Below are positions 1 to 64,000 of a stretch of 64,000 bases of DNA, one piece after another. The notes beneath the pieces were generated by a model. That model ran no database searches. It was not told the DNA's origin and was given only the letters and a program-made list of their open reading frames with translations. A program made the translations under genes and the position numbers. Source of the DNA: Jiella endophytica (GTDB lineage: Bacteria > Pseudomonadota > Alphaproteobacteria > Rhizobiales > Rhizobiaceae); the NCBI RefSeq assembly GCF_004519335.1, contig NZ_SOZD01000002.1, forward strand, positions 124,001 through 188,000, read 5' to 3'. The first letter of the stretch is position 1. Each line of letters starts with the position of its first letter.

Positions 1-111
1 GATTTCCCCGTCGTCCAGGCAGTCGTGCTCTTTGCGGCCTTCGTCTTCGTGGTGATGAACTTTCTCGTCGACATCGCCTATGTCTTGCTCAATCCGAGGA
101 TCCGGCTGTGA
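1..111 (+). CDS. ABC transporter permease, C-terminal end only (peptide/DppB type)
   Basis: The window opens inside a gene; 36 residues and a TGA stop are visible. They form a hydrophobic helix followed by a short basic tail ending LVDIAYVLLNPRIRL. This tail is typical of the DppB/OppB permease of dipeptide and oligopeptide importers, which form the inner-membrane channel. The stop overlaps the GTG start of the next gene by four bases (GTGA), so the two are translationally coupled. The matching ATPase is probably the fused protein encoded convergently at 2472-4301. The assignment rests on a short tail only. Confidence 0.6.
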   Translation, partial: DFPVVQAVVLFAAFVFVVMNFLVDIAYVLLNPRIRL

Positions 112-1463
112 CAGAGGCGACGGACAGTTTGACGGCAACGGCCCTGGCGCTCGCCCGCGAGTGGTGCGCCATCCCGTCGGTGCGCGGAAACGATGCCGCC
201 CTCGCCCGCCAGGCCGGCGCGATCGTCGACTGGCTGCGCGGCGACCTCGGTGCGACGATCGTCACCGCCGCTTCGAGCCGTGGTCGCCCGCCGGTGATCC
301 ACGCCCGGATCGACACCGGCGCGGAGAAAAGCGTCATCCTCTACAACATGTACGACGTGATGCCGGCCGACGAGGTCGGCTGGCTGGCACCGCCCTTCGA
401 GGGAGGAGTCGTAGACCTCGATGGCATCGGGCCCTGTTTCGTCGCGCGCGGCGCGGAAAACAACAAGGGTCCGCTCGCCGGGATGCTGGCAGTGGTCGGC
501 GACCTTGCGGTACGCGGCGAACTCGGCGTCAATGTCGAGATCCTAGTCGAGGGCGAGGAGGAGAGCGGCAGCGGCGCAATACGCGACTATCTGGCCGAGG
601 CCGACTGCCCTCTGCGCCCTTCGTCTGCCGCCCTCTTTCCGTCCTTCTGCGAATATGGCGGCGGGCCGCCGCGCCTCTATCTCGGCTTTTCCGGCATCGC
701 CAAAGGCCGGATCGGCGTTGAAGGCGGCGCCTGGGGCGGCCCCTATGAGGCGATCCATTCGAGCAATGCCCCATGGATCGCCAACCCTGCGAGCCGGCTC
801 GTCGCGGCGCTGGCGCTGTTCGGCCAGTCGCCCACCGGCCGGCTCGGCGAGATCGCCCTCGACGACAATGCCCGCGCGATCCTTGCCGATCTCGCCCGAA
901 GCTTCGACCCGGACGCCGAGCTGACATTCCGAAAGGCCGAGCGCTACGCCGTCGAGGGCGATGCCGAGGCGCTTTTGACCAGGGTGCTTTCGACCGCCTC
1001 CGCGACGATCTCCAGCCTCGCCACCGATCCGGCGGCGGGAGACGCCGTCATTCCGTCCGTAGCCCGTGCAGGCTTCGACCTTCGCTGTCCGCCCTCGCTC
1101 GATCCGGCCGATCTGATCGCGGCTTACCGGGAAAAGCTGGCGGAGGCGGGGCTCGACGGCGTGACCGTGGAGGTGGCGGAGAGCTATCCCGGCTGCCGCT
1201 TTTCCCGCAACGCCCCCGGTGTCGACTACCTGATCGCCGCCTATGAGACGACGTCCCGCACGCCGCAGATCTGGCCCTGGGCGATCGGGGCTGCGCCTGC
1301 CTACGCCTTCATGCCACACACGCGATCCTTCCTCATCGGCGGCGCCGGTCGGGGCGGCAACGCCCACGGCGCCAACGAATTCTTCAGCATCGAGGCCTAT
1401 CCGCGCTTCCTGACGTCGATCGAACTCTGGCTCCGCGCCATGGCAAGAAGCGAGGCTGCATGA
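108..1463 (+). CDS. M20-family amidohydrolase/dipeptidase-like protein with altered metal ligands
   Basis: A 451-residue protein with the M20 architecture: N-terminal catalytic part, a lid/dimerisation domain with a VARAGFDLRCP segment, and a C-terminal catalytic part. M20 enzymes are di-zinc peptidases or deacylases acting on short peptides or N-acyl amino acids. The catalytic Glu pair is kept (EGEEESGSG), and so is a late His (AHGANEF). The usual HxD motif reads MYD, and the usual DDK motif reads NNK. The gene starts with GTG overlapping the permease stop and overlaps the next gene by ATGA. With peptide-transporter and cyclodeaminase neighbours, a role in catabolism of an imported amide or peptide is inferred; the substrate is unknown. 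Confidence 0.8.
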   Translation: MTEATDSLTATALALAREWCAIPSVRGNDAALARQAGAIVDWLRGDLGATIVTAASSRGRPPVIHARIDTGAEKSVILYNMYDVMPADEVGWLAPPFEGGVVDLDGIGPCFVARGAENNKGPLAGMLAVVGDLAVRGELGVNVEILVEGEEESGSGAIRDYLAEADCPLRPSSAALFPSFCEYGGGPPRLYLGFSGIAKGRIGVEGGAWGGPYEAIHSSNAPWIANPASRLVAALALFGQSPTGRLGEIALDDNARAILADLARSFDPDAELTFRKAERYAVEGDAEALLTRVLSTASATISSLATDPAAGDAVIPSVARAGFDLRCPPSLDPADLIAAYREKLAEAGLDGVTVEVAESYPGCRFSRNAPGVDYLIAAYETTSRTPQIWPWAIGAAPAYAFMPHTRSFLIGGAGRGGNAHGANEFFSIEAYPRFLTSIELWLRAMARSEAA

Positions 1464-2446
1464 TCACGCTGCGCTATCTCTCGCGGGACGATGCCCTGGC
1501 GGCTGGCGCCGGCGACTTTCGACTGGCGGTCGAGGACGTCCGCGAGGCAACGCGGCTCTTGCGCGCCGGCGAGGCCTCGATGGTGGCCGAGAGCGTCCTG
1601 CCGACCGGCGCCGATCCGCGGGAGAAGGCCTATGGCCTCGCCGCCTCGCTCGGCGGGCGCTACGACGCAGCGGGGCTGAAATGGGCGATGCACCGAGCCT
1701 CTCCTCGCGACGACCTGCCGAGCATCACCAGCACGACCTTCGTCAATCGTCTGTCGGCCGGGCGTCCCCTCGGCCTCGTCGAAAGCGCCCTCCTCACCCG
1801 TATGCGCACCGCTTCGGTCACGGCGATCGCCATGGAGATGCTGCCGCGTGAGGCGATCCGCACCGTGGTGGTTCTCGGCGCCGGGGCGCAGGCAAAGACC
1901 CATGTCGCGATGCTGCAGGCGCTCTTCCCAACCGCCCGGACCATCCGGATCTGGAACCGGACGCGCACCCACCGCGACGCGATGATTGCCGAATGCCGCT
2001 TGCCGGCCGGTCCCGTGCTAGAAGCTGCCGACGAGGTTCCGGCAGCGGTCGATGGAGCCGACGTCGTTCTTTGCTGCACCACGGCGCCGGAACCGATCGT
2101 CGAGAAGGCTGCGGTCCATCCCGGCCGGCTGATCGTCCAGATCGGCTATCACGAGGTCGCCTTCGAGGCGATCGATGCCTCGGACCACGTCGTCGTCGAT
2201 CTCTGGGGCGACTTCGCCGAGCGGAGCGCCAAGAGCCTCTTCCAGATGTATCGTGCCGGGCGCTTCACGCCGGACCGGGTCTCGGCCGACCTCGCCGACC
2301 TCGTCGTCGGCGGCTGGCGGCCAGCGGACAGCGCCTCGGTCTATGTCTCGAGCTTCGGGCTGAACCTCTTCGACATCGCCCTTGCGGCAAGGGTGCTGCG
2401 CCGGGCCGAGGCAGAGGGCATCGGCACGGTGCTGCCGTTCCTCTGA
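1460..2446 (+). CDS. Ornithine cyclodeaminase / mu-crystallin family protein
   Basis: A 328-residue protein of the OCD/mu-crystallin family, NAD(P)-dependent cytosolic enzymes that cyclise or reduce small amino or imino acids (ornithine, alanine, ketimines). A Rossmann nucleotide-binding motif is visible as VVLGAGAQAKTH near residue 135, followed by the NRTRTH segment expected after the second beta strand. The length is normal for the family. It overlaps the upstream M20-type hydrolase by four bases, so it closes an operon of permease, hydrolase and cyclodeaminase. It probably processes an amino acid released by the hydrolase. True ornithine cyclodeaminase activity cannot be told from related activities by sequence. 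Confidence 0.85.
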   Translation: MITLRYLSRDDALAAGAGDFRLAVEDVREATRLLRAGEASMVAESVLPTGADPREKAYGLAASLGGRYDAAGLKWAMHRASPRDDLPSITSTTFVNRLSAGRPLGLVESALLTRMRTASVTAIAMEMLPREAIRTVVVLGAGAQAKTHVAMLQALFPTARTIRIWNRTRTHRDAMIAECRLPAGPVLEAADEVPAAVDGADVVLCCTTAPEPIVEKAAVHPGRLIVQIGYHEVAFEAIDASDHVVVDLWGDFAERSAKSLFQMYRAGRFTPDRVSADLADLVVGGWRPADSASVYVSSFGLNLFDIALAARVLRRAEAEGIGTVLPFL

Positions 2447-2471
2447 CCCGCGCTTTGGCCGGGCGGCTCCC

Positions 2472-4301
2472 CTATGCCGCCTCGGCTGCCCACTCCTTGC
2501 CCGGGATCTGCACGCGGTGGCCCGGCGAGACGGTCCGCCATTGGCGCTGTGGCGGCAGATAGTCGAGCGGCCGGATCGGGTTGAAGATCTCGGCATCGTC
2601 GATGGACCGCCGGATATCCCTGCGGGCCGGATCGGGGATCGGCACTGCGGCGAGCAGCCGCCGCGTATAGGGATGCTGGGGGTTCTCGAAGATCGCCGCA
2701 CGCGGCCCGATCTCGACGATCTCGCCGAGATACATCACCGCCACACGATGGCTGATGCGCTCCACCACCGCCATGTCGTGGGAGATGAACAGGAAGGCGA
2801 GGCCGAGATCGCGCTGGAGGTCGAGCATCAGATTGATGACCTGCGCCTTGATCGAGACGTCGAGGGCCGAGACTGCCTCGTCCGCGACGATGAGTTTCGG
2901 CGCCAGCGCCAGCGCGCGGGCGATGCAGATCCGCTGGCGCTGGCCGCCGGAGAATTCATGCGGATAGCGCTCCGCCATCGCCGGATCGAGGCCGACGCGT
3001 GGCAGCAGCTCGTCCACCTTTCGGCGGGCCGCCTCGCGGCTCGCAAGTCCGTGGACGAGAAGCGGCTCGGCGATCGCCGCGCCGACGCGCATGCGCGGAT
3101 CGAGGCTGGCGAACGGATCCTGGAAGATCATCTGGACGCTGCGCCGCAGGAAGCCGAGATCGCCGGCCCTCGCTTCGAGCACCTCCTGCCCGTCCAGCCT
3201 GACCGAGCCCGCGCTTGCCGCAACGAGCCGCATGATCGCCCGCCCCGTCGAGGATTTGCCGCAGCCCGACTCGCCGACGAGGGCAAGGGTCTCGCCAGCG
3301 TGAAGGTCGAAGGACACGTCCTCCACCGCATGGACGCGGCCGGTCACCCGGCCGAAGAACCCCGAAGCCGCATCGTATCGGGCGGTCAGCCCGCGCAACT
3401 GAAGCAGCGGCGGGTGGGTATTTGCAGGCGCAATGCCGGTTTCCTCGACTGGACTTCCGGTTCGCTCGCCGGGCAGTGGAAATCGCGCCGGCAGCCGGCT
3501 GCCGCGCATCGATCCGAGCTGCGGCACCGCCAAGAGAAGCTGGCTCGTATAGGCGGCTTCCGGAGCCCGAAAGACCGCGGCGGTGTCGCCGGTTTCGACG
3601 ATCTCGCCCTGCCACATCACCGCCATGCGGTCGGCGACCTCGGCGACGACGCCCATGTCGTGGGTGATGAACAGGACGGCGAGATCGTCTTCGTCCTGCA
3701 GCACCTTGATCAGTTCGAGGATCTGCGCCTGGATGGTCACGTCGAGGGCGGTCGTCGGCTCGTCGGCGATCAGAAGCTGCGGCCGGCAGGCGAGCGCGAT
3801 GGCGATCATCACCCGCTGGCGCATGCCGCCTGACAGCTGATGGGGATAGTCGTCGAACCGCCGGGCCGCCGCCGACATCCGCACCTTGTCGAACAGCCGC
3901 AGCGTCTCGGCCTTCGCGGCGCGGAACGACATCTTCCGGTGCTGCATCAGCACCTCGGAGATCTGGTCGCCGACCGTCAGCGACGGGTTGAGGCTGGTCA
4001 TCGGCTCCTGGAAGATCATCGCGACCGCGTCGCCGCGGATCCTGCGCATTGCCGATTCCGGAAGCCTCAGGAGATCGCGGCCTTGAAGCTCGACCCGGCC
4101 GGCGAGCCGCGTCGTCTCGCTGGGAAGCAGCCGCATGATCGACAGCGCGGTGACGCTCTTGCCCGAGCCGGATTCGCCGACCAGCGCCAGAGTCTCGCGG
4201 GGCCGGATCTCGAAGGACACGCCTCGCACCGCCGGGTGCCAGCCGCCCTGTCGATAGAAGGCCGCGCCGAGATTGTCGACGCGCAGGATCGGATCGGTCA
4301 T
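2472..4301 (-). CDS. Peptide ABC transporter ATPase, fused DppD-DppF (two nucleotide-binding domains)
   Basis: A 609-residue protein with two complete ABC ATPase domains in tandem. The first has Walker A GESGSGKS at about residues 42-49 and signature LSGGMRQR; the second has Walker A GESGCGKS and signature FSGGQRQR. Each domain ends with the oligopeptide-type extension ([11 protein letters not shown] in the second). Such fusions supply both ATP-hydrolysing subunits of dipeptide, oligopeptide or nickel importers. It lies convergent to the permease-hydrolase-cyclodeaminase genes rather than co-directional. I chose the ATG at 4301; an ATG at 4319 is also possible. The reading frame stays open further upstream, but that part has a non-ABC composition and overlaps the next gene. 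Confidence 0.88.
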
Positions 4302-4386
4302 CAAGCTTTCCGTCGCCATCGCCTCGCAGCAGCAAAGGGTCTCGCCGCAGCATAAGACCACTTGCCGAGCCGCCGGAAGAGCTGCG

Positions 4387-5091
4387 ATGGATCTTTCGGA
4401 TGGCGGCAGCAGCGGGCGGCGAAACATGCGGAAAAACGGCAGGACGCGCGGAGCCAAAGCCAGCCCGGGCAAAACCGGCCGCAGCGCTGCTGCCGGCAGA
4501 AGCAAATCACCGGGCGCCGACGGACAGGCCGCCACGGCCGCCTTTCTCGCGGCGGTCTCGCGCGGTGATTTCACTGCCGCCGCCGAGGCGCTGGACATCC
4601 TCGTCGTTGTCGAACCGGACAACGCCAAGCTCCATTACAACCACGCGCTCGCGCTGCGCCTTTCGGGCCGGGTGAAGGACGCCCTCGCCGCGGCGCGCCG
4701 GGCCCGTAGCCTCGACACGGCGAATGCCAAGGCGCTGTTCGAGATCGCCGCGAGCGCCCTCGAAGCCGGCGAGCCTGCCGCCTCGCTGGAGGCCGGCAGC
4801 GCCTATCTCGCCGACCATCCCGGCGATGCCGACGCGGCGCTGAATGCCGCCCGTGCCGCGCTGCTCGTCGACCGGCCGGACGCCGCCCTCGCGCTGCTCG
4901 AAAGCGTTGCCGCAGCTGACGCCACCGACGCCCATCGCCTCTGCCGCGGCGAGACGCTGCGCGATCTCGGTCGATTCGAGGAAGCGGAGAAGGCCTGGGC
5001 GCAAGCGGCACCGACACTTGCCGGACAGATCCTGTCGCTGCGCTCGAAGGGGCCGCGGGGGCGCATGGCGCTCAATCCTTCGCGCCCCTGA
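4387..5091 (+). CDS. TPR-repeat protein, function unknown
   Basis: A 234-residue protein. The first 50 residues or so are basic and rich in Gly, Ser, Arg and Lys, probably disordered. From about residue 55 it is alanine-rich, with helix pairs that read as tetratricopeptide repeats (for example the segments ending KLHYNHALALRLSGRVKDAL and HRLCRGETLRDLGRFEEAE). TPRs are protein-protein interaction scaffolds. The ATG at 4387 has GGAAGA six bases upstream; a second ATG lies at 4426. It is divergent from dppDF, and its 3' end overlaps the next, convergent gene by 20 bases. No signal peptide is seen. No specific function can be given. Confidence 0.7.
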   Translation: MDLSDGGSSGRRNMRKNGRTRGAKASPGKTGRSAAAGRSKSPGADGQAATAAFLAAVSRGDFTAAAEALDILVVVEPDNAKLHYNHALALRLSGRVKDALAAARRARSLDTANAKALFEIAASALEAGEPAASLEAGSAYLADHPGDADAALNAARAALLVDRPDAALALLESVAAADATDAHRLCRGETLRDLGRFEEAEKAWAQAAPTLAGQILSLRSKGPRGRMALNPSRP

Positions 5092-5767
5092 ACCGCTTGC
5101 GATAGACGCCGGGATCGGCATCGAGCGCGTCCTGCAGGTCGAGGCTCGCCGAAAGCTCCGCCTCGTCCATCTCGCGGCAGGTGAGTGTCAGTGGCTCCCG
5201 TCTCACGAGAACGGCCTGCGCCACCGGCGTCCCGGCAGGGACGACGCCGCTGAAGGACGGGTCGGTCCAGATGGCTGGGAAATGCACAAAGCCGTCCGGA
5301 AAGGCGTCGACGAGGCCGGTCAGGGTGCGGAACGGCAGGTCGAGCCGGTTGTGTGGGTGGGAAAACAGCATCGACCATCCCTCCGGCATGTCGATCGCCC
5401 AGGGATTGGTGAACTTGACGGCGAAGCGGCCCGGATCGGCACCGGGAAAGCCGGTCAGCTGTTCCGGCAGATGCACCCCGACCGGAGACCGGGTGAGCCG
5501 CGCCAGCGGATGGGCGGGCAGCCCGCTGTCCCATTCGAAGACGCCGTCCTCGACGCGAAGATCGGCGATCAGCGGAAACAGCACGCCGGCGCTCATCGCA
5601 TCGACGAAAGGCGGGCACTGCTTCACCGTGCGCACCTCGCCGCCAAGGAGCGGGGCGACGGCGCTGCGCGGCATCGCCTTCAGCCAGTCCGGCAGGTTGG
5701 CTGCGGCGATGCGAGGTTCGGGCATCCTGCCCTTCCAGCCGGGAAGGCAGCGGAACTGAAGCTTCAT
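5072..5767 (-). CDS. Conserved hypothetical protein (possibly DUF6065)
   Basis: A 231-residue protein without signal peptide or membrane segments. It contains aromatic- and proline-rich stretches such as WSMLFSHPHNRLDLPFR and FPAIWTDPSFSG, which I associate only loosely with an uncharacterised family (DUF6065). The overall composition suggests a compact beta-rich soluble protein. It starts at ATG 5767 and overlaps the TPR gene tail-to-tail. The next gene in the same direction upstream is separated by convergence with nothing, so it may be monocistronic. No catalytic motif is recognisable, and no function is proposed. Confidence 0.6.
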   Translation of the reverse strand: MKLQFRCLPGWKGRMPEPRIAAANLPDWLKAMPRSAVAPLLGGEVRTVKQCPPFVDAMSAGVLFPLIADLRVEDGVFEWDSGLPAHPLARLTRSPVGVHLPEQLTGFPGADPGRFAVKFTNPWAIDMPEGWSMLFSHPHNRLDLPFRTLTGLVDAFPDGFVHFPAIWTDPSFSGVVPAGTPVAQAVLVRREPLTLTCREMDEAELSASLDLQDALDADPGVYRKRFRGAKD

Positions 5768-5840
5768 GGTATCGATCGTGGCGAATTCGCGCCGGCCAGA
5801 CAAGCACCGAGCGGGTCGGATTGCGGCGGTACAGGCGAGG

Positions 5841-6713
5841 TCAGGCGGCGGTGCGCCCCCGCCGCTCGGCCCTGATCCGGCCACTCGCCCAGACCAGCGA
5901 CGCGGCGATGGTGACGGCGATGAAGATGACGCCGATGGCGTTGATCATCGGCGACAGGCCGAAGCGCATTCGGCTGGCGATCTCGGTGACCAGCGTATAG
6001 TCCGGCCCGATCGAAAAGAAGGTCGTCGGAAAGTTCTCGATCGACTGCAGGAAGGCGAGCACCGAGGCCGTGCCGATGGTCGGCGCGAGGAAGGGCAGCG
6101 TCACCCGCCGGAAGGTGAAGAACGGCGTCGCCCCGAGGTCGGCCGCCGCCTCGTCGAGGCTGCGGTCCTGGCGGGCGAGGCGCGCCATGAACAGGAGCAG
6201 GCAGTAGGAGGCGATGAAGGAGGCCTGCGCCATCATCGCCGTGAACAGCCCGGCATCGACGCCGAAGGCGTCGCGCCAGAAGATCATCGAGGTGCAGCCG
6301 AGCACGATCCCGGGGATCATGATCGGCGCGACGAGGACCGTGTAGAGGATGCCGTTCGCCCGGCTCTCCAGCCGGGTGAGCAGCAGCGCGCCGGCGAGCC
6401 CGAGCGGGATGGCGATGACGATCACCCCGGCTGCGACCAGCAGCGAGTTCATCAGCCCGGTCATCATCCGGGCGTCGTGGAAGATCGCGGCGAACCATTT
6501 CAGCGTGAAACCCTGCCAGATGGTGATCGACGGCGAGGGATAGGCGTTGAAGGCGGCCGCGACCATGATGACGATCGGTGCGAACAGGACGACGAAGAAG
6601 ATGCCGAGATAGACCTTGATCAGCGCCTCGCCGAGACCGCCGGAATAGCTGCCGGCAGCCGCTCTCGTGGTCGCGGTGTCGAGGGCTGCCGGCTGGCCGA
6701 GGGTCGCGCTCAT
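5841..6713 (-). CDS. ABC transporter permease, PotC-like (second permease)
   Basis: A 290-residue inner-membrane permease with about six transmembrane segments. The EAA loop that contacts the ATPase reads EAAADLGATPFFTFRRVTLP near residue 185. Its sequence type is that of PotC, the second permease of spermidine/putrescine-type importers, a class that also transports 2-aminoethylphosphonate, iron and other solutes. Its ATG overlaps the stop of the first permease by four bases. It is the last gene of the operon of solute-binding protein, acyltransferase, ATPase and two permeases. Because the operon promoter carries a Pho-box-like repeat, a phosphorus compound is a better guess for the substrate than a polyamine. 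Confidence 0.88.
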   Translation of the reverse strand: MSATLGQPAALDTATTRAAAGSYSGGLGEALIKVYLGIFFVVLFAPIVIMVAAAFNAYPSPSITIWQGFTLKWFAAIFHDARMMTGLMNSLLVAAGVIVIAIPLGLAGALLLTRLESRANGILYTVLVAPIMIPGIVLGCTSMIFWRDAFGVDAGLFTAMMAQASFIASYCLLLFMARLARQDRSLDEAAADLGATPFFTFRRVTLPFLAPTIGTASVLAFLQSIENFPTTFFSIGPDYTLVTEIASRMRFGLSPMINAIGVIFIAVTIAASLVWASGRIRAERRGRTAA

Positions 6714-7966
6714 TTGGCGATCTCCCGAATGGACACGCGGAACAGCGACAGCACCATCAGGATGAAGACGATGCAGCTCGCGAGCAGCATCAGCGAATAG
6801 GCCGAGCCCTGGTTCCAGTTGGCGCTCTCGAAGAAACGGCGATAGATCACCTGGCTGAACCAGTCCGGATGGAGGCCTCGGCCGATCAGCTCCGGCACGG
6901 TGATCACCCCGGCCGAAAGCATGAAGACGAGGATCGCGCCCATGGCGATGCCGGGCTTGGCGTGCGGCAGCACCACCCGGTAGTGCACCCTGAAGACCGA
7001 GGCGCCGAGGTCGCGCGCCGCCTCGACCTGGCTGCGGTCGAGGGTCCCGAGTGCATTCATCAGCGGGAACATCATGAACAGCACGAAGGTATAGGCCGAG
7101 ACGAGGAAGACGGCGTTGTTCGAGGCGATCCACTGGGGCGGATCACTGCCGACGAGCCCCAGCACCTGCAGGGCGGAGTTGAGAACGCCCTCGCGGGCGA
7201 GGATCATCACCCAGGCATAGACGCGCAAGAGCTCGTTGATGGAATAGGGGACGACGAGGAGCAGCAGGATGGCCCCGGCGCCGAGCGCGCCCTTCATGGT
7301 CGAGGCAACATAGGCGACCGGATAGCAGACCACGAAGGAGATGAGCGTCACCAAAGCGGCGTAGAAGATCGTCTTGACGAAGATCGTCAGATGCAGCGGC
7401 GAGATTGTCGAATAGTTCTTCAGCGAATAGCGCGGCGCATTGGCGCGCGCCTCGATCAACCGCGCCTGGGTCTGCTTCAGCTCGGTCATCTCGGCTTCCG
7501 CCGCGGCGCGCCTGGCCTCGAGGTCGGCGATTTCGCTGGCGACCGTCTGAGGCGTCTTCTCTGCCGCCGAAGTCCCGCCGAAGGAGGGCAGCAGCGGCGA
7601 TGTGCCGGAAGGCTCTTTCGTCTCCGCATTCGGCCGGTTGTCGGATGAGGGAACGCTCATGCCGGGAATGAGGAAACCGCCGCCGGAGCTCGCTCCGTCG
7701 TCCTTCGCGCCGGCACCCTCCGCCTCGAGGGCTGCCTGTTCTTTCTCATGCGCCTTCAGATCGAAGTCGATCGTCGCGATGTCGCGCGACAGCCGGTTGA
7801 GCGCCGTATTGGTCTTCGTCAGGTCGTCGCTGCGATCGACATAAACCAGCGAACGCTCGGCCATGGTGGAGAGCGGCGCGGCGATCATCCCGCCCACCCA
7901 CAGGACGACGAGCGCGAGGATGAGCGTCGCCAGCGGCCAGCCATAGGTGCGGTAGAGCGCTGCCAT
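6710..7966 (-). CDS. ABC transporter permease, PotB-like, with large periplasmic insertion
   Basis: A 418-residue permease, roughly 130 residues longer than PotB-like proteins usually are. One N-terminal membrane helix is followed by about 150 hydrophilic residues. These hold two heptad-like helices (around residues 50-75 and 140-165) separated by a Gly/Ser/Pro-rich linker. The normal permease core then begins, with the EAA loop EAARDLGASVFRVHYRVVLP. The insertion falls between the first two membrane helices, where the chain should be periplasmic. It overlaps the downstream permease by four bases and follows the ATPase gene by three. The extra domain may contact the solute-binding protein or the cell wall; this is inference. 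Confidence 0.85.
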   Translation of the reverse strand: MAALYRTYGWPLATLILALVVLWVGGMIAAPLSTMAERSLVYVDRSDDLTKTNTALNRLSRDIATIDFDLKAHEKEQAALEAEGAGAKDDGASSGGGFLIPGMSVPSSDNRPNAETKEPSGTSPLLPSFGGTSAAEKTPQTVASEIADLEARRAAAEAEMTELKQTQARLIEARANAPRYSLKNYSTISPLHLTIFVKTIFYAALVTLISFVVCYPVAYVASTMKGALGAGAILLLLVVPYSINELLRVYAWVMILAREGVLNSALQVLGLVGSDPPQWIASNNAVFLVSAYTFVLFMMFPLMNALGTLDRSQVEAARDLGASVFRVHYRVVLPHAKPGIAMGAILVFMLSAGVITVPELIGRGLHPDWFSQVIYRRFFESANWNQGSAYSLMLLASCIVFILMVLSLFRVSIREIAK

Positions 7967-7969
7967 GGC

Positions 7970-9127
7970 TCAGGCCCCCATCGGGGCGAGCCCGGCCTCG
8001 GCGACCGCGGCCTCGGCGGCCGGCATGCCGGCCGCGCCGTTCTCCGGCGTGCCGCCGGCGGCGGGCATGACCACCGCGTCATCGGGCATGAAGCCGATCA
8101 CCGCGTCACCGCCGGTCGGATGCTGGCGGCCGTCATTGGCGAGATGGAGGACGATCCGCCGGCCGGTGGCGTCGCGGGTGACGAGATTGAGATAGGGCCC
8201 TTCGAGCTCGCGGCCCTCGACCCTGGTGCTCAGCCGGTTGCCGTTGAGGGTGGTGGCATCGACGAGACCTGTCCGTTCGGGCCGGACCATCAGCACCGCG
8301 TGCTCGCCGACGGAGAGCTCGCGCGTCGCCCTGCCGGTGAAGGTGCCGCCCGGGCCGGCGATCTTGGCAAAGCCGTTCTCGATGCCGGTGACCTTGCCCG
8401 AAAAGACGTTCTGTTCGCCGACGAAGCCGGCGACGAAGGGCGTTGCCGGCGCGTCATAGACCTCGGTCGGAGTACCGACCTGCTCGATCCGCCCCCTGTT
8501 CATCACCGAGATGCGATCCGACATGGTCAGCGCCTCGCCCTGATCGTGGGTGATGTAGATGAAGGTGACGCCGGTGCGCTTCTGCAGGGCGCGCAGTTCG
8601 GTGCGCATGTGCTGGCGAAGCTTCAGGTCGAGAGCCGAGAGCGGCTCGTCGAGGCAGAGCACCGCCGGCTCCACGGCGAGCGCCCTTGCCACCGCGACGC
8701 GCTGACGCTGGCCGCCGGAAAGCTGGTCCGGCCGCTTGTCGGCATGGGCTTCGAGCGCCACCAGCGCCAGCAGTTCCTCGGCCTTCCGGGAGCGCTCGCG
8801 CTTCGACATGCCCCGCGCCTCGAGGCCGAAGGCGACGTTCTCGCGCACGCTCATGCGCGGAAACAGCGCCAGCGACTGGAAGATCATCGCCGTCGGGCGA
8901 CGATTGGCCGGCAGGTGGTTCACCGGCTCGCCGCCGATCAGCACCTGTCCGCCGCTCGGGCGCTGGAAACCGGAAAGGATCCTCAGAAGCGTGGTCTTGC
9001 CGCAGCCGGACGGGCCGAGGATCGAATGGAACTCGCCGGCGGGGATGGAGAGATCCGTCGGAGAGACGGCGGTGAAGCCGTCGAACACCATGGTGACGCC
9101 GGAAAGCTCGACGCTCTTCCCATCCAT
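7970..9127 (-). CDS. ABC transporter ATP-binding protein, PotA-like
   Basis: A 385-residue ATPase with Walker A GPSGCGKT near residue 40, a Q-loop, signature LSGGQRQR, Walker B VLCLDEPLSALD and the H-loop HDQGEA. A C-terminal TOBE/OB-like regulatory domain follows (from about residue 240), as in PotA and related carbohydrate- or amine-type importers. It energises import by the two permeases encoded just downstream. The last 35 residues are alanine- and glycine-rich and look disordered. The gene sits between the acyltransferase gene (80 bases upstream) and the PotB-like permease (3 bases downstream). Confidence 0.9.
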   Translation of the reverse strand: MDGKSVELSGVTMVFDGFTAVSPTDLSIPAGEFHSILGPSGCGKTTLLRILSGFQRPSGGQVLIGGEPVNHLPANRRPTAMIFQSLALFPRMSVRENVAFGLEARGMSKRERSRKAEELLALVALEAHADKRPDQLSGGQRQRVAVARALAVEPAVLCLDEPLSALDLKLRQHMRTELRALQKRTGVTFIYITHDQGEALTMSDRISVMNRGRIEQVGTPTEVYDAPATPFVAGFVGEQNVFSGKVTGIENGFAKIAGPGGTFTGRATRELSVGEHAVLMVRPERTGLVDATTLNGNRLSTRVEGRELEGPYLNLVTRDATGRRIVLHLANDGRQHPTGGDAVIGFMPDDAVVMPAAGGTPENGAAGMPAAEAAVAEAGLAPMGA

Positions 9128-9207
9128 GCCGGATTTCCCCTCGACTCGTCCACTCGGCGCGGTCCGGCTTCACGCCGGCCGCATCCCCTCTGCCATCTTC
9201 TGCCCGC

Positions 9208-10146
9208 TCAGATCGCCGGCACGGCCTCGCTCTCGCCAGCCTCCTCCTCGAACATGCCGGCAAAGAAGTCCGGCTCGTCGGGAGCGCCGGCAGTGCCGAG
9301 CGAAAACACCTGCCAGCGCAGCCATTCAGTCAGCGCCACGGCATCAGTGAAGCCGGCGATGACCGCGGGATCGATCGGCCGGCCCACCGTCATGGCGATC
9401 CGCCCGTCGATCATCCGCGCCGCCTCGTGGAATAGCAGGGCATAGCGAAGCGATTGCGACAGATGGCTCGCAACCTGGAAGAGGCGCGAATTCTGGCCGG
9501 GAATGTGCACCGGCAGGACCGTCGCGCCGGAACGCATGATCAGCCGGGCCGACAGCGGCCCCCAGGTCAGCTCGACGGCACGGCGGGCGAGCGGATGCGG
9601 CGTCGTCATCACCGCACCGGCCGGGAAGACCATCAGGCAACCGCCGCCCTTGAGATGATTCAGCGCCTCGGCCCGCGCCTTGATGTTGGCGCGCTCGGCC
9701 TCGCGGGTGCCGGAAAAGTCGATGGCGAAGAGCTTTTCGGCGAGCTCGGGGATCCGGGCGAGTGCCGAATGGGCGATGATTTTGACGTCGCCGCGCATGC
9801 GCCCGAGCAGGCAGCCGAGCGCGATCCCGTCCATTGCCCCGAAGGGATGGTTGGAAACGACCGCCAAGGGCCCGACCCGCGGGATCTGCGAGGTGCCGCG
9901 GGCGGCGAGGCGGATGTTCATCCGCGCGATCGCCTCGGCGAAGAAGTCGCCCCGGCCCGCATCGCCCAGAAACTCGTGATAGAGCCTTTCGAGCTTGCGC
10001 CGTCCGGTCGCCGCCTCGAGACCGAGGCACAGGCCACGCATCAGCCGGTGATCGATCGTCGCCGCGTAGGACAACCGAACCTCGGGGCGGAACGTTGCTC
10101 GCGTCGAGCCGGCGGCAAGATCGCCGATCGCAGTATGGTCGTCCAA
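9208..10146 (-). CDS. Phospholipid/glycerol-phosphate acyltransferase (PlsC-like)
   Basis: A 312-residue protein with the glycerolipid acyltransferase HX4D motif (NHPFGAMDG, about residues 108-116) and a substrate-binding FPAG motif about 65 residues later. Family members move acyl groups onto lysophospholipids, glycerol phosphate or ornithine lipids at the inner membrane. Only a weak membrane segment is visible. Placed between the solute-binding protein and ATPase genes of an importer, it may acylate an imported phosphodiester or lysolipid, or take part in lipid remodelling under phosphate limitation. Both ideas are inference from context. It starts at ATG 10146 and is in the same transcriptional direction as the transporter genes. 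Confidence 0.75.
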   Translation of the reverse strand: MDDHTAIGDLAAGSTRATFRPEVRLSYAATIDHRLMRGLCLGLEAATGRRKLERLYHEFLGDAGRGDFFAEAIARMNIRLAARGTSQIPRVGPLAVVSNHPFGAMDGIALGCLLGRMRGDVKIIAHSALARIPELAEKLFAIDFSGTREAERANIKARAEALNHLKGGGCLMVFPAGAVMTTPHPLARRAVELTWGPLSARLIMRSGATVLPVHIPGQNSRLFQVASHLSQSLRYALLFHEAARMIDGRIAMTVGRPIDPAVIAGFTDAVALTEWLRWQVFSLGTAGAPDEPDFFAGMFEEEAGESEAVPAI

Positions 10147-10270
10147 GTCTCGTTACCTTCCGGACCGAAGGGCCGGGCGCGGCCCCCGAGTTGCTCGACG
10201 GCGCGCGAGAGGCATGGCTCCCCGCGCGCCGCAGTCATCGACCGGTCGGCGGCATGGGCCGCCGGCCTAC

Positions 10271-11419
10271 TCAGGACGCGTTGGTGATCCGGTCGACATA
10301 TTCCTGCTGGCCGGACGCGAAGAACGGCGTATCCGGCTGCCACCACCAGAGATTCGCGAGGTTGTCCTTGTTGTAGACTTCCTGGAACTGGCGGGCATAA
10401 ACCTCGCCGGCGTGCTGCGCCGCGCCGTCGGCGCAGGAGTTGTAGCCGGTGTTGGCGCTCATCATGCCGGCCATTTCCGGGTCCAGCATGGCGTTGATGA
10501 AGGCATAGGCCTGATCGAGATTCTCGGCGCCCGACGGGATGGCCATGGAGTCCATCCAGGTCATGCCGCCTTCCTTGGGCATGCGATATTTCAGGTCCGG
10601 CTTGTCGCGGTTGAGCAGAAGGCCGGTGGAGTCCCAGGTCTGGCCGGCGACGCAGCCGGACTGCTGGAAGGCGGCGAGCGCCTCCGTCGCGTTGTTCCAG
10701 AAGGCGCCGAAATTCTCCTTGTGGTCGACGATATAGGCGGCGACCTTGTCGAAGATCCGCCGCATGTCCTCTTCGCTCTTGTAGACGTCGAGCATGCGGT
10801 TCGACTGGATCTCGCCCTTGGCGTCGAGATAGAGGCCGGTGCCGATCAGCACCGACTTCTGCCGGAAGGCGGCCTTGCCCTTGGCCTTCGGGTCCCAGAG
10901 CATGCCGTAGGAGACGTCGGCGTCGTCGACACCGTCGAAGACCGACGCGTCGAAGGTCACCGCCTCGGTGCCCCAGTTGAAGGGGATGGCGACGCGCTTG
11001 CCGTTCTGCACCGCGCCGAGCTGGATCGAGTCGCGATACATCGACGAGATGACGTTGCCGACCTTGGCCTTTTCTTCGTCGATCGGCTGCAGGAGGAAGG
11101 TGTCGCCGTCCTGGTAGTTGGCGACGTTGGTGATCGACGGGAAGATGACGTCGAAGCCCTTGCCGCCGGAAGCCTTGAGCTTCTGGGTGGCCTCGTCGTT
11201 GGAGCCGTAGGTCGACAGGTTCAGCTTGATGCCGGTGTCCTTCTGGAACTTGTCGATCATGTTCTGCTGAACATAGTCGCCCCAGACGAAGACGTTGACG
11301 ACGCCGGAGCTCTGGCCGAAGCCCGGGCGGGTGAGGATGGCCGGCGCGGCGAGGACGGTGGCGGTAGCGGCGCCAGCCTTCAGCATCGAGCGGCGAGTGA
11401 TCGAGGTCGCGAGGGTCAT
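10271..11419 (-). CDS. ABC transporter solute-binding protein, PotD-like, Tat-exported
   Basis: A 382-residue periplasmic binding protein. The N-terminus (residues 1-35) has a twin-arginine signal, TRRSMLKAG, followed by an alanine-rich hydrophobic stretch and a likely cleavage near GFGQ. The mature part has the PotD/extracellular solute-binding family 1 fold signature, with a start like VVNVFVWGDYVQQNMIDKF. It delivers the ligand to the permease pair encoded downstream. It is the first gene of the operon, and the region upstream has a leftward Pho-box-like repeat. PotD-like proteins bind polyamines but also aminoethylphosphonate and iron complexes, so the ligand is open. Confidence 0.88.
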   Translation of the reverse strand: MTLATSITRRSMLKAGAATATVLAAPAILTRPGFGQSSGVVNVFVWGDYVQQNMIDKFQKDTGIKLNLSTYGSNDEATQKLKASGGKGFDVIFPSITNVANYQDGDTFLLQPIDEEKAKVGNVISSMYRDSIQLGAVQNGKRVAIPFNWGTEAVTFDASVFDGVDDADVSYGMLWDPKAKGKAAFRQKSVLIGTGLYLDAKGEIQSNRMLDVYKSEEDMRRIFDKVAAYIVDHKENFGAFWNNATEALAAFQQSGCVAGQTWDSTGLLLNRDKPDLKYRMPKEGGMTWMDSMAIPSGAENLDQAYAFINAMLDPEMAGMMSANTGYNSCADGAAQHAGEVYARQFQEVYNKDNLANLWWWQPDTPFFASGQQEYVDRITNAS

Positions 11420-11492
11420 GAAGAGGGTCCCATCCGGTGCGGGGAGAATTTGACGGCGCCTTTTAGACCTCCGGCATGACGTTTCGTTATCG

Positions 11493-11514
11493 GCTCGATG
11501 ACAGAGTGGTGACG
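11493..11514 (-). promoter_or_regulatory. Putative Pho box directed at the PotD-like gene
   Basis: On the minus strand two adjacent 11-base units are seen: CGTCACCACTC then TGTCATCGAGC. They match the PhoB-box half-site pattern (TGTCAT/C followed by four loosely conserved bases, period 11). The orientation fits transcription of the solute-binding-protein gene starting at 11419, and a GATAAC hexamer follows as a weak -10 candidate. PhoB binding is inferred from the pattern only. Confidence 0.5.
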
Positions 11515-11537
11515 GCCACCGCCACCCTTTGCGCGCG

Positions 11538-11559
11538 TCGTCATCGGGGCGTCATCGAA
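11538..11559 (+). promoter_or_regulatory. Putative Pho box directed at the PHP phosphoesterase gene
   Basis: Two tandem 11-base units, TCGTCATCGGG and GCGTCATCGAA, fit the PhoB-box pattern and point towards the PHP gene at 11607. The second unit is identical to one in the repeat upstream of phnC (19692-19702). It lies about 25 bases from the oppositely oriented box for the transporter operon. Confidence 0.55.
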
Positions 11560-11606
11560 GCCGCGGAAGGATCGCGCGACGATGATCCCACCCGGAGCCG
11601 AACACG

Positions 11607-12539
11607 ATGGACGGACGCGAAGCGTTCACAGCCCCAGGACGATTCTGGCGCGGCAATATCCACACCCATTCAGACCGCTCGGACGGCGCGCTGCCCCCGG
11701 GCGAAGTCTGCGGCCACTACCGGGCCATGGGCTATGATTTCCTCTGCCTGTCGGACCACTTCCTGCCCGCCTACGACTTCCCGATCACCGACACCAACGC
11801 CTTCCGGGGCGACGACTTCACGACGATCCTCGGCGCCGAGATCCATGCGCCGAAGAACAGCCAGGGCGAGATCTGGCACGTGCTCGCCTGCGGCCTGCCG
11901 GCAGACTTCGACCCGCCCTTCCCCGACGAGCAGATGGAATCGCTGGCAGCCCGCGCCCGTGACGCCGGCGCCTTCGTCGGCATCGCCCATCCGCAATGGT
12001 CGTCGCTGACGATCGAGGACGGCCGGGCGCTCGCCGGCAGCGCCGACGCGGTGGAGATCTGGAACACCGGCTGCGCGCTGGAGACGGCCCGCGGCGACGG
12101 CACGGCGCTTTTCGACCAGCTCCTGAACGAAGGCCACCGGCACCTCACCGGCTATGCCACCGACGACGCGCATCTGAAGATCCCCGATTCCGGCGGCGGC
12201 TGGATGATGGTGAAGTCGGAGAGCAACAAGCCGGCCGCGCTCCTCGAAGCGATGAAGGCCGGCCGCTATTATTCCAGCCAGGGACCGGCGATCAAATCGA
12301 TCGACCAAGACGGCGAGAGCCTCCGCGTCCACTGCTCGGAAGCACGGACGATCACCATCGTCGGCCGCGGCAGCCGGGCCGAAACCGCCTTCTCCGAAGC
12401 TGGCTCGCTGACCCGGGCCGAACTCTCGCTGAAGCGCTTTGCTGGCGACTGGTGCCGCCTGGTCATCGCCGACGGCGACGGCAGGCTCGCCTGGTCCAAC
12501 CCGATCTTCCCGGCCGGATCGTCTGCTGCCGGAGACTGA
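11607..12539 (+). CDS. PHP-domain phosphoesterase (candidate cyclic-phosphate hydrolase for the C-P lyase pathway)
   Basis: A 310-residue protein of the polymerase-and-histidinol-phosphatase superfamily, metal-dependent phosphoesterases. The full ligand set is visible: H19 and H21 (HTH), D26, H51 (SDH), E78, H91, H128 (AHP) and D177-H179 (DDAH). It has no signal peptide. It is divergent from the PotABCD-like importer, convergent with phnF eight bases away, and preceded by a Pho-box-like repeat. From memory, a PHP enzyme (Eggerthella PhnPP) can open the ribosyl 1,2-cyclic phosphate made by C-P lyase, replacing PhnP. No PhnP gene is seen in this window, so that role is proposed here as inference. 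Nucleotide or phosphodiester hydrolysis is the alternative. Confidence 0.85.
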   Translation: MDGREAFTAPGRFWRGNIHTHSDRSDGALPPGEVCGHYRAMGYDFLCLSDHFLPAYDFPITDTNAFRGDDFTTILGAEIHAPKNSQGEIWHVLACGLPADFDPPFPDEQMESLAARARDAGAFVGIAHPQWSSLTIEDGRALAGSADAVEIWNTGCALETARGDGTALFDQLLNEGHRHLTGYATDDAHLKIPDSGGGWMMVKSESNKPAALLEAMKAGRYYSSQGPAIKSIDQDGESLRVHCSEARTITIVGRGSRAETAFSEAGSLTRAELSLKRFAGDWCRLVIADGDGRLAWSNPIFPAGSSAAGD

Positions 12540-12547
12540 CTGACGCT

Positions 12548-13291
12548 TCAGATTCCAGCCTGATCGGCTCCATGGTAGAAGACCAGTTCGATGCGGCTGC
12601 CGAGGAAACGCGAGCGGGCAAACTGCAGCGGCTCGCTTTCCCTCGTGACGGTAAGGCTGGTGGTGACGATCAGCGGCGCGGCCAGCGGACAGTGCAGCCG
12701 CTCGGCATCGGCCGGCCCGGCGGCGATCGCCGAGACCCGCGTCCAGAGCCGGCGGTGGTCGGCGATGCCGAGAAGCGCCAGCGCTCGCGTGATCGATCCC
12801 GCCTCGGCATAGGCCTCGACGATACCCGGCATCCGCGCCTCCGCGAACCACAGGGTCGATAGGATCAGCGGCGCGCCATCGGCGACCCGCAGCAGTTCCA
12901 GCCTGATCAGCGGCGCCCCCGGGCGCGCGTCGAAATGGCTGGCGAGTTCCACCGATGCTAATTCGCGCCCGGCGGAAATCAGCGCCCCGCCCGGCTCGCG
13001 TGCGGTCGCGCCGATATTTTCGGAGAACCGGCTCTGCGAGCCCACCGGATAGGTGATCCGGCTCGGCCGCGGCGTGACGAATGTGCCCTTGCCGCGGGCG
13101 GCGGTCAAAAGGCCTTCCTCCCCAAGCGCCGCGATCGCCCGCCGCACGGTGTGACGGTTGACGGCGAAGCGCTCGGCAAGCTTCGCCTCGCTCGGCAGGA
13201 GGTCGGCGATCCGACCCTCGGCGATGTCGAGCCTCAGGCTGTCGGCGATCTGCCGCCAGCGAGCAATGCCAGCGCTGTCTCGGGTCGTCAT
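12548..13291 (-). CDS. phnF: PhnF, GntR/HutC-family regulator of phosphonate genes
   Basis: A 247-residue transcription factor. An N-terminal winged helix-turn-helix (about residues 10-75, with LPSEAKLAERFAVNRHTVRR and GKGTFV) is typical of GntR proteins. It is followed by a UTRA ligand-binding domain ending in FLGSRIELVFYHG. PhnF represses phosphonate utilisation genes until phosphonate or phosphate-starvation signals appear. It is divergent from phnG, and a 20-base palindrome between them (13415-13434) is the likely operator. I chose ATG 13291 because the longer frame (to 13369) has no family support upstream; the length then agrees with known PhnF proteins. Confidence 0.9.
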   Translation of the reverse strand: MTTRDSAGIARWRQIADSLRLDIAEGRIADLLPSEAKLAERFAVNRHTVRRAIAALGEEGLLTAARGKGTFVTPRPSRITYPVGSQSRFSENIGATAREPGGALISAGRELASVELASHFDARPGAPLIRLELLRVADGAPLILSTLWFAEARMPGIVEAYAEAGSITRALALLGIADHRRLWTRVSAIAAGPADAERLHCPLAAPLIVTTSLTVTRESEPLQFARSRFLGSRIELVFYHGADQAGI

Positions 13292-13367
13292 GTCTCGCAC
13301 CCATCCGTCGATTTGCGGCACGCCTGCCGGCGCAGCACTCGCGAGAAACACACGAACTCGCCGCGAC

Positions 13368-13385
13368 ACGTCATAGCTTCGTCAC
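13368..13385 (+). promoter_or_regulatory. Putative Pho box of the phnG operon
   Basis: ACGTCAT, four bases, then TCGTCAC gives two half-sites at 11-base spacing, close to the PhoB consensus (CTGTCAT N4 CTGTCAC) and oriented towards phnG. About ten bases downstream, GCTATA (13395-13400) could serve as the -10. The PhnF palindrome lies further downstream, which suits activation by PhoB with repression by PhnF. Confidence 0.55.
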
Positions 13386-13414
13386 GATCGCCATGCTATA
13401 CGGGCTTACAACAA

Positions 13415-13434
13415 TTGTCTATATAATTAGACAA
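13415..13434. promoter_or_regulatory. Palindromic operator candidate for PhnF
   Basis: TTGTCTATATAATTAGACAA has perfect 7-base arms (TTGTCTA/TAGACAA) around a 6-base TATAAT spacer. It lies 24 bases before the phnG start, in the phnF-phnG divergent region. GntR/HutC-type dimers bind such palindromes. The central TATAAT may itself act as a -10 element. Binding is inferred. Confidence 0.6.
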
Positions 13435-13458
13435 CTCAAGTTACGGCGGATCTGAACG

Positions 13459-13932
13459 ATGAGCGAGCCGGCGAGCCCCGAACCCGACACCCGTGTCGTC
13501 CAACGCCAGCGCGCCGTCTCGGCCTTCGCGCAGGCCGACGGGCAATTCCTGGCCGATGCCTGGCGGCGGCTGGGCGGCGATCGCGCGGTCACGACGCTGC
13601 GCGGCCCGGAGGTCGGCCTCGTGATGGTACGCGGCCGGGCCGGGGGTGGCGGCGCGCCGTTCAATCTCGGCGAGGCGAGCGCCACAAGGGCAAGTGTGCG
13701 GCTCGCCGAAGAGACCGTAGGCCACGCGATGGTGCTCGGCCGCGACAGGGAGCGAGCCCGACTCGCTGCGGCCTTCGACGCACTCTGGCAGGTCGAGAGC
13801 GAGAGGGTGGCGGTCGAGACCGAGGTCGTCGCCGTCGTCGAGGCGGCGCTTGCTGCAGAAGACCACAAGCGTCGCTCCGAGACCGAGGCGACGAAGGTCG
13901 ACTTCTTCACCATGATGCGCGGAGAGGACTGA
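13459..13932 (+). CDS. phnG: PhnG, C-P lyase core subunit
   Basis: A 157-residue protein of normal PhnG length. PhnG joins PhnH, PhnI and PhnJ in the cytosolic C-P lyase core complex; with PhnI it attaches the phosphonate to ribose of ATP, giving ribose 1-phosphonate 5-triphosphate. The RVVQRQRAVSAFAQAD start and the segment GLVMVRGRAGGGGAPFNLGE are characteristic. The ATG at 13459 follows a promoter region with a Pho box and a PhnF palindrome. The stop overlaps the phnH start (TGATG), marking a coupled operon. Confidence 0.93.
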   Translation: MSEPASPEPDTRVVQRQRAVSAFAQADGQFLADAWRRLGGDRAVTTLRGPEVGLVMVRGRAGGGGAPFNLGEASATRASVRLAEETVGHAMVLGRDRERARLAAAFDALWQVESERVAVETEVVAVVEAALAAEDHKRRSETEATKVDFFTMMRGED

Positions 13933-14537
13933 TGGCGGGCGAGACAATCGACCTATCCCGCAGAGCCGTCGAAGGCGGCTTCGCCGACCCGGTGTTCGAT
14001 GCCCAGGCGGTGTTTGCCGCGATCCTGCGGGCGATGGCCCGCCCCGGCACCGTCGTCGATCTCGGCCATCGCGCGGTCCCGCCAGCGCCACTTTCCCCGG
14101 CGCAAGGGGCCATTCTCTCGGCTCTTGCGGATCAGGACACGCCGGTCTTCGTCGAGGGCGTCGGCGAGGCGCTTGCCGCCTGGCTCGGCTTCCAGACCGG
14201 CGCCCGGCTGGCACACGCCGCCGAGGCCCGGTTCGCCGTGGTTTCAATGTTCGGAACTGTCTCGCTGGAACGCTTCGCCCTCGGCACTCTCGCCTTTCCG
14301 GACCGGTCGGCGACGCTGCTCCTCGAGGTCGCCTCGCTAAAGGACGGCCCGACAATGCGTCTTTCAGGACCCGGCATCTCCGGCAGCACCGTCATGCAGG
14401 TGTCGGGGCTCGGCGAGGCTTTCCTCGAGGCAAGGCGGGCCAACCGGGCGCTCTTGCCCTGCGGCCTGGACCTCATCCTGACGTCGGGAACGCTGGCGCT
14501 CTGCCTGCCCCGCTCCACGGTCATCGAGGAGGCTTAG
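13932..14537 (+). CDS. phnH: PhnH, C-P lyase core subunit
   Basis: A 201-residue protein with PhnH features: an early FADPVFDAQAVFAAILRAMA segment containing the conserved substrate-fold start ARPGT, and a hydrophobic centre. PhnH is a PLP-transferase-like fold without enzyme activity that completes the core complex and is needed for C-P bond cleavage. The start codon overlaps the phnG stop, and phnI begins one base after its own stop, so expression is tightly coupled. Nothing unusual is seen in length or composition. Confidence 0.92.
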   Translation: MAGETIDLSRRAVEGGFADPVFDAQAVFAAILRAMARPGTVVDLGHRAVPPAPLSPAQGAILSALADQDTPVFVEGVGEALAAWLGFQTGARLAHAAEARFAVVSMFGTVSLERFALGTLAFPDRSATLLLEVASLKDGPTMRLSGPGISGSTVMQVSGLGEAFLEARRANRALLPCGLDLILTSGTLALCLPRSTVIEEA

Positions 14538-14538
14538 G

Positions 14539-15654
14539 ATGTATGTCGCGGTCAAGGGCGGCGAGGCCGCCATCGCCAACGCTCACCGGCTGCTCGCCGA
14601 CAGGCGGCGCGGCGACCGGTCGGTGCCGGCCCTCACCCTCGCCCAGATCGCCGGCCAGATCGCTCTTGCCGTCGACCGGGTGATGGCCGAAGGCTCGCTC
14701 TACGATCCGGAGCTTGCGGCAATGGCCGTCCGCCAGTCCCGCGGCGACCTGATCGAGGCGATCTTCCTCCTTCGCGCCTATCGCACCACGCTGCCGCGCT
14801 TTGCCGCCTCGCGGCCGGTCGATACGGCAAAGATGCTGATCGAGCGGCGGGTCTCGGCGACCTACAAGGATATTCCCGGCGGCCAGTTGCTTGGCCCGAC
14901 CTTCGACTACACCCACCGGCTGATCGAGCCGGAAATGGCCGATAACGGCATCGTCGCCGAGCCGGAACGCCGCGAGCCCCCCGAAACCACCGCAGCGCCG
15001 CGCGTCACCGACATTCTCGGCGACGAGGCGATGATCGAGGCCGACGGTATCGACGACGGCGAGGAGCCCGCCGACCTCACCCGCTCGCCGCTCGCATTTC
15101 CGGCCTCGCGCGATCTCAGGCTGCAGGCGCTCGCCCGCGGCGACGAAGGTTTTCTCCTTGGCCTCGGCTACTCCACCCAGCGCGGCTATGGCCGCACCCA
15201 TCCCTTCGTCGGAGAGGTGCGGATCGGCGAAGTGGAGGTCGAGGTCGACCTGCCGGAATTCGGGTTCCCCGTGACGATCGGCCGGGTGCGGGTGACCGAG
15301 TGCCAGATGGTCTCGCAATTCACCGGATCGAAGTCGGAGCCGCCGAAGTTCACTCGCGGATACGGGTTGGTATTCGGACAGCTCGAACGCAAGGCGATGG
15401 CGATGAGCCTCGTCGACCGGGCGCTTCGTGCCGACGAGTTCGACGAGGAACGCCGAGCCCCGGCGCAGGACGAGGAATTCGTCCTCGCCCATTGCGACAA
15501 CGTCCAGGCGACCGGCTTCGTCGAGCATCTGAAGCTGCCGCATTACGTCGACTTCCAGGCCGAATTGGAGCTGCTGCGGATGATGCGGGCCGAGCGGCCG
15601 GCGGAGGCGGACAGCGGCGATGACCGAGCGAGCGAGAAGGAGGCTGCCGAATGA
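14539..15654 (+). CDS. phnI: PhnI, C-P lyase nucleosidase-type subunit
   Basis: A 371-residue protein matching PhnI throughout (start MYVAVKGGEAAIANAHRLL, a YGRTHPFVGEVRIGEVEVE segment in the second half, and a HYVDFQAELELLRMM end). In the core complex PhnI displaces adenine from ATP and forms the ribose phosphonate with PhnG and PhnH help. The last residues are acidic and variable. It follows phnH by one base. After it the operon is broken by a 265-base spacer carrying a small gene on the other strand, before phnJ resumes. Confidence 0.94.
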   Translation: MYVAVKGGEAAIANAHRLLADRRRGDRSVPALTLAQIAGQIALAVDRVMAEGSLYDPELAAMAVRQSRGDLIEAIFLLRAYRTTLPRFAASRPVDTAKMLIERRVSATYKDIPGGQLLGPTFDYTHRLIEPEMADNGIVAEPERREPPETTAAPRVTDILGDEAMIEADGIDDGEEPADLTRSPLAFPASRDLRLQALARGDEGFLLGLGYSTQRGYGRTHPFVGEVRIGEVEVEVDLPEFGFPVTIGRVRVTECQMVSQFTGSKSEPPKFTRGYGLVFGQLERKAMAMSLVDRALRADEFDEERRAPAQDEEFVLAHCDNVQATGFVEHLKLPHYVDFQAELELLRMMRAERPAEADSGDDRASEKEAAE

Positions 15655-15668
15655 TCGGCCGCCTGTCC

Positions 15669-15863
15669 TCAGCCCGACCGACGGGGCGGCTCGTCGCCGT
15701 CTGCTCCCCGCGTCTCGCCCTCGCCGCTCTCGCGCGGCAGGCCGGTGATGCCGCGGCCATGCCGGCCCGTCACCGGATCGCGATAGACGAGAAAGTACCA
15801 GCCTGCCGCAAGGCCGAGAAGCACGGCGACGAGTTCACCGAGAGCCAGCCAGCCGCCTCTCAT
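15669..15863 (-). CDS. Small single-span membrane protein, antisense between phnI and phnJ
   Basis: A possible 64-residue protein: one transmembrane helix (about residues 5-25, containing WLALGELVAVLLGLAAGWYF) followed by a charged, Gly/Glu/Arg-rich cytoplasmic tail. The ATG at 15863 is preceded by a very strong purine-rich ribosome-binding stretch (AAGGAGAGGAGG). This is the main evidence that it is real, because rightward frames here lack a good start. It lies opposite to the phn genes within the phnI-phnJ spacer. I do not recognise the family. It could be a membrane partner of phosphonate use or a passenger gene. Confidence 0.55.
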   Translation of the reverse strand: MRGGWLALGELVAVLLGLAAGWYFLVYRDPVTGRHGRGITGLPRESGEGETRGADGDEPPRRSG

Positions 15864-15919
15864 CGCCTCCTCTCCTTTCAATCGTTCCCGCGTTCCGTCG
15901 CAAGAGAAGGTCCGGTACG

Positions 15920-16819
15920 ATGACCACCGCGTCCCTCACCTACAACTTCGCCTATCTCGACGAGCAGACCAAGCGGATGATCCGCCGGGCGATCCTCAAG
16001 GCTGTCGCGATCCCCGGCTATCAGGTGCCCTTTGCCTCGAGGGAAATGCCGATGCCCTATGGCTGGGGCACCGGCGGCGTGCAGGTGACGGCGGCGATCA
16101 TCGGCCCCGACGACGTCCTCAAGGTCATCGACCAGGGCTCGGACGACACCACCAATGCCGTCTCGATCCGCGCCTTCTTCGCCCGCGTCGCCAAGGTCGC
16201 GGTGACGACAAAGACCCGCGAAGCGACGATCATCCAGACCCGCCACAGGATCCCCGAAGCGCCGCTCGCCGCAGGCCAGACCCTAGTCTATCAGGTGCCG
16301 ATCCCCGAGCCGCTGCGTTTCCTCGAACCGCGCGAGACCGAGACGCGGATCATGCACGCGCTCGAAGAATACGGGCTGATGCATGTGAAGCTCTACGAGG
16401 ACATCGCCCAGCACGGCCACATCGCGACGACCTACGCCTATCCGGTGAAGGTCGAGGGCCGCTATGTGATGGACCCCTCGCCGATCCCGAAATTCGACAA
16501 TCCGAAGATGGACGACAGCCCGGCCCTTCAGCTTTTCGGCGCCGGCCGCGAGCAGCGGATCTACGCGATCCCGCCCTTCACGAAAGTCGAGAGCCTCGAC
16601 TTCGAGGACCATCCCTTCTCGGTGCAAAAGTTCTCCGTGCCCTGCGGCCTCTGCGGCGCGACGGGCGTCTATCTCGACGAGATCGTTACCGACAACCGCG
16701 GCGGCCGGCTCTTCGCCTGTTCCGACACCGACCATTGCGAGGAGCGGCGGGAGGCGGGGCATGTGGGGGCGGATGCTTATGCCCGGTCGATGCCTGGAGC
16801 TTCGGGAGGCCGCCCGTGA
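15920..16819 (+). CDS. phnJ: PhnJ, radical-SAM C-P lyase catalytic subunit
   Basis: A 299-residue protein. PhnJ cleaves the C-P bond of ribose 1-phosphonate 5-phosphate, releasing the alkane and the 5-phosphoribosyl 1,2-cyclic phosphate, using a 4Fe-4S cluster, SAM and a glycyl radical. Cysteines C242, C245, C267 and C273 reproduce the known C-x2-C-x21-C-x5-C pattern, and G33 (AIPGYQ) fits the position of the glycyl residue. The C-terminal tail after residue 280 is short and variable. The downstream gene phnK is separated by 700 bases holding a toxin-antitoxin pair on the other strand. Confidence 0.95.
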   Translation: MTTASLTYNFAYLDEQTKRMIRRAILKAVAIPGYQVPFASREMPMPYGWGTGGVQVTAAIIGPDDVLKVIDQGSDDTTNAVSIRAFFARVAKVAVTTKTREATIIQTRHRIPEAPLAAGQTLVYQVPIPEPLRFLEPRETETRIMHALEEYGLMHVKLYEDIAQHGHIATTYAYPVKVEGRYVMDPSPIPKFDNPKMDDSPALQLFGAGREQRIYAIPPFTKVESLDFEDHPFSVQKFSVPCGLCGATGVYLDEIVTDNRGGRLFACSDTDHCEERREAGHVGADAYARSMPGASGGRP

Positions 16820-16865
16820 GGGCGCTCGCAACCGCTGCCGTGGCGGCGACTGCAGTGGGCCAAGC

Positions 16866-17192
16866 TCATTCCGCCGGCGCCGCCTCGCGCAGGATTGCGT
16901 TAATGCGCTCTTCCCAATCGTCGCCCGCCCGGCGGAACCTTTCGACCGTCTCTCTGTCGACACGGACATTCGTCTGTTCGCCCTCGATCCGATCAAAGGG
17001 ACGGTCGAGCGGCATCAGGCAGGCATCGTCTTCGATCGGCGGATTGTCCGAGTCGAGGAGCGCATCCGCAGTGATCGCCGCGTCTTCTTCAGGGGTCATC
17101 TCCGCCAGAGCCTTCCGGGTCTTGCGGCGAGCTTCGACCCAATCCTCCGCGCTGGCCTCGGTCTTTACGAAGACTGTTCGCGTGACGAGCAT
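16866..17192 (-). CDS. brnA: BrnA-type antitoxin
   Basis: A 108-residue protein whose C-terminus (TNVRVDRETVERFR through the WEERINAILREA segment) is a ribbon-helix-helix-like BrnA DNA-binding domain; the middle has the acidic DNPPIEDD stretch typical of the family. BrnA neutralises BrnT ribonuclease and represses the pair. The ATG at 17192 has GAGAGG about nine bases upstream; an ATG at 17213 is an alternative. The gene overlaps the end of brnT by about 100 bases. The pair sits opposite to the phn operon, between phnJ and phnK. Confidence 0.75.
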   Translation of the reverse strand: MLVTRTVFVKTEASAEDWVEARRKTRKALAEMTPEEDAAITADALLDSDNPPIEDDACLMPLDRPFDRIEGEQTNVRVDRETVERFRRAGDDWEERINAILREAAPAE

Positions 17193-17493
17193 AGATGCCA
17201 ACCTCTCTGTCATTGGCCTTTCGGAACGAGATGACACGAACCCGGGCGCCACGTTCCGTGTATACGATGACATGGTGGCGATCGCCGATCATGCCAATAG
17301 CGATTTTGCGTGTCTCACCATAGTTGCGCCGGTTGTCGACGAAGATCGCCGCCGTGGCGAAATCGAAGCGTTCGACATCGGAAAAAGGTGGCCGTCCCAA
17401 TGCGAGGTTCGCGTTGGACTTTGCTTCATCCCACTCGAACCTAACGTCGTGCCCCACAGGGAAGCGATAGCTCAGGTTGCTGGGAGCCGGCAA
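17089..17493 (-). CDS. brnT: BrnT-type ribonuclease toxin, extended C-terminus
   Basis: The frame contains the BrnT signature FEWDEAKSNAN near residue 19 and the closing motif VYTERGARVRVISFRKANDRE. BrnT is a RelE-like ribonuclease that arrests translation. The conserved domain ends near residue 100, where related genes usually stop at the antitoxin start. Here the frame runs another 33 or so residues (Gly/Arg/Ser-rich) into brnA, which suggests a lost stop. The start is uncertain: TTG at 17493 gives 134 residues, and a GTG lies near the FEWDEAK motif. It lies opposite to phnJ and phnK, and only 27 bases separate it from the phnK start. Confidence 0.75.
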   Translation of the reverse strand: MPAPSNLSYRFPVGHDVRFEWDEAKSNANLALGRPPFSDVERFDFATAAIFVDNRRNYGETRKIAIGMIGDRHHVIVYTERGARVRVISFRKANDREVGIYARHANSLRKDRGQRGGLGRSSPQDPEGSGGDDP

Positions 17494-17519
17494 TATGTTG
17501 CTCGAGGAATCTTGCTGCC

Positions 17520-18296
17520 ATGACCGACCTCCCCCTCCTCTCCGTCCGCTCGGCCACCCGCCTCTATGGTAGCCGTGTCGGCTGCGAGGACGTCTCCTTC
17601 GAGCTTTATCCGGGCGAGATCCTGGCGATCGTCGGCGAGAGCGGCTCCGGCAAGACGACGCTCCTCAACTGCCTCTCCTGTCGCATGGCTCTGACCGGCG
17701 GCAGCGTCTCCTATCGCATGCGGGACGGCGCGATGCGCGACCTCGCGACCCTCACCGAGGCCGAGCGCCGTTTCCTGATGCGCACCGACTGGGGCTTCGT
17801 CCACCAGAACCCCGCCGACGGCCTGAGAATGCGGGTGTCTGCCGGCGCCAATATCGGCGAGCGGATGATGGCCGTCGGCGACCGGCACTATGGTCGCATC
17901 CGCCAGACCGCCGAAGACTGGCTCGGCCGCGTCGAGATCCCCGGTGCGCGGATCGACGACCGGCCGACGGCCTTTTCCGGCGGCATGCGCCAGCGACTGC
18001 AGATCGCCCGCAACCTCGTCACCGGCCCGCGCCTCGTCTTCATGGACGAGCCGACCGGTGGGCTCGACGTCTCGGTGCAGGCGCGGCTCCTCGACCTCCT
18101 GCGCTCGCTGGTCGGCGAGATGGGCCTCTCGGCGATCGTCGTGACCCATGACCTTGCGGTGGCGCGCCTGCTCTCCCACCGCATCATGGTGATGAAGGAG
18201 GGCCATGTCATCGAACATGGCCTGACCGATCGGGTGCTCGACGACCCGCAGCACGCCTATACCCAGCTCCTCGTCGCCTCGATCCTGGAGGTCTGA
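17520..18296 (+). CDS. phnK: PhnK, ABC-type ATPase of the C-P lyase complex
   Basis: A 258-residue ABC-fold ATPase with Walker A GESGSGKT near residue 39, signature FSGGMRQRLQIARN, Walker B LVFMDEPTGGLD and H-loop THDLAVAR. It resembles the peptide-transporter ATPases but has no permease partner; PhnK binds the PhnGHIJ core and is required for phosphonate breakdown in vivo. A GAGGA ribosome-binding candidate lies upstream of ATG 17520. Transcripts from phnJ must cross the antisense brnTA module to reach it, unless a separate promoter lies in that spacer. Confidence 0.93.
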   Translation: MTDLPLLSVRSATRLYGSRVGCEDVSFELYPGEILAIVGESGSGKTTLLNCLSCRMALTGGSVSYRMRDGAMRDLATLTEAERRFLMRTDWGFVHQNPADGLRMRVSAGANIGERMMAVGDRHYGRIRQTAEDWLGRVEIPGARIDDRPTAFSGGMRQRLQIARNLVTGPRLVFMDEPTGGLDVSVQARLLDLLRSLVGEMGLSAIVVTHDLAVARLLSHRIMVMKEGHVIEHGLTDRVLDDPQHAYTQLLVASILEV

Positions 18297-18301
18297 CTGA
18301 A

Positions 18302-19030
18302 ATGACGACCGCAACCCCAGACGCGCGGCTGATCCTGAAGGACGTCGCCAAGAGTTTTACCAATCACTTGCGCGGCGGCGTCCACCTTCCCGTCGTTGCC
18401 GGCGTGTCGTTTCGCATCGATGCCGGCGAGGTCGTCGTCCTTGGCGGCCCGTCAGGCGTCGGCAAGTCCTCGATCCTCCGGATGATCGTCGGCAACTACG
18501 CGGCAGAACGCGGGCAGATCCTGATGCGCAGTTCGGCGGATGCGGCCTTCGTGGACGTCGCCGCCGCCAGCCCGCGCGAGGTCATCGCGCTCCGCCGCAA
18601 TGTCGTCGGCTATGTCAGCCAGTTCCTCAGGGCAATCCCGCGGGTCTCGGCCCTCGACGTCGTCGCCGAGCCGCTGCTCGCCCGCGGCATCGGGCAGGCC
18701 GACGCGAGGCGGCAGGCCGGCGAGCTGCTCGAACGGCTGAACCTTCCTTCGGCCCTCTACGACCTGCCGCCCGCCACCTTCTCCGGCGGCGAGAAACAGC
18801 GGGTCAACATCGCCCGCGGCTTCCTCACCGACCACCCGATCCTGCTCCTCGACGAGCCGACCGCCTCCCTCGACAACGCCAATCGCGACGTCGTCTGCGG
18901 GCTGATCGCGGACAAGCGCAAGGCGGGCGTCGCCATCCTCGGCATCTTTCACGACGAGGAGGTGCGCTGCCGGGTCGCGACGCGCATCGTCGACGTCTCG
19001 GGCTTTTCGGCGCGCAGGGCCGCGGCGTGA
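18302..19030 (+). CDS. phnL: PhnL, ABC-type ATPase of the phosphonate operon
   Basis: A 242-residue ABC-fold ATPase with Walker [10 protein letters not shown] near residue 51, signature [14 protein letters not shown] and Walker [12 protein letters not shown]. It resembles LolD/MacB-type ATPases, as PhnL does, and works with PhnK and the C-P lyase core rather than in membrane transport. It starts five bases after phnK, and its stop overlaps the start of the acetyltransferase gene. Length and motifs are normal. Confidence 0.93.
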
Positions 19031-19644
19031 TGGCGAAACTGTCCGAAACGCCGCTGATCCATCCGAGCGCCGAGGTCGATGCCTCGCATCTCGGCCGCTA
19101 CACCGAGATCGCAGAACGATGCCGCATCTCCGAAACCCGGCTCGGCGACTATTCCTACGTCATGCAGGACTGCGGCGTCTGGGCGGCCGAGATCGGCAAA
19201 TTCGTCAATATCGCTGCGGCCGTGCGCATCAATGCCACCAACCATCCGACCTGGCGGGCGACGCTGCACCACTTCACCTATCGCGCCGGCGACTATTTCG
19301 ACGGCGAGGCGAATGAGGCGGAATTCTTCGACTGGCGACGCGCCCATGCCGTGACGATCGGCCATGATGTCTGGATCGGCCACGGCGCGACGATCCTGCC
19401 CGGCGTCACCGTCGGCAACGGCGCCGTCGTCGGCGCCGGGGCGGTGGTCTCGAAGGACGTCGAGCCCTATACGATCGTCGGCGGCGTTCCCGCGAAGACG
19501 ATCCGCCGGCGATTTTCCGAGGAGGTCGCCGCCGGCATGGAGCGGCTGGCCTGGTGGGATTGGCCCCATGCCGCGCTGCACGCCGCGCTCGATGATTTCC
19601 GCCACCTCGACGCTGCGGCATTCATCGCCAAACATAGATCGTAA
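19030..19644 (+). CDS. Hexapeptide-repeat acyltransferase of phosphonate operons (TIGR03308 type)
   Basis: A 204-residue left-handed beta-helix acetyltransferase: hexapeptide repeats are visible both early ([16 protein letters not shown]) and late ([20 protein letters not shown], then [12 protein letters not shown]). Members of this group are found almost only with C-P lyase genes; they probably acetylate an aminophosphonate or intermediate, a job done by PhnO elsewhere. The start is ATG 19030 overlapping the phnL stop, with a GTG three bases before. It ends the first phn unit; a Pho-box array and phnC follow. Confidence 0.88.
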
Positions 19645-19669
19645 GCCATTCTTTCCGTTGGCGATTCAA

Positions 19670-19713
19670 TCGTCATCGAACCATCGTGAAAGCGTCATCG
19701 AAGTCTCATGCTG
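19670..19713 (+). promoter_or_regulatory. Tandem Pho-box array upstream of phnC
   Basis: Four consecutive 11-base units read TCGTCATCGAA, CCATCGTGAAA, GCGTCATCGAA and GTCTCATGCTG. The first and third nearly coincide, and all align with the PhoB half-site (TGTCAT plus four). Two adjacent boxes are therefore likely. TCTAAA at 19718-19723 is a possible -10. This would drive phnC-phnD-phnE-phnM-phnN separately from the phnG unit. Confidence 0.65.
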
Positions 19714-19766
19714 CGGCTCTAAAGCTGCCTCGACGCGGCAGCGCGACCTCGATCAGGAGCACGCCC

Positions 19767-20627
19767 ATGATGGCGATCTCAGTCGAAAAGCTTTCCAAGC
19801 GCTTCGGCCGGAAGCAGGCCCTTTGCGAAATCGACCTTTCAATCGCCGAGGGCGAGATGGTCGCTCTGATCGGTGCGTCCGGCTCCGGCAAGTCGACGCT
19901 GATGCGCCACATCGCCGGGCTGGAGCGCGGCGATACCGGGTCGTCAGTCAAGATCCTCGGCGACGTCCAGCAGAAGGACGGCAGGTTCGGCCCGAAAATG
20001 CGCGAGTTGCGCAGCCAGATCGGCGTCATCTTCCAGCAGTTCAATCTGGTCGCCCGGCTGCCGGTGATCACCAATGTCCTTACCGGCATACTTGGTCGTA
20101 TCTCGGCCTGGCGCGGCACCTTCGGCATCTTCTCGAAATCCGAGAAGGCCGATGCGATCCATGCGCTGGCCCGGGTCGGAATCCCCGAGGTCGCCTGGCA
20201 GCGGGCGTCGACGCTCTCTGGCGGCCAGCAGCAGCGGGCAGCAATCGCGCGGACGCTGATGCAGCGCTCAAAGATCCTGCTTGCCGACGAGCCGATCGCC
20301 TCGCTCGATCCCGCCTCGGCGCGGCGGGTGATGGACGTTCTCGCCGACATCAACCGCACCGAGGGCATGACCGTGCTCGTCTCGCTGCACCAGGTCGAAT
20401 ACGCCCGCGTCTATTGCGATCGCACGATCGCGCTGCGGGACGGAAGGGTCGTCTATGACGGCTCGTCCGACGCTTTGTCCGACGATTTCCTGACCAGGCT
20501 CTACGGCGCCGCGTCGGAGGAACTCGTGCTGCCGCAGCGCCTCCCCGTCAAGGACAGCCGCGCCCCGGCCCCCGCATCGTCCGCCCCCGGCATCCGCCAG
20601 GGGCAGGAGGAACTGGCGCCCGCCTAA
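19767..20627 (+). CDS. phnC: PhnC, phosphonate ABC transporter ATPase
   Basis: A 286-residue ATPase with Walker A GASGSGKS near residue 35, a Q-loop [10 protein letters not shown], signature [13 protein letters not shown] and Walker [13 protein letters not shown]. It powers phosphonate uptake with PhnD and PhnE. Two ATGs lie side by side (19767 and 19770), with AGGAG seven bases ahead of the first. The reading frame is open further upstream, but that stretch overlaps the Pho-box array and is not coding. The last 40 residues are proline- and alanine-rich. Confidence 0.93.
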
Positions 20628-20674
20628 GACGGTCCGTCACCTACCCCCCCATCATCAACAGGGAAGAACGACAG

Positions 20675-21679
20675 ATGAACTTCTTTTCCAAGGCCCTTGC
20701 TGCCGCCGCGGTGACGCTGTCACTCGCCGGACCTGCCCTTGCTCAGGACACGATCAATTTCGGCATCATCTCGACCGAGAGCCAGCAGAACCTGCGCCCG
20801 AAGTGGGAGCCGTTCCTGAAGGACATGGAAGAGCAGACCGGCCTCACCGTGAAGCCGTTCTTCGCCTCCGACTATGCCGGCGTCATCGAGGGCATGCGCT
20901 TCGGCAAGGTGCAGGTCGCCTGGTTCGGCAACAAGTCGGCCATGGAAGCCGTCGATCGCGCCGATGGCGAGATCTTCGCCCAGACCGTCGATGCCTCGGG
21001 CAATCCGGGCTACTGGTCGCTGATCCTCGTTCCGGCCGATTCCAAGCTGACCTCGCTCGACGACCTGCTGAAGTGCGACAAGACGCTGAACTTCGGCCTC
21101 GGCGACCCGAACTCGACCTCGGGCTATCTCGTCCCAATGACCTTCGTCTTTGCCCAGAACGGCATCGACCCGAAGCAGTGCTTCAAGACGGTGACCAATG
21201 CCAACCACGAGACCAACGCCATGGCGGTCGCCAACGGCCAGGTCGACGCCGCGTCGAACAATACCGAAAACCTTGCCCTGATCGAGAAGAACCAGCCGGA
21301 AGCCTTCAAGCGGATCAAGATCCTCTGGAAGTCGCCGCTGATCCCGTCCGACCCGCTGGTGATCTCCAAGAAGGTCGATGCGGACACCCGCCAGAAGATC
21401 TCGGACTTCGTGCTCAACTACGGCACCGAGAACTCCAAGGGCGATGCCGCGAAGGAAAAGGAAATCCTCGCCGGCCTCGAATGGGCGCCGTTCAAGAAGT
21501 CGAACGACGACCAGCTGCTGCCGATCCGCGTGATGGAAGTCTCCAAGAAGATCGGCCAGCTTCAGGCTGACGACAAGATGGACGAAGCCGCCAAGAAGGC
21601 CGAGATCGAGAAGCTCGAGGCCGAAAAGGCCGAGTATCAGAAGAAGATCGAAGCCAACGAGACGAAGTCGGGTGCCTGA
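20675..21679 (+). CDS. phnD: PhnD, phosphonate-binding periplasmic protein
   Basis: A 334-residue binding protein with a Sec signal peptide (residues 1-23, cleavage after ALA-Q) and a mature start INFGIISTESQQNLRPKW typical of PhnD. The ligand-binding part is followed by a Lys/Glu-rich helical tail (about residues 285-334), likely a coiled coil. It binds phosphonates in the periplasm and hands them to PhnE. A GGGAAGAAC ribosome-binding stretch precedes ATG 20675. A strong hairpin follows the gene, which may raise its mRNA level over the permease. Confidence 0.94.
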   Translation: MNFFSKALAAAAVTLSLAGPALAQDTINFGIISTESQQNLRPKWEPFLKDMEEQTGLTVKPFFASDYAGVIEGMRFGKVQVAWFGNKSAMEAVDRADGEIFAQTVDASGNPGYWSLILVPADSKLTSLDDLLKCDKTLNFGLGDPNSTSGYLVPMTFVFAQNGIDPKQCFKTVTNANHETNAMAVANGQVDAASNNTENLALIEKNQPEAFKRIKILWKSPLIPSDPLVISKKVDADTRQKISDFVLNYGTENSKGDAAKEKEILAGLEWAPFKKSNDDQLLPIRVMEVSKKIGQLQADDKMDEAAKKAEIEKLEAEKAEYQKKIEANETKSGA

Positions 21680-21723
21680 TCGCCCTGCACCCGAGGCCGC
21701 CTGCGGCCACGGGCAGACAATCG

Positions 21724-21753
21724 GCGGCCGGTCGCGCATCTGCGACCGGCCGC
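21724..21753 (+). terminator. Hairpin between phnD and phnE (attenuator or mRNA stabiliser)
   Basis: A perfect 12-base stem, GCGGCCGGTCGC paired with GCGACCGGCCGC around a 6-base loop, followed by TTTG. It lies 45 bases after phnD and 34 before phnE. Such hairpins after binding-protein genes commonly let the binding protein be made in excess of its permease. Confidence 0.6.
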
Positions 21754-21786
21754 TTTGATGAAGCGCTTCGAAGGGATCGATCTCAG

Positions 21787-22629
21787 ATGAGCACGACCAG
21801 CGAGACCGTTGCGGGCGCCTCCGCCGCCACGCCGGCCGACAGGGCGTCGGACGTCAATGCCGGCCGCGACTGGTCGCGATCCGTCTGGAACCTCGTGATC
21901 CTCGCCGGCCTCGTCGCCGCGCTGGCGATCAGCTGGGGTCCCTCGGAGATGGGGCGCTGGACGTTCCTCTTCACCGATTCCGCCAATATGGCGGAATATG
22001 CCTCGGGCTTCCTGCGCCCCGACTTCACCGACTGGCGCTACTATGTCGACGAAATGATCGTCACCGTCGAGATCGCGCTCTGGGGCACCTTCCTGTCGCT
22101 GATCGTCTCGATCCCCTTCGGCATTCTCTGCGCCCACAACATGGTGCCCTGGTGGATCCTCCATCCCTGCCGCCGCCTGATGGACTTCTTCCGGGCGATC
22201 CACGAGGTGGTCTGGGCGGTGCTGTTCGTCGTCGCCGTCGGCCTCGGGCCCTTCGCCGGGGTCATGGCGCTGTTCGTCCACAACACCGGCATCATGGCGA
22301 AGCTGTTTTCCGAGGCGGTGGAATCCATCGATCCGCGGCCGGTCGAAGGCATCCGCTCCACCGGCGCGACGCGCATTCAAGAGGTCGTCTTCGGCGTCAT
22401 CCCGCAGGTGCTGCCGCTCTGGGTGTCCTATACGCTCTACCGCCTCGAGACCAACGTCCGCACCGCGACGATCCTCGGCGTCATCGGTGCCGGAGGCATC
22501 GGCCAGGTGCTGTTCGAATCGGTGCGCGGCTTTTATTATCCGCAATCATCGGCGATCCTGATCATCATCGTCGTGACCGTCGTCCTGACCGACCTTCTGT
22601 CCCAGCAGCTGCGCAAGTTCGTCACCTGA
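21787..22629 (+). CDS. phnE: PhnE, phosphonate ABC transporter permease
   Basis: A 280-residue inner-membrane permease with about six transmembrane segments (the first near residues 38-58). The ATPase-contact loop (VEGIRSTGATRIQEVVFGVI) and the end segment ATILGVIGAGGIGQ are typical of PhnE. It forms the channel, presumably as a homodimer, because only one phnE is present here while many rhizobia carry a pair. It starts at ATG 21787 after the phnD hairpin and is followed 56 bases later by phnM. Confidence 0.92.
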   Translation: MSTTSETVAGASAATPADRASDVNAGRDWSRSVWNLVILAGLVAALAISWGPSEMGRWTFLFTDSANMAEYASGFLRPDFTDWRYYVDEMIVTVEIALWGTFLSLIVSIPFGILCAHNMVPWWILHPCRRLMDFFRAIHEVVWAVLFVVAVGLGPFAGVMALFVHNTGIMAKLFSEAVESIDPRPVEGIRSTGATRIQEVVFGVIPQVLPLWVSYTLYRLETNVRTATILGVIGAGGIGQVLFESVRGFYYPQSSAILIIIVVTVVLTDLLSQQLRKFVT

Positions 22630-22685
22630 CCGACAGTGTCCGGGTCCTTGGGGACCATCCGCATTCTGCTTCTGAAAGACCCTTA

Positions 22686-23825
22686 ATGTCCTCCGAAACG
22701 GTTCTCACCAACGCCCGTGTCGTCCTTCCCGGCGAGACGATCGACGGGCATGTCGTCATCCGCGACGGCATGATCGCGGCGATCGGCGAAGGCGCCGCCG
22801 CCGGCGAGGATCTTGGCGGCGACACGCTGATCCCGGGCCTCGTCGAGCTTCATACCGACCACATCGAGACCCATTTCATGCCACGGCCGAAGGTGTTCTG
22901 GGACATGTTCGCCGCGCTGCATGCCCATGATGCGCAGATCGCCTCGTCGGGCATCACCACCGTCTTCGACGCCATCCGCGTCGGCACCGACGAGGACGCG
23001 ACGCTGACCGTCGACACGATGGAAAAGCTGTCCGACGTCATCGCCGAGGCGGCAAAGGCCGACGTCACCCGCGCCGAGCATTTCATCCATCTGCGATGCG
23101 AGGTTTCCGCGCCCGACGCCGTCGAGGGCTTCGAGCGGCTGTCGAAGAATGTCCGGGTGCGCCTCGCCTCGCTGATGGACCACGCACCGGGCCAGCGCCA
23201 GTTCGTCAGCTTCGACACCTATCGCACCTACTACCAGAAGAAAAAGGCGCTGTCGGACGAGGAGTTCGACCGCTTCACCAAGCGGCGTATCGCCGAGTCC
23301 GAAAAGAACAGCGGCCCGTCCCGCCGGGCGATCGCCGCTGCGGCCATGGAGCGCGGCATCGCCCTCGCCTCCCACGACGATGCCACCGACGCGCATGTCG
23401 AGGAGGCGCTGGCGCTCGGCACGCAGATCGCCGAGTTCCCGACCACCACCGAAGCCGCTGCGGCATCCCACGGCGCCGGCCTCGGCGTCCTGATGGGCGC
23501 GCCGAACATCGTTCGCGGCGGTTCGCATTCCGGCAATGTCGCAGCACACGATCTCCTCGCCGCCGGCCATCTGGACATTCTCTCCTCGGACTACGTGCCG
23601 TTCTCGATGCTGCAGGCGGTCTTCGTCCTTGCACGCGAGGGAACGCTCGACCTGCCGGCCGCAATCCGCCTCGTCTCCAGCAATCCGGCCAAAGCGGCCG
23701 GTCTTGCCGATCGCGGCGAGATCGTCGTCGAAAAGCGCGCCGATCTGGTGCGCGTGCGCGAGAGCCTTCCCGGGCGGCCGCCTTTCGTCGCATCGGTCTA
23801 TCGGGCCGGCCGCCGTGTCGCCTGA
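22686..23825 (+). CDS. phnM: PhnM, ribose 1-phosphonate 5-triphosphate diphosphatase
   Basis: A 379-residue amidohydrolase-fold enzyme. The metal-binding start IPGLVELHTDHIETH and the late SHDDATDAHVEEA and DILSSDYVP motifs are characteristic. It removes pyrophosphate from ribose 1-phosphonate 5-triphosphate, giving the PhnJ substrate. The frame is open upstream into phnE, but ATG 22686 gives the normal length and start (MSSETVLTNARVVLP). The stop overlaps phnN, whose GTG lies eight bases inside. Confidence 0.94.
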   Translation: MSSETVLTNARVVLPGETIDGHVVIRDGMIAAIGEGAAAGEDLGGDTLIPGLVELHTDHIETHFMPRPKVFWDMFAALHAHDAQIASSGITTVFDAIRVGTDEDATLTVDTMEKLSDVIAEAAKADVTRAEHFIHLRCEVSAPDAVEGFERLSKNVRVRLASLMDHAPGQRQFVSFDTYRTYYQKKKALSDEEFDRFTKRRIAESEKNSGPSRRAIAAAAMERGIALASHDDATDAHVEEALALGTQIAEFPTTTEAAAASHGAGLGVLMGAPNIVRGGSHSGNVAAHDLLAAGHLDILSSDYVPFSMLQAVFVLAREGTLDLPAAIRLVSSNPAKAAGLADRGEIVVEKRADLVRVRESLPGRPPFVASVYRAGRRVA

Positions 23826-24405
23826 GCAGGCACAGCAGAGCCCGCTCGGTGCGTTCGTTGCCGTCGTCGGGCCGAGCGGCGCCGGCAAGGACACGCTGAT
23901 CCGGCTCGCGGCCCGCCATTTCGCGCGGGATGACGGCTTCCACTTTGCCCGCCGCGTCGTCACCCGAAAGGCCGATCCCGAAGCGGAGGACCACGCCGAA
24001 ATCGACGAGGCGGAGTTCGAGCGGCGGCAGGATGCCCGGGACTTCGCCCTTTCCTGGCGCGCCCATGGCCTCGGCTACGGCCTCGACCGCAGCCTGTTGT
24101 CGCGTGTTTCTCACGGCCAGACGGTGATCGCCAACATCTCCCGCCGCCAGATCGGCGATGCGGCGGCGGTGTTTCCGCGGCTTGCCGTCGCCCATGTCGT
24201 CGTCGCCGAGCCGCTCTTGGTCGAACGCATCGTCAGACGCGGGCGGGAAAGCCGCGAGGCTGCCGTCGAACGCGCCAGGCGAGAGGCGCCGTTGGAGCTG
24301 CCTCGCGCGGTCTGGCGGGTGGCGGAAATCGACAATTCCGGCCCGGTCGAACAGGGACTCGGGCGGTTTCTCGAATTTCTCGAAGCCTGCCAGCCGAAGG
24401 TCTAG
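23815..24405 (+). CDS. phnN: PhnN, ribose 1,5-bisphosphate phosphokinase
   Basis: A 196-residue guanylate-kinase-like P-loop kinase (GPSGAGKD near residue 20, FARRVVTRKAD after it). It phosphorylates ribose 1,5-bisphosphate to PRPP, the last step of the C-P lyase pathway. The start is inferred as GTG 23815, overlapping the end of phnM; no ATG lies between it and the P-loop. Its substrate needs prior opening of the cyclic phosphate by PhnP or an equivalent, which is not in this operon (see the PHP gene at 11607). Confidence 0.92.
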   Translation: MSPEQAQQSPLGAFVAVVGPSGAGKDTLIRLAARHFARDDGFHFARRVVTRKADPEAEDHAEIDEAEFERRQDARDFALSWRAHGLGYGLDRSLLSRVSHGQTVIANISRRQIGDAAAVFPRLAVAHVVVAEPLLVERIVRRGRESREAAVERARREAPLELPRAVWRVAEIDNSGPVEQGLGRFLEFLEACQPKV

Positions 24406-24584
24406 CGGTCGCTTCGCCACTTCGCGACAGGTCTTTCGCCGCTGCACCGAAGTTCCAACCACACGCTCAAATTGCCGACCCCAAAGAAAGCGTGCTTTAC
24501 TATTCATGTGAACGGTTCGCCGAAATTGGAGCGGGGCTTGAAATCAGTGCTTTGTACGTACATTGTGAGTACGCGACAGGCTCC

Positions 24585-24860
24585 GTGAAGTTCGGCTGGG
24601 ACGAAGGCAAACGGCGCTGGGTCCTGAGCGATCGCAAGATCGACTTGGCGGACATGACAGCACTTTTCGACGGGCGCCCACGAGTCTCCTATTCGTCGCC
24701 ACGAAACGGGGAGGATCGCATCGTCTCTGTGGGCGAGATCAACGGGCGTCTGTTTGCCGTCATCTGGATGTGGAGGGAGGAGACCCTCTGGTTGATAACT
24801 GCCAGACGAGCATGGAAACGCGAAGAACGACAGTATCTAGCAATGATCGAGAAGCAGTAG
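24585..24860 (+). CDS. brnT: BrnT-type ribonuclease toxin (second copy)
   Basis: A 91-residue protein of normal BrnT size with the family start VKFGWDEGKRRWVL and a closing LWLITARRAWKREERQY segment that corresponds to the RKAxxRE end motif. I chose GTG 24585 because the longer frame (to 24492) has no family sequence. A translation start for the antitoxin lies two bases after its stop. The pair follows phnN by about 180 bases in the same direction. The copy is divergent from the brnT inside the phn operon, so the two look like independent acquisitions. Confidence 0.75.
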   Translation: MKFGWDEGKRRWVLSDRKIDLADMTALFDGRPRVSYSSPRNGEDRIVSVGEINGRLFAVIWMWREETLWLITARRAWKREERQYLAMIEKQ

Positions 24861-24862
24861 CC

Positions 24863-25147
24863 ATGAACGGCGGTGAGACAGACTTCGACCGAATTGACGA
24901 CGAGGCAGAACTTGCCCGACAGGAGGGCGCTGATCCCGATCTCCAGGCCATTCCTGCCGACTGGTTTCTCCATGCCCGCCTGGAGACCGGCATCCCCGCT
25001 CCTCCTTCACCGGCGAACAAACGCCCCGTCACTATCAGGCTCGATCCTGAAGTCATCGACCACTTCAAGGGACAGGGGCGCGGATGGCAGACGCGGATCA
25101 ATGCGGTTCTGAAAGCATTCGTCGTCGGCCAGCGGGGGAACCGTTAA
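24863..25147 (+). CDS. brnA: BrnA-type antitoxin (second copy)
   Basis: A 94-residue antitoxin whose C-terminus is the classical BrnA ribbon-helix-helix domain: KRPVTIRLDPEVIDHFK, then GWQTRINAVLKAFV. The N-terminal half is acidic (FDRIDDEAELARQEGADPD), the part that contacts the toxin in this family. It starts at ATG 24863, two bases after brnT, so it is co-transcribed. BrnA normally represses its own promoter, which would lie before 24585. Confidence 0.85.
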   Translation: MNGGETDFDRIDDEAELARQEGADPDLQAIPADWFLHARLETGIPAPPSPANKRPVTIRLDPEVIDHFKGQGRGWQTRINAVLKAFVVGQRGNR

Positions 25148-25158
25148 GTCTCTGCAAG

Positions 25159-25175
25159 TTTTGAATGATTCCAGA
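25159..25175. promoter_or_regulatory. Irr/Fur-like iron box upstream of the imelysin operon
   Basis: TTTTGAATGATTCCAGA resembles the rhizobial iron-control element (TTTAGAA N3 TTCTAAA), with 11 of 14 defined positions matching as read by eye. It lies about 150 bases before the first imelysin gene, in a short, relatively AT-rich spacer after brnA. Regulation by Irr or a Fur-type protein is inferred. Confidence 0.5.
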
Positions 25176-25321
25176 CAGAGATTTGATCGATTCCAATCTT
25201 TGCGGTGGCGGTTGACAGGGAAAGTTGACCGGCCTAGCCAAGATTTGTCGTATCCGCCGTGCCCATTCCCGCACCATCGATCACTGGACGCAAGATCGCG
25301 CCCGGGAGGAGATCCGTCGTC

Positions 25322-26605
25322 ATGAAAATTCTCGCCCGCTCCCTCACCTTCGCTCTCGCCGCCGCGACGACGCTGGCCGCCGGCCACGCCGCATGGGCCG
25401 ATGCCCCCTCCGCCGACGCCGTCTTGAAGAACTACGCGGACATCGCGCTTGCCGGCTATTCCGACGCGCTGGAGAAGGCCAAGGCGCTCGACGAGGCGAC
25501 GGACAAGCTGATCGCCGATCCGAGCGAGGCGACGCTGAAGGCGGCCCGCGAGGCCTGGCGCAACTCCCGCCCCTTCTACCAGCAGACCGAGGCCTTCCGC
25601 TTCGGCAATCCGATCGTCGACGACTGGGAGGGCCGGGTGAATGCCTGGCCGCTCGACGAAGGGCTGATCGACTATGTCGACCAGAGCTACGGCACCGAGT
25701 CCGACGAGAATTCGCTCTATACCGCCAATGTCATCGCCAACCAGACGATTACCGTCAATGGCGAGAGCGTCGACGTTTCGAAGATCACGCCTGAGCTCCT
25801 GCAGGACAAGCTGCAGGAAGCCGGCGGCATCGAGGCGAATGTCGCCACCGGCTACCACGCCATCGAATTCCTGCTCTGGGGCCAGGACCTGCACGGCACC
25901 GATGCCGGCGCCGGCGAGCGACCCTATACCGATTATGCCAAGGGCGATGCCTGCACCGGCGGCCATTGCGACCGGCGCGGCGAATATCTCGACGCGGCGA
26001 CCGATCTCCTCGTCTCCGACCTCGAGGAGATGGTCGGCAACTGGCAGGAAGACGGCGCCGCCCGCAAGGAGCTGCTCGCCGATCCGGCCAAGGGGCTGTC
26101 TGCCATCCTCACCGGCATGGGCTCGCTCTCCTATGGCGAGCTTGCCGGCGAGCGCATGAAGCTCGGCCTGCTGCTGCACGATCCCGAGGAGGAGCATGAC
26201 TGCTTCTCCGACAACACCCACATCTCGCATCTCAACGACGTCCTCGGCATCCGCAACGTCTATACCGGCCGTTACGAGCGAGCCGACGGCTCGATGGTCG
26301 AAGGTCCGGCGATCGCCGAACTGGTCGCCGCCAAGGCGCCGGACATCGACAAGGAGATCCGCGCCGACCTTGACGACAGCGTCGGCAAGTTCGAGGCGAT
26401 CGCCAAGGCGGCCGTGGGCGGCGAAGCCTACGACCAGCAGATCGGTGAAGGCAACGACGCCGGCAATGCACGGGTCCAGGCAGGCATCGACGCGCTGATC
26501 ACCCAGACCCGGGCGATCGAGCGGGCCGTCGCCGCCCTCGATCTCGGCGGCGTGACCATCGAAGGTTCCGATTCGCTGGACAATGCCGGAGCGGTCTTCC
26601 AATAG
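25322..26605 (+). CDS. Imelysin-family (peptidase M75-like) periplasmic iron-associated protein
   Basis: A 427-residue exported protein: Sec signal peptide at residues 1-27 (cleavage after AWA-D), then an all-helical imelysin domain with the GxHxxE motif at 177-182 (GYHAIE). Imelysin proteins (IrpA, EfeO-like) bind metal in the periplasm and are part of iron acquisition; the peptidase label is historical. A GGAGGAGA ribosome-binding site precedes ATG 25322. It heads an operon with a di-heme oxidoreductase, a second imelysin and a DUF1513 protein, and has an Irr-like box upstream. Confidence 0.9.
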   Translation: MKILARSLTFALAAATTLAAGHAAWADAPSADAVLKNYADIALAGYSDALEKAKALDEATDKLIADPSEATLKAAREAWRNSRPFYQQTEAFRFGNPIVDDWEGRVNAWPLDEGLIDYVDQSYGTESDENSLYTANVIANQTITVNGESVDVSKITPELLQDKLQEAGGIEANVATGYHAIEFLLWGQDLHGTDAGAGERPYTDYAKGDACTGGHCDRRGEYLDAATDLLVSDLEEMVGNWQEDGAARKELLADPAKGLSAILTGMGSLSYGELAGERMKLGLLLHDPEEEHDCFSDNTHISHLNDVLGIRNVYTGRYERADGSMVEGPAIAELVAAKAPDIDKEIRADLDDSVGKFEAIAKAAVGGEAYDQQIGEGNDAGNARVQAGIDALITQTRAIERAVAALDLGGVTIEGSDSLDNAGAVFQ

Positions 26606-26660
26606 GACCGGCCGTCCGAGCCGGCGCCCGTCCGGGCAGCGGGTTCCGGCGCGAAGTTAC

Positions 26661-26684
26661 GAAGGGCCGCTCAGGCGGCCCTTC
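26661..26684 (+). terminator. Hairpin between imelysin and di-heme oxidoreductase genes
   Basis: GAAGGGCCGC, loop TCAG, GCGGCCCTTC: a perfect 10-base stem about 55 bases after the imelysin stop and 30 before the next start. There is no T run, so it is more likely a partial terminator or mRNA-stabilising hairpin that reduces downstream expression. Confidence 0.5.
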
Positions 26685-26714
26685 GGCCGTTGAAATGGAT
26701 AGGGACGCGAAAAG

Positions 26715-28244
26715 ATGCGTTTCGCCACGCGAGTGACGCTCCTGGCCGGCATGATCCTCCTGCCCGCCGCCATTCCGCTTTCCGAAAGTCTCGGCCTCGA
26801 CAGGCCCGTCCGGCAGGATCTTTCCAGAAAGGACCTCGCCCGCGTCCGCGCCGTCGCCAAACCGACGACGGATTTCTCGCAGCCCGAGAAATTCGAGCTG
26901 ATGCAGGCCGGCGCGACGACCTCCACCAAGATGGTCAACCGCGACTCCTTCAGCCAGGTTTCGGCGAACCAGACCTTCGAGGGCGAGGATCGCTTCAAGC
27001 TCGGCAATGCGCTGTTCCGCAAGCTGTGGGTCTCCTCGCCCTCCTCCACCGAAGCCTCCGACGGCCTCGGGCCGCTGTTCAATTCGCGCTCCTGCCAGTC
27101 CTGCCATCTGAAGGACGGCCGCGGCCATCCGCCGGGGCCGAACGAGCCGGCGGTGTCGATGTTTCTGCGCCTGTCGGTGCCGCCGAAGACCGCCGAAGAC
27201 CGCGCCAAACTCGCCTCCCATGAATTCACCCGCATCCCAGAGCCGACCTATGGCGGCCAGCTGCAGAACTTCGCGGTCGGCGGCCTGAAGCCGGAAGGCC
27301 GCATGGTCGTCACCTATCGCGAGGAGCCGGTGACGCTTGGCGACGGCACGGTCGTCAATCTGCGTCATCCGACCTATTCGGTCGCAGATCTCGGCTACGG
27401 CCCGATGGAGGACGACGTGATGCTCTCGCCGCGGGTGGCGCCGCCGATGATCGGCCTCGGCCTCGTCGAGGCGATCGAACCCGCCGACATCCTTTCGAAT
27501 GCCGATCCGAACGACGCCGACGGGGACGGCATTTCGGGCAAGGCCTCGATGGCCCGCGATCCGGAGACCGGCGAACTCGTCCTCGGCCGCTTCGGCTGGA
27601 AGGCAACGGTCCCGTCGATCAAGGTCCAGAGCGCAGAGGCGTTTTCCGGCGACATCGGCATCTCGACACCGCTCGTGACCGACGCCTTCGGCGAATGCTC
27701 GATCGCCCAGACTGTCTGCCGCGACGCGCCCTCCGGCGTTCAGGAACGGCTCGGCGACGTCGAGGCGCCGGATCCGATCCTTGACCTCGTCGCCTTCTAT
27801 TCCCGCAACCTCGCCGTCCCCGCCCGCCGCGATGTCGGCGACCCGGAGGTCCTGCGCGGCAAGAAGCTGTTCTATGACGCCGGCTGCACCAGCTGCCACA
27901 CGCCGAAATTCGTCACCTCGAAGAAGGCGGCGGACAAGGCCCAGCGCTTCCAGCTGATCTGGCCCTATTCGGACTTCCTGCTGCACGACATGGGCGAAGG
28001 CCTCTCCGATCACCGGCCGGTGGGCGACGCCTCCGGAAACGAATGGCGGACCCAGCCGCTATGGGGTATCGGGCTGACCAAGACCGTGAACGGCCATACG
28101 CTGTTCCTGCATGACGGCCGGGCGCGCAACCTCACCGAGGCGATCCTCTGGCATGGCGGCGAGGCCGCGGCCTCCCGCGACGCCTATGCGGCAATGGCGA
28201 AAGCCGACCGCGACGCGCTGCACGCATTTCTGGAGTCCCTATGA
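26715..28244 (+). CDS. Di-heme oxidoreductase (thiol oxidoreductase, DUF1111 family)
   Basis: A 509-residue exported protein with two CxxCH haem c sites (CQSCH at 127-131, CTSCH at 391-395) and an N-terminal signal segment (residues 1-20). This di-haem family is regularly encoded beside imelysin genes; it may oxidise or reduce metal or another periplasmic donor during iron uptake. It overlaps the next gene by four bases. Length is normal for the family. Its exact electron donor and acceptor cannot be told from sequence. Confidence 0.88.
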   Translation: MRFATRVTLLAGMILLPAAIPLSESLGLDRPVRQDLSRKDLARVRAVAKPTTDFSQPEKFELMQAGATTSTKMVNRDSFSQVSANQTFEGEDRFKLGNALFRKLWVSSPSSTEASDGLGPLFNSRSCQSCHLKDGRGHPPGPNEPAVSMFLRLSVPPKTAEDRAKLASHEFTRIPEPTYGGQLQNFAVGGLKPEGRMVVTYREEPVTLGDGTVVNLRHPTYSVADLGYGPMEDDVMLSPRVAPPMIGLGLVEAIEPADILSNADPNDADGDGISGKASMARDPETGELVLGRFGWKATVPSIKVQSAEAFSGDIGISTPLVTDAFGECSIAQTVCRDAPSGVQERLGDVEAPDPILDLVAFYSRNLAVPARRDVGDPEVLRGKKLFYDAGCTSCHTPKFVTSKKAADKAQRFQLIWPYSDFLLHDMGEGLSDHRPVGDASGNEWRTQPLWGIGLTKTVNGHTLFLHDGRARNLTEAILWHGGEAAASRDAYAAMAKADRDALHAFLESL

Positions 28245-29416
28245 GACAACCCCGCTTCGAAAATCGCAGCACTGCCGTGCCGACGACCGCCCTTGGCATG
28301 CGGTTCGCGATGGCCATTCTCGCGACGCTTCTCTGCCTGGTCGTCCTGCCGCCACAGGCACAGGCACAGGAAAACAGCGCGCCGGAGGTTTCCAAGGCGA
28401 CCCGCGAGGAGAAGCTCGACGTCGTCTGGAACGCCGTCGACGGGACGATCCGCCCCGGCTACGCCGCCTTCGCCGATGCGGCCGAAGAGACCAGGGGCGC
28501 GATGGACGACCTTTGTTCGTTGCCGAACGGCGAGAATGTCCAAGGCGCCCGGGAGGCTTTCGCCGAACTCGTGCGCAGCTGGTCGAGGATCGAGTTCATC
28601 CAGTTCGGCCCGGTGATGGACGACAATCGCGGCTCGCGCATCCTGTTCTTCCCCGACCGCCGCAGCATCGGCCTGAAGCAGGTGCAGGCGATCCTCGCCG
28701 ACAAGGACGAGAGCGCCACCTCGCCGGACGAGCTTGCCGGCAAGTCGGTTGCCGTCCAGGGCCTCGGGGCACTCGAATATGTCCTCTATGGCACCGGGGC
28801 GGAGACGCTTTCGACACGAGACGGCAATTTCCGCTGCCGCTTCGGCGCGGCCATCGGCGGCAATCTTGAGCGTCTCGGCCGGGCGATCTCGGACGACTGG
28901 GCGAAGGACGAGGGCGGCATCGTCGAGCGGCTCACCAACCCGAATGAGGACGATCCCGCCTATCGCAGCGCCGATGATTCCCTGAAGGAGATCGTCGGGG
29001 TTTTCATCAACGGCTTCGAGGCGATCCGCGACCTGCGGCTCAATCCGGCGATGGGCGAGAACGAGAAGAGCGCCAAGCCGAAGCTCTTCCTGTTCCACCG
29101 GTCGGAGCTGACACTGGCTTCGCTGCAGGCGAATTTCGCCGGCATGAAGGACCTCTTCACCAGCTCGGACATGGCCACGCTGCTGCCGCCGGCCCACGCC
29201 TATCTGAAGGACTCGATCGCCTTCGAGTTCGAGAACGCCGAAATGGCCCTCGACAAGCTGTCGCCGCCGCTGACCAAGGTCGTCGCCTCCAAGGCCGATC
29301 GCCAGAACCTCACCTATCTGCTGATCGTCACCGACAGCCTGCAGAGCCAGTTCGCCGGCCAGCTTTCGCCGCTTCTCGGCCTCTCAGCCGGCTTCTCCGC
29401 GCTGGACGGCGACTGA
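28241..29416 (+). CDS. Second imelysin-family periplasmic protein
   Basis: A 391-residue protein with a signal sequence (long N-region, hydrophobic core at about residues 22-40, cleavage after AQA-Q). The helical imelysin domain is divergent: the motif equivalent to GxHxxE reads GLGALEYVLYG, so the metal-binding His is absent. It is translationally coupled to the di-haem protein. In such clusters two imelysins with different motifs occur together, so a complex with the di-haem protein is plausible. Function is inferred from context. Confidence 0.88.
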   Translation: MRQPRFENRSTAVPTTALGMRFAMAILATLLCLVVLPPQAQAQENSAPEVSKATREEKLDVVWNAVDGTIRPGYAAFADAAEETRGAMDDLCSLPNGENVQGAREAFAELVRSWSRIEFIQFGPVMDDNRGSRILFFPDRRSIGLKQVQAILADKDESATSPDELAGKSVAVQGLGALEYVLYGTGAETLSTRDGNFRCRFGAAIGGNLERLGRAISDDWAKDEGGIVERLTNPNEDDPAYRSADDSLKEIVGVFINGFEAIRDLRLNPAMGENEKSAKPKLFLFHRSELTLASLQANFAGMKDLFTSSDMATLLPPAHAYLKDSIAFEFENAEMALDKLSPPLTKVVASKADRQNLTYLLIVTDSLQSQFAGQLSPLLGLSAGFSALDGD

Positions 29417-29460
29417 CCCCGCATCACCCAAAGCATGAAATGACAGAGGGAGCAGCGACG

Positions 29461-30585
29461 ATGCGCCTGTTTCATCGAGACACGCCGGCTAAGAGCGCGC
29501 TGATCGACCGCCGCAGCTTCCTGATCGGTGCCGGCGCCGCTTTCGCGACTGGCCTCTCGCCGCGCGGCGCCGAGGCCTTCGAGCGGGCCGAGGGTCTGTT
29601 CGGCGCGTCCTGCCTGAAACGCGACGGCAGCTTCGGCTGCGCCATCTTCACCGATCGCGGCGAGATCGTCTCGACGGTGTCACTGCCCGATCGCGGCCAC
29701 GACGTCGCCTTCGATCCGACGTCCGGCCGCGCCGTCGTCTTTGCCCGCCGGCCGCGCACCTTCGCCGTCGTCTTCGACCCGACCTCCGGCGAGACGGTGA
29801 AGACGCTGACCTCGCCTGAGGGCCGGCACTATTTCGGCCACGGCTTCTTCTCGCCGGACGGCCGACTGCTCTATGCGACGGAGCACGACTACGACGCGGC
29901 GAAGGGCCTCGTCGCCGTCTATGACGTTGCGGCGGGCTACAGGCGGATCGGCGAGTTCGACGCCCACGGCATGGACACCCACGAGGCGCTGCTGATGCCG
30001 GACGGCGAGACCATCGTCATCGCCAATGGCGGCATCGAGACCCATCCGGACTACGGTCGGCAGATGCTGAACATTCCGACGATGGAACCCTCGATCGTCT
30101 TCATCGACCGCAGGACCGGCGACCTCATCGACAAGCAGCTGTTGCCGCAGCATCTCCACAAGCTGTCGCTTCACCACATGGCCATCGATGCGAAGAAACG
30201 CGTCTGGTTCGGCGGACAGTATCAGGGCGCCGCCTCGGATTCGCCGCCGCTCGTCGGTTTCGCCGAGGCCGGACGGCCGCTGACCCTCAACGAGTTCCGC
30301 CCCGCCGATCTCGCGTCCCTCTCGAACTATATCGGTTCGGTCGCGGTCAGCCGCGATGGCGAGCGGATCGCCGTCTCCTCCCCGGTCGGCGGCACGGTGA
30401 TGATCCTCGACGCTGCAACGGGCCGGAAGCTGCAGCGGCTGCGCCTGACGGACGGCTGCGGGCTTGCCCCGGACGATGACGGCTTCCTCGCCACCAGCGG
30501 CCGCGGCGCCATGCTGCGGCTGGAAGAAGACGACCGCCCGACGACCTCCGATCTCGAATGGGACAACCATATCCTGGCGCTTTAG
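29461..30585 (+). CDS. DUF1513 beta-propeller-like exported protein
   Basis: A 374-residue protein with a twin-arginine-type leader (DRRSFLIGAGAAFATG) followed by repeated beta segments of the kind seen in WD/quinoprotein-like propellers (for example GRAVVFARRPRTFAVVFDPT and SVAVSRDGERIAVSSP). DUF1513 proteins are known as the last member of imelysin-di-haem clusters, with no assigned activity. ATG 29461 has a GAGGGAG site ahead; an ATG at 29440 is weaker. A hairpin in a dispersed repeat starts just after the stop and may terminate the operon. Confidence 0.85.
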   Translation: MRLFHRDTPAKSALIDRRSFLIGAGAAFATGLSPRGAEAFERAEGLFGASCLKRDGSFGCAIFTDRGEIVSTVSLPDRGHDVAFDPTSGRAVVFARRPRTFAVVFDPTSGETVKTLTSPEGRHYFGHGFFSPDGRLLYATEHDYDAAKGLVAVYDVAAGYRRIGEFDAHGMDTHEALLMPDGETIVIANGGIETHPDYGRQMLNIPTMEPSIVFIDRRTGDLIDKQLLPQHLHKLSLHHMAIDAKKRVWFGGQYQGAASDSPPLVGFAEAGRPLTLNEFRPADLASLSNYIGSVAVSRDGERIAVSSPVGGTVMILDAATGRKLQRLRLTDGCGLAPDDDGFLATSGRGAMLRLEEDDRPTTSDLEWDNHILAL

Positions 30586-30695
30586 AGCGCCGTGCGTCCG
30601 AATGGACGCACAAGGGAGGCTCTCAGTTATCGAACATACGCATCGTGCATTTTAGAAAATCGGTTCCGATTTTCGGGTCGATGCTGTGAGCATCG
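30581..30695. repeat. Dispersed hairpin-rich intergenic repeat element
   Basis: Three inverted repeats follow each other: GTGCGTCC-gaat-GGACGCAC (30592-30611), AAAATCGG-tt-CCGATTTT (30656-30673) and CGATGCT-gtg-AGCATCG (30679-30695). The first block, GAGCGCC plus the hairpin, recurs inverted at 49380-49404. I recall similar blocks as common intergenic repeats in Rhizobiales. It may act as the terminator of the imelysin operon. The rest of this 358-base gene-free stretch (30696-30943) shows no recognisable feature besides the promoter region of the next gene. Confidence 0.65.
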
Positions 30696-30943
30696 GCGGC
30701 TGCCGGCGCCAGTGCCTCCCGCCGCTCCCAGACAAACCGCCTTCCGTCCACACCCGAGCCTGCCCTGCCGGCCGTCGCATCAGGCAGGCCGCCCGCGTTC
30801 CATATCGTTACCGGATCGCTAACAACTGCTTCGTTCTGGCACGGAGCAGCCGCAAAATCGTGCCGAAATGGCGCAAACGCGCTGGCACGAAACCTGCTAC
30901 ACCTCTGAAAGGTTAATGAAGCGTTACTTTCAGGGAGCAGCCC

Positions 30944-31660
30944 ATGGCTCGCCTTTTCTCCGCGACGGCCATCTTGACGGCAGCACTGGCCATCGGTCTT
31001 GCCGGCCAGGCCAGTGCCGGCGATAGCGGTCATCACGTTTCGGGCAAGGCCCCAGGCGACCAGCGCTATCTGCGCGACGGCGGCGCCGTTCGCATCCAGC
31101 TGCCGCGACGCTCCAGGGAGGGGAAGGACGGTGAGCGCGGCCGTATCCAGTCGATCAGCGGCATCGATCGGCTGACGGGCGACGACACGCTCGAGGATGC
31201 CCGGGAAGACAATCTCGGCACCGCGCCGGATATCTATTCGACCGGCGAACGCGAGGAATTCATCGAAGATGGCGGCGTGCCGGTCATCGAACACCGGGCG
31301 GGCATCACGGTGCTGCGCGGCAATACCAGCGGCCACTGGCGCCATGTCGTCGTTGAGCCGATCGATCTCAGCGAGCGCGGCTCGTTCGCCTTCATCGCCA
31401 CCGACGTCGGCTACGAGCCCGGCAATCGCGGCTCCTACCAGCGGCTGCCGACGGAGGGCTTCCGCGACAGCCCGAGCTATCGGCCGTTGCCGACCGGCCC
31501 GAAGATCATCGACGTCGAGACGGAGCGCCTCGATCGCCGGCCGATCCCGGCTTCCGGCATCGAAACCATCTCGAGCGGCGGCGCCAAGATCATCCGCATC
31601 GCGCGGGACTACCAGAGCAGCGCCTATCGCGTCGGCACGAGGGATAACGGCCTGAAATAA
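30944..31660 (+). CDS. Secreted hypothetical protein
   Basis: A 238-residue protein with a clear Sec signal peptide (residues 1-25, cleavage after ASA-G) and a hydrophilic mature part rich in Arg, Asp and Gly. No repeats, cysteines or known motif are seen. A GGGAGCAGCCC stretch before ATG 30944 is a fair ribosome-binding site. It stands alone between the repeat element and a convergent hydrolase gene. It is probably a periplasmic or surface protein; no function is proposed. Confidence 0.7.
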   Translation: MARLFSATAILTAALAIGLAGQASAGDSGHHVSGKAPGDQRYLRDGGAVRIQLPRRSREGKDGERGRIQSISGIDRLTGDDTLEDAREDNLGTAPDIYSTGEREEFIEDGGVPVIEHRAGITVLRGNTSGHWRHVVVEPIDLSERGSFAFIATDVGYEPGNRGSYQRLPTEGFRDSPSYRPLPTGPKIIDVETERLDRRPIPASGIETISSGGAKIIRIARDYQSSAYRVGTRDNGLK

Positions 31661-31675
31661 GGACGGTCCGCAGCC

Positions 31676-32341
31676 TCAGCGCAGGAACGGATTGGTCCGG
31701 CGCTCGTCGCCGATCCGGCTGCCCGGGCCGTGGCCGCAGAGAAAGCCGACCTCGTCGCCGAGCGGCAGGACCTTGTCTCGGATCGAGCAAAGAAGCGTTG
31801 CGTGGTCGCCGCCCGGAAGATCGGTGCGGCCGATCGAGCCGGCGAAGAGCACGTCGCCGAGATGGGCGAAGGCCGCCGCCCGGTTGAAGAAGATCACGTG
31901 ACCCGGCGCATGGCCCGGCGTGTGATAGACCTCGAAGTCGTGGCCGGCGAAGGTCAGAGTCTCGCCCTCCTCCAGCCAGCGGTCGGGCGTGCAATTCTTC
32001 ATGCCGCCAGCGACACCGAACATCTTCGACTGATCCTCGATCGAGGCGAGCAGCCTCGCATCGTCCTTGTGCGGGCCAACGATGTCGACACCGAGAAGCG
32101 CCTTCAGGTCCATCGCCCCGCCGGCATGGTCGAGATGGCCGTGGGTGAGCCAGATCTCCTTCACCGTGACGCCGAGGTCCTTCACCGCCGCAGCGATCAC
32201 CTCGGCGTCGCCGCCGGGATCGATGACGACCCCGACCTTTTCCTCGGCATCGAAGAGGATGCAGCAATTCTGCTGGAACGGGGTGACAGGCACGATCTCG
32301 GCACTGAGCTGGGACAATTGAGGCTCCGGCTTGTCAGGCAT
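31676..32341 (-). CDS. MBL-fold hydrolase (glyoxalase II-like)
   Basis: A 221-residue metallo-beta-lactamase-fold protein with the full ligand set: THGHLDHAGG near residue 67, the HTPGHAPGH motif further on, the GDVLFAGSIGRTD segment and a late CGHGPG. The set and length match glyoxalase II-related hydrolases such as YcbL, which act on thioesters like S-lactoylglutathione. It is not like PhnP. The ATG at 32341 is preferred, but an upstream in-frame ATG exists and the ribosome-binding site is weak. The next gene, an ArsR regulator, is in the same direction about 95 bases upstream. Confidence 0.85.
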   Translation of the reverse strand: MPDKPEPQLSQLSAEIVPVTPFQQNCCILFDAEEKVGVVIDPGGDAEVIAAAVKDLGVTVKEIWLTHGHLDHAGGAMDLKALLGVDIVGPHKDDARLLASIEDQSKMFGVAGGMKNCTPDRWLEEGETLTFAGHDFEVYHTPGHAPGHVIFFNRAAAFAHLGDVLFAGSIGRTDLPGGDHATLLCSIRDKVLPLGDEVGFLCGHGPGSRIGDERRTNPFLR

Positions 32342-32436
32342 GGAAGGACGTGACGCTGGCGCCGCATCGGCGAGACGTCTGCCTCTCCGCATAACCATCC
32401 TGCCATCGTGAGGCAAATCGGACACGACCCGGCGCC

Positions 32437-32766
32437 TCACTCCTCGACGAAACTCTTCAGCCGTCCGAGGGCGTCGTCCCACTGCCGCGAAACCATCTCG
32501 AGATAGGCGCGCGCCGCATCGAGCGCGACAGGCCGAAAGGTGTAGCGGCTTTCCCGACCCACCCTCGCCACTTCGACGAGCCCCGCCTCCTCCATCACCC
32601 GGAGGTGCTTGGTGACGGCCTGCCGCGTCAGCTCGGTGTCGGCGGAAAGGACCGCGATCGACCGGCTCTGCCCGTCGCTGAGACGCGCTACCAGCGAAAG
32701 CCGGGTCGGATCGCCCAGCGCCGCGAAGACGACGTCCGGCGCAGGAACCGGCTCAGCTGTCGACAT
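32437..32766 (-). CDS. ArsR-family transcriptional regulator
   Basis: A 109-residue winged-helix protein: FAALGDPTRLSLVARL near residue 14, the recognition helix region LTRQAVTKHLRVMEEAGLVE, and a beta wing GRESRYTF. No metal-binding cysteine pair is seen, so it belongs to the metal-independent ArsR type often paired with SRPBCC proteins. It overlaps the end of the upstream SRPBCC gene by 14 bases, forming a coupled pair that probably controls its own expression. Confidence 0.88.
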   Translation of the reverse strand: MSTAEPVPAPDVVFAALGDPTRLSLVARLSDGQSRSIAVLSADTELTRQAVTKHLRVMEEAGLVEVARVGRESRYTFRPVALDAARAYLEMVSRQWDDALGRLKSFVEE

Positions 32767-33211
32767 GCGCGCGAATGTTCTTCATCTGGATGTCCCAGCC
32801 GCCTTCGTTCATGCGCATCGCCTCCGGCATGCGGCCGGGCGGCAGGCCGTCGAAGCCGCTTTCGACGAGCGTCAGCTTCGTGCCGGTGTCGATCGGATCG
32901 AGCCGGAACTCGACCCTGGTCCGCGCCTCGGCGGAATAGTCGACATCCGGCTCGACCGCATATGGGTGCCACGTCAGTGCAAAGAGGTGCGGCCGCTCCA
33001 TGGCGACGATCTTCGCCTTCCACTCCACATGCTCGTAGCCGGGATAGGTGATGCGGCCTCGCGTCTCTTCTCCGACGACGAAGGGCCCTTCCAGCGCAAC
33101 CCTGAACCAGGCGCCGAACTCCTTGTGATCGGTCAGCGCCCGCCAGACCCGCTCGATCGGAGCGGCGAGGTCGATGGTCTTGCGGATCTCATTTCCGGTG
33201 ATCGTGCTCAT
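32753..33211 (-). CDS. SRPBCC (AHSA1-type) protein
   Basis: A 152-residue START-like protein of the AHSA1 group: RKTIDLAAPIERVWRALTD at the start, a central FVVGEETRGRITYPGYE, and RVEFRLDPIDTGTKLTLVESGF at the end. These hydrophobic-pocket proteins are often encoded with an ArsR regulator, as here; their ligands are unknown. ATG 33211 has GGAGG six bases upstream. The usual gene order is regulator first, but here the SRPBCC gene is first. Confidence 0.87.
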   Translation of the reverse strand: MSTITGNEIRKTIDLAAPIERVWRALTDHKEFGAWFRVALEGPFVVGEETRGRITYPGYEHVEWKAKIVAMERPHLFALTWHPYAVEPDVDYSAEARTRVEFRLDPIDTGTKLTLVESGFDGLPPGRMPEAMRMNEGGWDIQMKNIRAHVDS

Positions 33212-33316
33212 AGGCAACCTCCTGATTGCCTATTCGTAGTCCGCAATTTCGAAATACGCAACCATTTTGTTGCGCATTACTGACCCAGCCGGAGACCGGG
33301 ATCCAGGACAAATCTC

Positions 33317-33988
33317 TCAACGCGTTCCGAACCATATGACGTGCCGCGCGCCGCGCTTGCCGCGATTCGCCTTGACCCGGACCTCCTCCACCGCAAAGCC
33401 ACCGTTCCGCAGCCGCGACGCGAACCTTTCGTCCGGCCCCTGCGACCAGACGGCCAGCACCCCGCCGGGCTGCAACGCCCGCCGTGCCTCGCCGAGCCCC
33501 CTGGCCGCATAGAGCGCGTCGTTCGCCTCGCTGGTGAGGCCGCCGGGACCGTTGTCGACGTCGAGCAGGATGGCGTCGAAGCGAGACCCGGCCGCGCCGA
33601 TGACCGAGGCGACATCCTCGACGACGATCTCCACCCGTTTGTCGTCGAGACTGCCGGCAAAGATGTGCGCCATCGGGCCCCGCGCCCATTCGACGACGGC
33701 CGGCACGAGTTCGGCGACGACGATGCGCGCGTCGGCGGGAGCCGTTGCCAGCAGCGCTCGCAGGGTGAAGCCCATGCCGAGGCCGCCGACGAGGATCGTC
33801 GGTGCCGGCCGACCGGCGATCTTTTCGCAGGAAAGCCTGGCAAGCGCCTCCTCCGACCCCGACAGCCGGCTGTTCATCAGCTCGATCGGGCCGAGCATGA
33901 TCGAATATTCGCTGCCCCGCCGCATCAGCCTCATCTCGCCGGCGGTGCCGGGGATTTCAGCGGTGGCGAGGTGCTCCCAGGGGATCAT
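33317..33988 (-). CDS. Spermidine synthase-like Rossmann-fold protein
   Basis: A 223-residue protein with a SAM-type nucleotide-binding core (ILVGGLGMGFTLRALL near residue 65, then VVAELVPAVVEWAR) and the DVDNGPGGL segment that stands where spermidine synthases have their catalytic Asp region. It lacks the N-terminal beta domain of true spermidine synthase (about 280 residues or more), so it is a shorter homologue. Such proteins are widespread in alphaproteobacteria without a proven reaction. It is monocistronic and divergent from the EamA transporter. Confidence 0.78.
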   Translation of the reverse strand: MIPWEHLATAEIPGTAGEMRLMRRGSEYSIMLGPIELMNSRLSGSEEALARLSCEKIAGRPAPTILVGGLGMGFTLRALLATAPADARIVVAELVPAVVEWARGPMAHIFAGSLDDKRVEIVVEDVASVIGAAGSRFDAILLDVDNGPGGLTSEANDALYAARGLGEARRALQPGGVLAVWSQGPDERFASRLRNGGFAVEEVRVKANRGKRGARHVIWFGTR

Positions 33989-34202
33989 GGCGTGCTTTCA
34001 GATTTGAGGACATGCGACCCGACCTACCGAAAGCAGTTGCCGAAGTCGCCCGAGGCTTCTAGAGCGAAACGCGCCGGCGCGGGAATGCGCCTGCCGTTCC
34101 CCACATGCTGGACGCCTTTCGAGGATCTTCTGCGCCCACTCGCGACCGGCGCCAGGATCGATCGCTCGCTTGAGGGTCTTCGCCGCAGCTTCAGGCCCCT
34201 CG

Positions 34203-35126
34203 ATGACCACGCGTCTCGCACCAGCCCTTCCCATTGTCGGTCCCGTCGCGCTCGGCGTCATCCTGATGCTCGTCGGCGACTTCATGTTCGCGCTCAACGA
34301 CGCGATGGGCAAATGGCTTGTCGCGAGCTATTCGGTCGGCGAGGTGCTGCTCGTGCGCTCCGTCGGCGCGTTCCTCATTCTCGGCCCGCTTCTGCTTCGT
34401 CAGGGCAAGGCGGCGCTGTTTGCGGCCGAGAGGCCAGGGCTGCAGATCACCCGCGCGGCGTTCGCGACGGCGGATACCGGCCTGTTCTACGCGGCAGTCG
34501 CGACGATGCCGCTCGCCGACGTCATGACCTTCTATATGGCCGGGCCAATCTATGTGGCGGCGATCTCGCACATCTTTCTCGGCGAGAAGGTCGGCTGGCG
34601 CCGCTGGCTGGCGATCTCGGTCGGCTTCGTCGGCGTGGTGATCGCGCTGCGCCCCTCCGCCGCCTCGCTGTCTCTGGCCTCGCTGTTCGCGCTTGCCGGC
34701 AGCCTCTCCTTCGCGATGACGCTGGTGCTGGCGCGGATCTTGCGCAAGACGTCCGACGCGACGCTGGTCGGCTGGCAGACCCTTGCCGCCCTCGTCGCCG
34801 GCGTGGTCTTTTCGGTGACCACCTGGGAAACGCCCTCCGCTCTCGATCTCGGTGCGCTGCTCCTGCTCGGCGTCGTTTCCTGTTCGGCGCACATGCTGAT
34901 CACCCGCTCGCTGAAGCTCGCTCCGGCTTCGACACTGGCGCCGCTGCAATACACCCTGCTTCTGTGGGCGGCGGTCTTCGGCTTTGCCTTCTTCGGCAAC
35001 CTGCCGACGCCCCAGGTGCTGTTCGGCGCGGCGATCATCATCGTCGCCGGGCTGTTCCTGTTTCACCGCCAGCGGGTGGTCGACGACGGGGTTCCGCCAA
35101 AGACCGTGCCGCGGACGCTGCACTGA
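34203..35126 (+). CDS. EamA/DMT-family transporter
   Basis: A 307-residue inner-membrane protein with about ten transmembrane segments, built as two EamA repeats (first half with MPLADVMTFYMAGPIYVA, second with LAPASTLAPLQYTLLLWAA). These carriers export or exchange amino acids, nucleosides or other small metabolites; the substrate cannot be told. ATG 34203 is chosen over a TTG 33 bases upstream because it starts just before the first helix. A hairpin terminator separates it from the convergent ilvE. Confidence 0.88.
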   Translation: MTTRLAPALPIVGPVALGVILMLVGDFMFALNDAMGKWLVASYSVGEVLLVRSVGAFLILGPLLLRQGKAALFAAERPGLQITRAAFATADTGLFYAAVATMPLADVMTFYMAGPIYVAAISHIFLGEKVGWRRWLAISVGFVGVVIALRPSAASLSLASLFALAGSLSFAMTLVLARILRKTSDATLVGWQTLAALVAGVVFSVTTWETPSALDLGALLLLGVVSCSAHMLITRSLKLAPASTLAPLQYTLLLWAAVFGFAFFGNLPTPQVLFGAAIIIVAGLFLFHRQRVVDDGVPPKTVPRTLH

Positions 35127-35144
35127 GCGGGCCTCCAAACGAAA

Positions 35145-35173
35145 GAGGCGCGCACCGCTCTGGCACGCGCCTC
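35145..35173. terminator. Bidirectional terminator between EamA gene and ilvE
   Basis: GAGGCGCG and CGCGCCTC form an 8-base stem with a 13-base loop between two convergent genes. On the minus strand it is followed by TTTCGTTT, a fair T run, and on the plus strand by GTATTCT. It sits 19 bases after the EamA stop and 45 after the ilvE stop. Confidence 0.65.
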
Positions 35174-35217
35174 GTATTCTCACCGTCGATCCGGCATCTC
35201 CGGCCGCTTCGGCCTGC

Positions 35218-36108
35218 CTACTCGGCAGCCGCGCGCTTCGGCGTGACCTCGGATGCGTAGTCGTCGACGAGGCGGCGCGAGATCTCGCCTGGCGTGAAGC
35301 GCCAGTCGGCGATCTCGGCAACCGGCGTCACCTCGGCCGCCGTGCCGGTCAAAAAGCATTCGGAAAAGCCCGAGAGTTCTTCCGGCATGATCGCGCGCTC
35401 GACGACCTCGATGCCGCGGCGGCGGGCAAGATCGATCACGGTGCGGCGGGTGATCCCGTCGAGGAAGCAGTCGGCCTTCGGCGTGTGAATGGCGCCGTCC
35501 TTGACGAAGAAGACGTTGGCGCCCGTTGCCTCGGCGACCTGGCCCCGCCAGTCGAGCATCAGCGCATCCGCATAGCCCTTGGCCTCGGCGGCGTGTTTGG
35601 AGATGGTGCAGATCATGTAGAGGCCGGCCGCCTTCGAACGCGACGGCGCGGTCTTCGGATCGGGCCGGCGATATTCGGCAAGGTCGAGCCGGATACCCTT
35701 CATCTTCTGCTCGGGATCGAAATAGCTCGGCCACTGCCAGATCGCGATCGCGACATTGATCCGGTTGTTCTGCGCCGAAACGCCCATCATCTCCGAGCCG
35801 CGCCAGGCGATCGGCCGGACATAGGCGTCGGAGAAGCCCTGCCGCCGGAGGAGCTCGTTGGTGGCGGAATCGATCTCGTCGGCGGTGTAGGGCACCTTGA
35901 AACCGAGGATCCGCCCCGATTCGATCAGCCGCTCGGTGTGCTCACGCAGCTTGAACACTTCGCCGGCATAGGCCCGCTCGCCTTCAAAGACCGCACTCGC
36001 GTAATGCAGACCATGGGTCAGCACGTGGATCTTGGCGTCCTTCCAGGCGACGAATTCGCCGTTGAACCAGATTTCGCCGTCGCGTTGGTCGAATGGAACC
36101 GCGCTCAT
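35218..36108 (-). CDS. ilvE: Branched-chain amino acid aminotransferase
   Basis: A 296-residue class IV PLP enzyme: start IWFNGEFVAWKDAKIHVLTH with the YASAVFEGERAY segment, the lysine-bearing region ICTISKHAAEAKGY, and the ATGANVFFVKDG motif followed by the DGITRRTVIDLA helix. It transfers the amino group to 2-oxo acids in the last step of valine, leucine and isoleucine synthesis, in the cytosol. Length is normal. It is divergent from a MarR regulator gene with a 191-base spacer between. Confidence 0.93.
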   Translation of the reverse strand: MSAVPFDQRDGEIWFNGEFVAWKDAKIHVLTHGLHYASAVFEGERAYAGEVFKLREHTERLIESGRILGFKVPYTADEIDSATNELLRRQGFSDAYVRPIAWRGSEMMGVSAQNNRINVAIAIWQWPSYFDPEQKMKGIRLDLAEYRRPDPKTAPSRSKAAGLYMICTISKHAAEAKGYADALMLDWRGQVAEATGANVFFVKDGAIHTPKADCFLDGITRRTVIDLARRRGIEVVERAIMPEELSGFSECFLTGTAAEVTPVAEIADWRFTPGEISRRLVDDYASEVTPKRAAAE

Positions 36109-36299
36109 GGTGTTATCAGCGCCACGAAACGGGCGCTCTCCCTAGATTGCCGTTGGACGTGGCATCGCAGTGCGGGCACAATCAGGCAAAGCAGTGCGAA
36201 AGGACGGCGATTGATGGTATCTGCTCGGTGCCGCCAGGGCGGTATCGCGCGGTTTCCACATCCAGGGCGGCGGTGTAACAATAAAGCCCAATTACGTCA

Positions 36300-36866
36300 A
36301 TGGTGCTGACCTATCTTATGGACACTTCGGCCGTACGAAGCGACCCGAGCCGGAACGAGGAGCGCGAAATCGTGCGCGAACCGCTTCCGACTCTCGGTTC
36401 GCTGGATTTCCGTGTCATCGAGCTGTTGTTCTTCGCCTATCGGGAATTCACCGCCGATGCGGACGAAATCCTGGCGCTTTACGGCTTCGGGCGTGCCCAT
36501 CACCGGGTGCTGCATTTCGTCAACCGGGAGCCCGGCCTGACCATCGCCGAACTGCTCGACGTCCTGCAGATCACCAAGCAGTCGCTGTCGCGCGTCCTGC
36601 GCCAGCTGATCGACGAGGATTTCATCGGCCAGATCCCCGGCGACGAGGACCGCCGCCAGCGCCGCCTCTACCCGACGCGCAAGGGCCGGGCGCTGGCGAT
36701 CGAACTGTCGGAGGCGCAGGTCCGCCGGATCGACGCCGCCCTCGCCCAGACGAGCGACGAGGATATGCGGCCGATTGCGGCCTTCCTGAAGGCGATGGCC
36801 TCCGAGCGGGCCTCCGCCCGCGACTGGTTCGAGCGCAAGGACATCACTTGGAAAGACCCCGAATGA
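36300..36866 (+). CDS. MarR-family regulator (PetP-like)
   Basis: A 188-residue winged-helix regulator with the MarR core: FGRAHHRVLHFVNREPGLTI, LLDVLQITKQSLSRVLRQLI and the wing GDEDRRQRRLYPT. It overlaps the following response-regulator gene by ATGA. A MarR gene directly before an OmpR-type regulator and a kinase recalls PetP/PetR of Rhodobacter, which affect respiratory gene expression; this is a comparison, not proof. Start ATG 36300 lacks a clear ribosome-binding site; ATG 36318 is an alternative. Confidence 0.85.
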   Translation: MVLTYLMDTSAVRSDPSRNEEREIVREPLPTLGSLDFRVIELLFFAYREFTADADEILALYGFGRAHHRVLHFVNREPGLTIAELLDVLQITKQSLSRVLRQLIDEDFIGQIPGDEDRRQRRLYPTRKGRALAIELSEAQVRRIDAALAQTSDEDMRPIAAFLKAMASERASARDWFERKDITWKDPE

Positions 36867-37588
36867 CCGAGACCGAAGGCCCTGACGGGGACGCGTCCGC
36901 CATCATCGGCGATGACGCCAGGCACATTCTGATCGTCGACGACGACCGGCGCATCCGCTCGCTGCTCTCCCGCTTCCTCGCCGAGAAGCATTTCAGGGTC
37001 TCGGTCGCGGCGGACGCCGCCGAGGCCCGGCGCATCTTAAGCGGCCTCGACTTCGATCTCGTGGTGGTCGACGTGATGATGCCCGGCGAAAACGGCATCG
37101 AACTCGTTCGTTCGATCCGCAAGACCCGCGATGCGCCGATCCTGATGCTGACCGCGCGTTCCGAGACCGCCGACCGGATCGAGGGGCTGGAGGCGGGTGC
37201 CGACGACTACCTGCCGAAGCCGTTCGACCCGCGCGAACTGCTTTTGCGCATCAACAACATCCTGAAGCGCGGATCGCCCCAGCCGGTCTCGAAACTCGAG
37301 CATGTCCGCTTCGGCCCTTTCACCTTCTCGCTGTCGCGTCGCGAGCTGAAGCGCGGCGTCGAGGTCATCCGGCTGACCGAGCGCGAGCAGGAGATCATGG
37401 GCCAGTTCGCCGCCAAGGCCGGCGAGACGATCCCCCGGCTCGAACTGCTCGGCGAGGAGAGCGAAGTCGGCGAGCGCACCGTCGACGTCCAGATCAACCG
37501 CCTGAGGCGCAAGATCGAGCAGGACCCGACCAATCCGCTCTGGCTGCAGACGGTGCGCGGCATCGGCTACCGGCTGAACATCGATTGA
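36863..37588 (+). CDS. OmpR/PhoB-family response regulator (PetR-like)
   Basis: A 241-residue two-component regulator: receiver domain with acidic pocket VDDD, phosphorylated Asp in LVVVDVMMPGENG, switch Thr in LMLTARS and Lys in PKPFDP; then a C-terminal winged helix ending RTVDVQINRLRRKIE and RGIGYRLN. It overlaps the MarR gene by four bases. Its partner kinase is very likely the gene at 38737, but an MNT-HEPN pair now lies between them, so kinase expression may be uncoupled. Confidence 0.93.
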   Translation: MTETEGPDGDASAIIGDDARHILIVDDDRRIRSLLSRFLAEKHFRVSVAADAAEARRILSGLDFDLVVVDVMMPGENGIELVRSIRKTRDAPILMLTARSETADRIEGLEAGADDYLPKPFDPRELLLRINNILKRGSPQPVSKLEHVRFGPFTFSLSRRELKRGVEVIRLTEREQEIMGQFAAKAGETIPRLELLGEESEVGERTVDVQINRLRRKIEQDPTNPLWLQTVRGIGYRLNID

Positions 37589-37789
37589 GGAACGCTGGGC
37601 TCCGATCGCAGTGGTCGCGCGGTGCCGATTGATCCTCGAACGCATGGCCGAGCAACTCGACGAGGCCGGTTGTGCGGGCACCAAGCATTCGGCGCTCGAT
37701 GAGTGTCCGTGGCCACCCCACCCGAGCGTTTGTGCGGGACGCGGCCCCGTCATATGTTAGAGGTTGAGGCCCGAACGTGAGTAAGTGCG

Positions 37790-38176
37790 ATGCAGGAAGT
37801 CAGTCTGCCGCTTCGCCGGCTCGGCAGTGACACGGCCCGGCGCTTGCAAAGCGTCGCCGACCATCTTGCGAGGCATACGGGCGCAGAAGCCGTTGTCCTG
37901 TTCGGAAGCCGCGCGCGGGGTGACGCGAGCCCAAGCAGCGACTGGGATCTTTGCGCAATCCTTCCAGACGACGTTCTGCCCGGCCGATACAATGCCGTCG
38001 ATCTCTGGCGCGAGGTTTCGGAATTTGATCTGCCCGTGCAGATCTATCCGATCCGCCGCTCGGTCTTCATCTCTCGCGCGTCCGACGTGAACAGCGTCAG
38101 CCACGATATCCTCAGGGACGGACAGCCGATCGTCGGCAGTCTGGACTTTGCGCGATTTCACGAGGACCCTGCATGA
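37790..38176 (+). CDS. MNT-domain nucleotidyltransferase (MntA-type antitoxin)
   Basis: A 128-residue minimal nucleotidyltransferase with the catalytic GSRARGDASPSSDWD motif (GSxRxG...DxD) at about residues 44-58. Paired with a HEPN protein, such enzymes act as antitoxins that AMPylate the HEPN toxin. It overlaps the HEPN gene by ATGA. The pair sits between the response regulator and its sensor kinase. The preceding 200 bases hold no gene I can recognise. Confidence 0.8.
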   Translation: MQEVSLPLRRLGSDTARRLQSVADHLARHTGAEAVVLFGSRARGDASPSSDWDLCAILPDDVLPGRYNAVDLWREVSEFDLPVQIYPIRRSVFISRASDVNSVSHDILRDGQPIVGSLDFARFHEDPA

Positions 38177-38592
38177 GCGCGGGAGCCCGGGCATGGATCG
38201 CCAAGGCGGAGGCGGATATCGATGCGGTTCGCCGATCTCTCGAACCGGACCCGGACATCAACGAGGAGATTGCGGCCTATCACCTGCAGCAGGCGGCAGA
38301 AAAACTGCTGAAGGCCGCACTGGTCCACTTGGGGATCGCCTATCCACGGGGATCAGGCGGACATGACCTACGACTATGTGCGAACCTTCTCCCTCCGGGC
38401 TTCCCGCTCAACGCGGACGCTCGTGCGCTGGTCCCGATGTCTCCTTGGGGGACGGCCTACCGTTATCCCGACGACGATCCGGTGACGGCCGCGCCTCTGC
38501 CGACCGATGCCGAGCTCGAGGCCGCCAGCACGAAAGTCGCCGCATTCCGCATCAAGCTGCTCGCCCTTCTCGATGCATCGTCTGCGATCTAA
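38173..38592 (+). CDS. HEPN-domain protein (HepT-type toxin)
   Basis: A 139-residue HEPN protein: helix pair AKAEADIDAVRR and EEIAAYHLQQAAEKLLKAAL, then the YPRGSGGHDLRLC segment where an R-x4-H arrangement is visible (the RNase motif of this superfamily is Rx4-6H). HEPN toxins cut RNA and are held in check by the partner nucleotidyltransferase. The gene is coupled to the MNT gene by a four-base overlap. About 140 bases later the sensor kinase begins. Confidence 0.78.
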   Translation: MSAGARAWIAKAEADIDAVRRSLEPDPDINEEIAAYHLQQAAEKLLKAALVHLGIAYPRGSGGHDLRLCANLLPPGFPLNADARALVPMSPWGTAYRYPDDDPVTAAPLPTDAELEAASTKVAAFRIKLLALLDASSAI

Positions 38593-38736
38593 CAGTCGGA
38601 CCTCTGGGCCCTCCTCGAGCCATCTCGGGCGTTCTGCCGAAGATGGATCGACGCGCAGCCGTTTACCCGCCCGAACAGGTCAGCTAGGCGGATCAATGAT
38701 CGATCCGCAGTTGCCAGGAAGTGCAATTGTAAGGCC

Positions 38737-40224
38737 ATGACGTTCATCGACCGCCTTTTTCGATCGCGATCCGATCGCCGCCGCAAGATGACGCTGCGCG
38801 AGCTGCGGGCGCGGCTGCCTTCGGCGCGCATCGCCCGCTTCGTCGAATGCATGGTCAGTCGGACGCCGAGCCGGTTGGACATCTGGCGCGGCCCGCTGCG
38901 GCCGATCCCGCGGCTGGTCCGCCGCTTCATGCCGAAGGGGCTCTATCCGCGTTCGCTGATCATCATCCTCGCGCCGATGATCCTCCTCCAATGCGTCGTC
39001 ACCGTCGTCTTCATGGAGCGGCACTGGGCGATGGTCACCGAGCGCCTGTCCGAGGCGGTGGTCGAGAACATCGCCGCGGTGGTCGACCTCATCGAGATGA
39101 ACAAGAACGGCGGCAATCTCGACGAGATCCTCGCCATCGCCCAGGAGCGGCTCGATCTCAATATCTCGCTGCTGCCTCCCGGGCCGCTGCCGCCGCCGGC
39201 GCCGAAGCCGTTCTTCAACATTCTCGACGGCATCCTGTCGGACGAGCTCATCAAGCAGATCGGCCGGCCGTTCTGGATCGACACCGTCGGCAATTCCAAG
39301 ATCGTCGAGATCCGCATCCGGCTCGATGACGGCATCCTCAGGGTGTTCGCGCCGCGCAATTCGGCCTATGCCTCGAACACCCACATCTTCCTGATCTGGA
39401 TGGTCGGCACCTCGCTGGTGCTGCTGGTCATCGCCGTCCTCTTCCTGCGCAACCAGATCCGGCCGATCCAGGCGCTCGCAGCCGCCGCCGACGATTTTGG
39501 CCGCGGCAAGCCGATGCCGCAGGATTTTCGCCCGCGCGGCGCCTCCGAGGTTCGCCAGGCCTCCGTCGCCTTCATCCAGATGCGCGACCGCATCGAGCGC
39601 CAGATCGAGCAGCGCACGCGCATGCTCTCCGGCGTCAGCCACGACCTTCGCACGGTGCTGACGCGCTTCCGCCTGCAACTCGCGCTGCTCGGCGAGGGCG
39701 AGGACCAGGACGAGCTCAACAACGACATCGACGAGATGCAGCGCATGCTCGAGGGCTATCTCGCTTTTGCCAAGGGCGAGGCCGGCGAGGACGTCGCCGA
39801 GATCGACCTCGAGCCGCTGGTCGAGCGGTTCGAGGCCGAGGCGGAGTTGAAGGGCAAGGCGCTGAGCTTCGACATCAACGGCGATTCGCGCGTCACCGTG
39901 CGGCCGGATGCCTTTACCCGGATGATCTCCAACCTCGTCGCCAACGCCCTGCGGCATGGTGACAGGGTGCAGATGACCGTCACCCACGACGCCCGCTGGC
40001 TCTCCATCGTCGTCGAGGACAACGGCCCAGGCATCGCCGCCGATCAGCGCGAGGAGGTGTTCAAGCCCTTCGTGCGGCTCGACACCGCGCGCAATCTCGA
40101 CGCCGGCGGTACCGGACTTGGCCTCGCGATCGCCCGCGACATCGCACGAGCCCACGGCGGCGACATTCTTCTGTCCGACAGCGCTCTCGGGGGCCTTCGC
40201 GCGCTGATCCGCATCCCGGCGTAG
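38737..40224 (+). CDS. Sensor histidine kinase, EnvZ-like
   Basis: A 495-residue membrane kinase. A basic N-terminal tail of about 70 residues is followed by a transmembrane helix (about 72-92), a periplasmic domain with a proline stretch (PPGPLPPPAPKP), a second helix (about 220-242), a HAMP linker, the phospho-His motif SGVSHDLRTVLTRF and ATPase boxes (NLVANALRHG, VEDNGPGIA, GTGLGLAIARDI). It most likely phosphorylates the regulator at 36863. The cytosolic N-tail is longer than usual. The signal it senses is unknown. Confidence 0.93.
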   Translation: MTFIDRLFRSRSDRRRKMTLRELRARLPSARIARFVECMVSRTPSRLDIWRGPLRPIPRLVRRFMPKGLYPRSLIIILAPMILLQCVVTVVFMERHWAMVTERLSEAVVENIAAVVDLIEMNKNGGNLDEILAIAQERLDLNISLLPPGPLPPPAPKPFFNILDGILSDELIKQIGRPFWIDTVGNSKIVEIRIRLDDGILRVFAPRNSAYASNTHIFLIWMVGTSLVLLVIAVLFLRNQIRPIQALAAAADDFGRGKPMPQDFRPRGASEVRQASVAFIQMRDRIERQIEQRTRMLSGVSHDLRTVLTRFRLQLALLGEGEDQDELNNDIDEMQRMLEGYLAFAKGEAGEDVAEIDLEPLVERFEAEAELKGKALSFDINGDSRVTVRPDAFTRMISNLVANALRHGDRVQMTVTHDARWLSIVVEDNGPGIAADQREEVFKPFVRLDTARNLDAGGTGLGLAIARDIARAHGGDILLSDSALGGLRALIRIPA

Positions 40225-40300
40225 GGAGCGGAACAGGAAGGGTCATGCTTCGCGGCGAAATCCGAGGACCGACGGCTCGGCTCCGTCGAAATGTGCAACG

Positions 40301-40472
40301 CCCCCCTCTGCCTGCCGGCATCTCCCCCTCAAGGGGGGAGATCGGCGATTTTGAAGTTGCGCGACCATTCTCAGCCGCCTGAGCAGCCTGCGCTGCAGCC
40401 GAATGGGCGAATGCGCCCGAACGAGGTTCGATCTCCCCCCTTGAGGGGGAGATGCCGGCAGGCAGAGGGGGG
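40301..40472. repeat. RIME-like intergenic element with perfect 44-base terminal inverted repeats (copy 1)
   Basis: The outer 44 bases at each end (40301-40344 and 40429-40472) are exact reverse complements; each begins or ends with CCCCCCTCTGCCTGCCGG and its complement and contains the inner palindrome CTCCCCCTCAAGGGGGGAG. The 84-base centre has no coding sign. A related copy lies at 56116-56290. This fits the mosaic intergenic elements known in rhizobia (RIME). The RNA would fold into a long hairpin between the sensor kinase and the convergent dehydrogenase gene. Confidence 0.8.
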
Positions 40473-40503
40473 TAGCGGGGTGGAGCGTCTCGATAAGCCG
40501 CGC

Positions 40504-41460
40504 TCACAACACCCGCCGCACCGGGTCGCCCGCGACGAATTTGTCGATGCTTTCGACCACCTGTCGCCAGACCTCGGTCTGGGCCTCGTTGCTTGCCCAG
40601 GCGACATGCGGCGTGACGATGACGTTAGGACGGTCGAGCACCGTCAACAGCGGATTGTCCGGCGCGGGCGGCTCCTTGGTGAGGACGTCGAAGCCGAAGC
40701 CGGCGATCAGCCCGTCGTTCAGCGCCCGGACGAGATCCGCCTCGTCGACGAGGCCGCCGCGCGAGGTGTTGATGATCAGCGGCTTCTTCCTCATGCGGCG
40801 AAATTCCGGCATGGCGATCACGCCCCGCGTCTTCGGCGTCAGCGGCGCATGCAGGGTGATGACGTCGGCGGTCTCGATCACCTCGTCGAACGGGGTATAG
40901 AGCGGACCCAGCCCATCGACCCCCTTGTGGGCGGCGAACATCACCTGCATCCCGAAAGCCGAGGCGCGCTTCGCCACGCCCTGGCCGATCACGCCCTCGC
41001 CGATGATGCCGATCTTCCGGCCCGAAAGATCGAAGATCGGATGGTTGAAGAAGCAGAACTGGCCGGCCTTCTGCCACTCGCCGTCGATGACGTCCTGCCG
41101 GTAGCCGGGGATCGAGCGCGACAGCGCGAGGATCAGCGCCATCGCATGGTCGGGCACGGTGTTCTCGGCATAGCCGCGGACGTTGGAGACCGGGATGGCC
41201 TTGTCCCGGCAGGCCTCGATGTCGATGACGTCGTAGCCTGTCGCCGCGACGGTGACGAATTTGAGGTCCGGCAGCTGCTCGAGGCTTTCGCGCCGGATCG
41301 GCACCTTGTTGGTGACGGCGATCGTCGCCCCGCGCAGCCGCTCGACCACCTCCTCCGGCCTGGTCGAAGCATATTCGACCCATTCGTGCCCGCCCGACGG
41401 CTTGGTCAGCTCGATATCAGGGCCGATGGTCTCGCGGTCGAGGAAGACGATCTTGGTCAT
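40504..41460 (-). CDS. D-isomer-specific 2-hydroxyacid dehydrogenase
   Basis: A 318-residue NAD-dependent dehydrogenase with GIIGEGVIGQGVAKRA as dinucleotide-binding motif (near residue 150), LIINTSRGGLVDE as the second family signature and HVAWAS holding the catalytic His. Family members reduce glyoxylate, hydroxypyruvate or phenylpyruvate; the closest guess is a glycerate dehydrogenase. ATG 41460 has GGAGACC ahead of it. The frame stays open for 465 bases upstream, but without family sequence. It is convergent with the sensor kinase. Confidence 0.9.
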   Translation of the reverse strand: MTKIVFLDRETIGPDIELTKPSGGHEWVEYASTRPEEVVERLRGATIAVTNKVPIRRESLEQLPDLKFVTVAATGYDVIDIEACRDKAIPVSNVRGYAENTVPDHAMALILALSRSIPGYRQDVIDGEWQKAGQFCFFNHPIFDLSGRKIGIIGEGVIGQGVAKRASAFGMQVMFAAHKGVDGLGPLYTPFDEVIETADVITLHAPLTPKTRGVIAMPEFRRMRKKPLIINTSRGGLVDEADLVRALNDGLIAGFGFDVLTKEPPAPDNPLLTVLDRPNVIVTPHVAWASNEAQTEVWRQVVESIDKFVAGDPVRRVL

Positions 41461-41674
41461 GGGGGTCTCCGGTCTCATCAGGTGCCTTGCCAGCATTCTA
41501 GGGCAGAGCCGCGCGATGACCGTCCGGCGCGGCAACAATCGGCCCGCGTCGCGCGAGGTGTTTAGTGCGCTGTTCACCTTCTTCTGCAACCCTTCGCGGC
41601 AAATGGCTCGCGATCTGCGGCTGCCGCCGTCGGTGAATGGCCGCAATGGGTTCCCGGCAACCGGGAGGAGACGG

Positions 41675-43054
41675 ATGGGACGGCGGAACGCCCGTGCGGA
41701 GAAGGAGACGGCGGGAGAAACAGCGTTCGGCCGCATCGGACAGCTGCGCTCAAGCCCCCGGGCTATCGCGTTCGCCGCTGCGGCGGCCATCGCTGCCTTG
41801 CTCGGCTCGGTCCTTCCCGCCGGCGCCGATCCGGCCCAGACCGCCAGCGCCGGCAGTGTGACCGTGACGGTCATCGGCTGTTCCGCCCGGTGTCTGCATT
41901 CCGCCGGCGGCGGCGTCCTCGTCACCGTCGGCGACGACAGGCTGGTCGTTCGTCCCGGCTTGCTGGCACTGAACGGCGAAGCGCTCCCCGCCCACGGGTT
42001 TCAGGCGGTCGCTGTCGACGCGTCTGGCTGGGGGCTTGCAATCACCGCCGACGGGAAACCTGTCGGCGGCACCGACGAACTGGTAGGACTGCGCAAAGCC
42101 GCCGGACAAGGCAACAGCGATGCTCTCAACGATCTCGCCTTGCGCCATGTCGGCGGCATCGGCGTGGCTCGGGATCTCGAAAAGGCTGCCGAGTTTTACC
42201 GGCGCGCGGCGGAAAGAGGTCAGACGCTCGCGGCCCGCAACCTCGCGCTGCTCCTATGGAACGGCGAGCGGCAGGACACGGCCGAGGCCCTCCGCTGGCT
42301 TCGCCAAGCGGCCGAAGCAGGCGATGCGCCTTCCCAGACCATGCTGGCGGCCGCCCTTTCGGCGGGGATCGGCAAGGAACTCGAACCTGGCGAGGTGAGG
42401 GGCTGGTACGAGGCGGCTGCCAGGGCAGGCGAGGCCGTCGCCATGAACAATCTCGCCAATCTCCTCAAATCCGGCCCTGACCGCGACCCGGCGCGGGCCG
42501 CGCTGCTGCATCGAAAGGCCGCCGGTAAAGGGCTGATGGTGGCTGTGGCAAATGTCGGCTTCGACCTCTGGCACGGCGACGGTGTCAACGAGAACCGGCC
42601 GGAGGCGCTTCGCTGGTTCGAGCGGGCGGCGCAAGCCGGCTCGGTTCCTGCGATGACGATGCTGGCTGAGGCCCATCTCGACGAAGGGCGCGCGGCAAGA
42701 AACCCGGCGCTCGCCGTCCGCTGGCTCGAACGCGCCGCCACGGCCGGAAACGGCGAAGCGGCCAACCGGCTCGGTGCGCTGCATCTTCGCGGCGACGGCG
42801 TCGGAAAGGATGCCGATGCAGCCTTCCGCTGGTTCAGCCTCGGTGCCGAGCGCGGCGACGCCGCCGCGACCCGTAATCTGGCGATGCTCTATCGCGACGG
42901 TCTCGGCGTTTCCCGGGACGAAGCGCGGGCAAGGTCGCTGTTCGAGACCGCTGCCACCCTCGGCAGCCGCTCGGCGGCGCAAGATCTTGCGGCGCTTGGA
43001 TCGCCGTCAGACGGTCCTCCATTCGGGCGGATCGCCTCGGCGGCGGGGCGCTGA
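41675..43054 (+). CDS. Sel1-repeat exported protein
   Basis: A 459-residue protein: basic N-region, hydrophobic signal or anchor (about residues 28-50, probable cleavage after AGA-D), a short beta-rich domain with two cysteines (GCSARC), then eight Sel1-like repeats of about 36 residues (for example NSDALNDLALRHVGGIGVAR and later units each ending in AAERG- or AAQAG-like motifs). Sel1 proteins are scaffolds in signalling and envelope stress. ATG 41675 follows GGGAGGAG by five bases. A terminator hairpin lies between it and the csbD-like gene. Confidence 0.85.
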   Translation: MGRRNARAEKETAGETAFGRIGQLRSSPRAIAFAAAAAIAALLGSVLPAGADPAQTASAGSVTVTVIGCSARCLHSAGGGVLVTVGDDRLVVRPGLLALNGEALPAHGFQAVAVDASGWGLAITADGKPVGGTDELVGLRKAAGQGNSDALNDLALRHVGGIGVARDLEKAAEFYRRAAERGQTLAARNLALLLWNGERQDTAEALRWLRQAAEAGDAPSQTMLAAALSAGIGKELEPGEVRGWYEAAARAGEAVAMNNLANLLKSGPDRDPARAALLHRKAAGKGLMVAVANVGFDLWHGDGVNENRPEALRWFERAAQAGSVPAMTMLAEAHLDEGRAARNPALAVRWLERAATAGNGEAANRLGALHLRGDGVGKDADAAFRWFSLGAERGDAAATRNLAMLYRDGLGVSRDEARARSLFETAATLGSRSAAQDLAALGSPSDGPPFGRIASAAGR

Positions 43055-43080
43055 CGGGATCCTGTCGCCTTGAAACGACA

Positions 43081-43113
43081 AGAGCCCCGCGCCGTCCGGC
43101 GCGAGGCTCTTTC
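43081..43113. terminator. Terminator between Sel1 gene and CsbD gene
   Basis: AGAGCCCCGCGCC pairs with GGCGCGAGGCTCT around GTCC, with one weak position near the middle, followed by TTCA. It lies 26 bases after the Sel1 stop and before the convergent CsbD gene, so it can end both transcripts. Confidence 0.6.
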
Positions 43114-43133
43114 ATACAGGTGCTGACGGGCCG

Positions 43134-43340
43134 TCAGTGCTTGGTGCGGCCGGCGATCCAGTCGTCGATCTGCCGGTGCGCCTCTTCCTTCTCGATCCCG
43201 TACTGCTCCTGCAGCCGGCCGGCGAGGACATCCTTGTTGCCGTCGATCCGGTCGAGATCGTCGTCGGTCAGCTTGCCCCACTGTTGTTTGGCGCTGCCCT
43301 TGAACTGCTTCCACTTGCCTTCGATCTGGTCCCAATTCAT
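43134..43340 (-). CDS. CsbD-family stress-response protein
   Basis: A 68-residue acidic and lysine-rich protein with the CsbD pattern: MNWDQIEGKWKQFKGSAKQQ, then WGKLTDDDLDRIDGNKD and a final EEAHRQIDDW. CsbD/YjbJ proteins are abundant under general stress in many bacteria; the molecular role is unknown. The gene is monocistronic and has an AGGAGATTCTC ribosome-binding site just before the ATG. Confidence 0.93.
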   Translation of the reverse strand: MNWDQIEGKWKQFKGSAKQQWGKLTDDDLDRIDGNKDVLAGRLQEQYGIEKEEAHRQIDDWIAGRTKH

Positions 43341-43420
43341 GAGAATCTCCTTTCGTTGTTGCAGGCAGAACGCCCGCCGGGCGGTCGCGTTCCAATCCGC
43401 TCCTGCAGCAACGGCGGCGC

Positions 43421-44098
43421 TCAGGCGGCTTCGACGAAGGCGATGTGCATCGGTGTCCTGAGGCGAAACCCCAGCGTCTCGTAGAGCCTGATCGCCCGCT
43501 CGTTCCAGGCGTAGGCATGCAGGAAGATGCCCTCGCCGCGAGCGGAGATCCGGCCCGCGACATAGGTGAACATCAACGTACCGAGCCCCCTGCCCTGCAC
43601 GTCCGGATGGGTACAGAGCCCGCTGAGTTCGGTCATTCCCGGTACCTTCAGCCGCTCGCCGGCCATGGCGATCAGGCGCCCCTCGGACTTCACGCCCCAG
43701 AATGCGCCGAAACTCTGCGCCTTGAGGGAGAACGGCCCGGGCCTGGTGAGTTCGGCAAGTTCCAGCATCGCCTCGGCGTCCTCCGGCCCGAGCGGCGCGA
43801 CACGAGTGTCCTCGAAGGCGGCAAACGGCCGTTCGGCCACCATCTGCACGCCCTCGGCCGTCTTCGTGGTGACAAGCCGCGGCGGCAGCAGGATCGGATC
43901 GGCCTGCAGGAAGAGCATCGTCGTGCCGGGCTGCGCCAGATCGGCCAGCGCGCTCATCGCCGCCTCGCCATCGTCAGGCGTCGCGGTGAAGGCGCTGACA
44001 TCCGGCGGATAGCGCCGGGCCATCTCGCCGCCAACGGCGAGATGGCGGTGGCGGGTGGTGAGCGCCCGCCAGATCGGGCGGTCGAGGCCTTCATTCAT
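43421..44098 (-). CDS. GNAT-family N-acetyltransferase
   Basis: A 225-residue protein whose second half is a GNAT domain: the acetyl-CoA loop THPDVQGRGLGTLMF near residue 160 and a closing AYAWNERAIRLYETLGF. The first 90 residues are a divergent N-terminal half-domain. The acceptor is unknown. It begins two bases before the stop of a MarR-family regulator gene, and the two form a small operon; the regulator probably controls both through the palindromes at 44614-44630. Confidence 0.88.
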   Translation of the reverse strand: MNEGLDRPIWRALTTRHRHLAVGGEMARRYPPDVSAFTATPDDGEAAMSALADLAQPGTTMLFLQADPILLPPRLVTTKTAEGVQMVAERPFAAFEDTRVAPLGPEDAEAMLELAELTRPGPFSLKAQSFGAFWGVKSEGRLIAMAGERLKVPGMTELSGLCTHPDVQGRGLGTLMFTYVAGRISARGEGIFLHAYAWNERAIRLYETLGFRLRTPMHIAFVEAA

Positions 44099-44099
44099 G

Positions 44100-44594
44100 T
44101 CACGCCTCGCTTGTTTTCGGCGGCCCGGCGCGATCTGCCAGCGGCGTCGCCTCGAGCCTTGCTTCGATGGTGTCGAGCTGTGCCAGCAATGCGCCGTCGA
44201 GGTCGGTGCAGAGATCGCTGACGGCTGCGGTGACGCGCGGCCAGAGTTCGCTCTTGCCGATGTCGACTGTGCGCCGGCCCTTTTCCGACAGGGCGATGAT
44301 CTTGCGGCGCTGGTCGTCGGCCGCCGGCTCGGCGGTGACGTAACCCTGCCTGATCAGCGCATTGACACTGCGGGTCGCGCCCGGCTGGCTGACGCCGACA
44401 GACGTCGCGAGTTCGCCGAGTGTCAGCGGCCCCAGCCGGTCGAGGCTGGCGAGATATGGAAACTGGCTGGCGCTGATTTCGAGCCCGCGCGCCGCGATGA
44501 TCGCATCGGTATCGGCCTGCAGCCTCTCGCCGACCCGCCTCAACCGCGTGCCGAGACATAGAAGCCCCAATGCGCGAACCACATCCTCCGTCAA
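44100..44594 (-). CDS. MarR-family transcriptional regulator
   Basis: A 164-residue winged-helix protein with the MarR core: FPYLASLDRLGPLTLGELA, the recognition helix VSQPGATRSVNALIRQGYV, and the wing ADDQRRKIIALSEKG. MarR proteins are ligand-released repressors binding palindromes near their own promoter. Overlapping palindromes lie 20 bases upstream of its start. The GNAT acetyltransferase gene follows directly. It may control resistance or detoxification through that enzyme. Confidence 0.9.
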   Translation of the reverse strand: MTEDVVRALGLLCLGTRLRRVGERLQADTDAIIAARGLEISASQFPYLASLDRLGPLTLGELATSVGVSQPGATRSVNALIRQGYVTAEPAADDQRRKIIALSEKGRRTVDIGKSELWPRVTAAVSDLCTDLDGALLAQLDTIEARLEATPLADRAGPPKTSEA

Positions 44595-44613
44595 AGCGTC
44601 ACTCCCGATTTTG

Positions 44614-44630
44614 ATAACGCGTTATATAAC
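44614..44630. promoter_or_regulatory. Overlapping palindromes, likely MarR operator
   Basis: ATAACGCGTTAT (44614-44625) and GTTATATAAC (44621-44630) are both perfect palindromes that share five bases, 20 bases before the start of the MarR-type gene. The local AT content is far above the surroundings. This is the expected place for autorepression. Confidence 0.6.
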
Positions 44631-44777
44631 ACGTAATGTAAATTGGCAAGAGCGAATTTGAGCAAGCGTCGCTCCGTACTGTCCGTGGCGGGGAAAGCAA
44701 CTTGCGCTCGAGCGGCCATAGTGAAAAATGCCTACACCGCCCAGTCAATCTGCGCTCCCGGGGCGTCGCAGCCGCTG

Positions 44778-45791
44778 CTACTCCGCCTCATCCTCATAGC
44801 CGACGAGATGCAGCGGCCGGGCGCGCATCTGGCGCAGTTCGCACCATCGGACCAAGGCCTCTTCGCGGCCATGGGTCACCCAGAGTTCCTGCGGCGAGAG
44901 ATCGCCGATCGTTTCGGTCAGCTCGTCCCAGTCGCTGTGGTCGGAGATGATCAGCGGCAGTTCGACACCGCGCTGGCGAGCCCGCTGGCGCACTCGCATC
45001 CAGCCGGAGGCAAAGCTCGCCACCGGATCGGGAAACCGCCGCGCCCACTTGTCGGCGAAGGCCGAGGGCGGGCCGACGATCACTGCGCCGGCAAAGTCGC
45101 CCTTCTTGCCGCCCTCGACGGTGGCGGGCCGCAACTCGCCGAGATCGACGCCTTCGCTCTGATAGTAGTCGCAGAGTTTTTTCAGCGCGCCGTGGATGTA
45201 GATGGGCCGGTCGTAGCCAGCCTCGCGCAGATGCTTGATCACCCGCTGCGCCTTGCCCAGCGCATAGGCGCCGACGAGATGCGCCCGTTCAGGGAAATGC
45301 TTCAGCGAGACGAGGAGCTTGTCGACCTCCTCGGCGGTCGGCGGATGGCGGAACACCGGCAAGGCGAAGGTCGCCTCGGTGATGAAGACGTCGCAGGGGA
45401 CCGGCTCGAAGCCGGCGCAGGTTGGGTCGGCGCGGCGCTTGTAGTCGCCCGAGGCGACGATCCGCAGCCCCTGCCATTCCACGGCGATCTGCGCCGAGCC
45501 GAGGACGTGGCCCGCCGGATGGAACGATACGGTGACATCGCCGATCCGCTGCTTCTCGCCGAGTTCTGCCACCTGCCGCTCGGAGGCAAAATCCTCGCCA
45601 TAGCGCAGCGCCATGATGTCGAGCGTCTGGCGGGTGGCCATGACCTTCTGATTGCCGGGCCGGGCGTGGTCGGCGTGGCCGTGGGTGACCAGCGCCCGCT
45701 CGACCGGCCGGACGGGATCGATGAAGAAGCCGCCGGGCGGGCAATAGAGCCCCTCGGGCGTCGGTCTGAGCAGGTCTTCGGGCTTGATCAT
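44778..45791 (-). CDS. Ligase-associated DNA exonuclease, MBL fold
   Basis: A 337-residue metallo-beta-lactamase/beta-CASP-like protein. The ligand motif THGHADHA is near residue 37, with FHPAGHVLGSAQI, SGDYKRRADP and a late SDHSDWDEL. The family (TIGR04122 type) is encoded beside an ATP-dependent DNA ligase and a helicase in many alphaproteobacteria and is predicted to be a DNA-repair exonuclease. The start ATG 45791 is chosen because the frame upstream (to 45845) is Cys/Arg-rich and unlike the family. The ligase gene should lie beyond, but the next gene leftward is the MarR regulator, so the usual partners are not adjacent. Confidence 0.85.
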   Translation of the reverse strand: MIKPEDLLRPTPEGLYCPPGGFFIDPVRPVERALVTHGHADHARPGNQKVMATRQTLDIMALRYGEDFASERQVAELGEKQRIGDVTVSFHPAGHVLGSAQIAVEWQGLRIVASGDYKRRADPTCAGFEPVPCDVFITEATFALPVFRHPPTAEEVDKLLVSLKHFPERAHLVGAYALGKAQRVIKHLREAGYDRPIYIHGALKKLCDYYQSEGVDLGELRPATVEGGKKGDFAGAVIVGPPSAFADKWARRFPDPVASFASGWMRVRQRARQRGVELPLIISDHSDWDELTETIGDLSPQELWVTHGREEALVRWCELRQMRARPLHLVGYEDEAE

Positions 45792-45929
45792 CGGCGCAGA
45801 AACTAGGGCGGGCTGCGATCGCAGACAGCACCTCCTGCAAGGCACACCTGCGGCGCGCGCTCTTCCCCTTGCCCGGCCCGCGCGCTAGCGTTCTCTTTCC
45901 CGCAGCGCAAAAAGCCGGAGCCGGAGCGC

Positions 45930-46601
45930 ATGAGCCAGTCGGTCGAGACCCGTGAGAGCGAGGCGTCCGCCGAACGCCGTTCCCGCTTCGGCGACTGGAA
46001 CGCCACGGCGACTCACCACACTCCGGCCGAAGACGCCCAGGCGATCCTCACCGGCGTGCTGCTGGCCGCCCTCGGCCTTGCGATCCTCGCCCATCTGAAG
46101 TTCCTCACCGGCGGCGTCGCCGGGCTGGCGCTGATCGTCTCCTATGTCTTCGGCATCAATGTCGGCGTCGCCTTCTTCCTGATCAACATTCCCTTCTACG
46201 CACTGGCCATCGGCCGGATGGGACGGGCCTTCACCATCAAGACCTTCACCGCCATCGCGCTTCTGTCGATCGTCTCGTATTTCCTGCCGGACGTCTTTTC
46301 GATCGCCTATATCGACCCGCTGGCCGGTGCGGTGATCGGCGGCCTGCTCGTCGGCTTCGCTCTGCTGGCCCTCTTCCGCCACCGGGCGAGCCTCGGCGGC
46401 GCCGGCATTCTGGCGATCTATCTGCAGGACCGCTTCGGCTTCCGCGCAGGCCTCGTCCAGCTGGCCTTCGACCTGACGATCCTGACGATCGCGCTCTTCG
46501 TCGTCGATTTTGCCGCGGTGATCTATTCGCTGATCGGGGCGGTGGTGCTGAACGGCTTCCTCGCCATCAACCACCGTCCCGACCGCTATCTCGCCACCTG
46601 A
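45930..46601 (+). CDS. YitT-family membrane protein
   Basis: A 223-residue inner-membrane protein with about five or six transmembrane segments; the start of the hydrophobic part (QAILTGVLLAALGLAILAHL, then FLTGGVAGLALIVSY) is typical of the YitT group. Family function is unknown. The first 35 residues are hydrophilic. It is divergent from the exonuclease gene. A short GC-rich inverted repeat followed by TTTT lies right after its stop (around 46607-46623) and may be a terminator before fumC, which is convergent. Confidence 0.87.
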   Translation: MSQSVETRESEASAERRSRFGDWNATATHHTPAEDAQAILTGVLLAALGLAILAHLKFLTGGVAGLALIVSYVFGINVGVAFFLINIPFYALAIGRMGRAFTIKTFTAIALLSIVSYFLPDVFSIAYIDPLAGAVIGGLLVGFALLALFRHRASLGGAGILAIYLQDRFGFRAGLVQLAFDLTILTIALFVVDFAAVIYSLIGAVVLNGFLAINHRPDRYLAT

Positions 46602-46632
46602 GGCCAGCCGGAACCGGCCTTTTCAGGGCCCC

Positions 46633-48021
<1,389 letters not shown>

Positions 48022-48243
48022 GTGGCTGCCCTTCCTTCACGAGCGTGTGTGGTCGCACAGGCAATAGCCCTGCCCGGCCGTGATCGGAAGCCCGGCGCAT
48101 CGGTAAAATCGGTTGAATTTTGAGGGCGTCGACCGGCCTTGCCACATATGCGGCAGGATGGCGCGGCGGCGATGCTCTTGCTCACTTACCGACAAGCGCA
48201 ATGTATCACTTGGGACCCTGATCCGAACGAGGAAGATCGAGAC

Positions 48244-48468
48244 ATGAACGCGAAGACATTTTCCGCCAGGGGCGGCGTCGCCCTCCTGATCGTCGCCGCA
48301 CTGGCGGTCTCGGCGGGCTGCAGCCGGACCCAGCGGACCTGGGCTGGCGCCGGCATTGGCGGCGCCAGCGGCGCGGTCATCGGCAACGCCGTCGCCGGCA
48401 CCGGCGGTGCCATTGTCGGCGGCGTCGGCGGCGCGGTGGTCGGCGGCGCCGTCGGCCACAACTACTAA
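48244..48468 (+). CDS. Small glycine-zipper lipoprotein
   Basis: A 74-residue protein with a lipoprotein leader (ALAVSAGC, Cys at about residue 24) and a mature part that is almost entirely Gly/Ala/Val repeats (GAGIGGASGAVIGNAVAG and so on), the glycine-zipper pattern. Such small lipoproteins sit in the outer membrane or periplasm. A GAGGAAGATCGAGAC ribosome-binding region precedes ATG 48244. A hairpin, CCGGGGCG-gcga-CGCCCCGG at 48491-48510, follows and may terminate it. Confidence 0.8.
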   Translation: MNAKTFSARGGVALLIVAALAVSAGCSRTQRTWAGAGIGGASGAVIGNAVAGTGGAIVGGVGGAVVGGAVGHNY

Positions 48469-48768
48469 CGCGGCATTCGCCGAGACGGCTCCGGGGCGGC
48501 GACGCCCCGGCAGCCCTTGGCGCCCACGCGGCTCAGCTTTCTTGAGCAGGCGACCATCATCGATCGGACGTAACGCGCCTTGAACGCTCCCACCTCCCCC
48601 GCGCGCAGTTTCCGCCTCTCGAACGCGTGATCGAAATTCCCGCTGATACTACTGCTGATTTACAGATTTTTCAGCATTCCGGCGTTTCCTCAAATCTCGG
48701 GATTGCAAAATCGGAAATGGAGCGGATGGGCCGGCGCTCATCACCGGCGTCGTGGCAGGGAGGCGGGA
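48469..48768. other. Gene-free stretch with a hairpin
   Basis: Apart from the 8-base-stem hairpin at 48491-48510, this 300-base stretch shows no gene, repeat or RNA that I recognise. A slightly AT-rich part (about 48640-48700) probably holds the promoter of the hypothetical gene that starts at 48769. Confidence 0.5.
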
Positions 48769-49341
48769 ATGGCATCTCTTTACCGCAAGACATTCGCAGC
48801 CGGGTCGCCGTTCGGCGACGCACTCCACGAGGAGGCAGGCCATTTCAGCTTCGAACAAAGTTCGGTGCTGGCGAAATCGCTGCTCCTGACCCGCGAGATC
48901 GAGCTTGCCTTTCTCGGCAGGGAATCGCTGCGGGCGCAGTATCACGCAGCCGTCGCCGCCGCCGAGGATCTGGACGAGCCGAAAGACCGCGCGAGGCACA
49001 TCGCCCTTGTCGAGGTCATCACCGAGAACCGGGCCGACTTTCCGCCTGACGAATTCGTCGTTCATACCGGGCTCGAGGCCGGCGGCGCGATCAGCACCAG
49101 GATCGCCCCGCTCGCGCCGGCCAAACGCCACCGCAGCCAGGCGCTCGCCGGCTCGCCGCTGGCGCCGTCACCGCGCCCCGCAGACCTCGAAAGCGACAGC
49201 AATCCGGTCGCGATGCGGGCGCTGTCCCGCATCGTCGAGACGCTGGTTCTGGCAGCGGACGCCTCCGAAGATGGGCCCCGCGGCGGAGAGCCGGTCTTCG
49301 AAGAGCCCCTGGATCCGGAACTCGCCGCCAACGACGCCTGA
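48769..49341 (+). CDS. Hypothetical protein
   Basis: A 190-residue protein starting at ATG 48769, chosen because AGGGAGGCGGGA lies directly ahead; an earlier ATG (48703) has no such site. It is soluble, rich in Ala and Glu, with two probable helices early (VLAKSLLLTREIELAFL and LRAQYHAAVAAAEDL) and a proline-rich, acidic C-terminal third. There is no signal peptide and no known motif. Downstream is a partial copy of a dispersed repeat. Unknown function. Confidence 0.6.
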   Translation: MASLYRKTFAAGSPFGDALHEEAGHFSFEQSSVLAKSLLLTREIELAFLGRESLRAQYHAAVAAAEDLDEPKDRARHIALVEVITENRADFPPDEFVVHTGLEAGGAISTRIAPLAPAKRHRSQALAGSPLAPSPRPADLESDSNPVAMRALSRIVETLVLAADASEDGPRGGEPVFEEPLDPELAANDA

Positions 49342-49379
49342 GGCGACGACGGCCCTCGCACGAATGTTCAGAGCATCGA

Positions 49380-49404
49380 GCGTCCATTCGGACGCACGGC
49401 GCTC
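49380..49404. repeat. Inverted partial copy of the dispersed hairpin repeat
   Basis: These 25 bases are the exact reverse complement of the start of the element at 30587-30611, including the GCGTCC-attc-GGACGC hairpin. They lie between the hypothetical gene and the convergent OmpA-like gene, where a terminator would be expected. Confidence 0.6.
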
Positions 49405-49415
49405 CAATCTCCCGA

Positions 49416-50078
49416 TCAGCCGGAGGTCAGCGGCGAAATCGCGATCTCGACGCGCCGGTTCTGGGCGCGGCCGGCTTCCGTCGCATTGGAGGCGACCGGC
49501 TGGCTCTCGCCGAAGCCCTGGGTGTTCAGCCGGCGCGGATCGACGCCCTGGCTGGCCAGATACTGGCTGACCGAGGAGGCACGCTGCTGGGAAAGCTGAA
49601 GGTTGTAGCCGTCGGAGCCCTGGCTGTCGGTGTGGCCGTAGACGTCGACGATCGACCGGTCGAACTCCTGCAGGACCAGCGCGACGGAATTCAGCGTCGG
49701 ATAGAATCCCGGCAGGATCGACGCCTGGTCGGTCGGGAAGGTGATGTTCGACGGCATGTTCAGGATGATCCGGTCGCCGACGCGGGTGACCGAGACGCCG
49801 GTGCCGCGCAGCTGGGCGCGCAGCTTGGCTTCCTGGTTGTCCATATAAAGGCCGATGCCGCCGCCGGTCAGCGCGCCGACGCCGGCGCCGATCAGCGCCG
49901 CCTTGCCGCCGTCATGGCCGGTCGCGCGGCCGATGACGTAGCCGCCGAGGGCGCCGACGCCGGCACCGATCCCGGCGCCGCCGAGCGTGTTGGAGATCTT
50001 CCGTTCGCCCGTATAGGGATCGGTGGTGCAGCCGGCAAAGGCAGCGGTGAGAGCGAGCGCCAGAGCGAGTTTCTTCAT
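49416..50078 (-). CDS. OmpA-family lipoprotein (YiaD-like)
   Basis: A 220-residue outer-membrane lipoprotein: lipobox TAAFAGC at residues 11-17, a glycine-zipper segment (about 28-75, GGAGIGAGVGALGGYVIG), and a C-terminal OmpA domain (SNITFPTDQASILPGF and the peptidoglycan-binding GHTDSQGSDGYNLQLS). It anchors the outer membrane to peptidoglycan. It is monocistronic. The general layout is that of YiaD/LptE-independent OmpA lipoproteins found across proteobacteria. Confidence 0.92.
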   Translation of the reverse strand: MKKLALALALTAAFAGCTTDPYTGERKISNTLGGAGIGAGVGALGGYVIGRATGHDGGKAALIGAGVGALTGGGIGLYMDNQEAKLRAQLRGTGVSVTRVGDRIILNMPSNITFPTDQASILPGFYPTLNSVALVLQEFDRSIVDVYGHTDSQGSDGYNLQLSQQRASSVSQYLASQGVDPRRLNTQGFGESQPVASNATEAGRAQNRRVEIAISPLTSG

Positions 50079-50224
50079 CGAGCGTGACCAGCCAGTTGCG
50101 ACGGGTTACCACCCGTCGGCGTTGTTCCTTCGAAGCGGCGATAGAAGCCACAGTTGGCTGGAATAGGGCTTGCCGGCACCGGCGGATCTTTCCGCGCCGA
50201 AGTTGCCGCCTTGCAACAGCGCCG

Positions 50225-51445
50225 CTACGCCCCGATGCCAGCGCTTCGCAGAAGGAAGCCGGCAACGCTCGCCAGCGAAAGGACGAGACCGCAGACGATG
50301 ACAAAGCGGTTGGCCCAGCCGGTCGGGTCGACGGCCGAGAGAAGCGCTGCGACGACCGCCGGCAGGGTGATCAGCACGGGGTGCAGCCAGTAGCCCTTCA
50401 CCTCCGTCGCGCCGCTGCCGAGAACGAGGACGAGCGACAGAGCGAAGGAAGCCGCGACGGCCGTCAGCAGATAGCGGACTTCCGGCCTCAGCCCCTTCGG
50501 CGAGAGCGGCGTCGCGCGGCCGTCGATCCTTGCGACGATCCAGGCAGCGAGCCAGACCGCCACCAGCGGTCCGGCATAGGCAAGGCAGCCGCCGAGAAAG
50601 GCGAGCGCCCCCTCCAGACGAACGGCAAGCGCCGAGCCCGCCTGACCGATCTGGAACTTGCCGACGCTGTCGTCCAGCGTGTCGAGGCGGCTCGCCAGCC
50701 AGGCCATCGGCGCGGCGAGGACGAGGAGAAAGGCCGCAGCTGCAAGGGCGAGCCGGCGAAGCCGAAACCGCCCGCGCAGATCGGGCCATGCCAGCCCTGC
50801 CCCGATCGCCCCGGCGAGAGCGATCAGGCCGTTATATTTGCCAAGGACCGCAAGAGCCGCGCTGGCACCGGCAAGAATGTAGCTTTTGGCGGTGTTCCGC
50901 TCGATCACCATGAGCATGGCAAGCTGGAAGAGTGCGGTGAAGAACAGGCCGCTGAGCGAGTGGCTGTAGGCGCGCTGGGCCTCCCAGCCGACCGGCGGCA
51001 TCAGGAAGAGCCCGAAGGCGGCCGCCGCCGCTCCGTCCCGCGACAAGTCGAGCGCCCGGCCGATGCCATAGAGGACGGCGGCAAGCAGGCAGAGGATCAG
51101 CGAGCGGGTAATGTAGACCGCGGCGATATCGTCGCTGACGATGAGGTCGACCAGCTTGATCAGCCAGGTGTGCAGCGGCGGCTGCACGCCGCTGTAGCCG
51201 AGCGCCCAGTGGCCCATGGCAGCCAGCTGCTCGCGGTCGTCGAAACCGGGCGGCACCCTGGCGACGATACTGAGGAGGCAGTTGGCGATGAAGACCAGGG
51301 CGATGACGGCGAGCGGCAACGGCAGCGGGCCGACGCGGGCCGCGGCGAACCGCCCGACCGCATCGTCGATAAAGGCCGTCCGCGCAAACAGCGCGCCGAG
51401 CAGGGCCGGCGCACCCTTTGCGGTGCGATCGTCTGAGACCGTCAA
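50225..51445 (-). CDS. Glycosyltransferase family 39-like membrane protein
   Basis: A 406-residue protein with roughly ten hydrophobic segments and an early periplasmic loop containing the acidic motif DDREQLAAMG and the HxxP-like GVQPPLHTWL, the pattern of GT39 (ArnT/PMT-type) transferases. These use polyprenyl-phosphate sugars to glycosylate lipid A, proteins or polymers on the periplasmic side. It is shorter than ArnT (about 550), lacking the usual soluble C-terminal domain. The acceptor is unknown. Confidence 0.82.
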   Translation of the reverse strand: MTVSDDRTAKGAPALLGALFARTAFIDDAVGRFAAARVGPLPLPLAVIALVFIANCLLSIVARVPPGFDDREQLAAMGHWALGYSGVQPPLHTWLIKLVDLIVSDDIAAVYITRSLILCLLAAVLYGIGRALDLSRDGAAAAAFGLFLMPPVGWEAQRAYSHSLSGLFFTALFQLAMLMVIERNTAKSYILAGASAALAVLGKYNGLIALAGAIGAGLAWPDLRGRFRLRRLALAAAAFLLVLAAPMAWLASRLDTLDDSVGKFQIGQAGSALAVRLEGALAFLGGCLAYAGPLVAVWLAAWIVARIDGRATPLSPKGLRPEVRYLLTAVAASFALSLVLVLGSGATEVKGYWLHPVLITLPAVVAALLSAVDPTGWANRFVIVCGLVLSLASVAGFLLRSAGIGA

Positions 51446-51595
51446 TGCCGTCTCCGAGGGCGGGAACGGGCCCGCCGGGCCCGATTAAGGAAGCCGCCGG
51501 CGAGCGCCGGTGACCCCTTGCCCTTTAGAGGATGCGAGGCGGGCCGTCCAATGGCGGGTCGGATCGCGAAGAGCTCCGCGATCCGAGCGACTGGC

Positions 51596-52627
51596 TCAGG
51601 CAGCCTTGCGCTGCTTGAGGAGGCCGCGATTGACCAGGAGTTCGGCGATCTGAACCGTGTTCAGGGCCGCCCCCTTGCGCAGATTGTCCGAGACGACCCA
51701 GATGTTGAGGCCGTTTTCCAGCGTCTGGTCCTCGCGAATGCGGGAGATATAGGTCGCATCCTCGCCGGCCGACTCGTAGGGGGTGACATAGCCGCCGTCC
51801 TCGCGCTTGTCGATGACGAGACACCCAGGCGCCTCGCGCAGGATATCGCGCGCCTCGTCGGCGGTGATCGGGTTCTCGAACTCGATGTTCACCGCTTCGG
51901 AATGGCCGATGAAGACCGGCACGCGCACCGCCGTGCAGGTGACCTTGATCTTCGGGTCGAGCATCTTCTTGGTCTCGGCCATCACCTTCCACTCTTCCTT
52001 GGTCGAGCCGTCCTCCATGAAGACGTCGATATGCGGGATGACGTTGAAGGCGATGCGCTTGGTGAACTTCTTGGCTTCCACCGGATCGGCGACGAAGACC
52101 GCGCGCGACTGGGTGAACAGCTCGTCCATGCCGTCCTTGCCGGCGCCGGAGACCGACTGGTAGGTGGCGACGACGATGCGCCTGATCTTGGCGTGGTCGT
52201 GCAGCGGCTTCAGCGCGACGACGAGCTGGGCGGTCGAGCAGTTGGGATTGGCGATGATGTTCTTGCGCGAGAAGCCGGTGACGGCGTCGGCATTCACCTC
52301 AGGCACGATCAGCGGCACGTCCTGATCGTAGCGCCAGGCCGAAGAGTTATCGATGACGACGCATCCCTGCGCGCCGATGCGAGGCGAATATTCCTTGGAG
52401 ATATTGCCGCCGGCGCTCATCAGGCAGATGTCGACGTCGGAGAAGTCGAAGCCCTCCAGCGCCTTGACCTTCAGCGTCCGCTCGCCGAAGGAGACTTCCG
52501 TGCCCTGGCTGCGACGCGAGGCAAGCGCCACCACCTCGTCAGCCGGGAAGCCCCTCTCGGAGAGGATCGACAGCATCTCGCGACCGACATTGCCGGTGGC
52601 TCCGACGATGGCAACCTTGTAGCCCAT
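51596..52627 (-). CDS. asd: Aspartate-semialdehyde dehydrogenase
   Basis: A 343-residue NADP-dependent enzyme. The N-terminal binding motif VGATGNVGREML is at residues 8-19 and the catalytic Cys lies in NPNCSTAQL near residue 130, with the substrate-side His in VPVFIGHSE. It reduces aspartyl phosphate to aspartate semialdehyde for lysine, threonine, methionine and cell-wall diaminopimelate. Length is normal. It is divergent from thiN, with 315 bases between. Confidence 0.95.
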   Translation of the reverse strand: MGYKVAIVGATGNVGREMLSILSERGFPADEVVALASRRSQGTEVSFGERTLKVKALEGFDFSDVDICLMSAGGNISKEYSPRIGAQGCVVIDNSSAWRYDQDVPLIVPEVNADAVTGFSRKNIIANPNCSTAQLVVALKPLHDHAKIRRIVVATYQSVSGAGKDGMDELFTQSRAVFVADPVEAKKFTKRIAFNVIPHIDVFMEDGSTKEEWKVMAETKKMLDPKIKVTCTAVRVPVFIGHSEAVNIEFENPITADEARDILREAPGCLVIDKREDGGYVTPYESAGEDATYISRIREDQTLENGLNIWVVSDNLRKGAALNTVQIAELLVNRGLLKQRKAA

Positions 52628-52942
52628 GGGATATCAGACCTTCTCTCGCTCTCCCCTTGCCAAACGATCGAGCACGCTCGTCCTCCGCCCCGGGGGAGAC
52701 AAGCGGGGCGGGGCGTCAGCTAATCGACGTTTTCGTGAGTTTGGAGCGCACGGTCATGGCCGGTCATATGCGCGGGAAGGCAAATCTTGTCAATCGCGGC
52801 AATTGCGGATCAACAGGGTGCCCGTCCGGGGCGCGCCTCTCGCCTTTGAAGCGATTCGTGCGTGCCGGGCGCCGCCTGTCGCCGGGCGGCGCGGAAAGGC
52901 GCCGCGCTCGCCGGCGCATGACAGGAAGGAAAGACCGAAGCG
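52628..52942. other. Divergent intergenic region asd / thiamine pyrophosphokinase gene
   Basis: This 315-base stretch contains two promoters by position but no convincing gene. I looked for a TPP riboswitch before the kinase gene (CTGAGA box) and did not find one. GC-rich inverted repeats such as GGGCGCC near 52870 are short. The AT-richer segment around 52720-52800 is the likely promoter area. Confidence 0.5.
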
Positions 52943-53584
52943 ATGGAGCATTTCGTCATTCTCCTTGCCGGCCGCATGGAGCCGACGCCAGCCCTTCGCG
53001 CCGCGATCGAAGGCGGCCGGGTGATCGCCGCCGACGACGGGATCCGGCATGCGGCGGGCCTCGGTCTTGCGCCGGAACTCTGGGTCGGCGACTTCGATTC
53101 CGCCCCGCAGCAGCCCCCCATCGCCCTCGCCGGCATCCGCCGCGAGACCTTTCCGCGCGACAAGGACAAGACCGACGGAGAGATCGCCATCGAGGCGGCG
53201 ATCGCGCTCGGCGCGACGAGGCTCACCCTCGTCGGCGCGCTCGGCGGCCCGCGCAGCGACCACGCCTTTGCCCATTTCATCCTGGCGCTGCGCTATTTCC
53301 ACCAGGGCCTCGACATCGCACTGGAAGACGGGGCGGAATCCGCCTTGCCTCTGTCCGCGACACCCCGGCGCGTCGATCTCGAACCGGGGACGCAGTTCTC
53401 GGTCCTGAAGTTTTCAAACGTGAGAGGCCTGACGATCGAAGGGGCGAAATGGCCGCTCGACAATGTCGACCTGCCGTTTTCCTCGATCCTCACCCAGTCG
53501 AACGAGGCCGCCGGCCCGATCACCGTCAGCGTCGCTGAGGGCGACGCGATCCTCCTCGCCCAGTGCGACCCGAGCGTGCGGTGA
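52943..53584 (+). CDS. thiN: Thiamine diphosphokinase
   Basis: A 213-residue protein with all thiamin pyrophosphokinase motifs: ADDGIRHA near residue 30, VGDFDSAP near 49, DKDKTDGE near 73 and GGPRSDHAFAH near 100, followed by the beta-sandwich thiamine-binding domain. It makes thiamine diphosphate from thiamine and ATP in the cytosol. ATG 52943 has a GGAAGGAAAG site upstream. It stands alone, ahead of a tRNA gene. Confidence 0.92.
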   Translation: MEHFVILLAGRMEPTPALRAAIEGGRVIAADDGIRHAAGLGLAPELWVGDFDSAPQQPPIALAGIRRETFPRDKDKTDGEIAIEAAIALGATRLTLVGALGGPRSDHAFAHFILALRYFHQGLDIALEDGAESALPLSATPRRVDLEPGTQFSVLKFSNVRGLTIEGAKWPLDNVDLPFSSILTQSNEAAGPITVSVAEGDAILLAQCDPSVR

Positions 53585-53673
53585 GATTCCGGGCGTTCGG
53601 TAAAATTCGGCGGTCAGCCAGATCGATCGACGCTTGGCCTTCAGGCACGAGTTCACTATGGTGCGCGCCGAGT

Positions 53674-53750
53674 GGTCCCGTAGCTCAGCAGGATAGAGCA
53701 TCAGATTCCTAATCTGAGGGTCACAGGTTCGAATCCTGTCGGGATCACCA
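53674..53750 (+). tRNA. tRNA-Arg (anticodon CCT)
   Basis: A 77-base tRNA. The acceptor stem GGTCCCG pairs with CGGGATC (one G-U), the discriminator is A and CCA is encoded. The D arm GCTCAGCAGGATAGAGC, the anticodon stem TCAGA/TCTGA with loop TTCCTAA (anticodon CCT) and the T arm ACAGGTTCGAATCCTGT are all visible. It reads AGG codons. Confidence 0.95.
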
Positions 53751-54159
53751 GAAAATCCATTGTCCGGCCCGGAGACGTGAGTAACGGACCGTTCCTAAGA
53801 CATGGGTGACAATCTCGTGCCGCACGCCGCAGCAATGCATCTGCACGGGTCGCCGCCGAAAGGAGCGTGATCGAGCCGCCATTTGTTTCGGCATCTCCCA
53901 TCGTTCGAAGTCGAATGCTATTCAAGGCTGTGTAATTGTAACGGCGTCGGAGCGACGCTGACGCGATACCGGCGTGCTCCCTGCCGTGCGAAAGCCCGCC
54001 GACTGGTGGCACCCGGCAGCGTTCAATTGTATCTTTATACGTTGACAATATGTCGGCGATTTCCACGGATGCGTTGACAATCCGGGCCGACTATCTTGCC
54101 GACATCGACAGCGACCCGACGGAATGGTCCGACCGGGCGATCATCGGAGCAAGACCGCC
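53751..54159. other. Gene-free stretch after the tRNA
   Basis: About 400 bases without a convincing gene. Two TTGACA hexamers (54042-54047 and 54074-54079) lie in the last 120 bases and could belong to the promoter of the DoxX gene, though no well-spaced -10 stands out. The composition is less GC-rich than the neighbours. No direct repeat of the tRNA 3' end that would mark an integrated element was noticed. Confidence 0.45.
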
Positions 54160-54540
54160 ATGAACCAGAGTGTCATTCTCGCCGGCCGCGTTCTCCTCTC
54201 GGCCATCTTCATCGTCTCGGGCTTCGGCAAGCTGACCGGCGCAGAGGGCTTCGCCGGCTTCCTGTCCAGCCTGAACTTTCCGGCGCCGCTCGCCATGGCC
54301 TATCTGGTTGGCGCCTTCGAGCTCGTGGCCGGCCTCGCCGTGCTCGTCGGCTTCCAGACCCGCATCGTCGGCATCGCGCTGGCCCTGTTTTGCGTGGCGA
54401 CCGGCATTCTGGTCCATGCCGGCGACCAGACGGTGCTGTTGAAGAACATCGCCATGGCCGGCGGCTTCCTCGTTCTCGCCGGTTCCGGCGCCGGCTCGAT
54501 CGCCATCGACAAGTCGAGACGCGAAAGCCGCTACGCCTGA
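54160..54540 (+). CDS. DoxX-family membrane protein
   Basis: A 126-residue inner-membrane protein with four hydrophobic segments; the start (AGRVLLSAIFIVSGFGKLTG) and the LVGAFELVAGLAVLVGF segment are typical of DoxX/YphA-like proteins. Some DoxX members assist thiosulfate or quinone-linked redox reactions; many are unassigned. ATG 54160 follows a GGAG site. A very strong terminator follows. Confidence 0.88.
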   Translation: MNQSVILAGRVLLSAIFIVSGFGKLTGAEGFAGFLSSLNFPAPLAMAYLVGAFELVAGLAVLVGFQTRIVGIALALFCVATGILVHAGDQTVLLKNIAMAGGFLVLAGSGAGSIAIDKSRRESRYA

Positions 54541-54594
54541 GGCATCAGGCCAAGCCGAGCGATCCGGATGTCCTCGCGCCCAGCGGCGCAATAG

Positions 54595-54640
54595 CAGCAT
54601 CGCCCGGGACGGCCGCGCCGTCCCGGGCGATGCTGTTATT
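54595..54640. terminator. Strong hairpin terminator between DoxX gene and a convergent gene
   Basis: An 18-base perfect stem (CAGCATCGCCCGGGACGG with its complement around CCGCG) followed by TTATTCG. It lies 54 bases after the DoxX stop and 34 before the end of the convergent gene; it can end transcription from both sides. Confidence 0.8.
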
Positions 54641-54673
54641 CGTATTCGGTAGCCGCTTCGGCTGTCGGCGCTT

Positions 54674-55129
54674 CTACGCGGCCTCGGCCGTCTGCGGCAT
54701 GTTCGCCCGATATTCCTTCTCGGCCCGCTCGGCGGCGCTGTCGCCGTCTTCGGCCTGATCTGCGCCCGACGCGGCGCCTGCCTCGCTGCCGGTGGCCGCG
54801 GCAAGAGCGGAGACGTCCATCCGCGTGGTCGAGGAGAAGGGATTGCCGGCGTCCTCTTCCGTCTCGGTCTTGTCCGCCGCCTGTGCATTGGCGACCGGAG
54901 TGGCGCTAGCCGTCGCGGAAGCCTTTTCGGCCTTGGCGAGTTGTGCCGTGTAGCGGTCGATCAGCGCCTGCTGCGTCGCCGCCGCTTCGGCATCCTGGGC
55001 CTCCTCGGCCTCTGCCAGCGCCTTTTCGGCGGCGGCGAGCTTTTCCTTGATCGCCGCGGCGTCGTCGCTGCTGGAATCGCTCGCCGAAACAAGGCTGACG
55101 GAACTCGTCGACCCGACTGTCAATGACAT
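54674..55129 (-). CDS. Hypothetical Ala/Glu-rich coiled-coil protein
   Basis: A 151-residue protein of low complexity. Residues about 20-75 form an Ala/Glu/Lys-rich coiled coil (AAIKEKLAAAEKALAEAEEA and onwards). The rest is rich in Ala, Ser, Thr and acidic residues, probably disordered. No signal peptide or membrane segment is seen. ATG 55129 has GCGAGGACAG upstream and is the only start that gives a plausible N-terminus; the open frame to 55366 is unlike a protein. Function unknown. Confidence 0.6.
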   Translation of the reverse strand: MSLTVGSTSSVSLVSASDSSSDDAAAIKEKLAAAEKALAEAEEAQDAEAAATQQALIDRYTAQLAKAEKASATASATPVANAQAADKTETEEDAGNPFSSTTRMDVSALAAATGSEAGAASGADQAEDGDSAAERAEKEYRANMPQTAEAA

Positions 55130-55365
55130 GCTGTCCTCGCGCGAAGAAATCGTCTCATGACCATCAGCTAGGCCGACAGTCGTGAAGGATCCCTTGCCGA
55201 AACTGTTACCGAATGTATCGAAGCGTTGCGGCAGCTTTCCGCTGCCGCAGTTCTCCTCCGCCGGCGACGATGCCGACACGTCCACCGGCTGCCCATGTCG
55301 AAGATTTCGGCCGCCAGGCCAAGGCTTGGCAGACATCCGATCGGCCGTCCGGATGCCTCCTTGCA

Positions 55366-56058
55366 TCAGCCGGCAAAGCGGCGCCCGAGATCCTCGGCGA
55401 GGGCCCTGTCGCCCGCCTCCCGCTGGCGAGCGGCCGAGCGCAACAGGCAGGCCTCGGATTTGAGGATCACCCCGTCGCCGAGCACCTTCAGCTGGTTGGC
55501 CTTCAGCGTCGAGCCCGTCGTGGTGATGTCGACGATGATGTCGGCCGAGCCCGCGGCGGGGGCGCCCTCGGTGGCGCCGAGGCTCTCGACGATGCGGTAG
55601 CTCTGGATGCCGTGGATGCGCGAGAAAAAGCTTTGGGTCAGCCGCCAGTATTTCGTGGCAATGCGCAGCCGGCGGCCATGGCGGGCGCGGAACGAGCCGG
55701 CGACGTCGCCGAGATCGTCCATGCTGACGACGTCGACCCAGGCCTCCGGAACCGCGACGACGACATCGGCATGGCCGAAGCCGAGCCGCTTCACGAAGCT
55801 CACCGCCATGTCGGGATCGGCGACGCTCTCGCGGATCAGGTCCTCGCCGGTGATGCCGAAGTCGATGGCGCCGGCGCGCAGCTCGCGGGCGATCTCGGAG
55901 GCGGAAAGCAGCAGCACCTCGAGCCCGTCGAAGCCTTCGACGCTGGTGCGATAGGAGCGGCTTTCTCCGGCGGTCACCGCGATGCCGGCGTCTTTCAGCG
56001 CCGCGACGGATTTTTCCATCAGCCGGCCCTTGGAGGGAATGGCAAGGGTGATGGTCAT
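55366..56058 (-). CDS. hisG: ATP phosphoribosyltransferase, catalytic subunit (short form)
   Basis: A 230-residue short-form HisG: start [20 protein letters not shown], the central [11 protein letters not shown], and the PRPP-binding region [16 protein letters not shown] near residue 160. It catalyses the first step of histidine synthesis, joining PRPP to ATP. Short HisG lacks the regulatory C-domain and needs HisZ, encoded just upstream. A repeat element (56116-56290) now separates hisG from hisZ. Confidence 0.95.
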
Positions 56059-56115
56059 GGTCGCAATGTCCCGGCTGCGAAGAAGCGGGCGTTCGTCAAG
56101 CGCTGCGGCGGCTTG

Positions 56116-56290
56116 CCCCCCTCTGTCCTGCCGGACATCTTCCCCTCAAGGGGGGAGATCAGCAGCGTAGACGTCACGCGCTTCCCATTGTGCGTTTGCC
56201 CAACGTGCAGCCGGCAGAGATTGGCAGATCCGGCAGTTGGCGTTCGATCTCCCCCCTTGAGGGGGAGATGCCCGGCAGGGCAGAGGGGGG
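56116..56290. repeat. RIME-like inverted-repeat element (copy 2)
   Basis: About 45 bases at each end are near-perfect reverse complements (56116-56160, starting CCCCCCTCTGTCCTGCCGG, and 56246-56290). The inner palindrome around CTCAAGGGGGGAGAT is shared with copy 1 at 40301. The centre differs from copy 1. It is inserted between hisZ and hisG within the histidine gene set. Confidence 0.78.
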
Positions 56291-56313
56291 TGAGCAACGC
56301 TGGCAGCAAGATC

Positions 56314-57438
56314 TCAGCCATTCACCACCTCCCCGATCCGGTCGAGCCAGAGCGAAAAGCCGACGGCGGGGATCGGCGCCTCGGCGCCGAGGATCGTCAT
56401 CAGCCGGTCGTAGCGGCCGCCGCCGGCGAGCGGATCCTCGCTGCCGCGCATCCGCGCCTCGAAGACGAGGCCGGTGTAATAGTCGATCGGCCGGCCGAAG
56501 GCGGCGCGATAGGATAGGCGCGAAAGATCGACATTTGCCGCCCGCATGGCGAGATTGCGGGTCTCGAAGGTGGTCATCGCCCGGCCGAGATCGAGCCCCG
56601 CCGTGCCCATCACCTCGGCGAGCCTTTCGCCCGCCTCGTCCAGCCGGCAATCGACGGCGAGGAATTCCTCAAGGATATGAAGCGCCCCTTCGCTCAGCCG
56701 GGCCTCGGCCACCTGCACCTTCTCGATCAGCCTGGCGGCGATCTCGCCGGGCGAGCGGCCGGAATGGGGCGGCAGGCCGGCCTCCTCCATCCGCGTGCGG
56801 ATCAGCCGCGTCAGCGTGCCCTCCTCGCGGTCGCGGGCAAGATCGACGAGTTGCGGGTCGATGCCGGCAAGGGCGTCCTCCGGGCCGTTGGCGAGACGGC
56901 CCAGCGCCGCGCGCAGCTGACCGTCATGGCCGAAGGTGCGGATCAGCCGCCGCTGCCAGCCTTCCGGCAGACCCAGCGCCCGCAGAACCGCTTCGAACAG
57001 GCCCTGGTCCCCGAGAATGACGTCGATGGTGCCAAGATCGACGCCGCAGGCATCGAGGCTGGCGAGGGCGTCGGCGACGGCGCGCGCGTCGGAGGTCGCA
57101 CGGTTCTCCTCGCCGAGATCCTCGATGCCGGCCTGGAAAAACTCCGCCGGCCCGTCCGCTCGCTGGCGAAAGACGAGGCCGCGATAGGAATAGCGCCGCG
57201 GCAGGTCGGCGCCCTCGGCGATGTGGCGCATGCAGACCGGCACGGTGAAATCCGGCCGCAGGCAGAGATTTTCGCCGCTTTCGCCGCGGGTGAGGAAGAT
57301 GCGCCGGCGCAGCGCCTCGCCGGCGGTGTCGAGATAGGGCTCGGCCGGCAGGATGATCGGCGGCTCGGCCGGCTCGGCGCCCCGTTTGGCGAAGAGCTCG
57401 TCGAGCGCCGATCCGATCTGGTCCTTGCCGGCGGCCAT
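56314..57438 (-). CDS. hisZ: ATP phosphoribosyltransferase regulatory subunit
   Basis: A 374-residue HisS-like protein lacking aminoacylation features; motif-2-like LPRRYSYRGLVFRQR and class II-type RPIDYYTGLVFEARMRG and GGGRYDRL are present. HisZ forms a hetero-octamer with short HisG, giving it histidine feedback control. ATG 57438 gives the start MAAGKDQIGSALDELF and lies four bases after the hisS stop; longer frames add a Pro/Arg-rich stretch. hisS, hisZ and hisG are in one direction. Confidence 0.92.
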   Translation of the reverse strand: MAAGKDQIGSALDELFAKRGAEPAEPPIILPAEPYLDTAGEALRRRIFLTRGESGENLCLRPDFTVPVCMRHIAEGADLPRRYSYRGLVFRQRADGPAEFFQAGIEDLGEENRATSDARAVADALASLDACGVDLGTIDVILGDQGLFEAVLRALGLPEGWQRRLIRTFGHDGQLRAALGRLANGPEDALAGIDPQLVDLARDREEGTLTRLIRTRMEEAGLPPHSGRSPGEIAARLIEKVQVAEARLSEGALHILEEFLAVDCRLDEAGERLAEVMGTAGLDLGRAMTTFETRNLAMRAANVDLSRLSYRAAFGRPIDYYTGLVFEARMRGSEDPLAGGGRYDRLMTILGAEAPIPAVGFSLWLDRIGEVVNG

Positions 57439-57442
57439 CACG

Positions 57443-59068
57443 TCAGCCCTTCGCGCCGGACGCACGGGCGAGGATGGCACGCACCGCCGCGATCATGTCG
57501 CCCGGCTTGTCGGGCGCATAGTCGACCATCTCCTGGCCGGCCCGCGCCTCGCGCCATTCGGCATTGTCGGTGATTTTCGCCGAAAGCTCCTTGCCGAGCG
57601 CCAGATCCTTGACCTGCACCTTGCAGGCGGCCTTCTCGTCGCCGCCCTGGATGATCACGCAAGGGGCATCGCGCCGGTCGGCATATTGCAGCTGCTTGCC
57701 GAACTGCTTCGGGTTGCCCTGGAACACCTCGACGGGAACGGGGGGCCCGAGCGGCTCGCCGCTTTCGTCCTTCGGGTTCAGCGCGGCGCGGAGATCGGAC
57801 GCCATCTTCTGGTAATCCGCCATGCGGTCGCGATCCATGACGGTGACGACCACAGGGCCGGTGCGCGTCGATGTTTCGAGGCGGCCGAGATTCTTCAGCG
57901 CCGTCATCAGCCGCGAGACGCCGATGGAAAAGCCCGTCGCCGGCACCGGCTGGCTCATGAAGCGCGACACCAGCCCGTCATAGCGCCCGCCGCCGCCGAC
58001 CGAGCCGAAGCGTACGACCTCGCCCTTTTCGTTGGTCACGTCGAAGAGCAGCTCGGCCTCGAAGACCGGGCCGGTGTAGTATTCGAGGCCGCGGACGACG
58101 GAGGGGTCGATGACAACGCGAAGAGAACCGTATCCTGCAGCCTCGCATGCCTCTGCAATTTGGATGAGTTCCCTTGCGCCCTCCCGACCAACGTCGTTTC
58201 GGGCCGTGTCGAATGCAAAGCGTCCAGCGAACAAATTGTCGTAAAACAGTGTCTCGCCCTCGGCAGTCCGCATATCACCTAACGGCCTGCCGGTCGCGTT
58301 GCGCACTTCTGTGAGATCGAACGCCTGCGAGGTAGCCGTCAGCACAAACGTTTGCTGTTCCTTATTGAGCCCCGCCCCCGGCGTGAAATCCCCGCTTTCG
58401 TCCTTACGCCCCTCTCCGAGCAACAGCCGAACGCCCTCGACGCCGAACTTGTCCAGCTTGTCGATCGCCCTGAGCACCGTCAGCCGCCGCCCGGCGTTCT
58501 CCTCACCGCCGAGTCCGATCGCCTCCAGCACGCCGTCGAGCACCTTCCGGTTGTTCACCCGGATGACGTATTGCCCGTGCGGGATGCCGAGGGCCTCCAT
58601 CGTGTCGGCCATCATCATCGCCATCTCGGCGTCGGCCGAGACGTTCGGCGCGCCTACGATGTCGGCGTCGAACTGCATGAACTGGCGGAAGCGGCCCGGC
58701 CCCGGCTTCTCGTTGCGGAAGACGTAACCCGCCCGGTAGCTGCGATAGGGCTTCGGCAGGGTCTCGAAATTCTCCGCCACATAGCGGGCGAGCGGCGCAG
58801 TGAGATCGTAGCGCAGGCTCATCCACTGCTCGTCGTCGTCCTCGATCGAGAAGACGCCCTCATTCGGCCGGTCGCTGTCGGGCAAAAACTTGCCCAGCGC
58901 ATCGGTATATTCGAACACCGGCGTCTCCACCGGCTCGAAGCCGTAGGTCTCGTAGACCCGCCGGATCTTCGCCAGCATCGCGTCCTGCGCGCGCAGATCG
59001 CTCGCGTCGCGGTCGACGAAGCCGCGCGGCACCCGCGCCGTCACCCGTTTCGGCTTTTTCGCAGCCAT
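57443..59068 (-). CDS. hisS: Histidyl-tRNA synthetase
   Basis: A 541-residue class II synthetase: [13 protein letters not shown] at the start, motif 2 [20 protein letters not shown], the HisA signatures [14 protein letters not shown] and [12 protein letters not shown], and a C-terminal anticodon-binding domain. It charges tRNA-His. ATG 59068 (MAAKKPKRV) fits the family; an upstream ATG at 59101 is possible. A patch of roughly 260 bases (about 58105-58365) is clearly less GC-rich with different codon choice than the rest, perhaps from recombination. The gene is four bases ahead of hisZ. Confidence 0.94.
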
Positions 59069-59285
59069 ATGTCGTTTCACCAATGCGTCGCGGCCAGCCA
59101 TCCGACGCGCAAGAGCGCTCGGTGCCAGCCAGTGTAACCATCTGGCTGCGGCTTAGCCCATCGGCCGGATGGGCTCAAGCGCGTCAGGCAGCAGGCGGAA
59201 GTGACCAAGCTGTCCCAAGCGGTGGTCTGGCGTCAGGCGTTCCAATCGCCCTATATGAAAGACATCATCTTTCGAGGGTGCGGGA

Positions 59286-59630
59286 ATGACGAGCCTGACC
59301 ATCACCAATCTCGACGACAAGACGACGAACCAGATCATCCGCATGGCGACCAGGCATGGCCGCTCCATGGAGGACGAAGCGCGGGTTCTGTTGCAGCAAG
59401 CACTCGAAGTGATCGCAAACCAGCTCTCGCAGGAGTCTCCGGCCGTGCCCGAAGGGGACCGGCGCGAAAACGCTCGGCATCAGCCTCAACCCTCTGCTGG
59501 CTCCGACCCTGATACTCCGCCGCGCGGCAACCTCGCTTCAAGAATTCGCGCGAGGTTCGAGCCGATCGGCGGTGTCGAACTCGACCTACCACCCCGTGAA
59601 CCGGGCCGTGAACCTCCGTCCTTTGATTGA
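59286..59630 (+). CDS. FitA-type antitoxin (ribbon-helix-helix)
   Basis: A 114-residue protein whose first 45 residues form the FitA domain (LTITNLDDKTTNQII, then RHGRSMEDEARVLLQQAL). The tail of about 65 residues is proline- and arginine-rich and longer than usual for FitA (about 80 in all); its last part may hold the toxin-binding stretch. It binds operator DNA with the PIN toxin encoded directly after it (TGA followed by ATG). A GAGGGTGCGGGA site precedes ATG 59286. Confidence 0.85.
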   Translation: MTSLTITNLDDKTTNQIIRMATRHGRSMEDEARVLLQQALEVIANQLSQESPAVPEGDRRENARHQPQPSAGSDPDTPPRGNLASRIRARFEPIGGVELDLPPREPGREPPSFD

Positions 59631-60050
59631 ATGATCATTCTCGATACGAACGTGGTTTCGGAAATGATGCGCCCAATTCCGGAGCGGCGGGTGATCAGAT
59701 GGTTGGACCAGCAGGACATGGACGCGGTCTTTCTCACAGCGATCAGCGAAGCAGAATTACGATACGGCATTGCCATCATGCCCGACGGACGACGAAAAAA
59801 GCTTCTAGCCGACAGTCTGGCCGCGACCCTTTCCGAAGATTTCGGGAGCCGCATTTTGCCATTCGGCAAGAAAGCTGCCGAAGCCTATGCCGTCATCCGG
59901 TCGAAGCGCCGAGCCATCGGGCGCCCTATTAAAGAGATGGATGCTCAGATCGCGGCCATTGCAGCCAGCCATGGCGCAGACATTGCGACTCGCAACGTCA
60001 AGGACTTCGACGACTGCGGTGTCACGGTCATCGACCCATGGCTGCCCTGA
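59631..60050 (+). CDS. FitB/VapC-type PIN-domain ribonuclease toxin
   Basis: A 139-residue PIN protein with the acidic residues in place: ILDTNVVSEMMRP at the start, ISEAELRYG near residue 40, KEMDAQIAAIA and TRNVKDFDD near the end. PIN toxins cleave tRNA or other RNAs. It begins immediately after the antitoxin stop, so the two are co-translated. The pair lies between hisS and the UDG-family gene, on the opposite strand to both. Confidence 0.9.
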   Translation: MIILDTNVVSEMMRPIPERRVIRWLDQQDMDAVFLTAISEAELRYGIAIMPDGRRKKLLADSLAATLSEDFGSRILPFGKKAAEAYAVIRSKRRAIGRPIKEMDAQIAAIAASHGADIATRNVKDFDDCGVTVIDPWLP

Positions 60051-60070
60051 TCGGTCGTACCAAGCTCGCT

Positions 60071-61561
60071 TCAGTTACTCCCCACCGCCAGTTCCGGCAC
60101 CGTTTCCAGCACCAGCGCCATGTCCGCCCGGAATGCCTTTGTCTCACGCTCCCTGGCCGCCTCGTCCGGCAGGCGCAGGAGATAGGACGGATGCACGGTG
60201 ACGATCAGCTTCGTCGCCGCGTCGAGGTCGATCAGCATCGAGCGCGTCGCCTTGATCGTCACCGTCTTGCCGAGCACTGCCTGCGCCGCCGTCGCGCCGA
60301 GCGCGACGATCAGTTTCGGCGCGATCAGCCGGCGCTCCTGGTCGAGCCACCAGCGGCAGACGGTGATCTCGCCGGTGTTCGGCTTGGCGTGGATGCGCCG
60401 CTTGCCCCGCGGCTCGAACTTGAAGTGCTTCACGGCATTGGTGACATAGGCTTGTGAGCGGTCGATGCCGGCGGCCGCCAGCGCCTGGTCGAAGACCTTG
60501 CCGGCCGGGCCGACGAAGGGCTCGCCGGCGATGTCCTCCTGATCGCCCGGCTGCTCACCGACGAAAATTACCGGCGCGTCCTCGGGGCCTTTGCCGAACA
60601 CCGTCTGGGTTGCCGGCTCCCATAGCGGACAGGCTCGGCAATGGGCGGCCTGCTCGCGCGCTTCGCCGATCGTGCCGGGGGCCTTGTCGTCGCCAGCGCC
60701 GGAGCCCTGCCCCTTCTCCATCCGTGGCAGGCTCATGGCGCGACGCTCCTTCAGTCTTTCGTCACGCAAACTCGGCAATGTCGGCTGGGTTTCCAGCATG
60801 CGGCGGTGGGCCGCTTCGGCCCCGGCGATCAGCGGCTTGACGAGGGCGGTCTCCGGCATGTTCGCCCAGTATTTCTTCGGCATCTCGGCGGTCATCGCCT
60901 TCACCTTCAGCCGCGCCGGGTTGAAGATCGAGGCGTAATAGGTGAGCCACAGCGCCTCCATGTCGTCGTCGCTCGGCGCCATGTCGCGGGTCGCGCCTGG
61001 GAGAAAGGCGAGTTCCTCGCCGTTCCAGTGGGCGGTGCGCTCAGGCGTCAGGATGGTCCAGACCATTCCGGCAAAGCGCCTGGCGAAGAACGGCGCGGTC
61101 AGTTCGACGGTGTGATGGAAGGGCTCGAACCAAGCGACCGAATGGCGGCCGAGCTCGGCATCCTCGATCTCGCGAAACCGCACGAAGGCCTTCATCTTGT
61201 GGCTATCGCGGCGCACCGCTTTTTCCATCTCGGTCGCACGGACGACGTCCCTGTCCGAGGCAATCTCGAGCAGGCGCTTCTCGCCCTGCAGGCGCCAGAG
61301 CAGCCGATAGGCGAAGACGAAGCGGTCCGGGTCCGCATGGCAGATCAGCTTGCGGGCAAGATCGGGAAAGGCTTTCGGCACGCTCGGCTGCGGCGCGTCA
61401 GCCGGCATCGTGTCGGGCAGCGGCTCGGCAAACAGGCTTGGCGCCTCCTCGCCGATGGTAAAGCTCATCTCTTCAGGGGAGACCTTCAGAGTCAGCGCCC
61501 GGCGGGCAGCGTCCCGCCATCCGTCGAAGTCGGCCGGGAAGGCGAGCGGGGCGTTGTACAT
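60071..61561 (-). CDS. DUF4130-UdgX fusion (uracil-DNA-glycosylase superfamily)
   Basis: A 496-residue two-domain protein. The N-terminal half (about 1-265) is a DUF4130-type domain of unknown activity (FAYRLLWRLQGEKRLLEIAS, and RHSVAWFEPFHHTVELTAPFFARRF, quoted in parts). The C-terminal half is a UDG-family domain with GEQPGDQEDIAGEPFVGPAG and the RGKRRIHAKPN loop. That KRRIH loop marks UdgX, which becomes covalently linked to uracil-containing DNA through its His. A late HPSYLLR also fits. It lies near the radical-SAM gene at 62903, a known companion of this protein. Confidence 0.88.
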   Translation of the reverse strand: MYNAPLAFPADFDGWRDAARRALTLKVSPEEMSFTIGEEAPSLFAEPLPDTMPADAPQPSVPKAFPDLARKLICHADPDRFVFAYRLLWRLQGEKRLLEIASDRDVVRATEMEKAVRRDSHKMKAFVRFREIEDAELGRHSVAWFEPFHHTVELTAPFFARRFAGMVWTILTPERTAHWNGEELAFLPGATRDMAPSDDDMEALWLTYYASIFNPARLKVKAMTAEMPKKYWANMPETALVKPLIAGAEAAHRRMLETQPTLPSLRDERLKERRAMSLPRMEKGQGSGAGDDKAPGTIGEAREQAAHCRACPLWEPATQTVFGKGPEDAPVIFVGEQPGDQEDIAGEPFVGPAGKVFDQALAAAGIDRSQAYVTNAVKHFKFEPRGKRRIHAKPNTGEITVCRWWLDQERRLIAPKLIVALGATAAQAVLGKTVTIKATRSMLIDLDAATKLIVTVHPSYLLRLPDEAARERETKAFRADMALVLETVPELAVGSN

Positions 61562-61653
61562 GGAACGAACATCCGTTTGCCTTCGGCGGCCGTTGAACGG
61601 GGTCGACGCAAGTCGTATCTCTTCTGAACAAGACCCTACACGGGAGCGTCGCG

Positions 61654-61921
61654 ATGAATTTTCACGAGCGGCGGATTTCCGCGCGCGAGTTCAACCAGAA
61701 CGCCTCTGCCGCCCGAAAGGCTGCAAACGACGCCCCGGTGGTGGTGACGGAGCGCGGGCGGCCGACACATGTCCTCATGCGATACGAGGAATACGAGCGA
61801 CTGACATCGAACAATCGGTCGGCCTTGGACATGTTCGCCGATCCGAGACCCGAAGCGGATTTCGAATTCAACCCTGAGCGCGATAAGTCCTTGCCGCGGT
61901 CGTCGAGTTCGATCTCGATTG
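61654..61921 (+). pseudogene. Phd/YefM-type antitoxin, frameshifted near its end
   Basis: The first 65 or so residues are a good Phd/YefM antitoxin: RRISAREFNQNASAARKAAN, then PVVVTERGRPTHVLMRYEEY. After about base 61885 the frame goes on into unrelated sequence and only stops at 62121, inside the toxin gene. In another frame the bases just before the toxin read AAVVEFDLD and stop (TGA overlapping the toxin ATG), which is how such antitoxins normally end. A small insertion or deletion between about 61883 and 61897 explains this. The N-terminal DNA-binding part would still be made. Confidence 0.75.
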
Positions 61922-62335
61922 ATGTACCTGTTCGACACCAAAGTCGTTTCTTCGCTGCGTCGGCCCGACAAGCTCAATCAACGGACGGCGCAGCGCATCG
62001 CCGCTATTCCCGATGGAAAGGTTCGCATTTCCGTCATCTCGGTTCTCGAGCTGGAACTCGGCATCCTCTCCCTCGCGCGCAAGGATGCGAGACAGGCACA
62101 AATCCTCCGCGAGTGGTTTGACGCGAAACGGGCTTCCCTGTCTGAAGCGCAAGTCCTGCCCATCGACGAGCCTGTTGCTTTGGCTAGCGCCGCCTTGCAC
62201 GTTCCCGATCGCCGTGACCGACACGACGCCCTCATCGCGGCGACCGCGCTCGCCCACGGCCTGACGCTGGTGACACGCAACGTCAAAGATTTCAGAACGA
62301 TCGACGGCCTTCGCCTGCTCGATCCCTGGGCCTGA
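61922..62335 (+). CDS. VapC-type PIN-domain toxin, partly altered motif
   Basis: A 137-residue PIN protein: start MYLFDTKVVSSLRRPDK, ISVLELELG near residue 40, RDRHDALIAATAL and TRNVKDF near the end. In the usual start, DTNVVSEL, the Asn and Glu are conserved; here they are Lys and Ser, so activity may be reduced, although the catalytic Asp residues remain. Its antitoxin appears frameshifted, and a weakened toxin would be tolerated without it. ATG 61922 overlaps the original antitoxin stop. Confidence 0.85.
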   Translation: MYLFDTKVVSSLRRPDKLNQRTAQRIAAIPDGKVRISVISVLELELGILSLARKDARQAQILREWFDAKRASLSEAQVLPIDEPVALASAALHVPDRRDRHDALIAATALAHGLTLVTRNVKDFRTIDGLRLLDPWA

Positions 62336-62351
62336 CGCGCGCCCGCCGGTG

Positions 62352-62840
62352 TCAGCGCCGGTGCAGCCGCTCGTGCAGCGCCCGGATCTCGTCAGTGAAC
62401 TCGTCGAACGGCCCGACAATCTCGACTTGCGGCAGCATCTCGCGAAGGGTCACCGGCTTGTAGGGCAGCGGCGCCGCGCCGAAGTCCGCGAGCCAGCCGA
62501 CCAGCTGCGGCGTCGAGGTGGCGTAGACCGCCCGGCCGACGCCGCACCACCCTTGCGCCACTGCGCACATCGGGCAGTGCTCGCCGGAGGTGTAGATCGT
62601 CGCTTCCGACCGTTGCTCCTTCGAGAGATTGAGCGCCGCCCAGCGCGCCAGGGCGAATTCCGGATGCGCCGTCGGATCGCCGGAGCCTGTCCGGTTGTGG
62701 TCCTCCTTCAAGACTGTGCCGTCACCGGAAACGAGCACCGAGCCGAACGGCCGGTTGCCGGTGTCGACAGCCTCACAGGCAAGCTCGACACAGCGGCGAA
62801 GATGGCGGCGGTCGATCTCGGCATTGAAATGAAGGCACAT
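62352..62840 (-). CDS. Nucleoside/base deaminase-like protein (cytidine deaminase superfamily)
   Basis: A 162-residue deaminase-fold protein. The zinc motifs are HPEF (the usual form is HAE) and SGEHCPMC, near residues 62 and 90. Relatives deaminate guanine, cytosine or tRNA adenosine. The start MCLHFNAEIDRRHL at ATG 62840 gives a compact protein; the frame is open up to 63041 without family features. It is convergent with the VapC gene and stands next to the radical-SAM gene in the same direction. Confidence 0.82.
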   Translation of the reverse strand: MCLHFNAEIDRRHLRRCVELACEAVDTGNRPFGSVLVSGDGTVLKEDHNRTGSGDPTAHPEFALARWAALNLSKEQRSEATIYTSGEHCPMCAVAQGWCGVGRAVYATSTPQLVGWLADFGAAPLPYKPVTLREMLPQVEIVGPFDEFTDEIRALHERLHRR

Positions 62841-62902
62841 GCGGCTTCCTGACGCTCCTAATTCCCGCGAACAGATAGCACGGTGCATCGGCGCACAGGT
62901 GC

Positions 62903-64000
62903 TTAAAACAGTTCCAATTGTCCCCCTGCCCGCTTCGCCTTCGGAACGAAGCTGTCCCGCAAGCCCTCCCGATCGGTCAGCCCGCCCGGCGACCAGTCGA
63001 CCGCCATGATGAACGGCCGCACCTTGTCGATCGACTGGCAAAGCCTTGCGATGTCGTCGAGCCGAAGCGTGCGGTGGCGCCGCGTCGAAAGGATGCGCTT
63101 CACCGCCCTAGTGCCGAGGCCCGGCACGCGCAGCAGCATCTCGCGATCCGCCCGGTTGACGTCGATCGGAAAGTGCTCGCGGTTCTTCAGCGCCCAGGCA
63201 AGCTTCGGGTCGATGGCGAGGTCGAGCATGCCGCCCTCCCCGCCGGCAACGATCTCCGCCCGCTGGAAGCCGTAAAAGCGCATCAGCCAGTCGGCCTGGT
63301 AGAGCCGGTGCTCGCGCATCAAGGGCGGCTTGGCGAGCGGCAGCCGGCTCGAGGAATCCGGGATCGGCGAGAAGGCCGAATAATAGACCCGGCTCAGCCG
63401 GTAATTGCCATAGAGGTTTTCCGAGCGGCCGAGCACGTCATCGTCGTTGGAGGCGTCCGCGCCGACGATCATCTGCGTCGACTGCCCACCGGCGGAAAAG
63501 CGCTTCGGCTTGGCCCGGTCGCGCTTTTCGCTCTTATGCTCCTCGATCTTCGCCCTGAGATGCCCCATCGAACGACGGATGTCGCGGGCGTCCTTTTCCG
63601 GCGCCAGCGCCGAGAGCGTCACGTCCGTCGGCATCTCGATATTGACCGACAGTCGGTCGGCGAAGAGGCCGGCCTCCTCGAGCAGCGCGGGCGAGGCATC
63701 GGGGATCGTCTTCAGGTGGATATAGCCGGAAAAATTCTCCTCCAGCCGCAGCTTTCGCGCGATCCGCACCATCTCCTCCATGGTGTAGTCGGAGTTCCGG
63801 ATGATCCCCGAGGAGAGAAACAGCCCTTCGATATAGTTGCGGCGATAAAAGTTCATGGTCAGAGCCACGACCTCGTCGACCGAGAACCGCGCCCGCTCGA
63901 CATTCGAGGACGAGCGGTTGATGCAATAGACGCAGTCATAGATGCAGAAATTGGTCAGCAGGATCTTAAGAAGGGATATGCAGCGGCCGTCCGGCGCATA
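62903..64000 (-). CDS. Radical-SAM protein of putative DNA modification/repair type (5' end beyond window)
   Basis: The visible 365 residues lack the true start, which lies past the right edge. Just inside the edge the radical-SAM cluster motif CIYDCVYC is seen, followed by a SAM-barrel-like sequence. The C-terminal part has a helix-hairpin-helix (LLRVPGLGTRAVKRILS) typical of DNA binding. This matches the family encoded together with DUF4130-UdgX proteins (TIGR03916 type), whose reaction is unknown. In this window the two are separated by the Phd/VapC pair and the deaminase gene. Confidence 0.88.
   Translation of the reverse strand, partial: YAPDGRCISLLKILLTNFCIYDCVYCINRSSSNVERARFSVDEVVALTMNFYRRNYIEGLFLSSGIIRNSDYTMEEMVRIARKLRLEENFSGYIHLKTIPDASPALLEEAGLFADRLSVNIEMPTDVTLSALAPEKDARDIRRSMGHLRAKIEEHKSEKRDRAKPKRFSAGGQSTQMIVGADASNDDDVLGRSENLYGNYRLSRVYYSAFSPIPDSSSRLPLAKPPLMREHRLYQADWLMRFYGFQRAEIVAGGEGGMLDLAIDPKLAWALKNREHFPIDVNRADREMLLRVPGLGTRAVKRILSTRRHRTLRLDDIARLCQSIDKVRPFIMAVDWSPGGLTDREGLRDSFVPKAKRAGGQLELF

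Follow-up and report, generated by a model that had tools for sequence, protein, structure and literature searches.

A divergent pair of candidate Pho promoters separates a Pot-type ABC importer operon from the gene for a PHP-type metallohydrolase in Jiella endophytica. The branch of Pot-type importers to which this operon belongs probably serves phosphate starvation, the likeliest function being the uptake of organic phosphorus combined with hydrolysis by the PHP enzyme. Predicted Pho control of the importer is well supported by sequence and extends across the class. The features of the window, the whole stretch of 64,000 nucleotides that was analysed, are collected in Table 1.

Table 1. Genes and Pho-box-like sites around the divergent promoter region (positions in the window)
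Feature	Position	Strand	Remarks
TPR-type gene, convergent with X	4555-5079	+	Matched stretch only, converted from L269
Protein X, 231 aa	5072-5767	-	Confident model, weak dUTPase-fold similarity
Permease 2 (PotC-like)	5841-6713	-	
Permease 1 (PotB-like)	6710-7966	-	Conserved part preceded by some 130 additional residues; residues 180-411 align with PotB model 48-274
ABC ATPase	7970-9127	-	Best NCBIfam model PhnT2, 349.8 bits, below cut-off 457.7
Acyltransferase, between SBP and ATPase	9208-10146	-	Start codon uncertain
Solute-binding protein (SBP), PotD/PotF fold, SBP_bac_8	10271-11419	-	Family match; model nearest PotD/PotF
Intergenic stretch	11420-11606		Between leftward importer operon and rightward PHP gene
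Pho-box-like array, four 11-bp units, toward importer operon/SBP	11476-11514	-	Three of four units are YGTCAY
Pho-box-like pair of units toward PHP gene	11539-11555	+	
PHP-type metallohydrolase, CehA/McbA family	11607-12539	+	NF038032, 115.9 bits, above cut-off 80
phnF regulator	12548-13369	-	TIGR02325, 244.7 bits, cut-off 156.8; start uncertain
Pho-box-like pair before phnG	13369-13385	+	Strict genome-wide pattern
phnG, first gene of C-P lyase operon	13459-13932	+	Followed by phnH, I, J, K, L
Pho-box-like array before phnC	19671-19709	+	Contains the second GCGTCATCGAA

Paired Pho-box-like arrays and their conservation

The Pho box consists of TGTCA-like direct repeats with an 11-bp period, and repeats of this kind upstream of both divergent genes constitute predicted PhoB sites. 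The array facing the SBP gene has the units CGTCAC (11514-11509), TGTCAT (11503-11498), CGATAA (11492-11487) and CGTCAT (11481-11476) on the minus strand, all in 11-bp register, and the pair facing the PHP gene has CGTCAT at 11539-11544 and again at 11550-11555 on the plus strand. Divergent repeats of the TGTCAT/CGTCAT type with an 11-base period, directed at the importer operon and the PHP gene, had been proposed in a sequence-only reading, and they are confirmed here as four units on one side and two on the other; the interval given for them, 11493-11559, is right as to the presence of the arrays and too short in extent, the two SBP-proximal units of the four falling outside it. The same reading had one half-site identical to a unit before phnC, which is borne out: GCGTCATCGAA stands at 11549-11559 and at 19692-19702, before phnC. 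These are its two matches in the window, against a mean of 0.13 in shuffled sequence, and two matches were reached in none of 100 shuffles. In the phnC array, units in the same 11-bp register stand at 19671, 19693 and 19704, and the unit at 19682 is a misfit.

In the 5.25-Mb genome the strict pattern YGTCAY-N5-YGTCAY has 21 matches at 20 places, compared with a single match of the reversed-pattern control. Three of the 20 places belong to this cluster (11498 on the minus strand; 11539 and 13369 on the plus strand, the latter before phnG), another precedes ugpB, a phosphate-starvation gene, and several of the remaining ones fall within genes.

When the intergenic region of the window was aligned with those of seven same-genus genomes, every unit of both arrays was found to be kept in all eight, the CGATAA unit included and the PHP-facing pair in the form YGTCAY-N5-CGTCAT, and the spacer between the arrays was variable. 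Both arrays are also recognisable in a ninth region, from genome G002, which stands outside the alignment. The array facing the SBP gene is followed downstream by a conserved plus-strand sequence, GCCTTNTAG, which may belong to the promoter. The whole block of permeases, ATPase, acyltransferase, SBP, PHP, phnF, phnG and onward is present in seven of nine same-genus genomes. In one of these seven, G001 (L037), phnI and permease 1 each match in two pieces (5096-6152 and 12784-14044), possibly as a result of frameshifts or assembly errors. G002 (L047, 8900-11415) retains the PHP gene, which adjoins phnM, the acyltransferase and the Pho-like boxes, together with fragments only of the SBP and ATPase. 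A further genome of the genus, G006, has PhnJ, and neither PHP, acyltransferase nor a close importer was found in it, which counts against the preferred reading.

The importer branch and its partner genes

The arrangement of a Pot-related SBP, ATPase and two permeases in one operon is that of PotABCD, and the likeness to PotABCD and PotFGHI extends to the families of these components, to their fold and to most of the pocket aromatics. The importer differs from those systems in that its PotA, PotB, PotC and PotD equivalog scores (339.1, 135.4, 128.9 and 92.1 bits) lie far under the cut-offs of 482, 348, 326 and 582, its acidic pocket is partly lost, one permease carries a long extra stretch, Pho-box-like sites precede the operon, and a protein of about 235 residues, protein X, accompanies it in 77 of the best 80 of 155 loci. 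The 2-aminoethylphosphonate importers PhnSTUV and AepXVW are a second point of comparison, the likeness being a possible uptake of phosphonate and the best, sub-threshold ATPase match to PhnT2. According to the paper on these systems, the SBPs AepX, AepS and PhnS belong to pfam13343 (PMC8316502), whereas SBP_bac_6 (pfam13343) is not the main match of the SBP studied here, which fits PF13416 best (84.1 bits) and PF13343 weakly (28.7 bits, just above the gathering score of 24.6). The abstract of that paper calls PhnSTUV/AepXVW-type systems phosphate-insensitive, and one passage describes the AepX of P. putida as PhoBR-dependent (PMC8316502).

A genome scan with nine orthologs confirmed 155 importer loci, of which the best 80 were analysed. 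These 80 come mostly from marine Alphaproteobacteria, for example Jiella, Stappia, Pseudovibrio, Roseovarius, Shimia and Thalassobaculum, and the importer looks like a separate, widespread and Pho-linked branch of the Pot family. One locus labelled Oceanobacillus (L251) carries this alphaproteobacterial-type cassette and is perhaps from a mislabelled or contaminated assembly. A plasmid collection searched for a named close relative returned 11 records, none above 39% identity, and no paper about this branch was found among the open-access papers searched, as judged by titles and abstract openings.

In 72 of the best 80 of 155 loci, protein X is encoded on the strand of the SBP gene, 3.5-6.5 kb beyond the start of that gene. 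X has many invariant residues, among them C7, H99, H137 and H162. Its structure model has a mean pLDDT of 94 and weak matches to the dUTPase fold (best E 1e-4, query TM 0.38). The window copy gave no Pfam match at E 0.1; DUF6065, considered as a family for X, appeared at E 0.02-0.07 in four of six X proteins scanned and not in the window copy, and was set aside. In an even sample of the class, X was present in 16 of 385 genomes and was adjacent to importer genes in 11 of the 16, the window's own included; the other five are more distant X proteins whose 1.5-kb flanks held no importer match. The TPR-type gene was matched in 66 of the best 80 of 155 loci with three repeat-protein queries at E 1e-6, a search that may include unrelated TPR proteins.

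The acyltransferase resembles the O-acyltransferase part of OlsF as well as GlsA, and scores below both cut-offs. Among the best 80 of 155 loci it is linked to the importer only in the seven of the Jiella group and has no match in the 73 others, so that it cannot explain the general role of the importer and was rejected as a necessary partner. Eleven loci with homologs in other genera were collected (L139-L149); in the two whose neighbours were annotated, L140 and L141, no clear lipid or phosphorus theme was found, the sole phosphorus-type neighbour being one phosphoesterase.

The pocket of the solute-binding protein

The SBP model (mean pLDDT 89) has PotD and PotF as its nearest PDB chains, and in the alignment to PotD the residues W46, D48, Y49, W262, W288, D290 and Y326 are kept. 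The acidic residues with which PotD grips amino groups are E36, D168, E171 and D257. The first and last of these have D48 and D290 as counterparts in the SBP; D168 is replaced by K188 and E171 by the hydrophobic L191, at positions where the alignment is of moderate certainty, so the full acidic set of a polyamine importer is not present. The triplet R186-Q187-K188 is invariant in all 35 family sequences. Basic residues near 186-188 also occur in other PotD-like SBPs of the relatives, a point against the preferred reading, and for this reason the triplet was rejected as proof of a phosphate pocket. As aligned, the pocket argues against the classical polyamine type and does not establish a phosphorus ligand.

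Pho-like sites and phosphorus genes across lineages

Sites in other genomes were scored by a simple consensus count rather than a trained PhoB matrix, in upstream windows that differ slightly between scans, and 79 of the best 80 of 155 loci were scanned, L202 being too short. Among the 72 non-Jiella loci of this set, 43 score at least 17 and 26 at least 18 in the 30-150 bases before the SBP gene; the corresponding values are 1.3% and 0.4% in shuffles, and one and none of 72 on the opposite strand. When each of 50 lineages is represented by a single locus, chosen from record titles among the best 80 of 155 loci, 32 reach at least 17 and 17 at least 18, and 12 remain below 16, compared with 2.3% and 0.7% in dinucleotide shuffles and none of 50 at either threshold on the opposite strand. 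Two comparisons count against the preferred reading: in 47 of the loci, a score of at least 17 is reached before 30 of 769 other genes, and the PotD-like loci of relatives that are more distant (L038-L040 left aside) reach it in four of 21 cases, so the signal before the SBP gene is strong and not exclusive. The PHP gene is preceded by a site scoring at least 18 in 10 of 19 importer-linked non-Jiella loci and in only two of 16 other PHP loci (L114-L129), the latter count again weighing against the preferred reading. The PHP scan also gave high scores on the opposite strand, 12 of 43 loci reaching at least 18 and eight of 43 reaching 20; these eight are attributed to the loci of the Jiella group, whose SBP array occupies that strand.

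Genes of phosphorus metabolism recur beside the importer. In 12 of the best 80 of 155 loci (Stappia and Pseudovibrio), phoR-like and pstS-like genes share the strand of the SBP gene and lie about 7-8 kb past its start, with the opposite-strand TPR-type gene between X and the phoR-like gene. The products in L193 score below the NCBIfam cut-offs (PhoR-like 327.3 against 334.2; PstS-like 148.4 against 206.6), which counts against the preferred reading. Genes of the phn type occur in 13 of the best 80 of 155, namely seven Jiella loci, four further clear cases (L199, L233, L235, L252) and two weak ones (L246, L261). Taken together, PHP, phn or phoR/pstS-like genes are found in 40 of the best 80 of 155 loci, and none was found within the DNA examined in the other 40. 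The claim of the sequence-only reading that importer and PHP gene belong to the Pho regulon is strongly supported, as a prediction, by the conservation within the genus, by the presence of such a site ahead of the importer across lineages and by the phn, phoR-like and pstS-like neighbours.

The PHP gene and its C-P lyase surroundings

The PHP protein resembles the CehA/McbA metallohydrolases in scoring above the NF038032 cut-off, and its context differs, being that of phosphonate use and phosphate starvation. It is encoded in 26 of the best 80 of 155 importer loci, 19 of them outside Jiella. The gene also stands beside phnF or phnM in three other genomes that lack an intact importer; it adjoins phnF without an importer in two other genera (L115 and L117), and in a third genus (L114) lies beside an SBP_bac_6 importer and a DUF1045 phosphonate-operon protein (8386-9105). 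PHP enzyme and importer thus need not share one substrate. PhnJ was counted by hand in 18 of 23 PHP-bearing genomes, compared with 60 of 101 overall; by the same hand count PHP is absent from 42 of the 60 PhnJ genomes, which counts against the preferred reading. The PhnP cut-off was exceeded in none of the 101 genomes, with or without PHP, and 98 gave weak matches, so this profile does not discriminate PHP as a replacement for PhnP.

Several other genes were noted in this part of the window. A hexapeptide-repeat acetyltransferase-like gene (19027-19644, plus strand) lies between phnL and phnC and was matched in most same-genus loci examined. A BrnT-type toxin gene (24492-24860, plus strand; PF04365, 60.1 bits) follows an AAA-type gene that may, by a weak match, be phnN. 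Genes for an imelysin, a di-haem oxidoreductase, a second imelysin and a DUF1513 protein stand in a row at 25259-30585 (plus strand) and look like an iron-related operon.

Proposed role and alternative explanations

When phosphate runs out, PhoR-activated PhoB would bind both arrays of 11-bp repeats, turning on the leftward SBP-(acyltransferase)-ATPase-permease-permease-X operon and the rightward PHP hydrolase gene beside the C-P lyase operon. The importer would then take up an organic phosphorus compound with a polar or amino group, and the PHP enzyme would hydrolyse an ester or amide of the imported compound or of a product of the pathway. The sequence-only reading suggested a phosphorus-containing substrate, for instance an aminophosphonate or a phosphodiester, which is plausible. 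The PotD acidic patch is missing in the alignment, but other PotD-like proteins share the basic residues that replace it. Proteins of the same annotation classes respond to phosphate elsewhere. In Phaeobacter sp. MED193, Table 1 of PMC10132767 lists PotA (MED193_11419), PotD (MED193_11424) and PHP (MED193_18169) as raised without phosphate. In the phoB mutant the first two are not raised, and the PHP protein is not detected. That table gives PotA and PotD the annotation of a spermidine/putrescine transporter. The MED193 proteins are likened to the present cassette by annotation only, as far as the table goes, which makes them a lead rather than a proof; the PHP locus tag lies far from the two Pot ones.

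Chance repeats, or repeats of another regulator, in a cluster that merely neighbours phn genes would account for the arrays if the CGTCA-type core, which is short, several of whose genome matches fall within genes and whose PhoB sites are predicted ones, had misled the analysis. The conservation of the arrays in the genus, the controls with shuffles and with the opposite strand, and the other lineages with phoR/pstS-like or phn neighbours make this extremely improbable. It is also very unlikely that the operon is an ordinary polyamine importer incidentally induced by phosphate starvation: the nearest solved structures and the kept aromatic and acidic residues would fit such a cargo, and they stand against the exchange of D168 and E171 (at the alignment certainty given above), the invariant R186-Q187-K188 and the low equivalog scores.

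An importer under Pho control may instead carry a phosphorus-free molecule, for instance an amino acid or betaine-like head group destined for the phosphorus-free membrane lipids that are made in starvation, with the Jiella acyltransferase taking part in that remodelling. The resemblance of the acyltransferase to OlsF and GlsA speaks for this, as do the Acetyltransf_5 domain, which we take to be that of OlsB and which is present in all 12 genomes searched, the retained D48 and D290 that together with R186-Q187-K188 would suit a zwitterion, and the persistence of acyltransferase, PHP and boxes in G002, where SBP and ATPase are mere fragments. The acyltransferase is unmatched in the 73 non-Jiella loci of the best 80 of 155, however, the neighbours in other lineages are phn, phoR-like and pstS-like genes, and G006 has the Acetyltransf_5 domain without an acyltransferase of this kind, so that the phosphorus-free cargo is judged unlikely. 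The preferred reading remains the uptake of organic phosphorus. Extended to the class, we tentatively see an unnamed phosphate-starvation cassette that consists of a Pot-type importer, one of whose permeases is enlarged, the barrel protein X, possibly a distant member of the dUTPase fold, and an accessory PHP enzyme; it might serve a pool of organic phosphorus in solution that lies outside the range of the known importers, perhaps an amino-organophosphorus ester.

Annotation routinely gives Pot-type importers the name of polyamine transporters. The importer described here keeps a Pho-type site in many marine bacteria, and so probably aids phosphorus scavenging or coping without phosphorus. The cassette offers a clear test case, with one SBP, one PHP enzyme and one protein X, and a sequence marker of phosphate stress. 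Should organic phosphorus prove to be what this branch imports in marine bacteria, some of the sea's organic-phosphorus uptake would be hidden under a wrong name.
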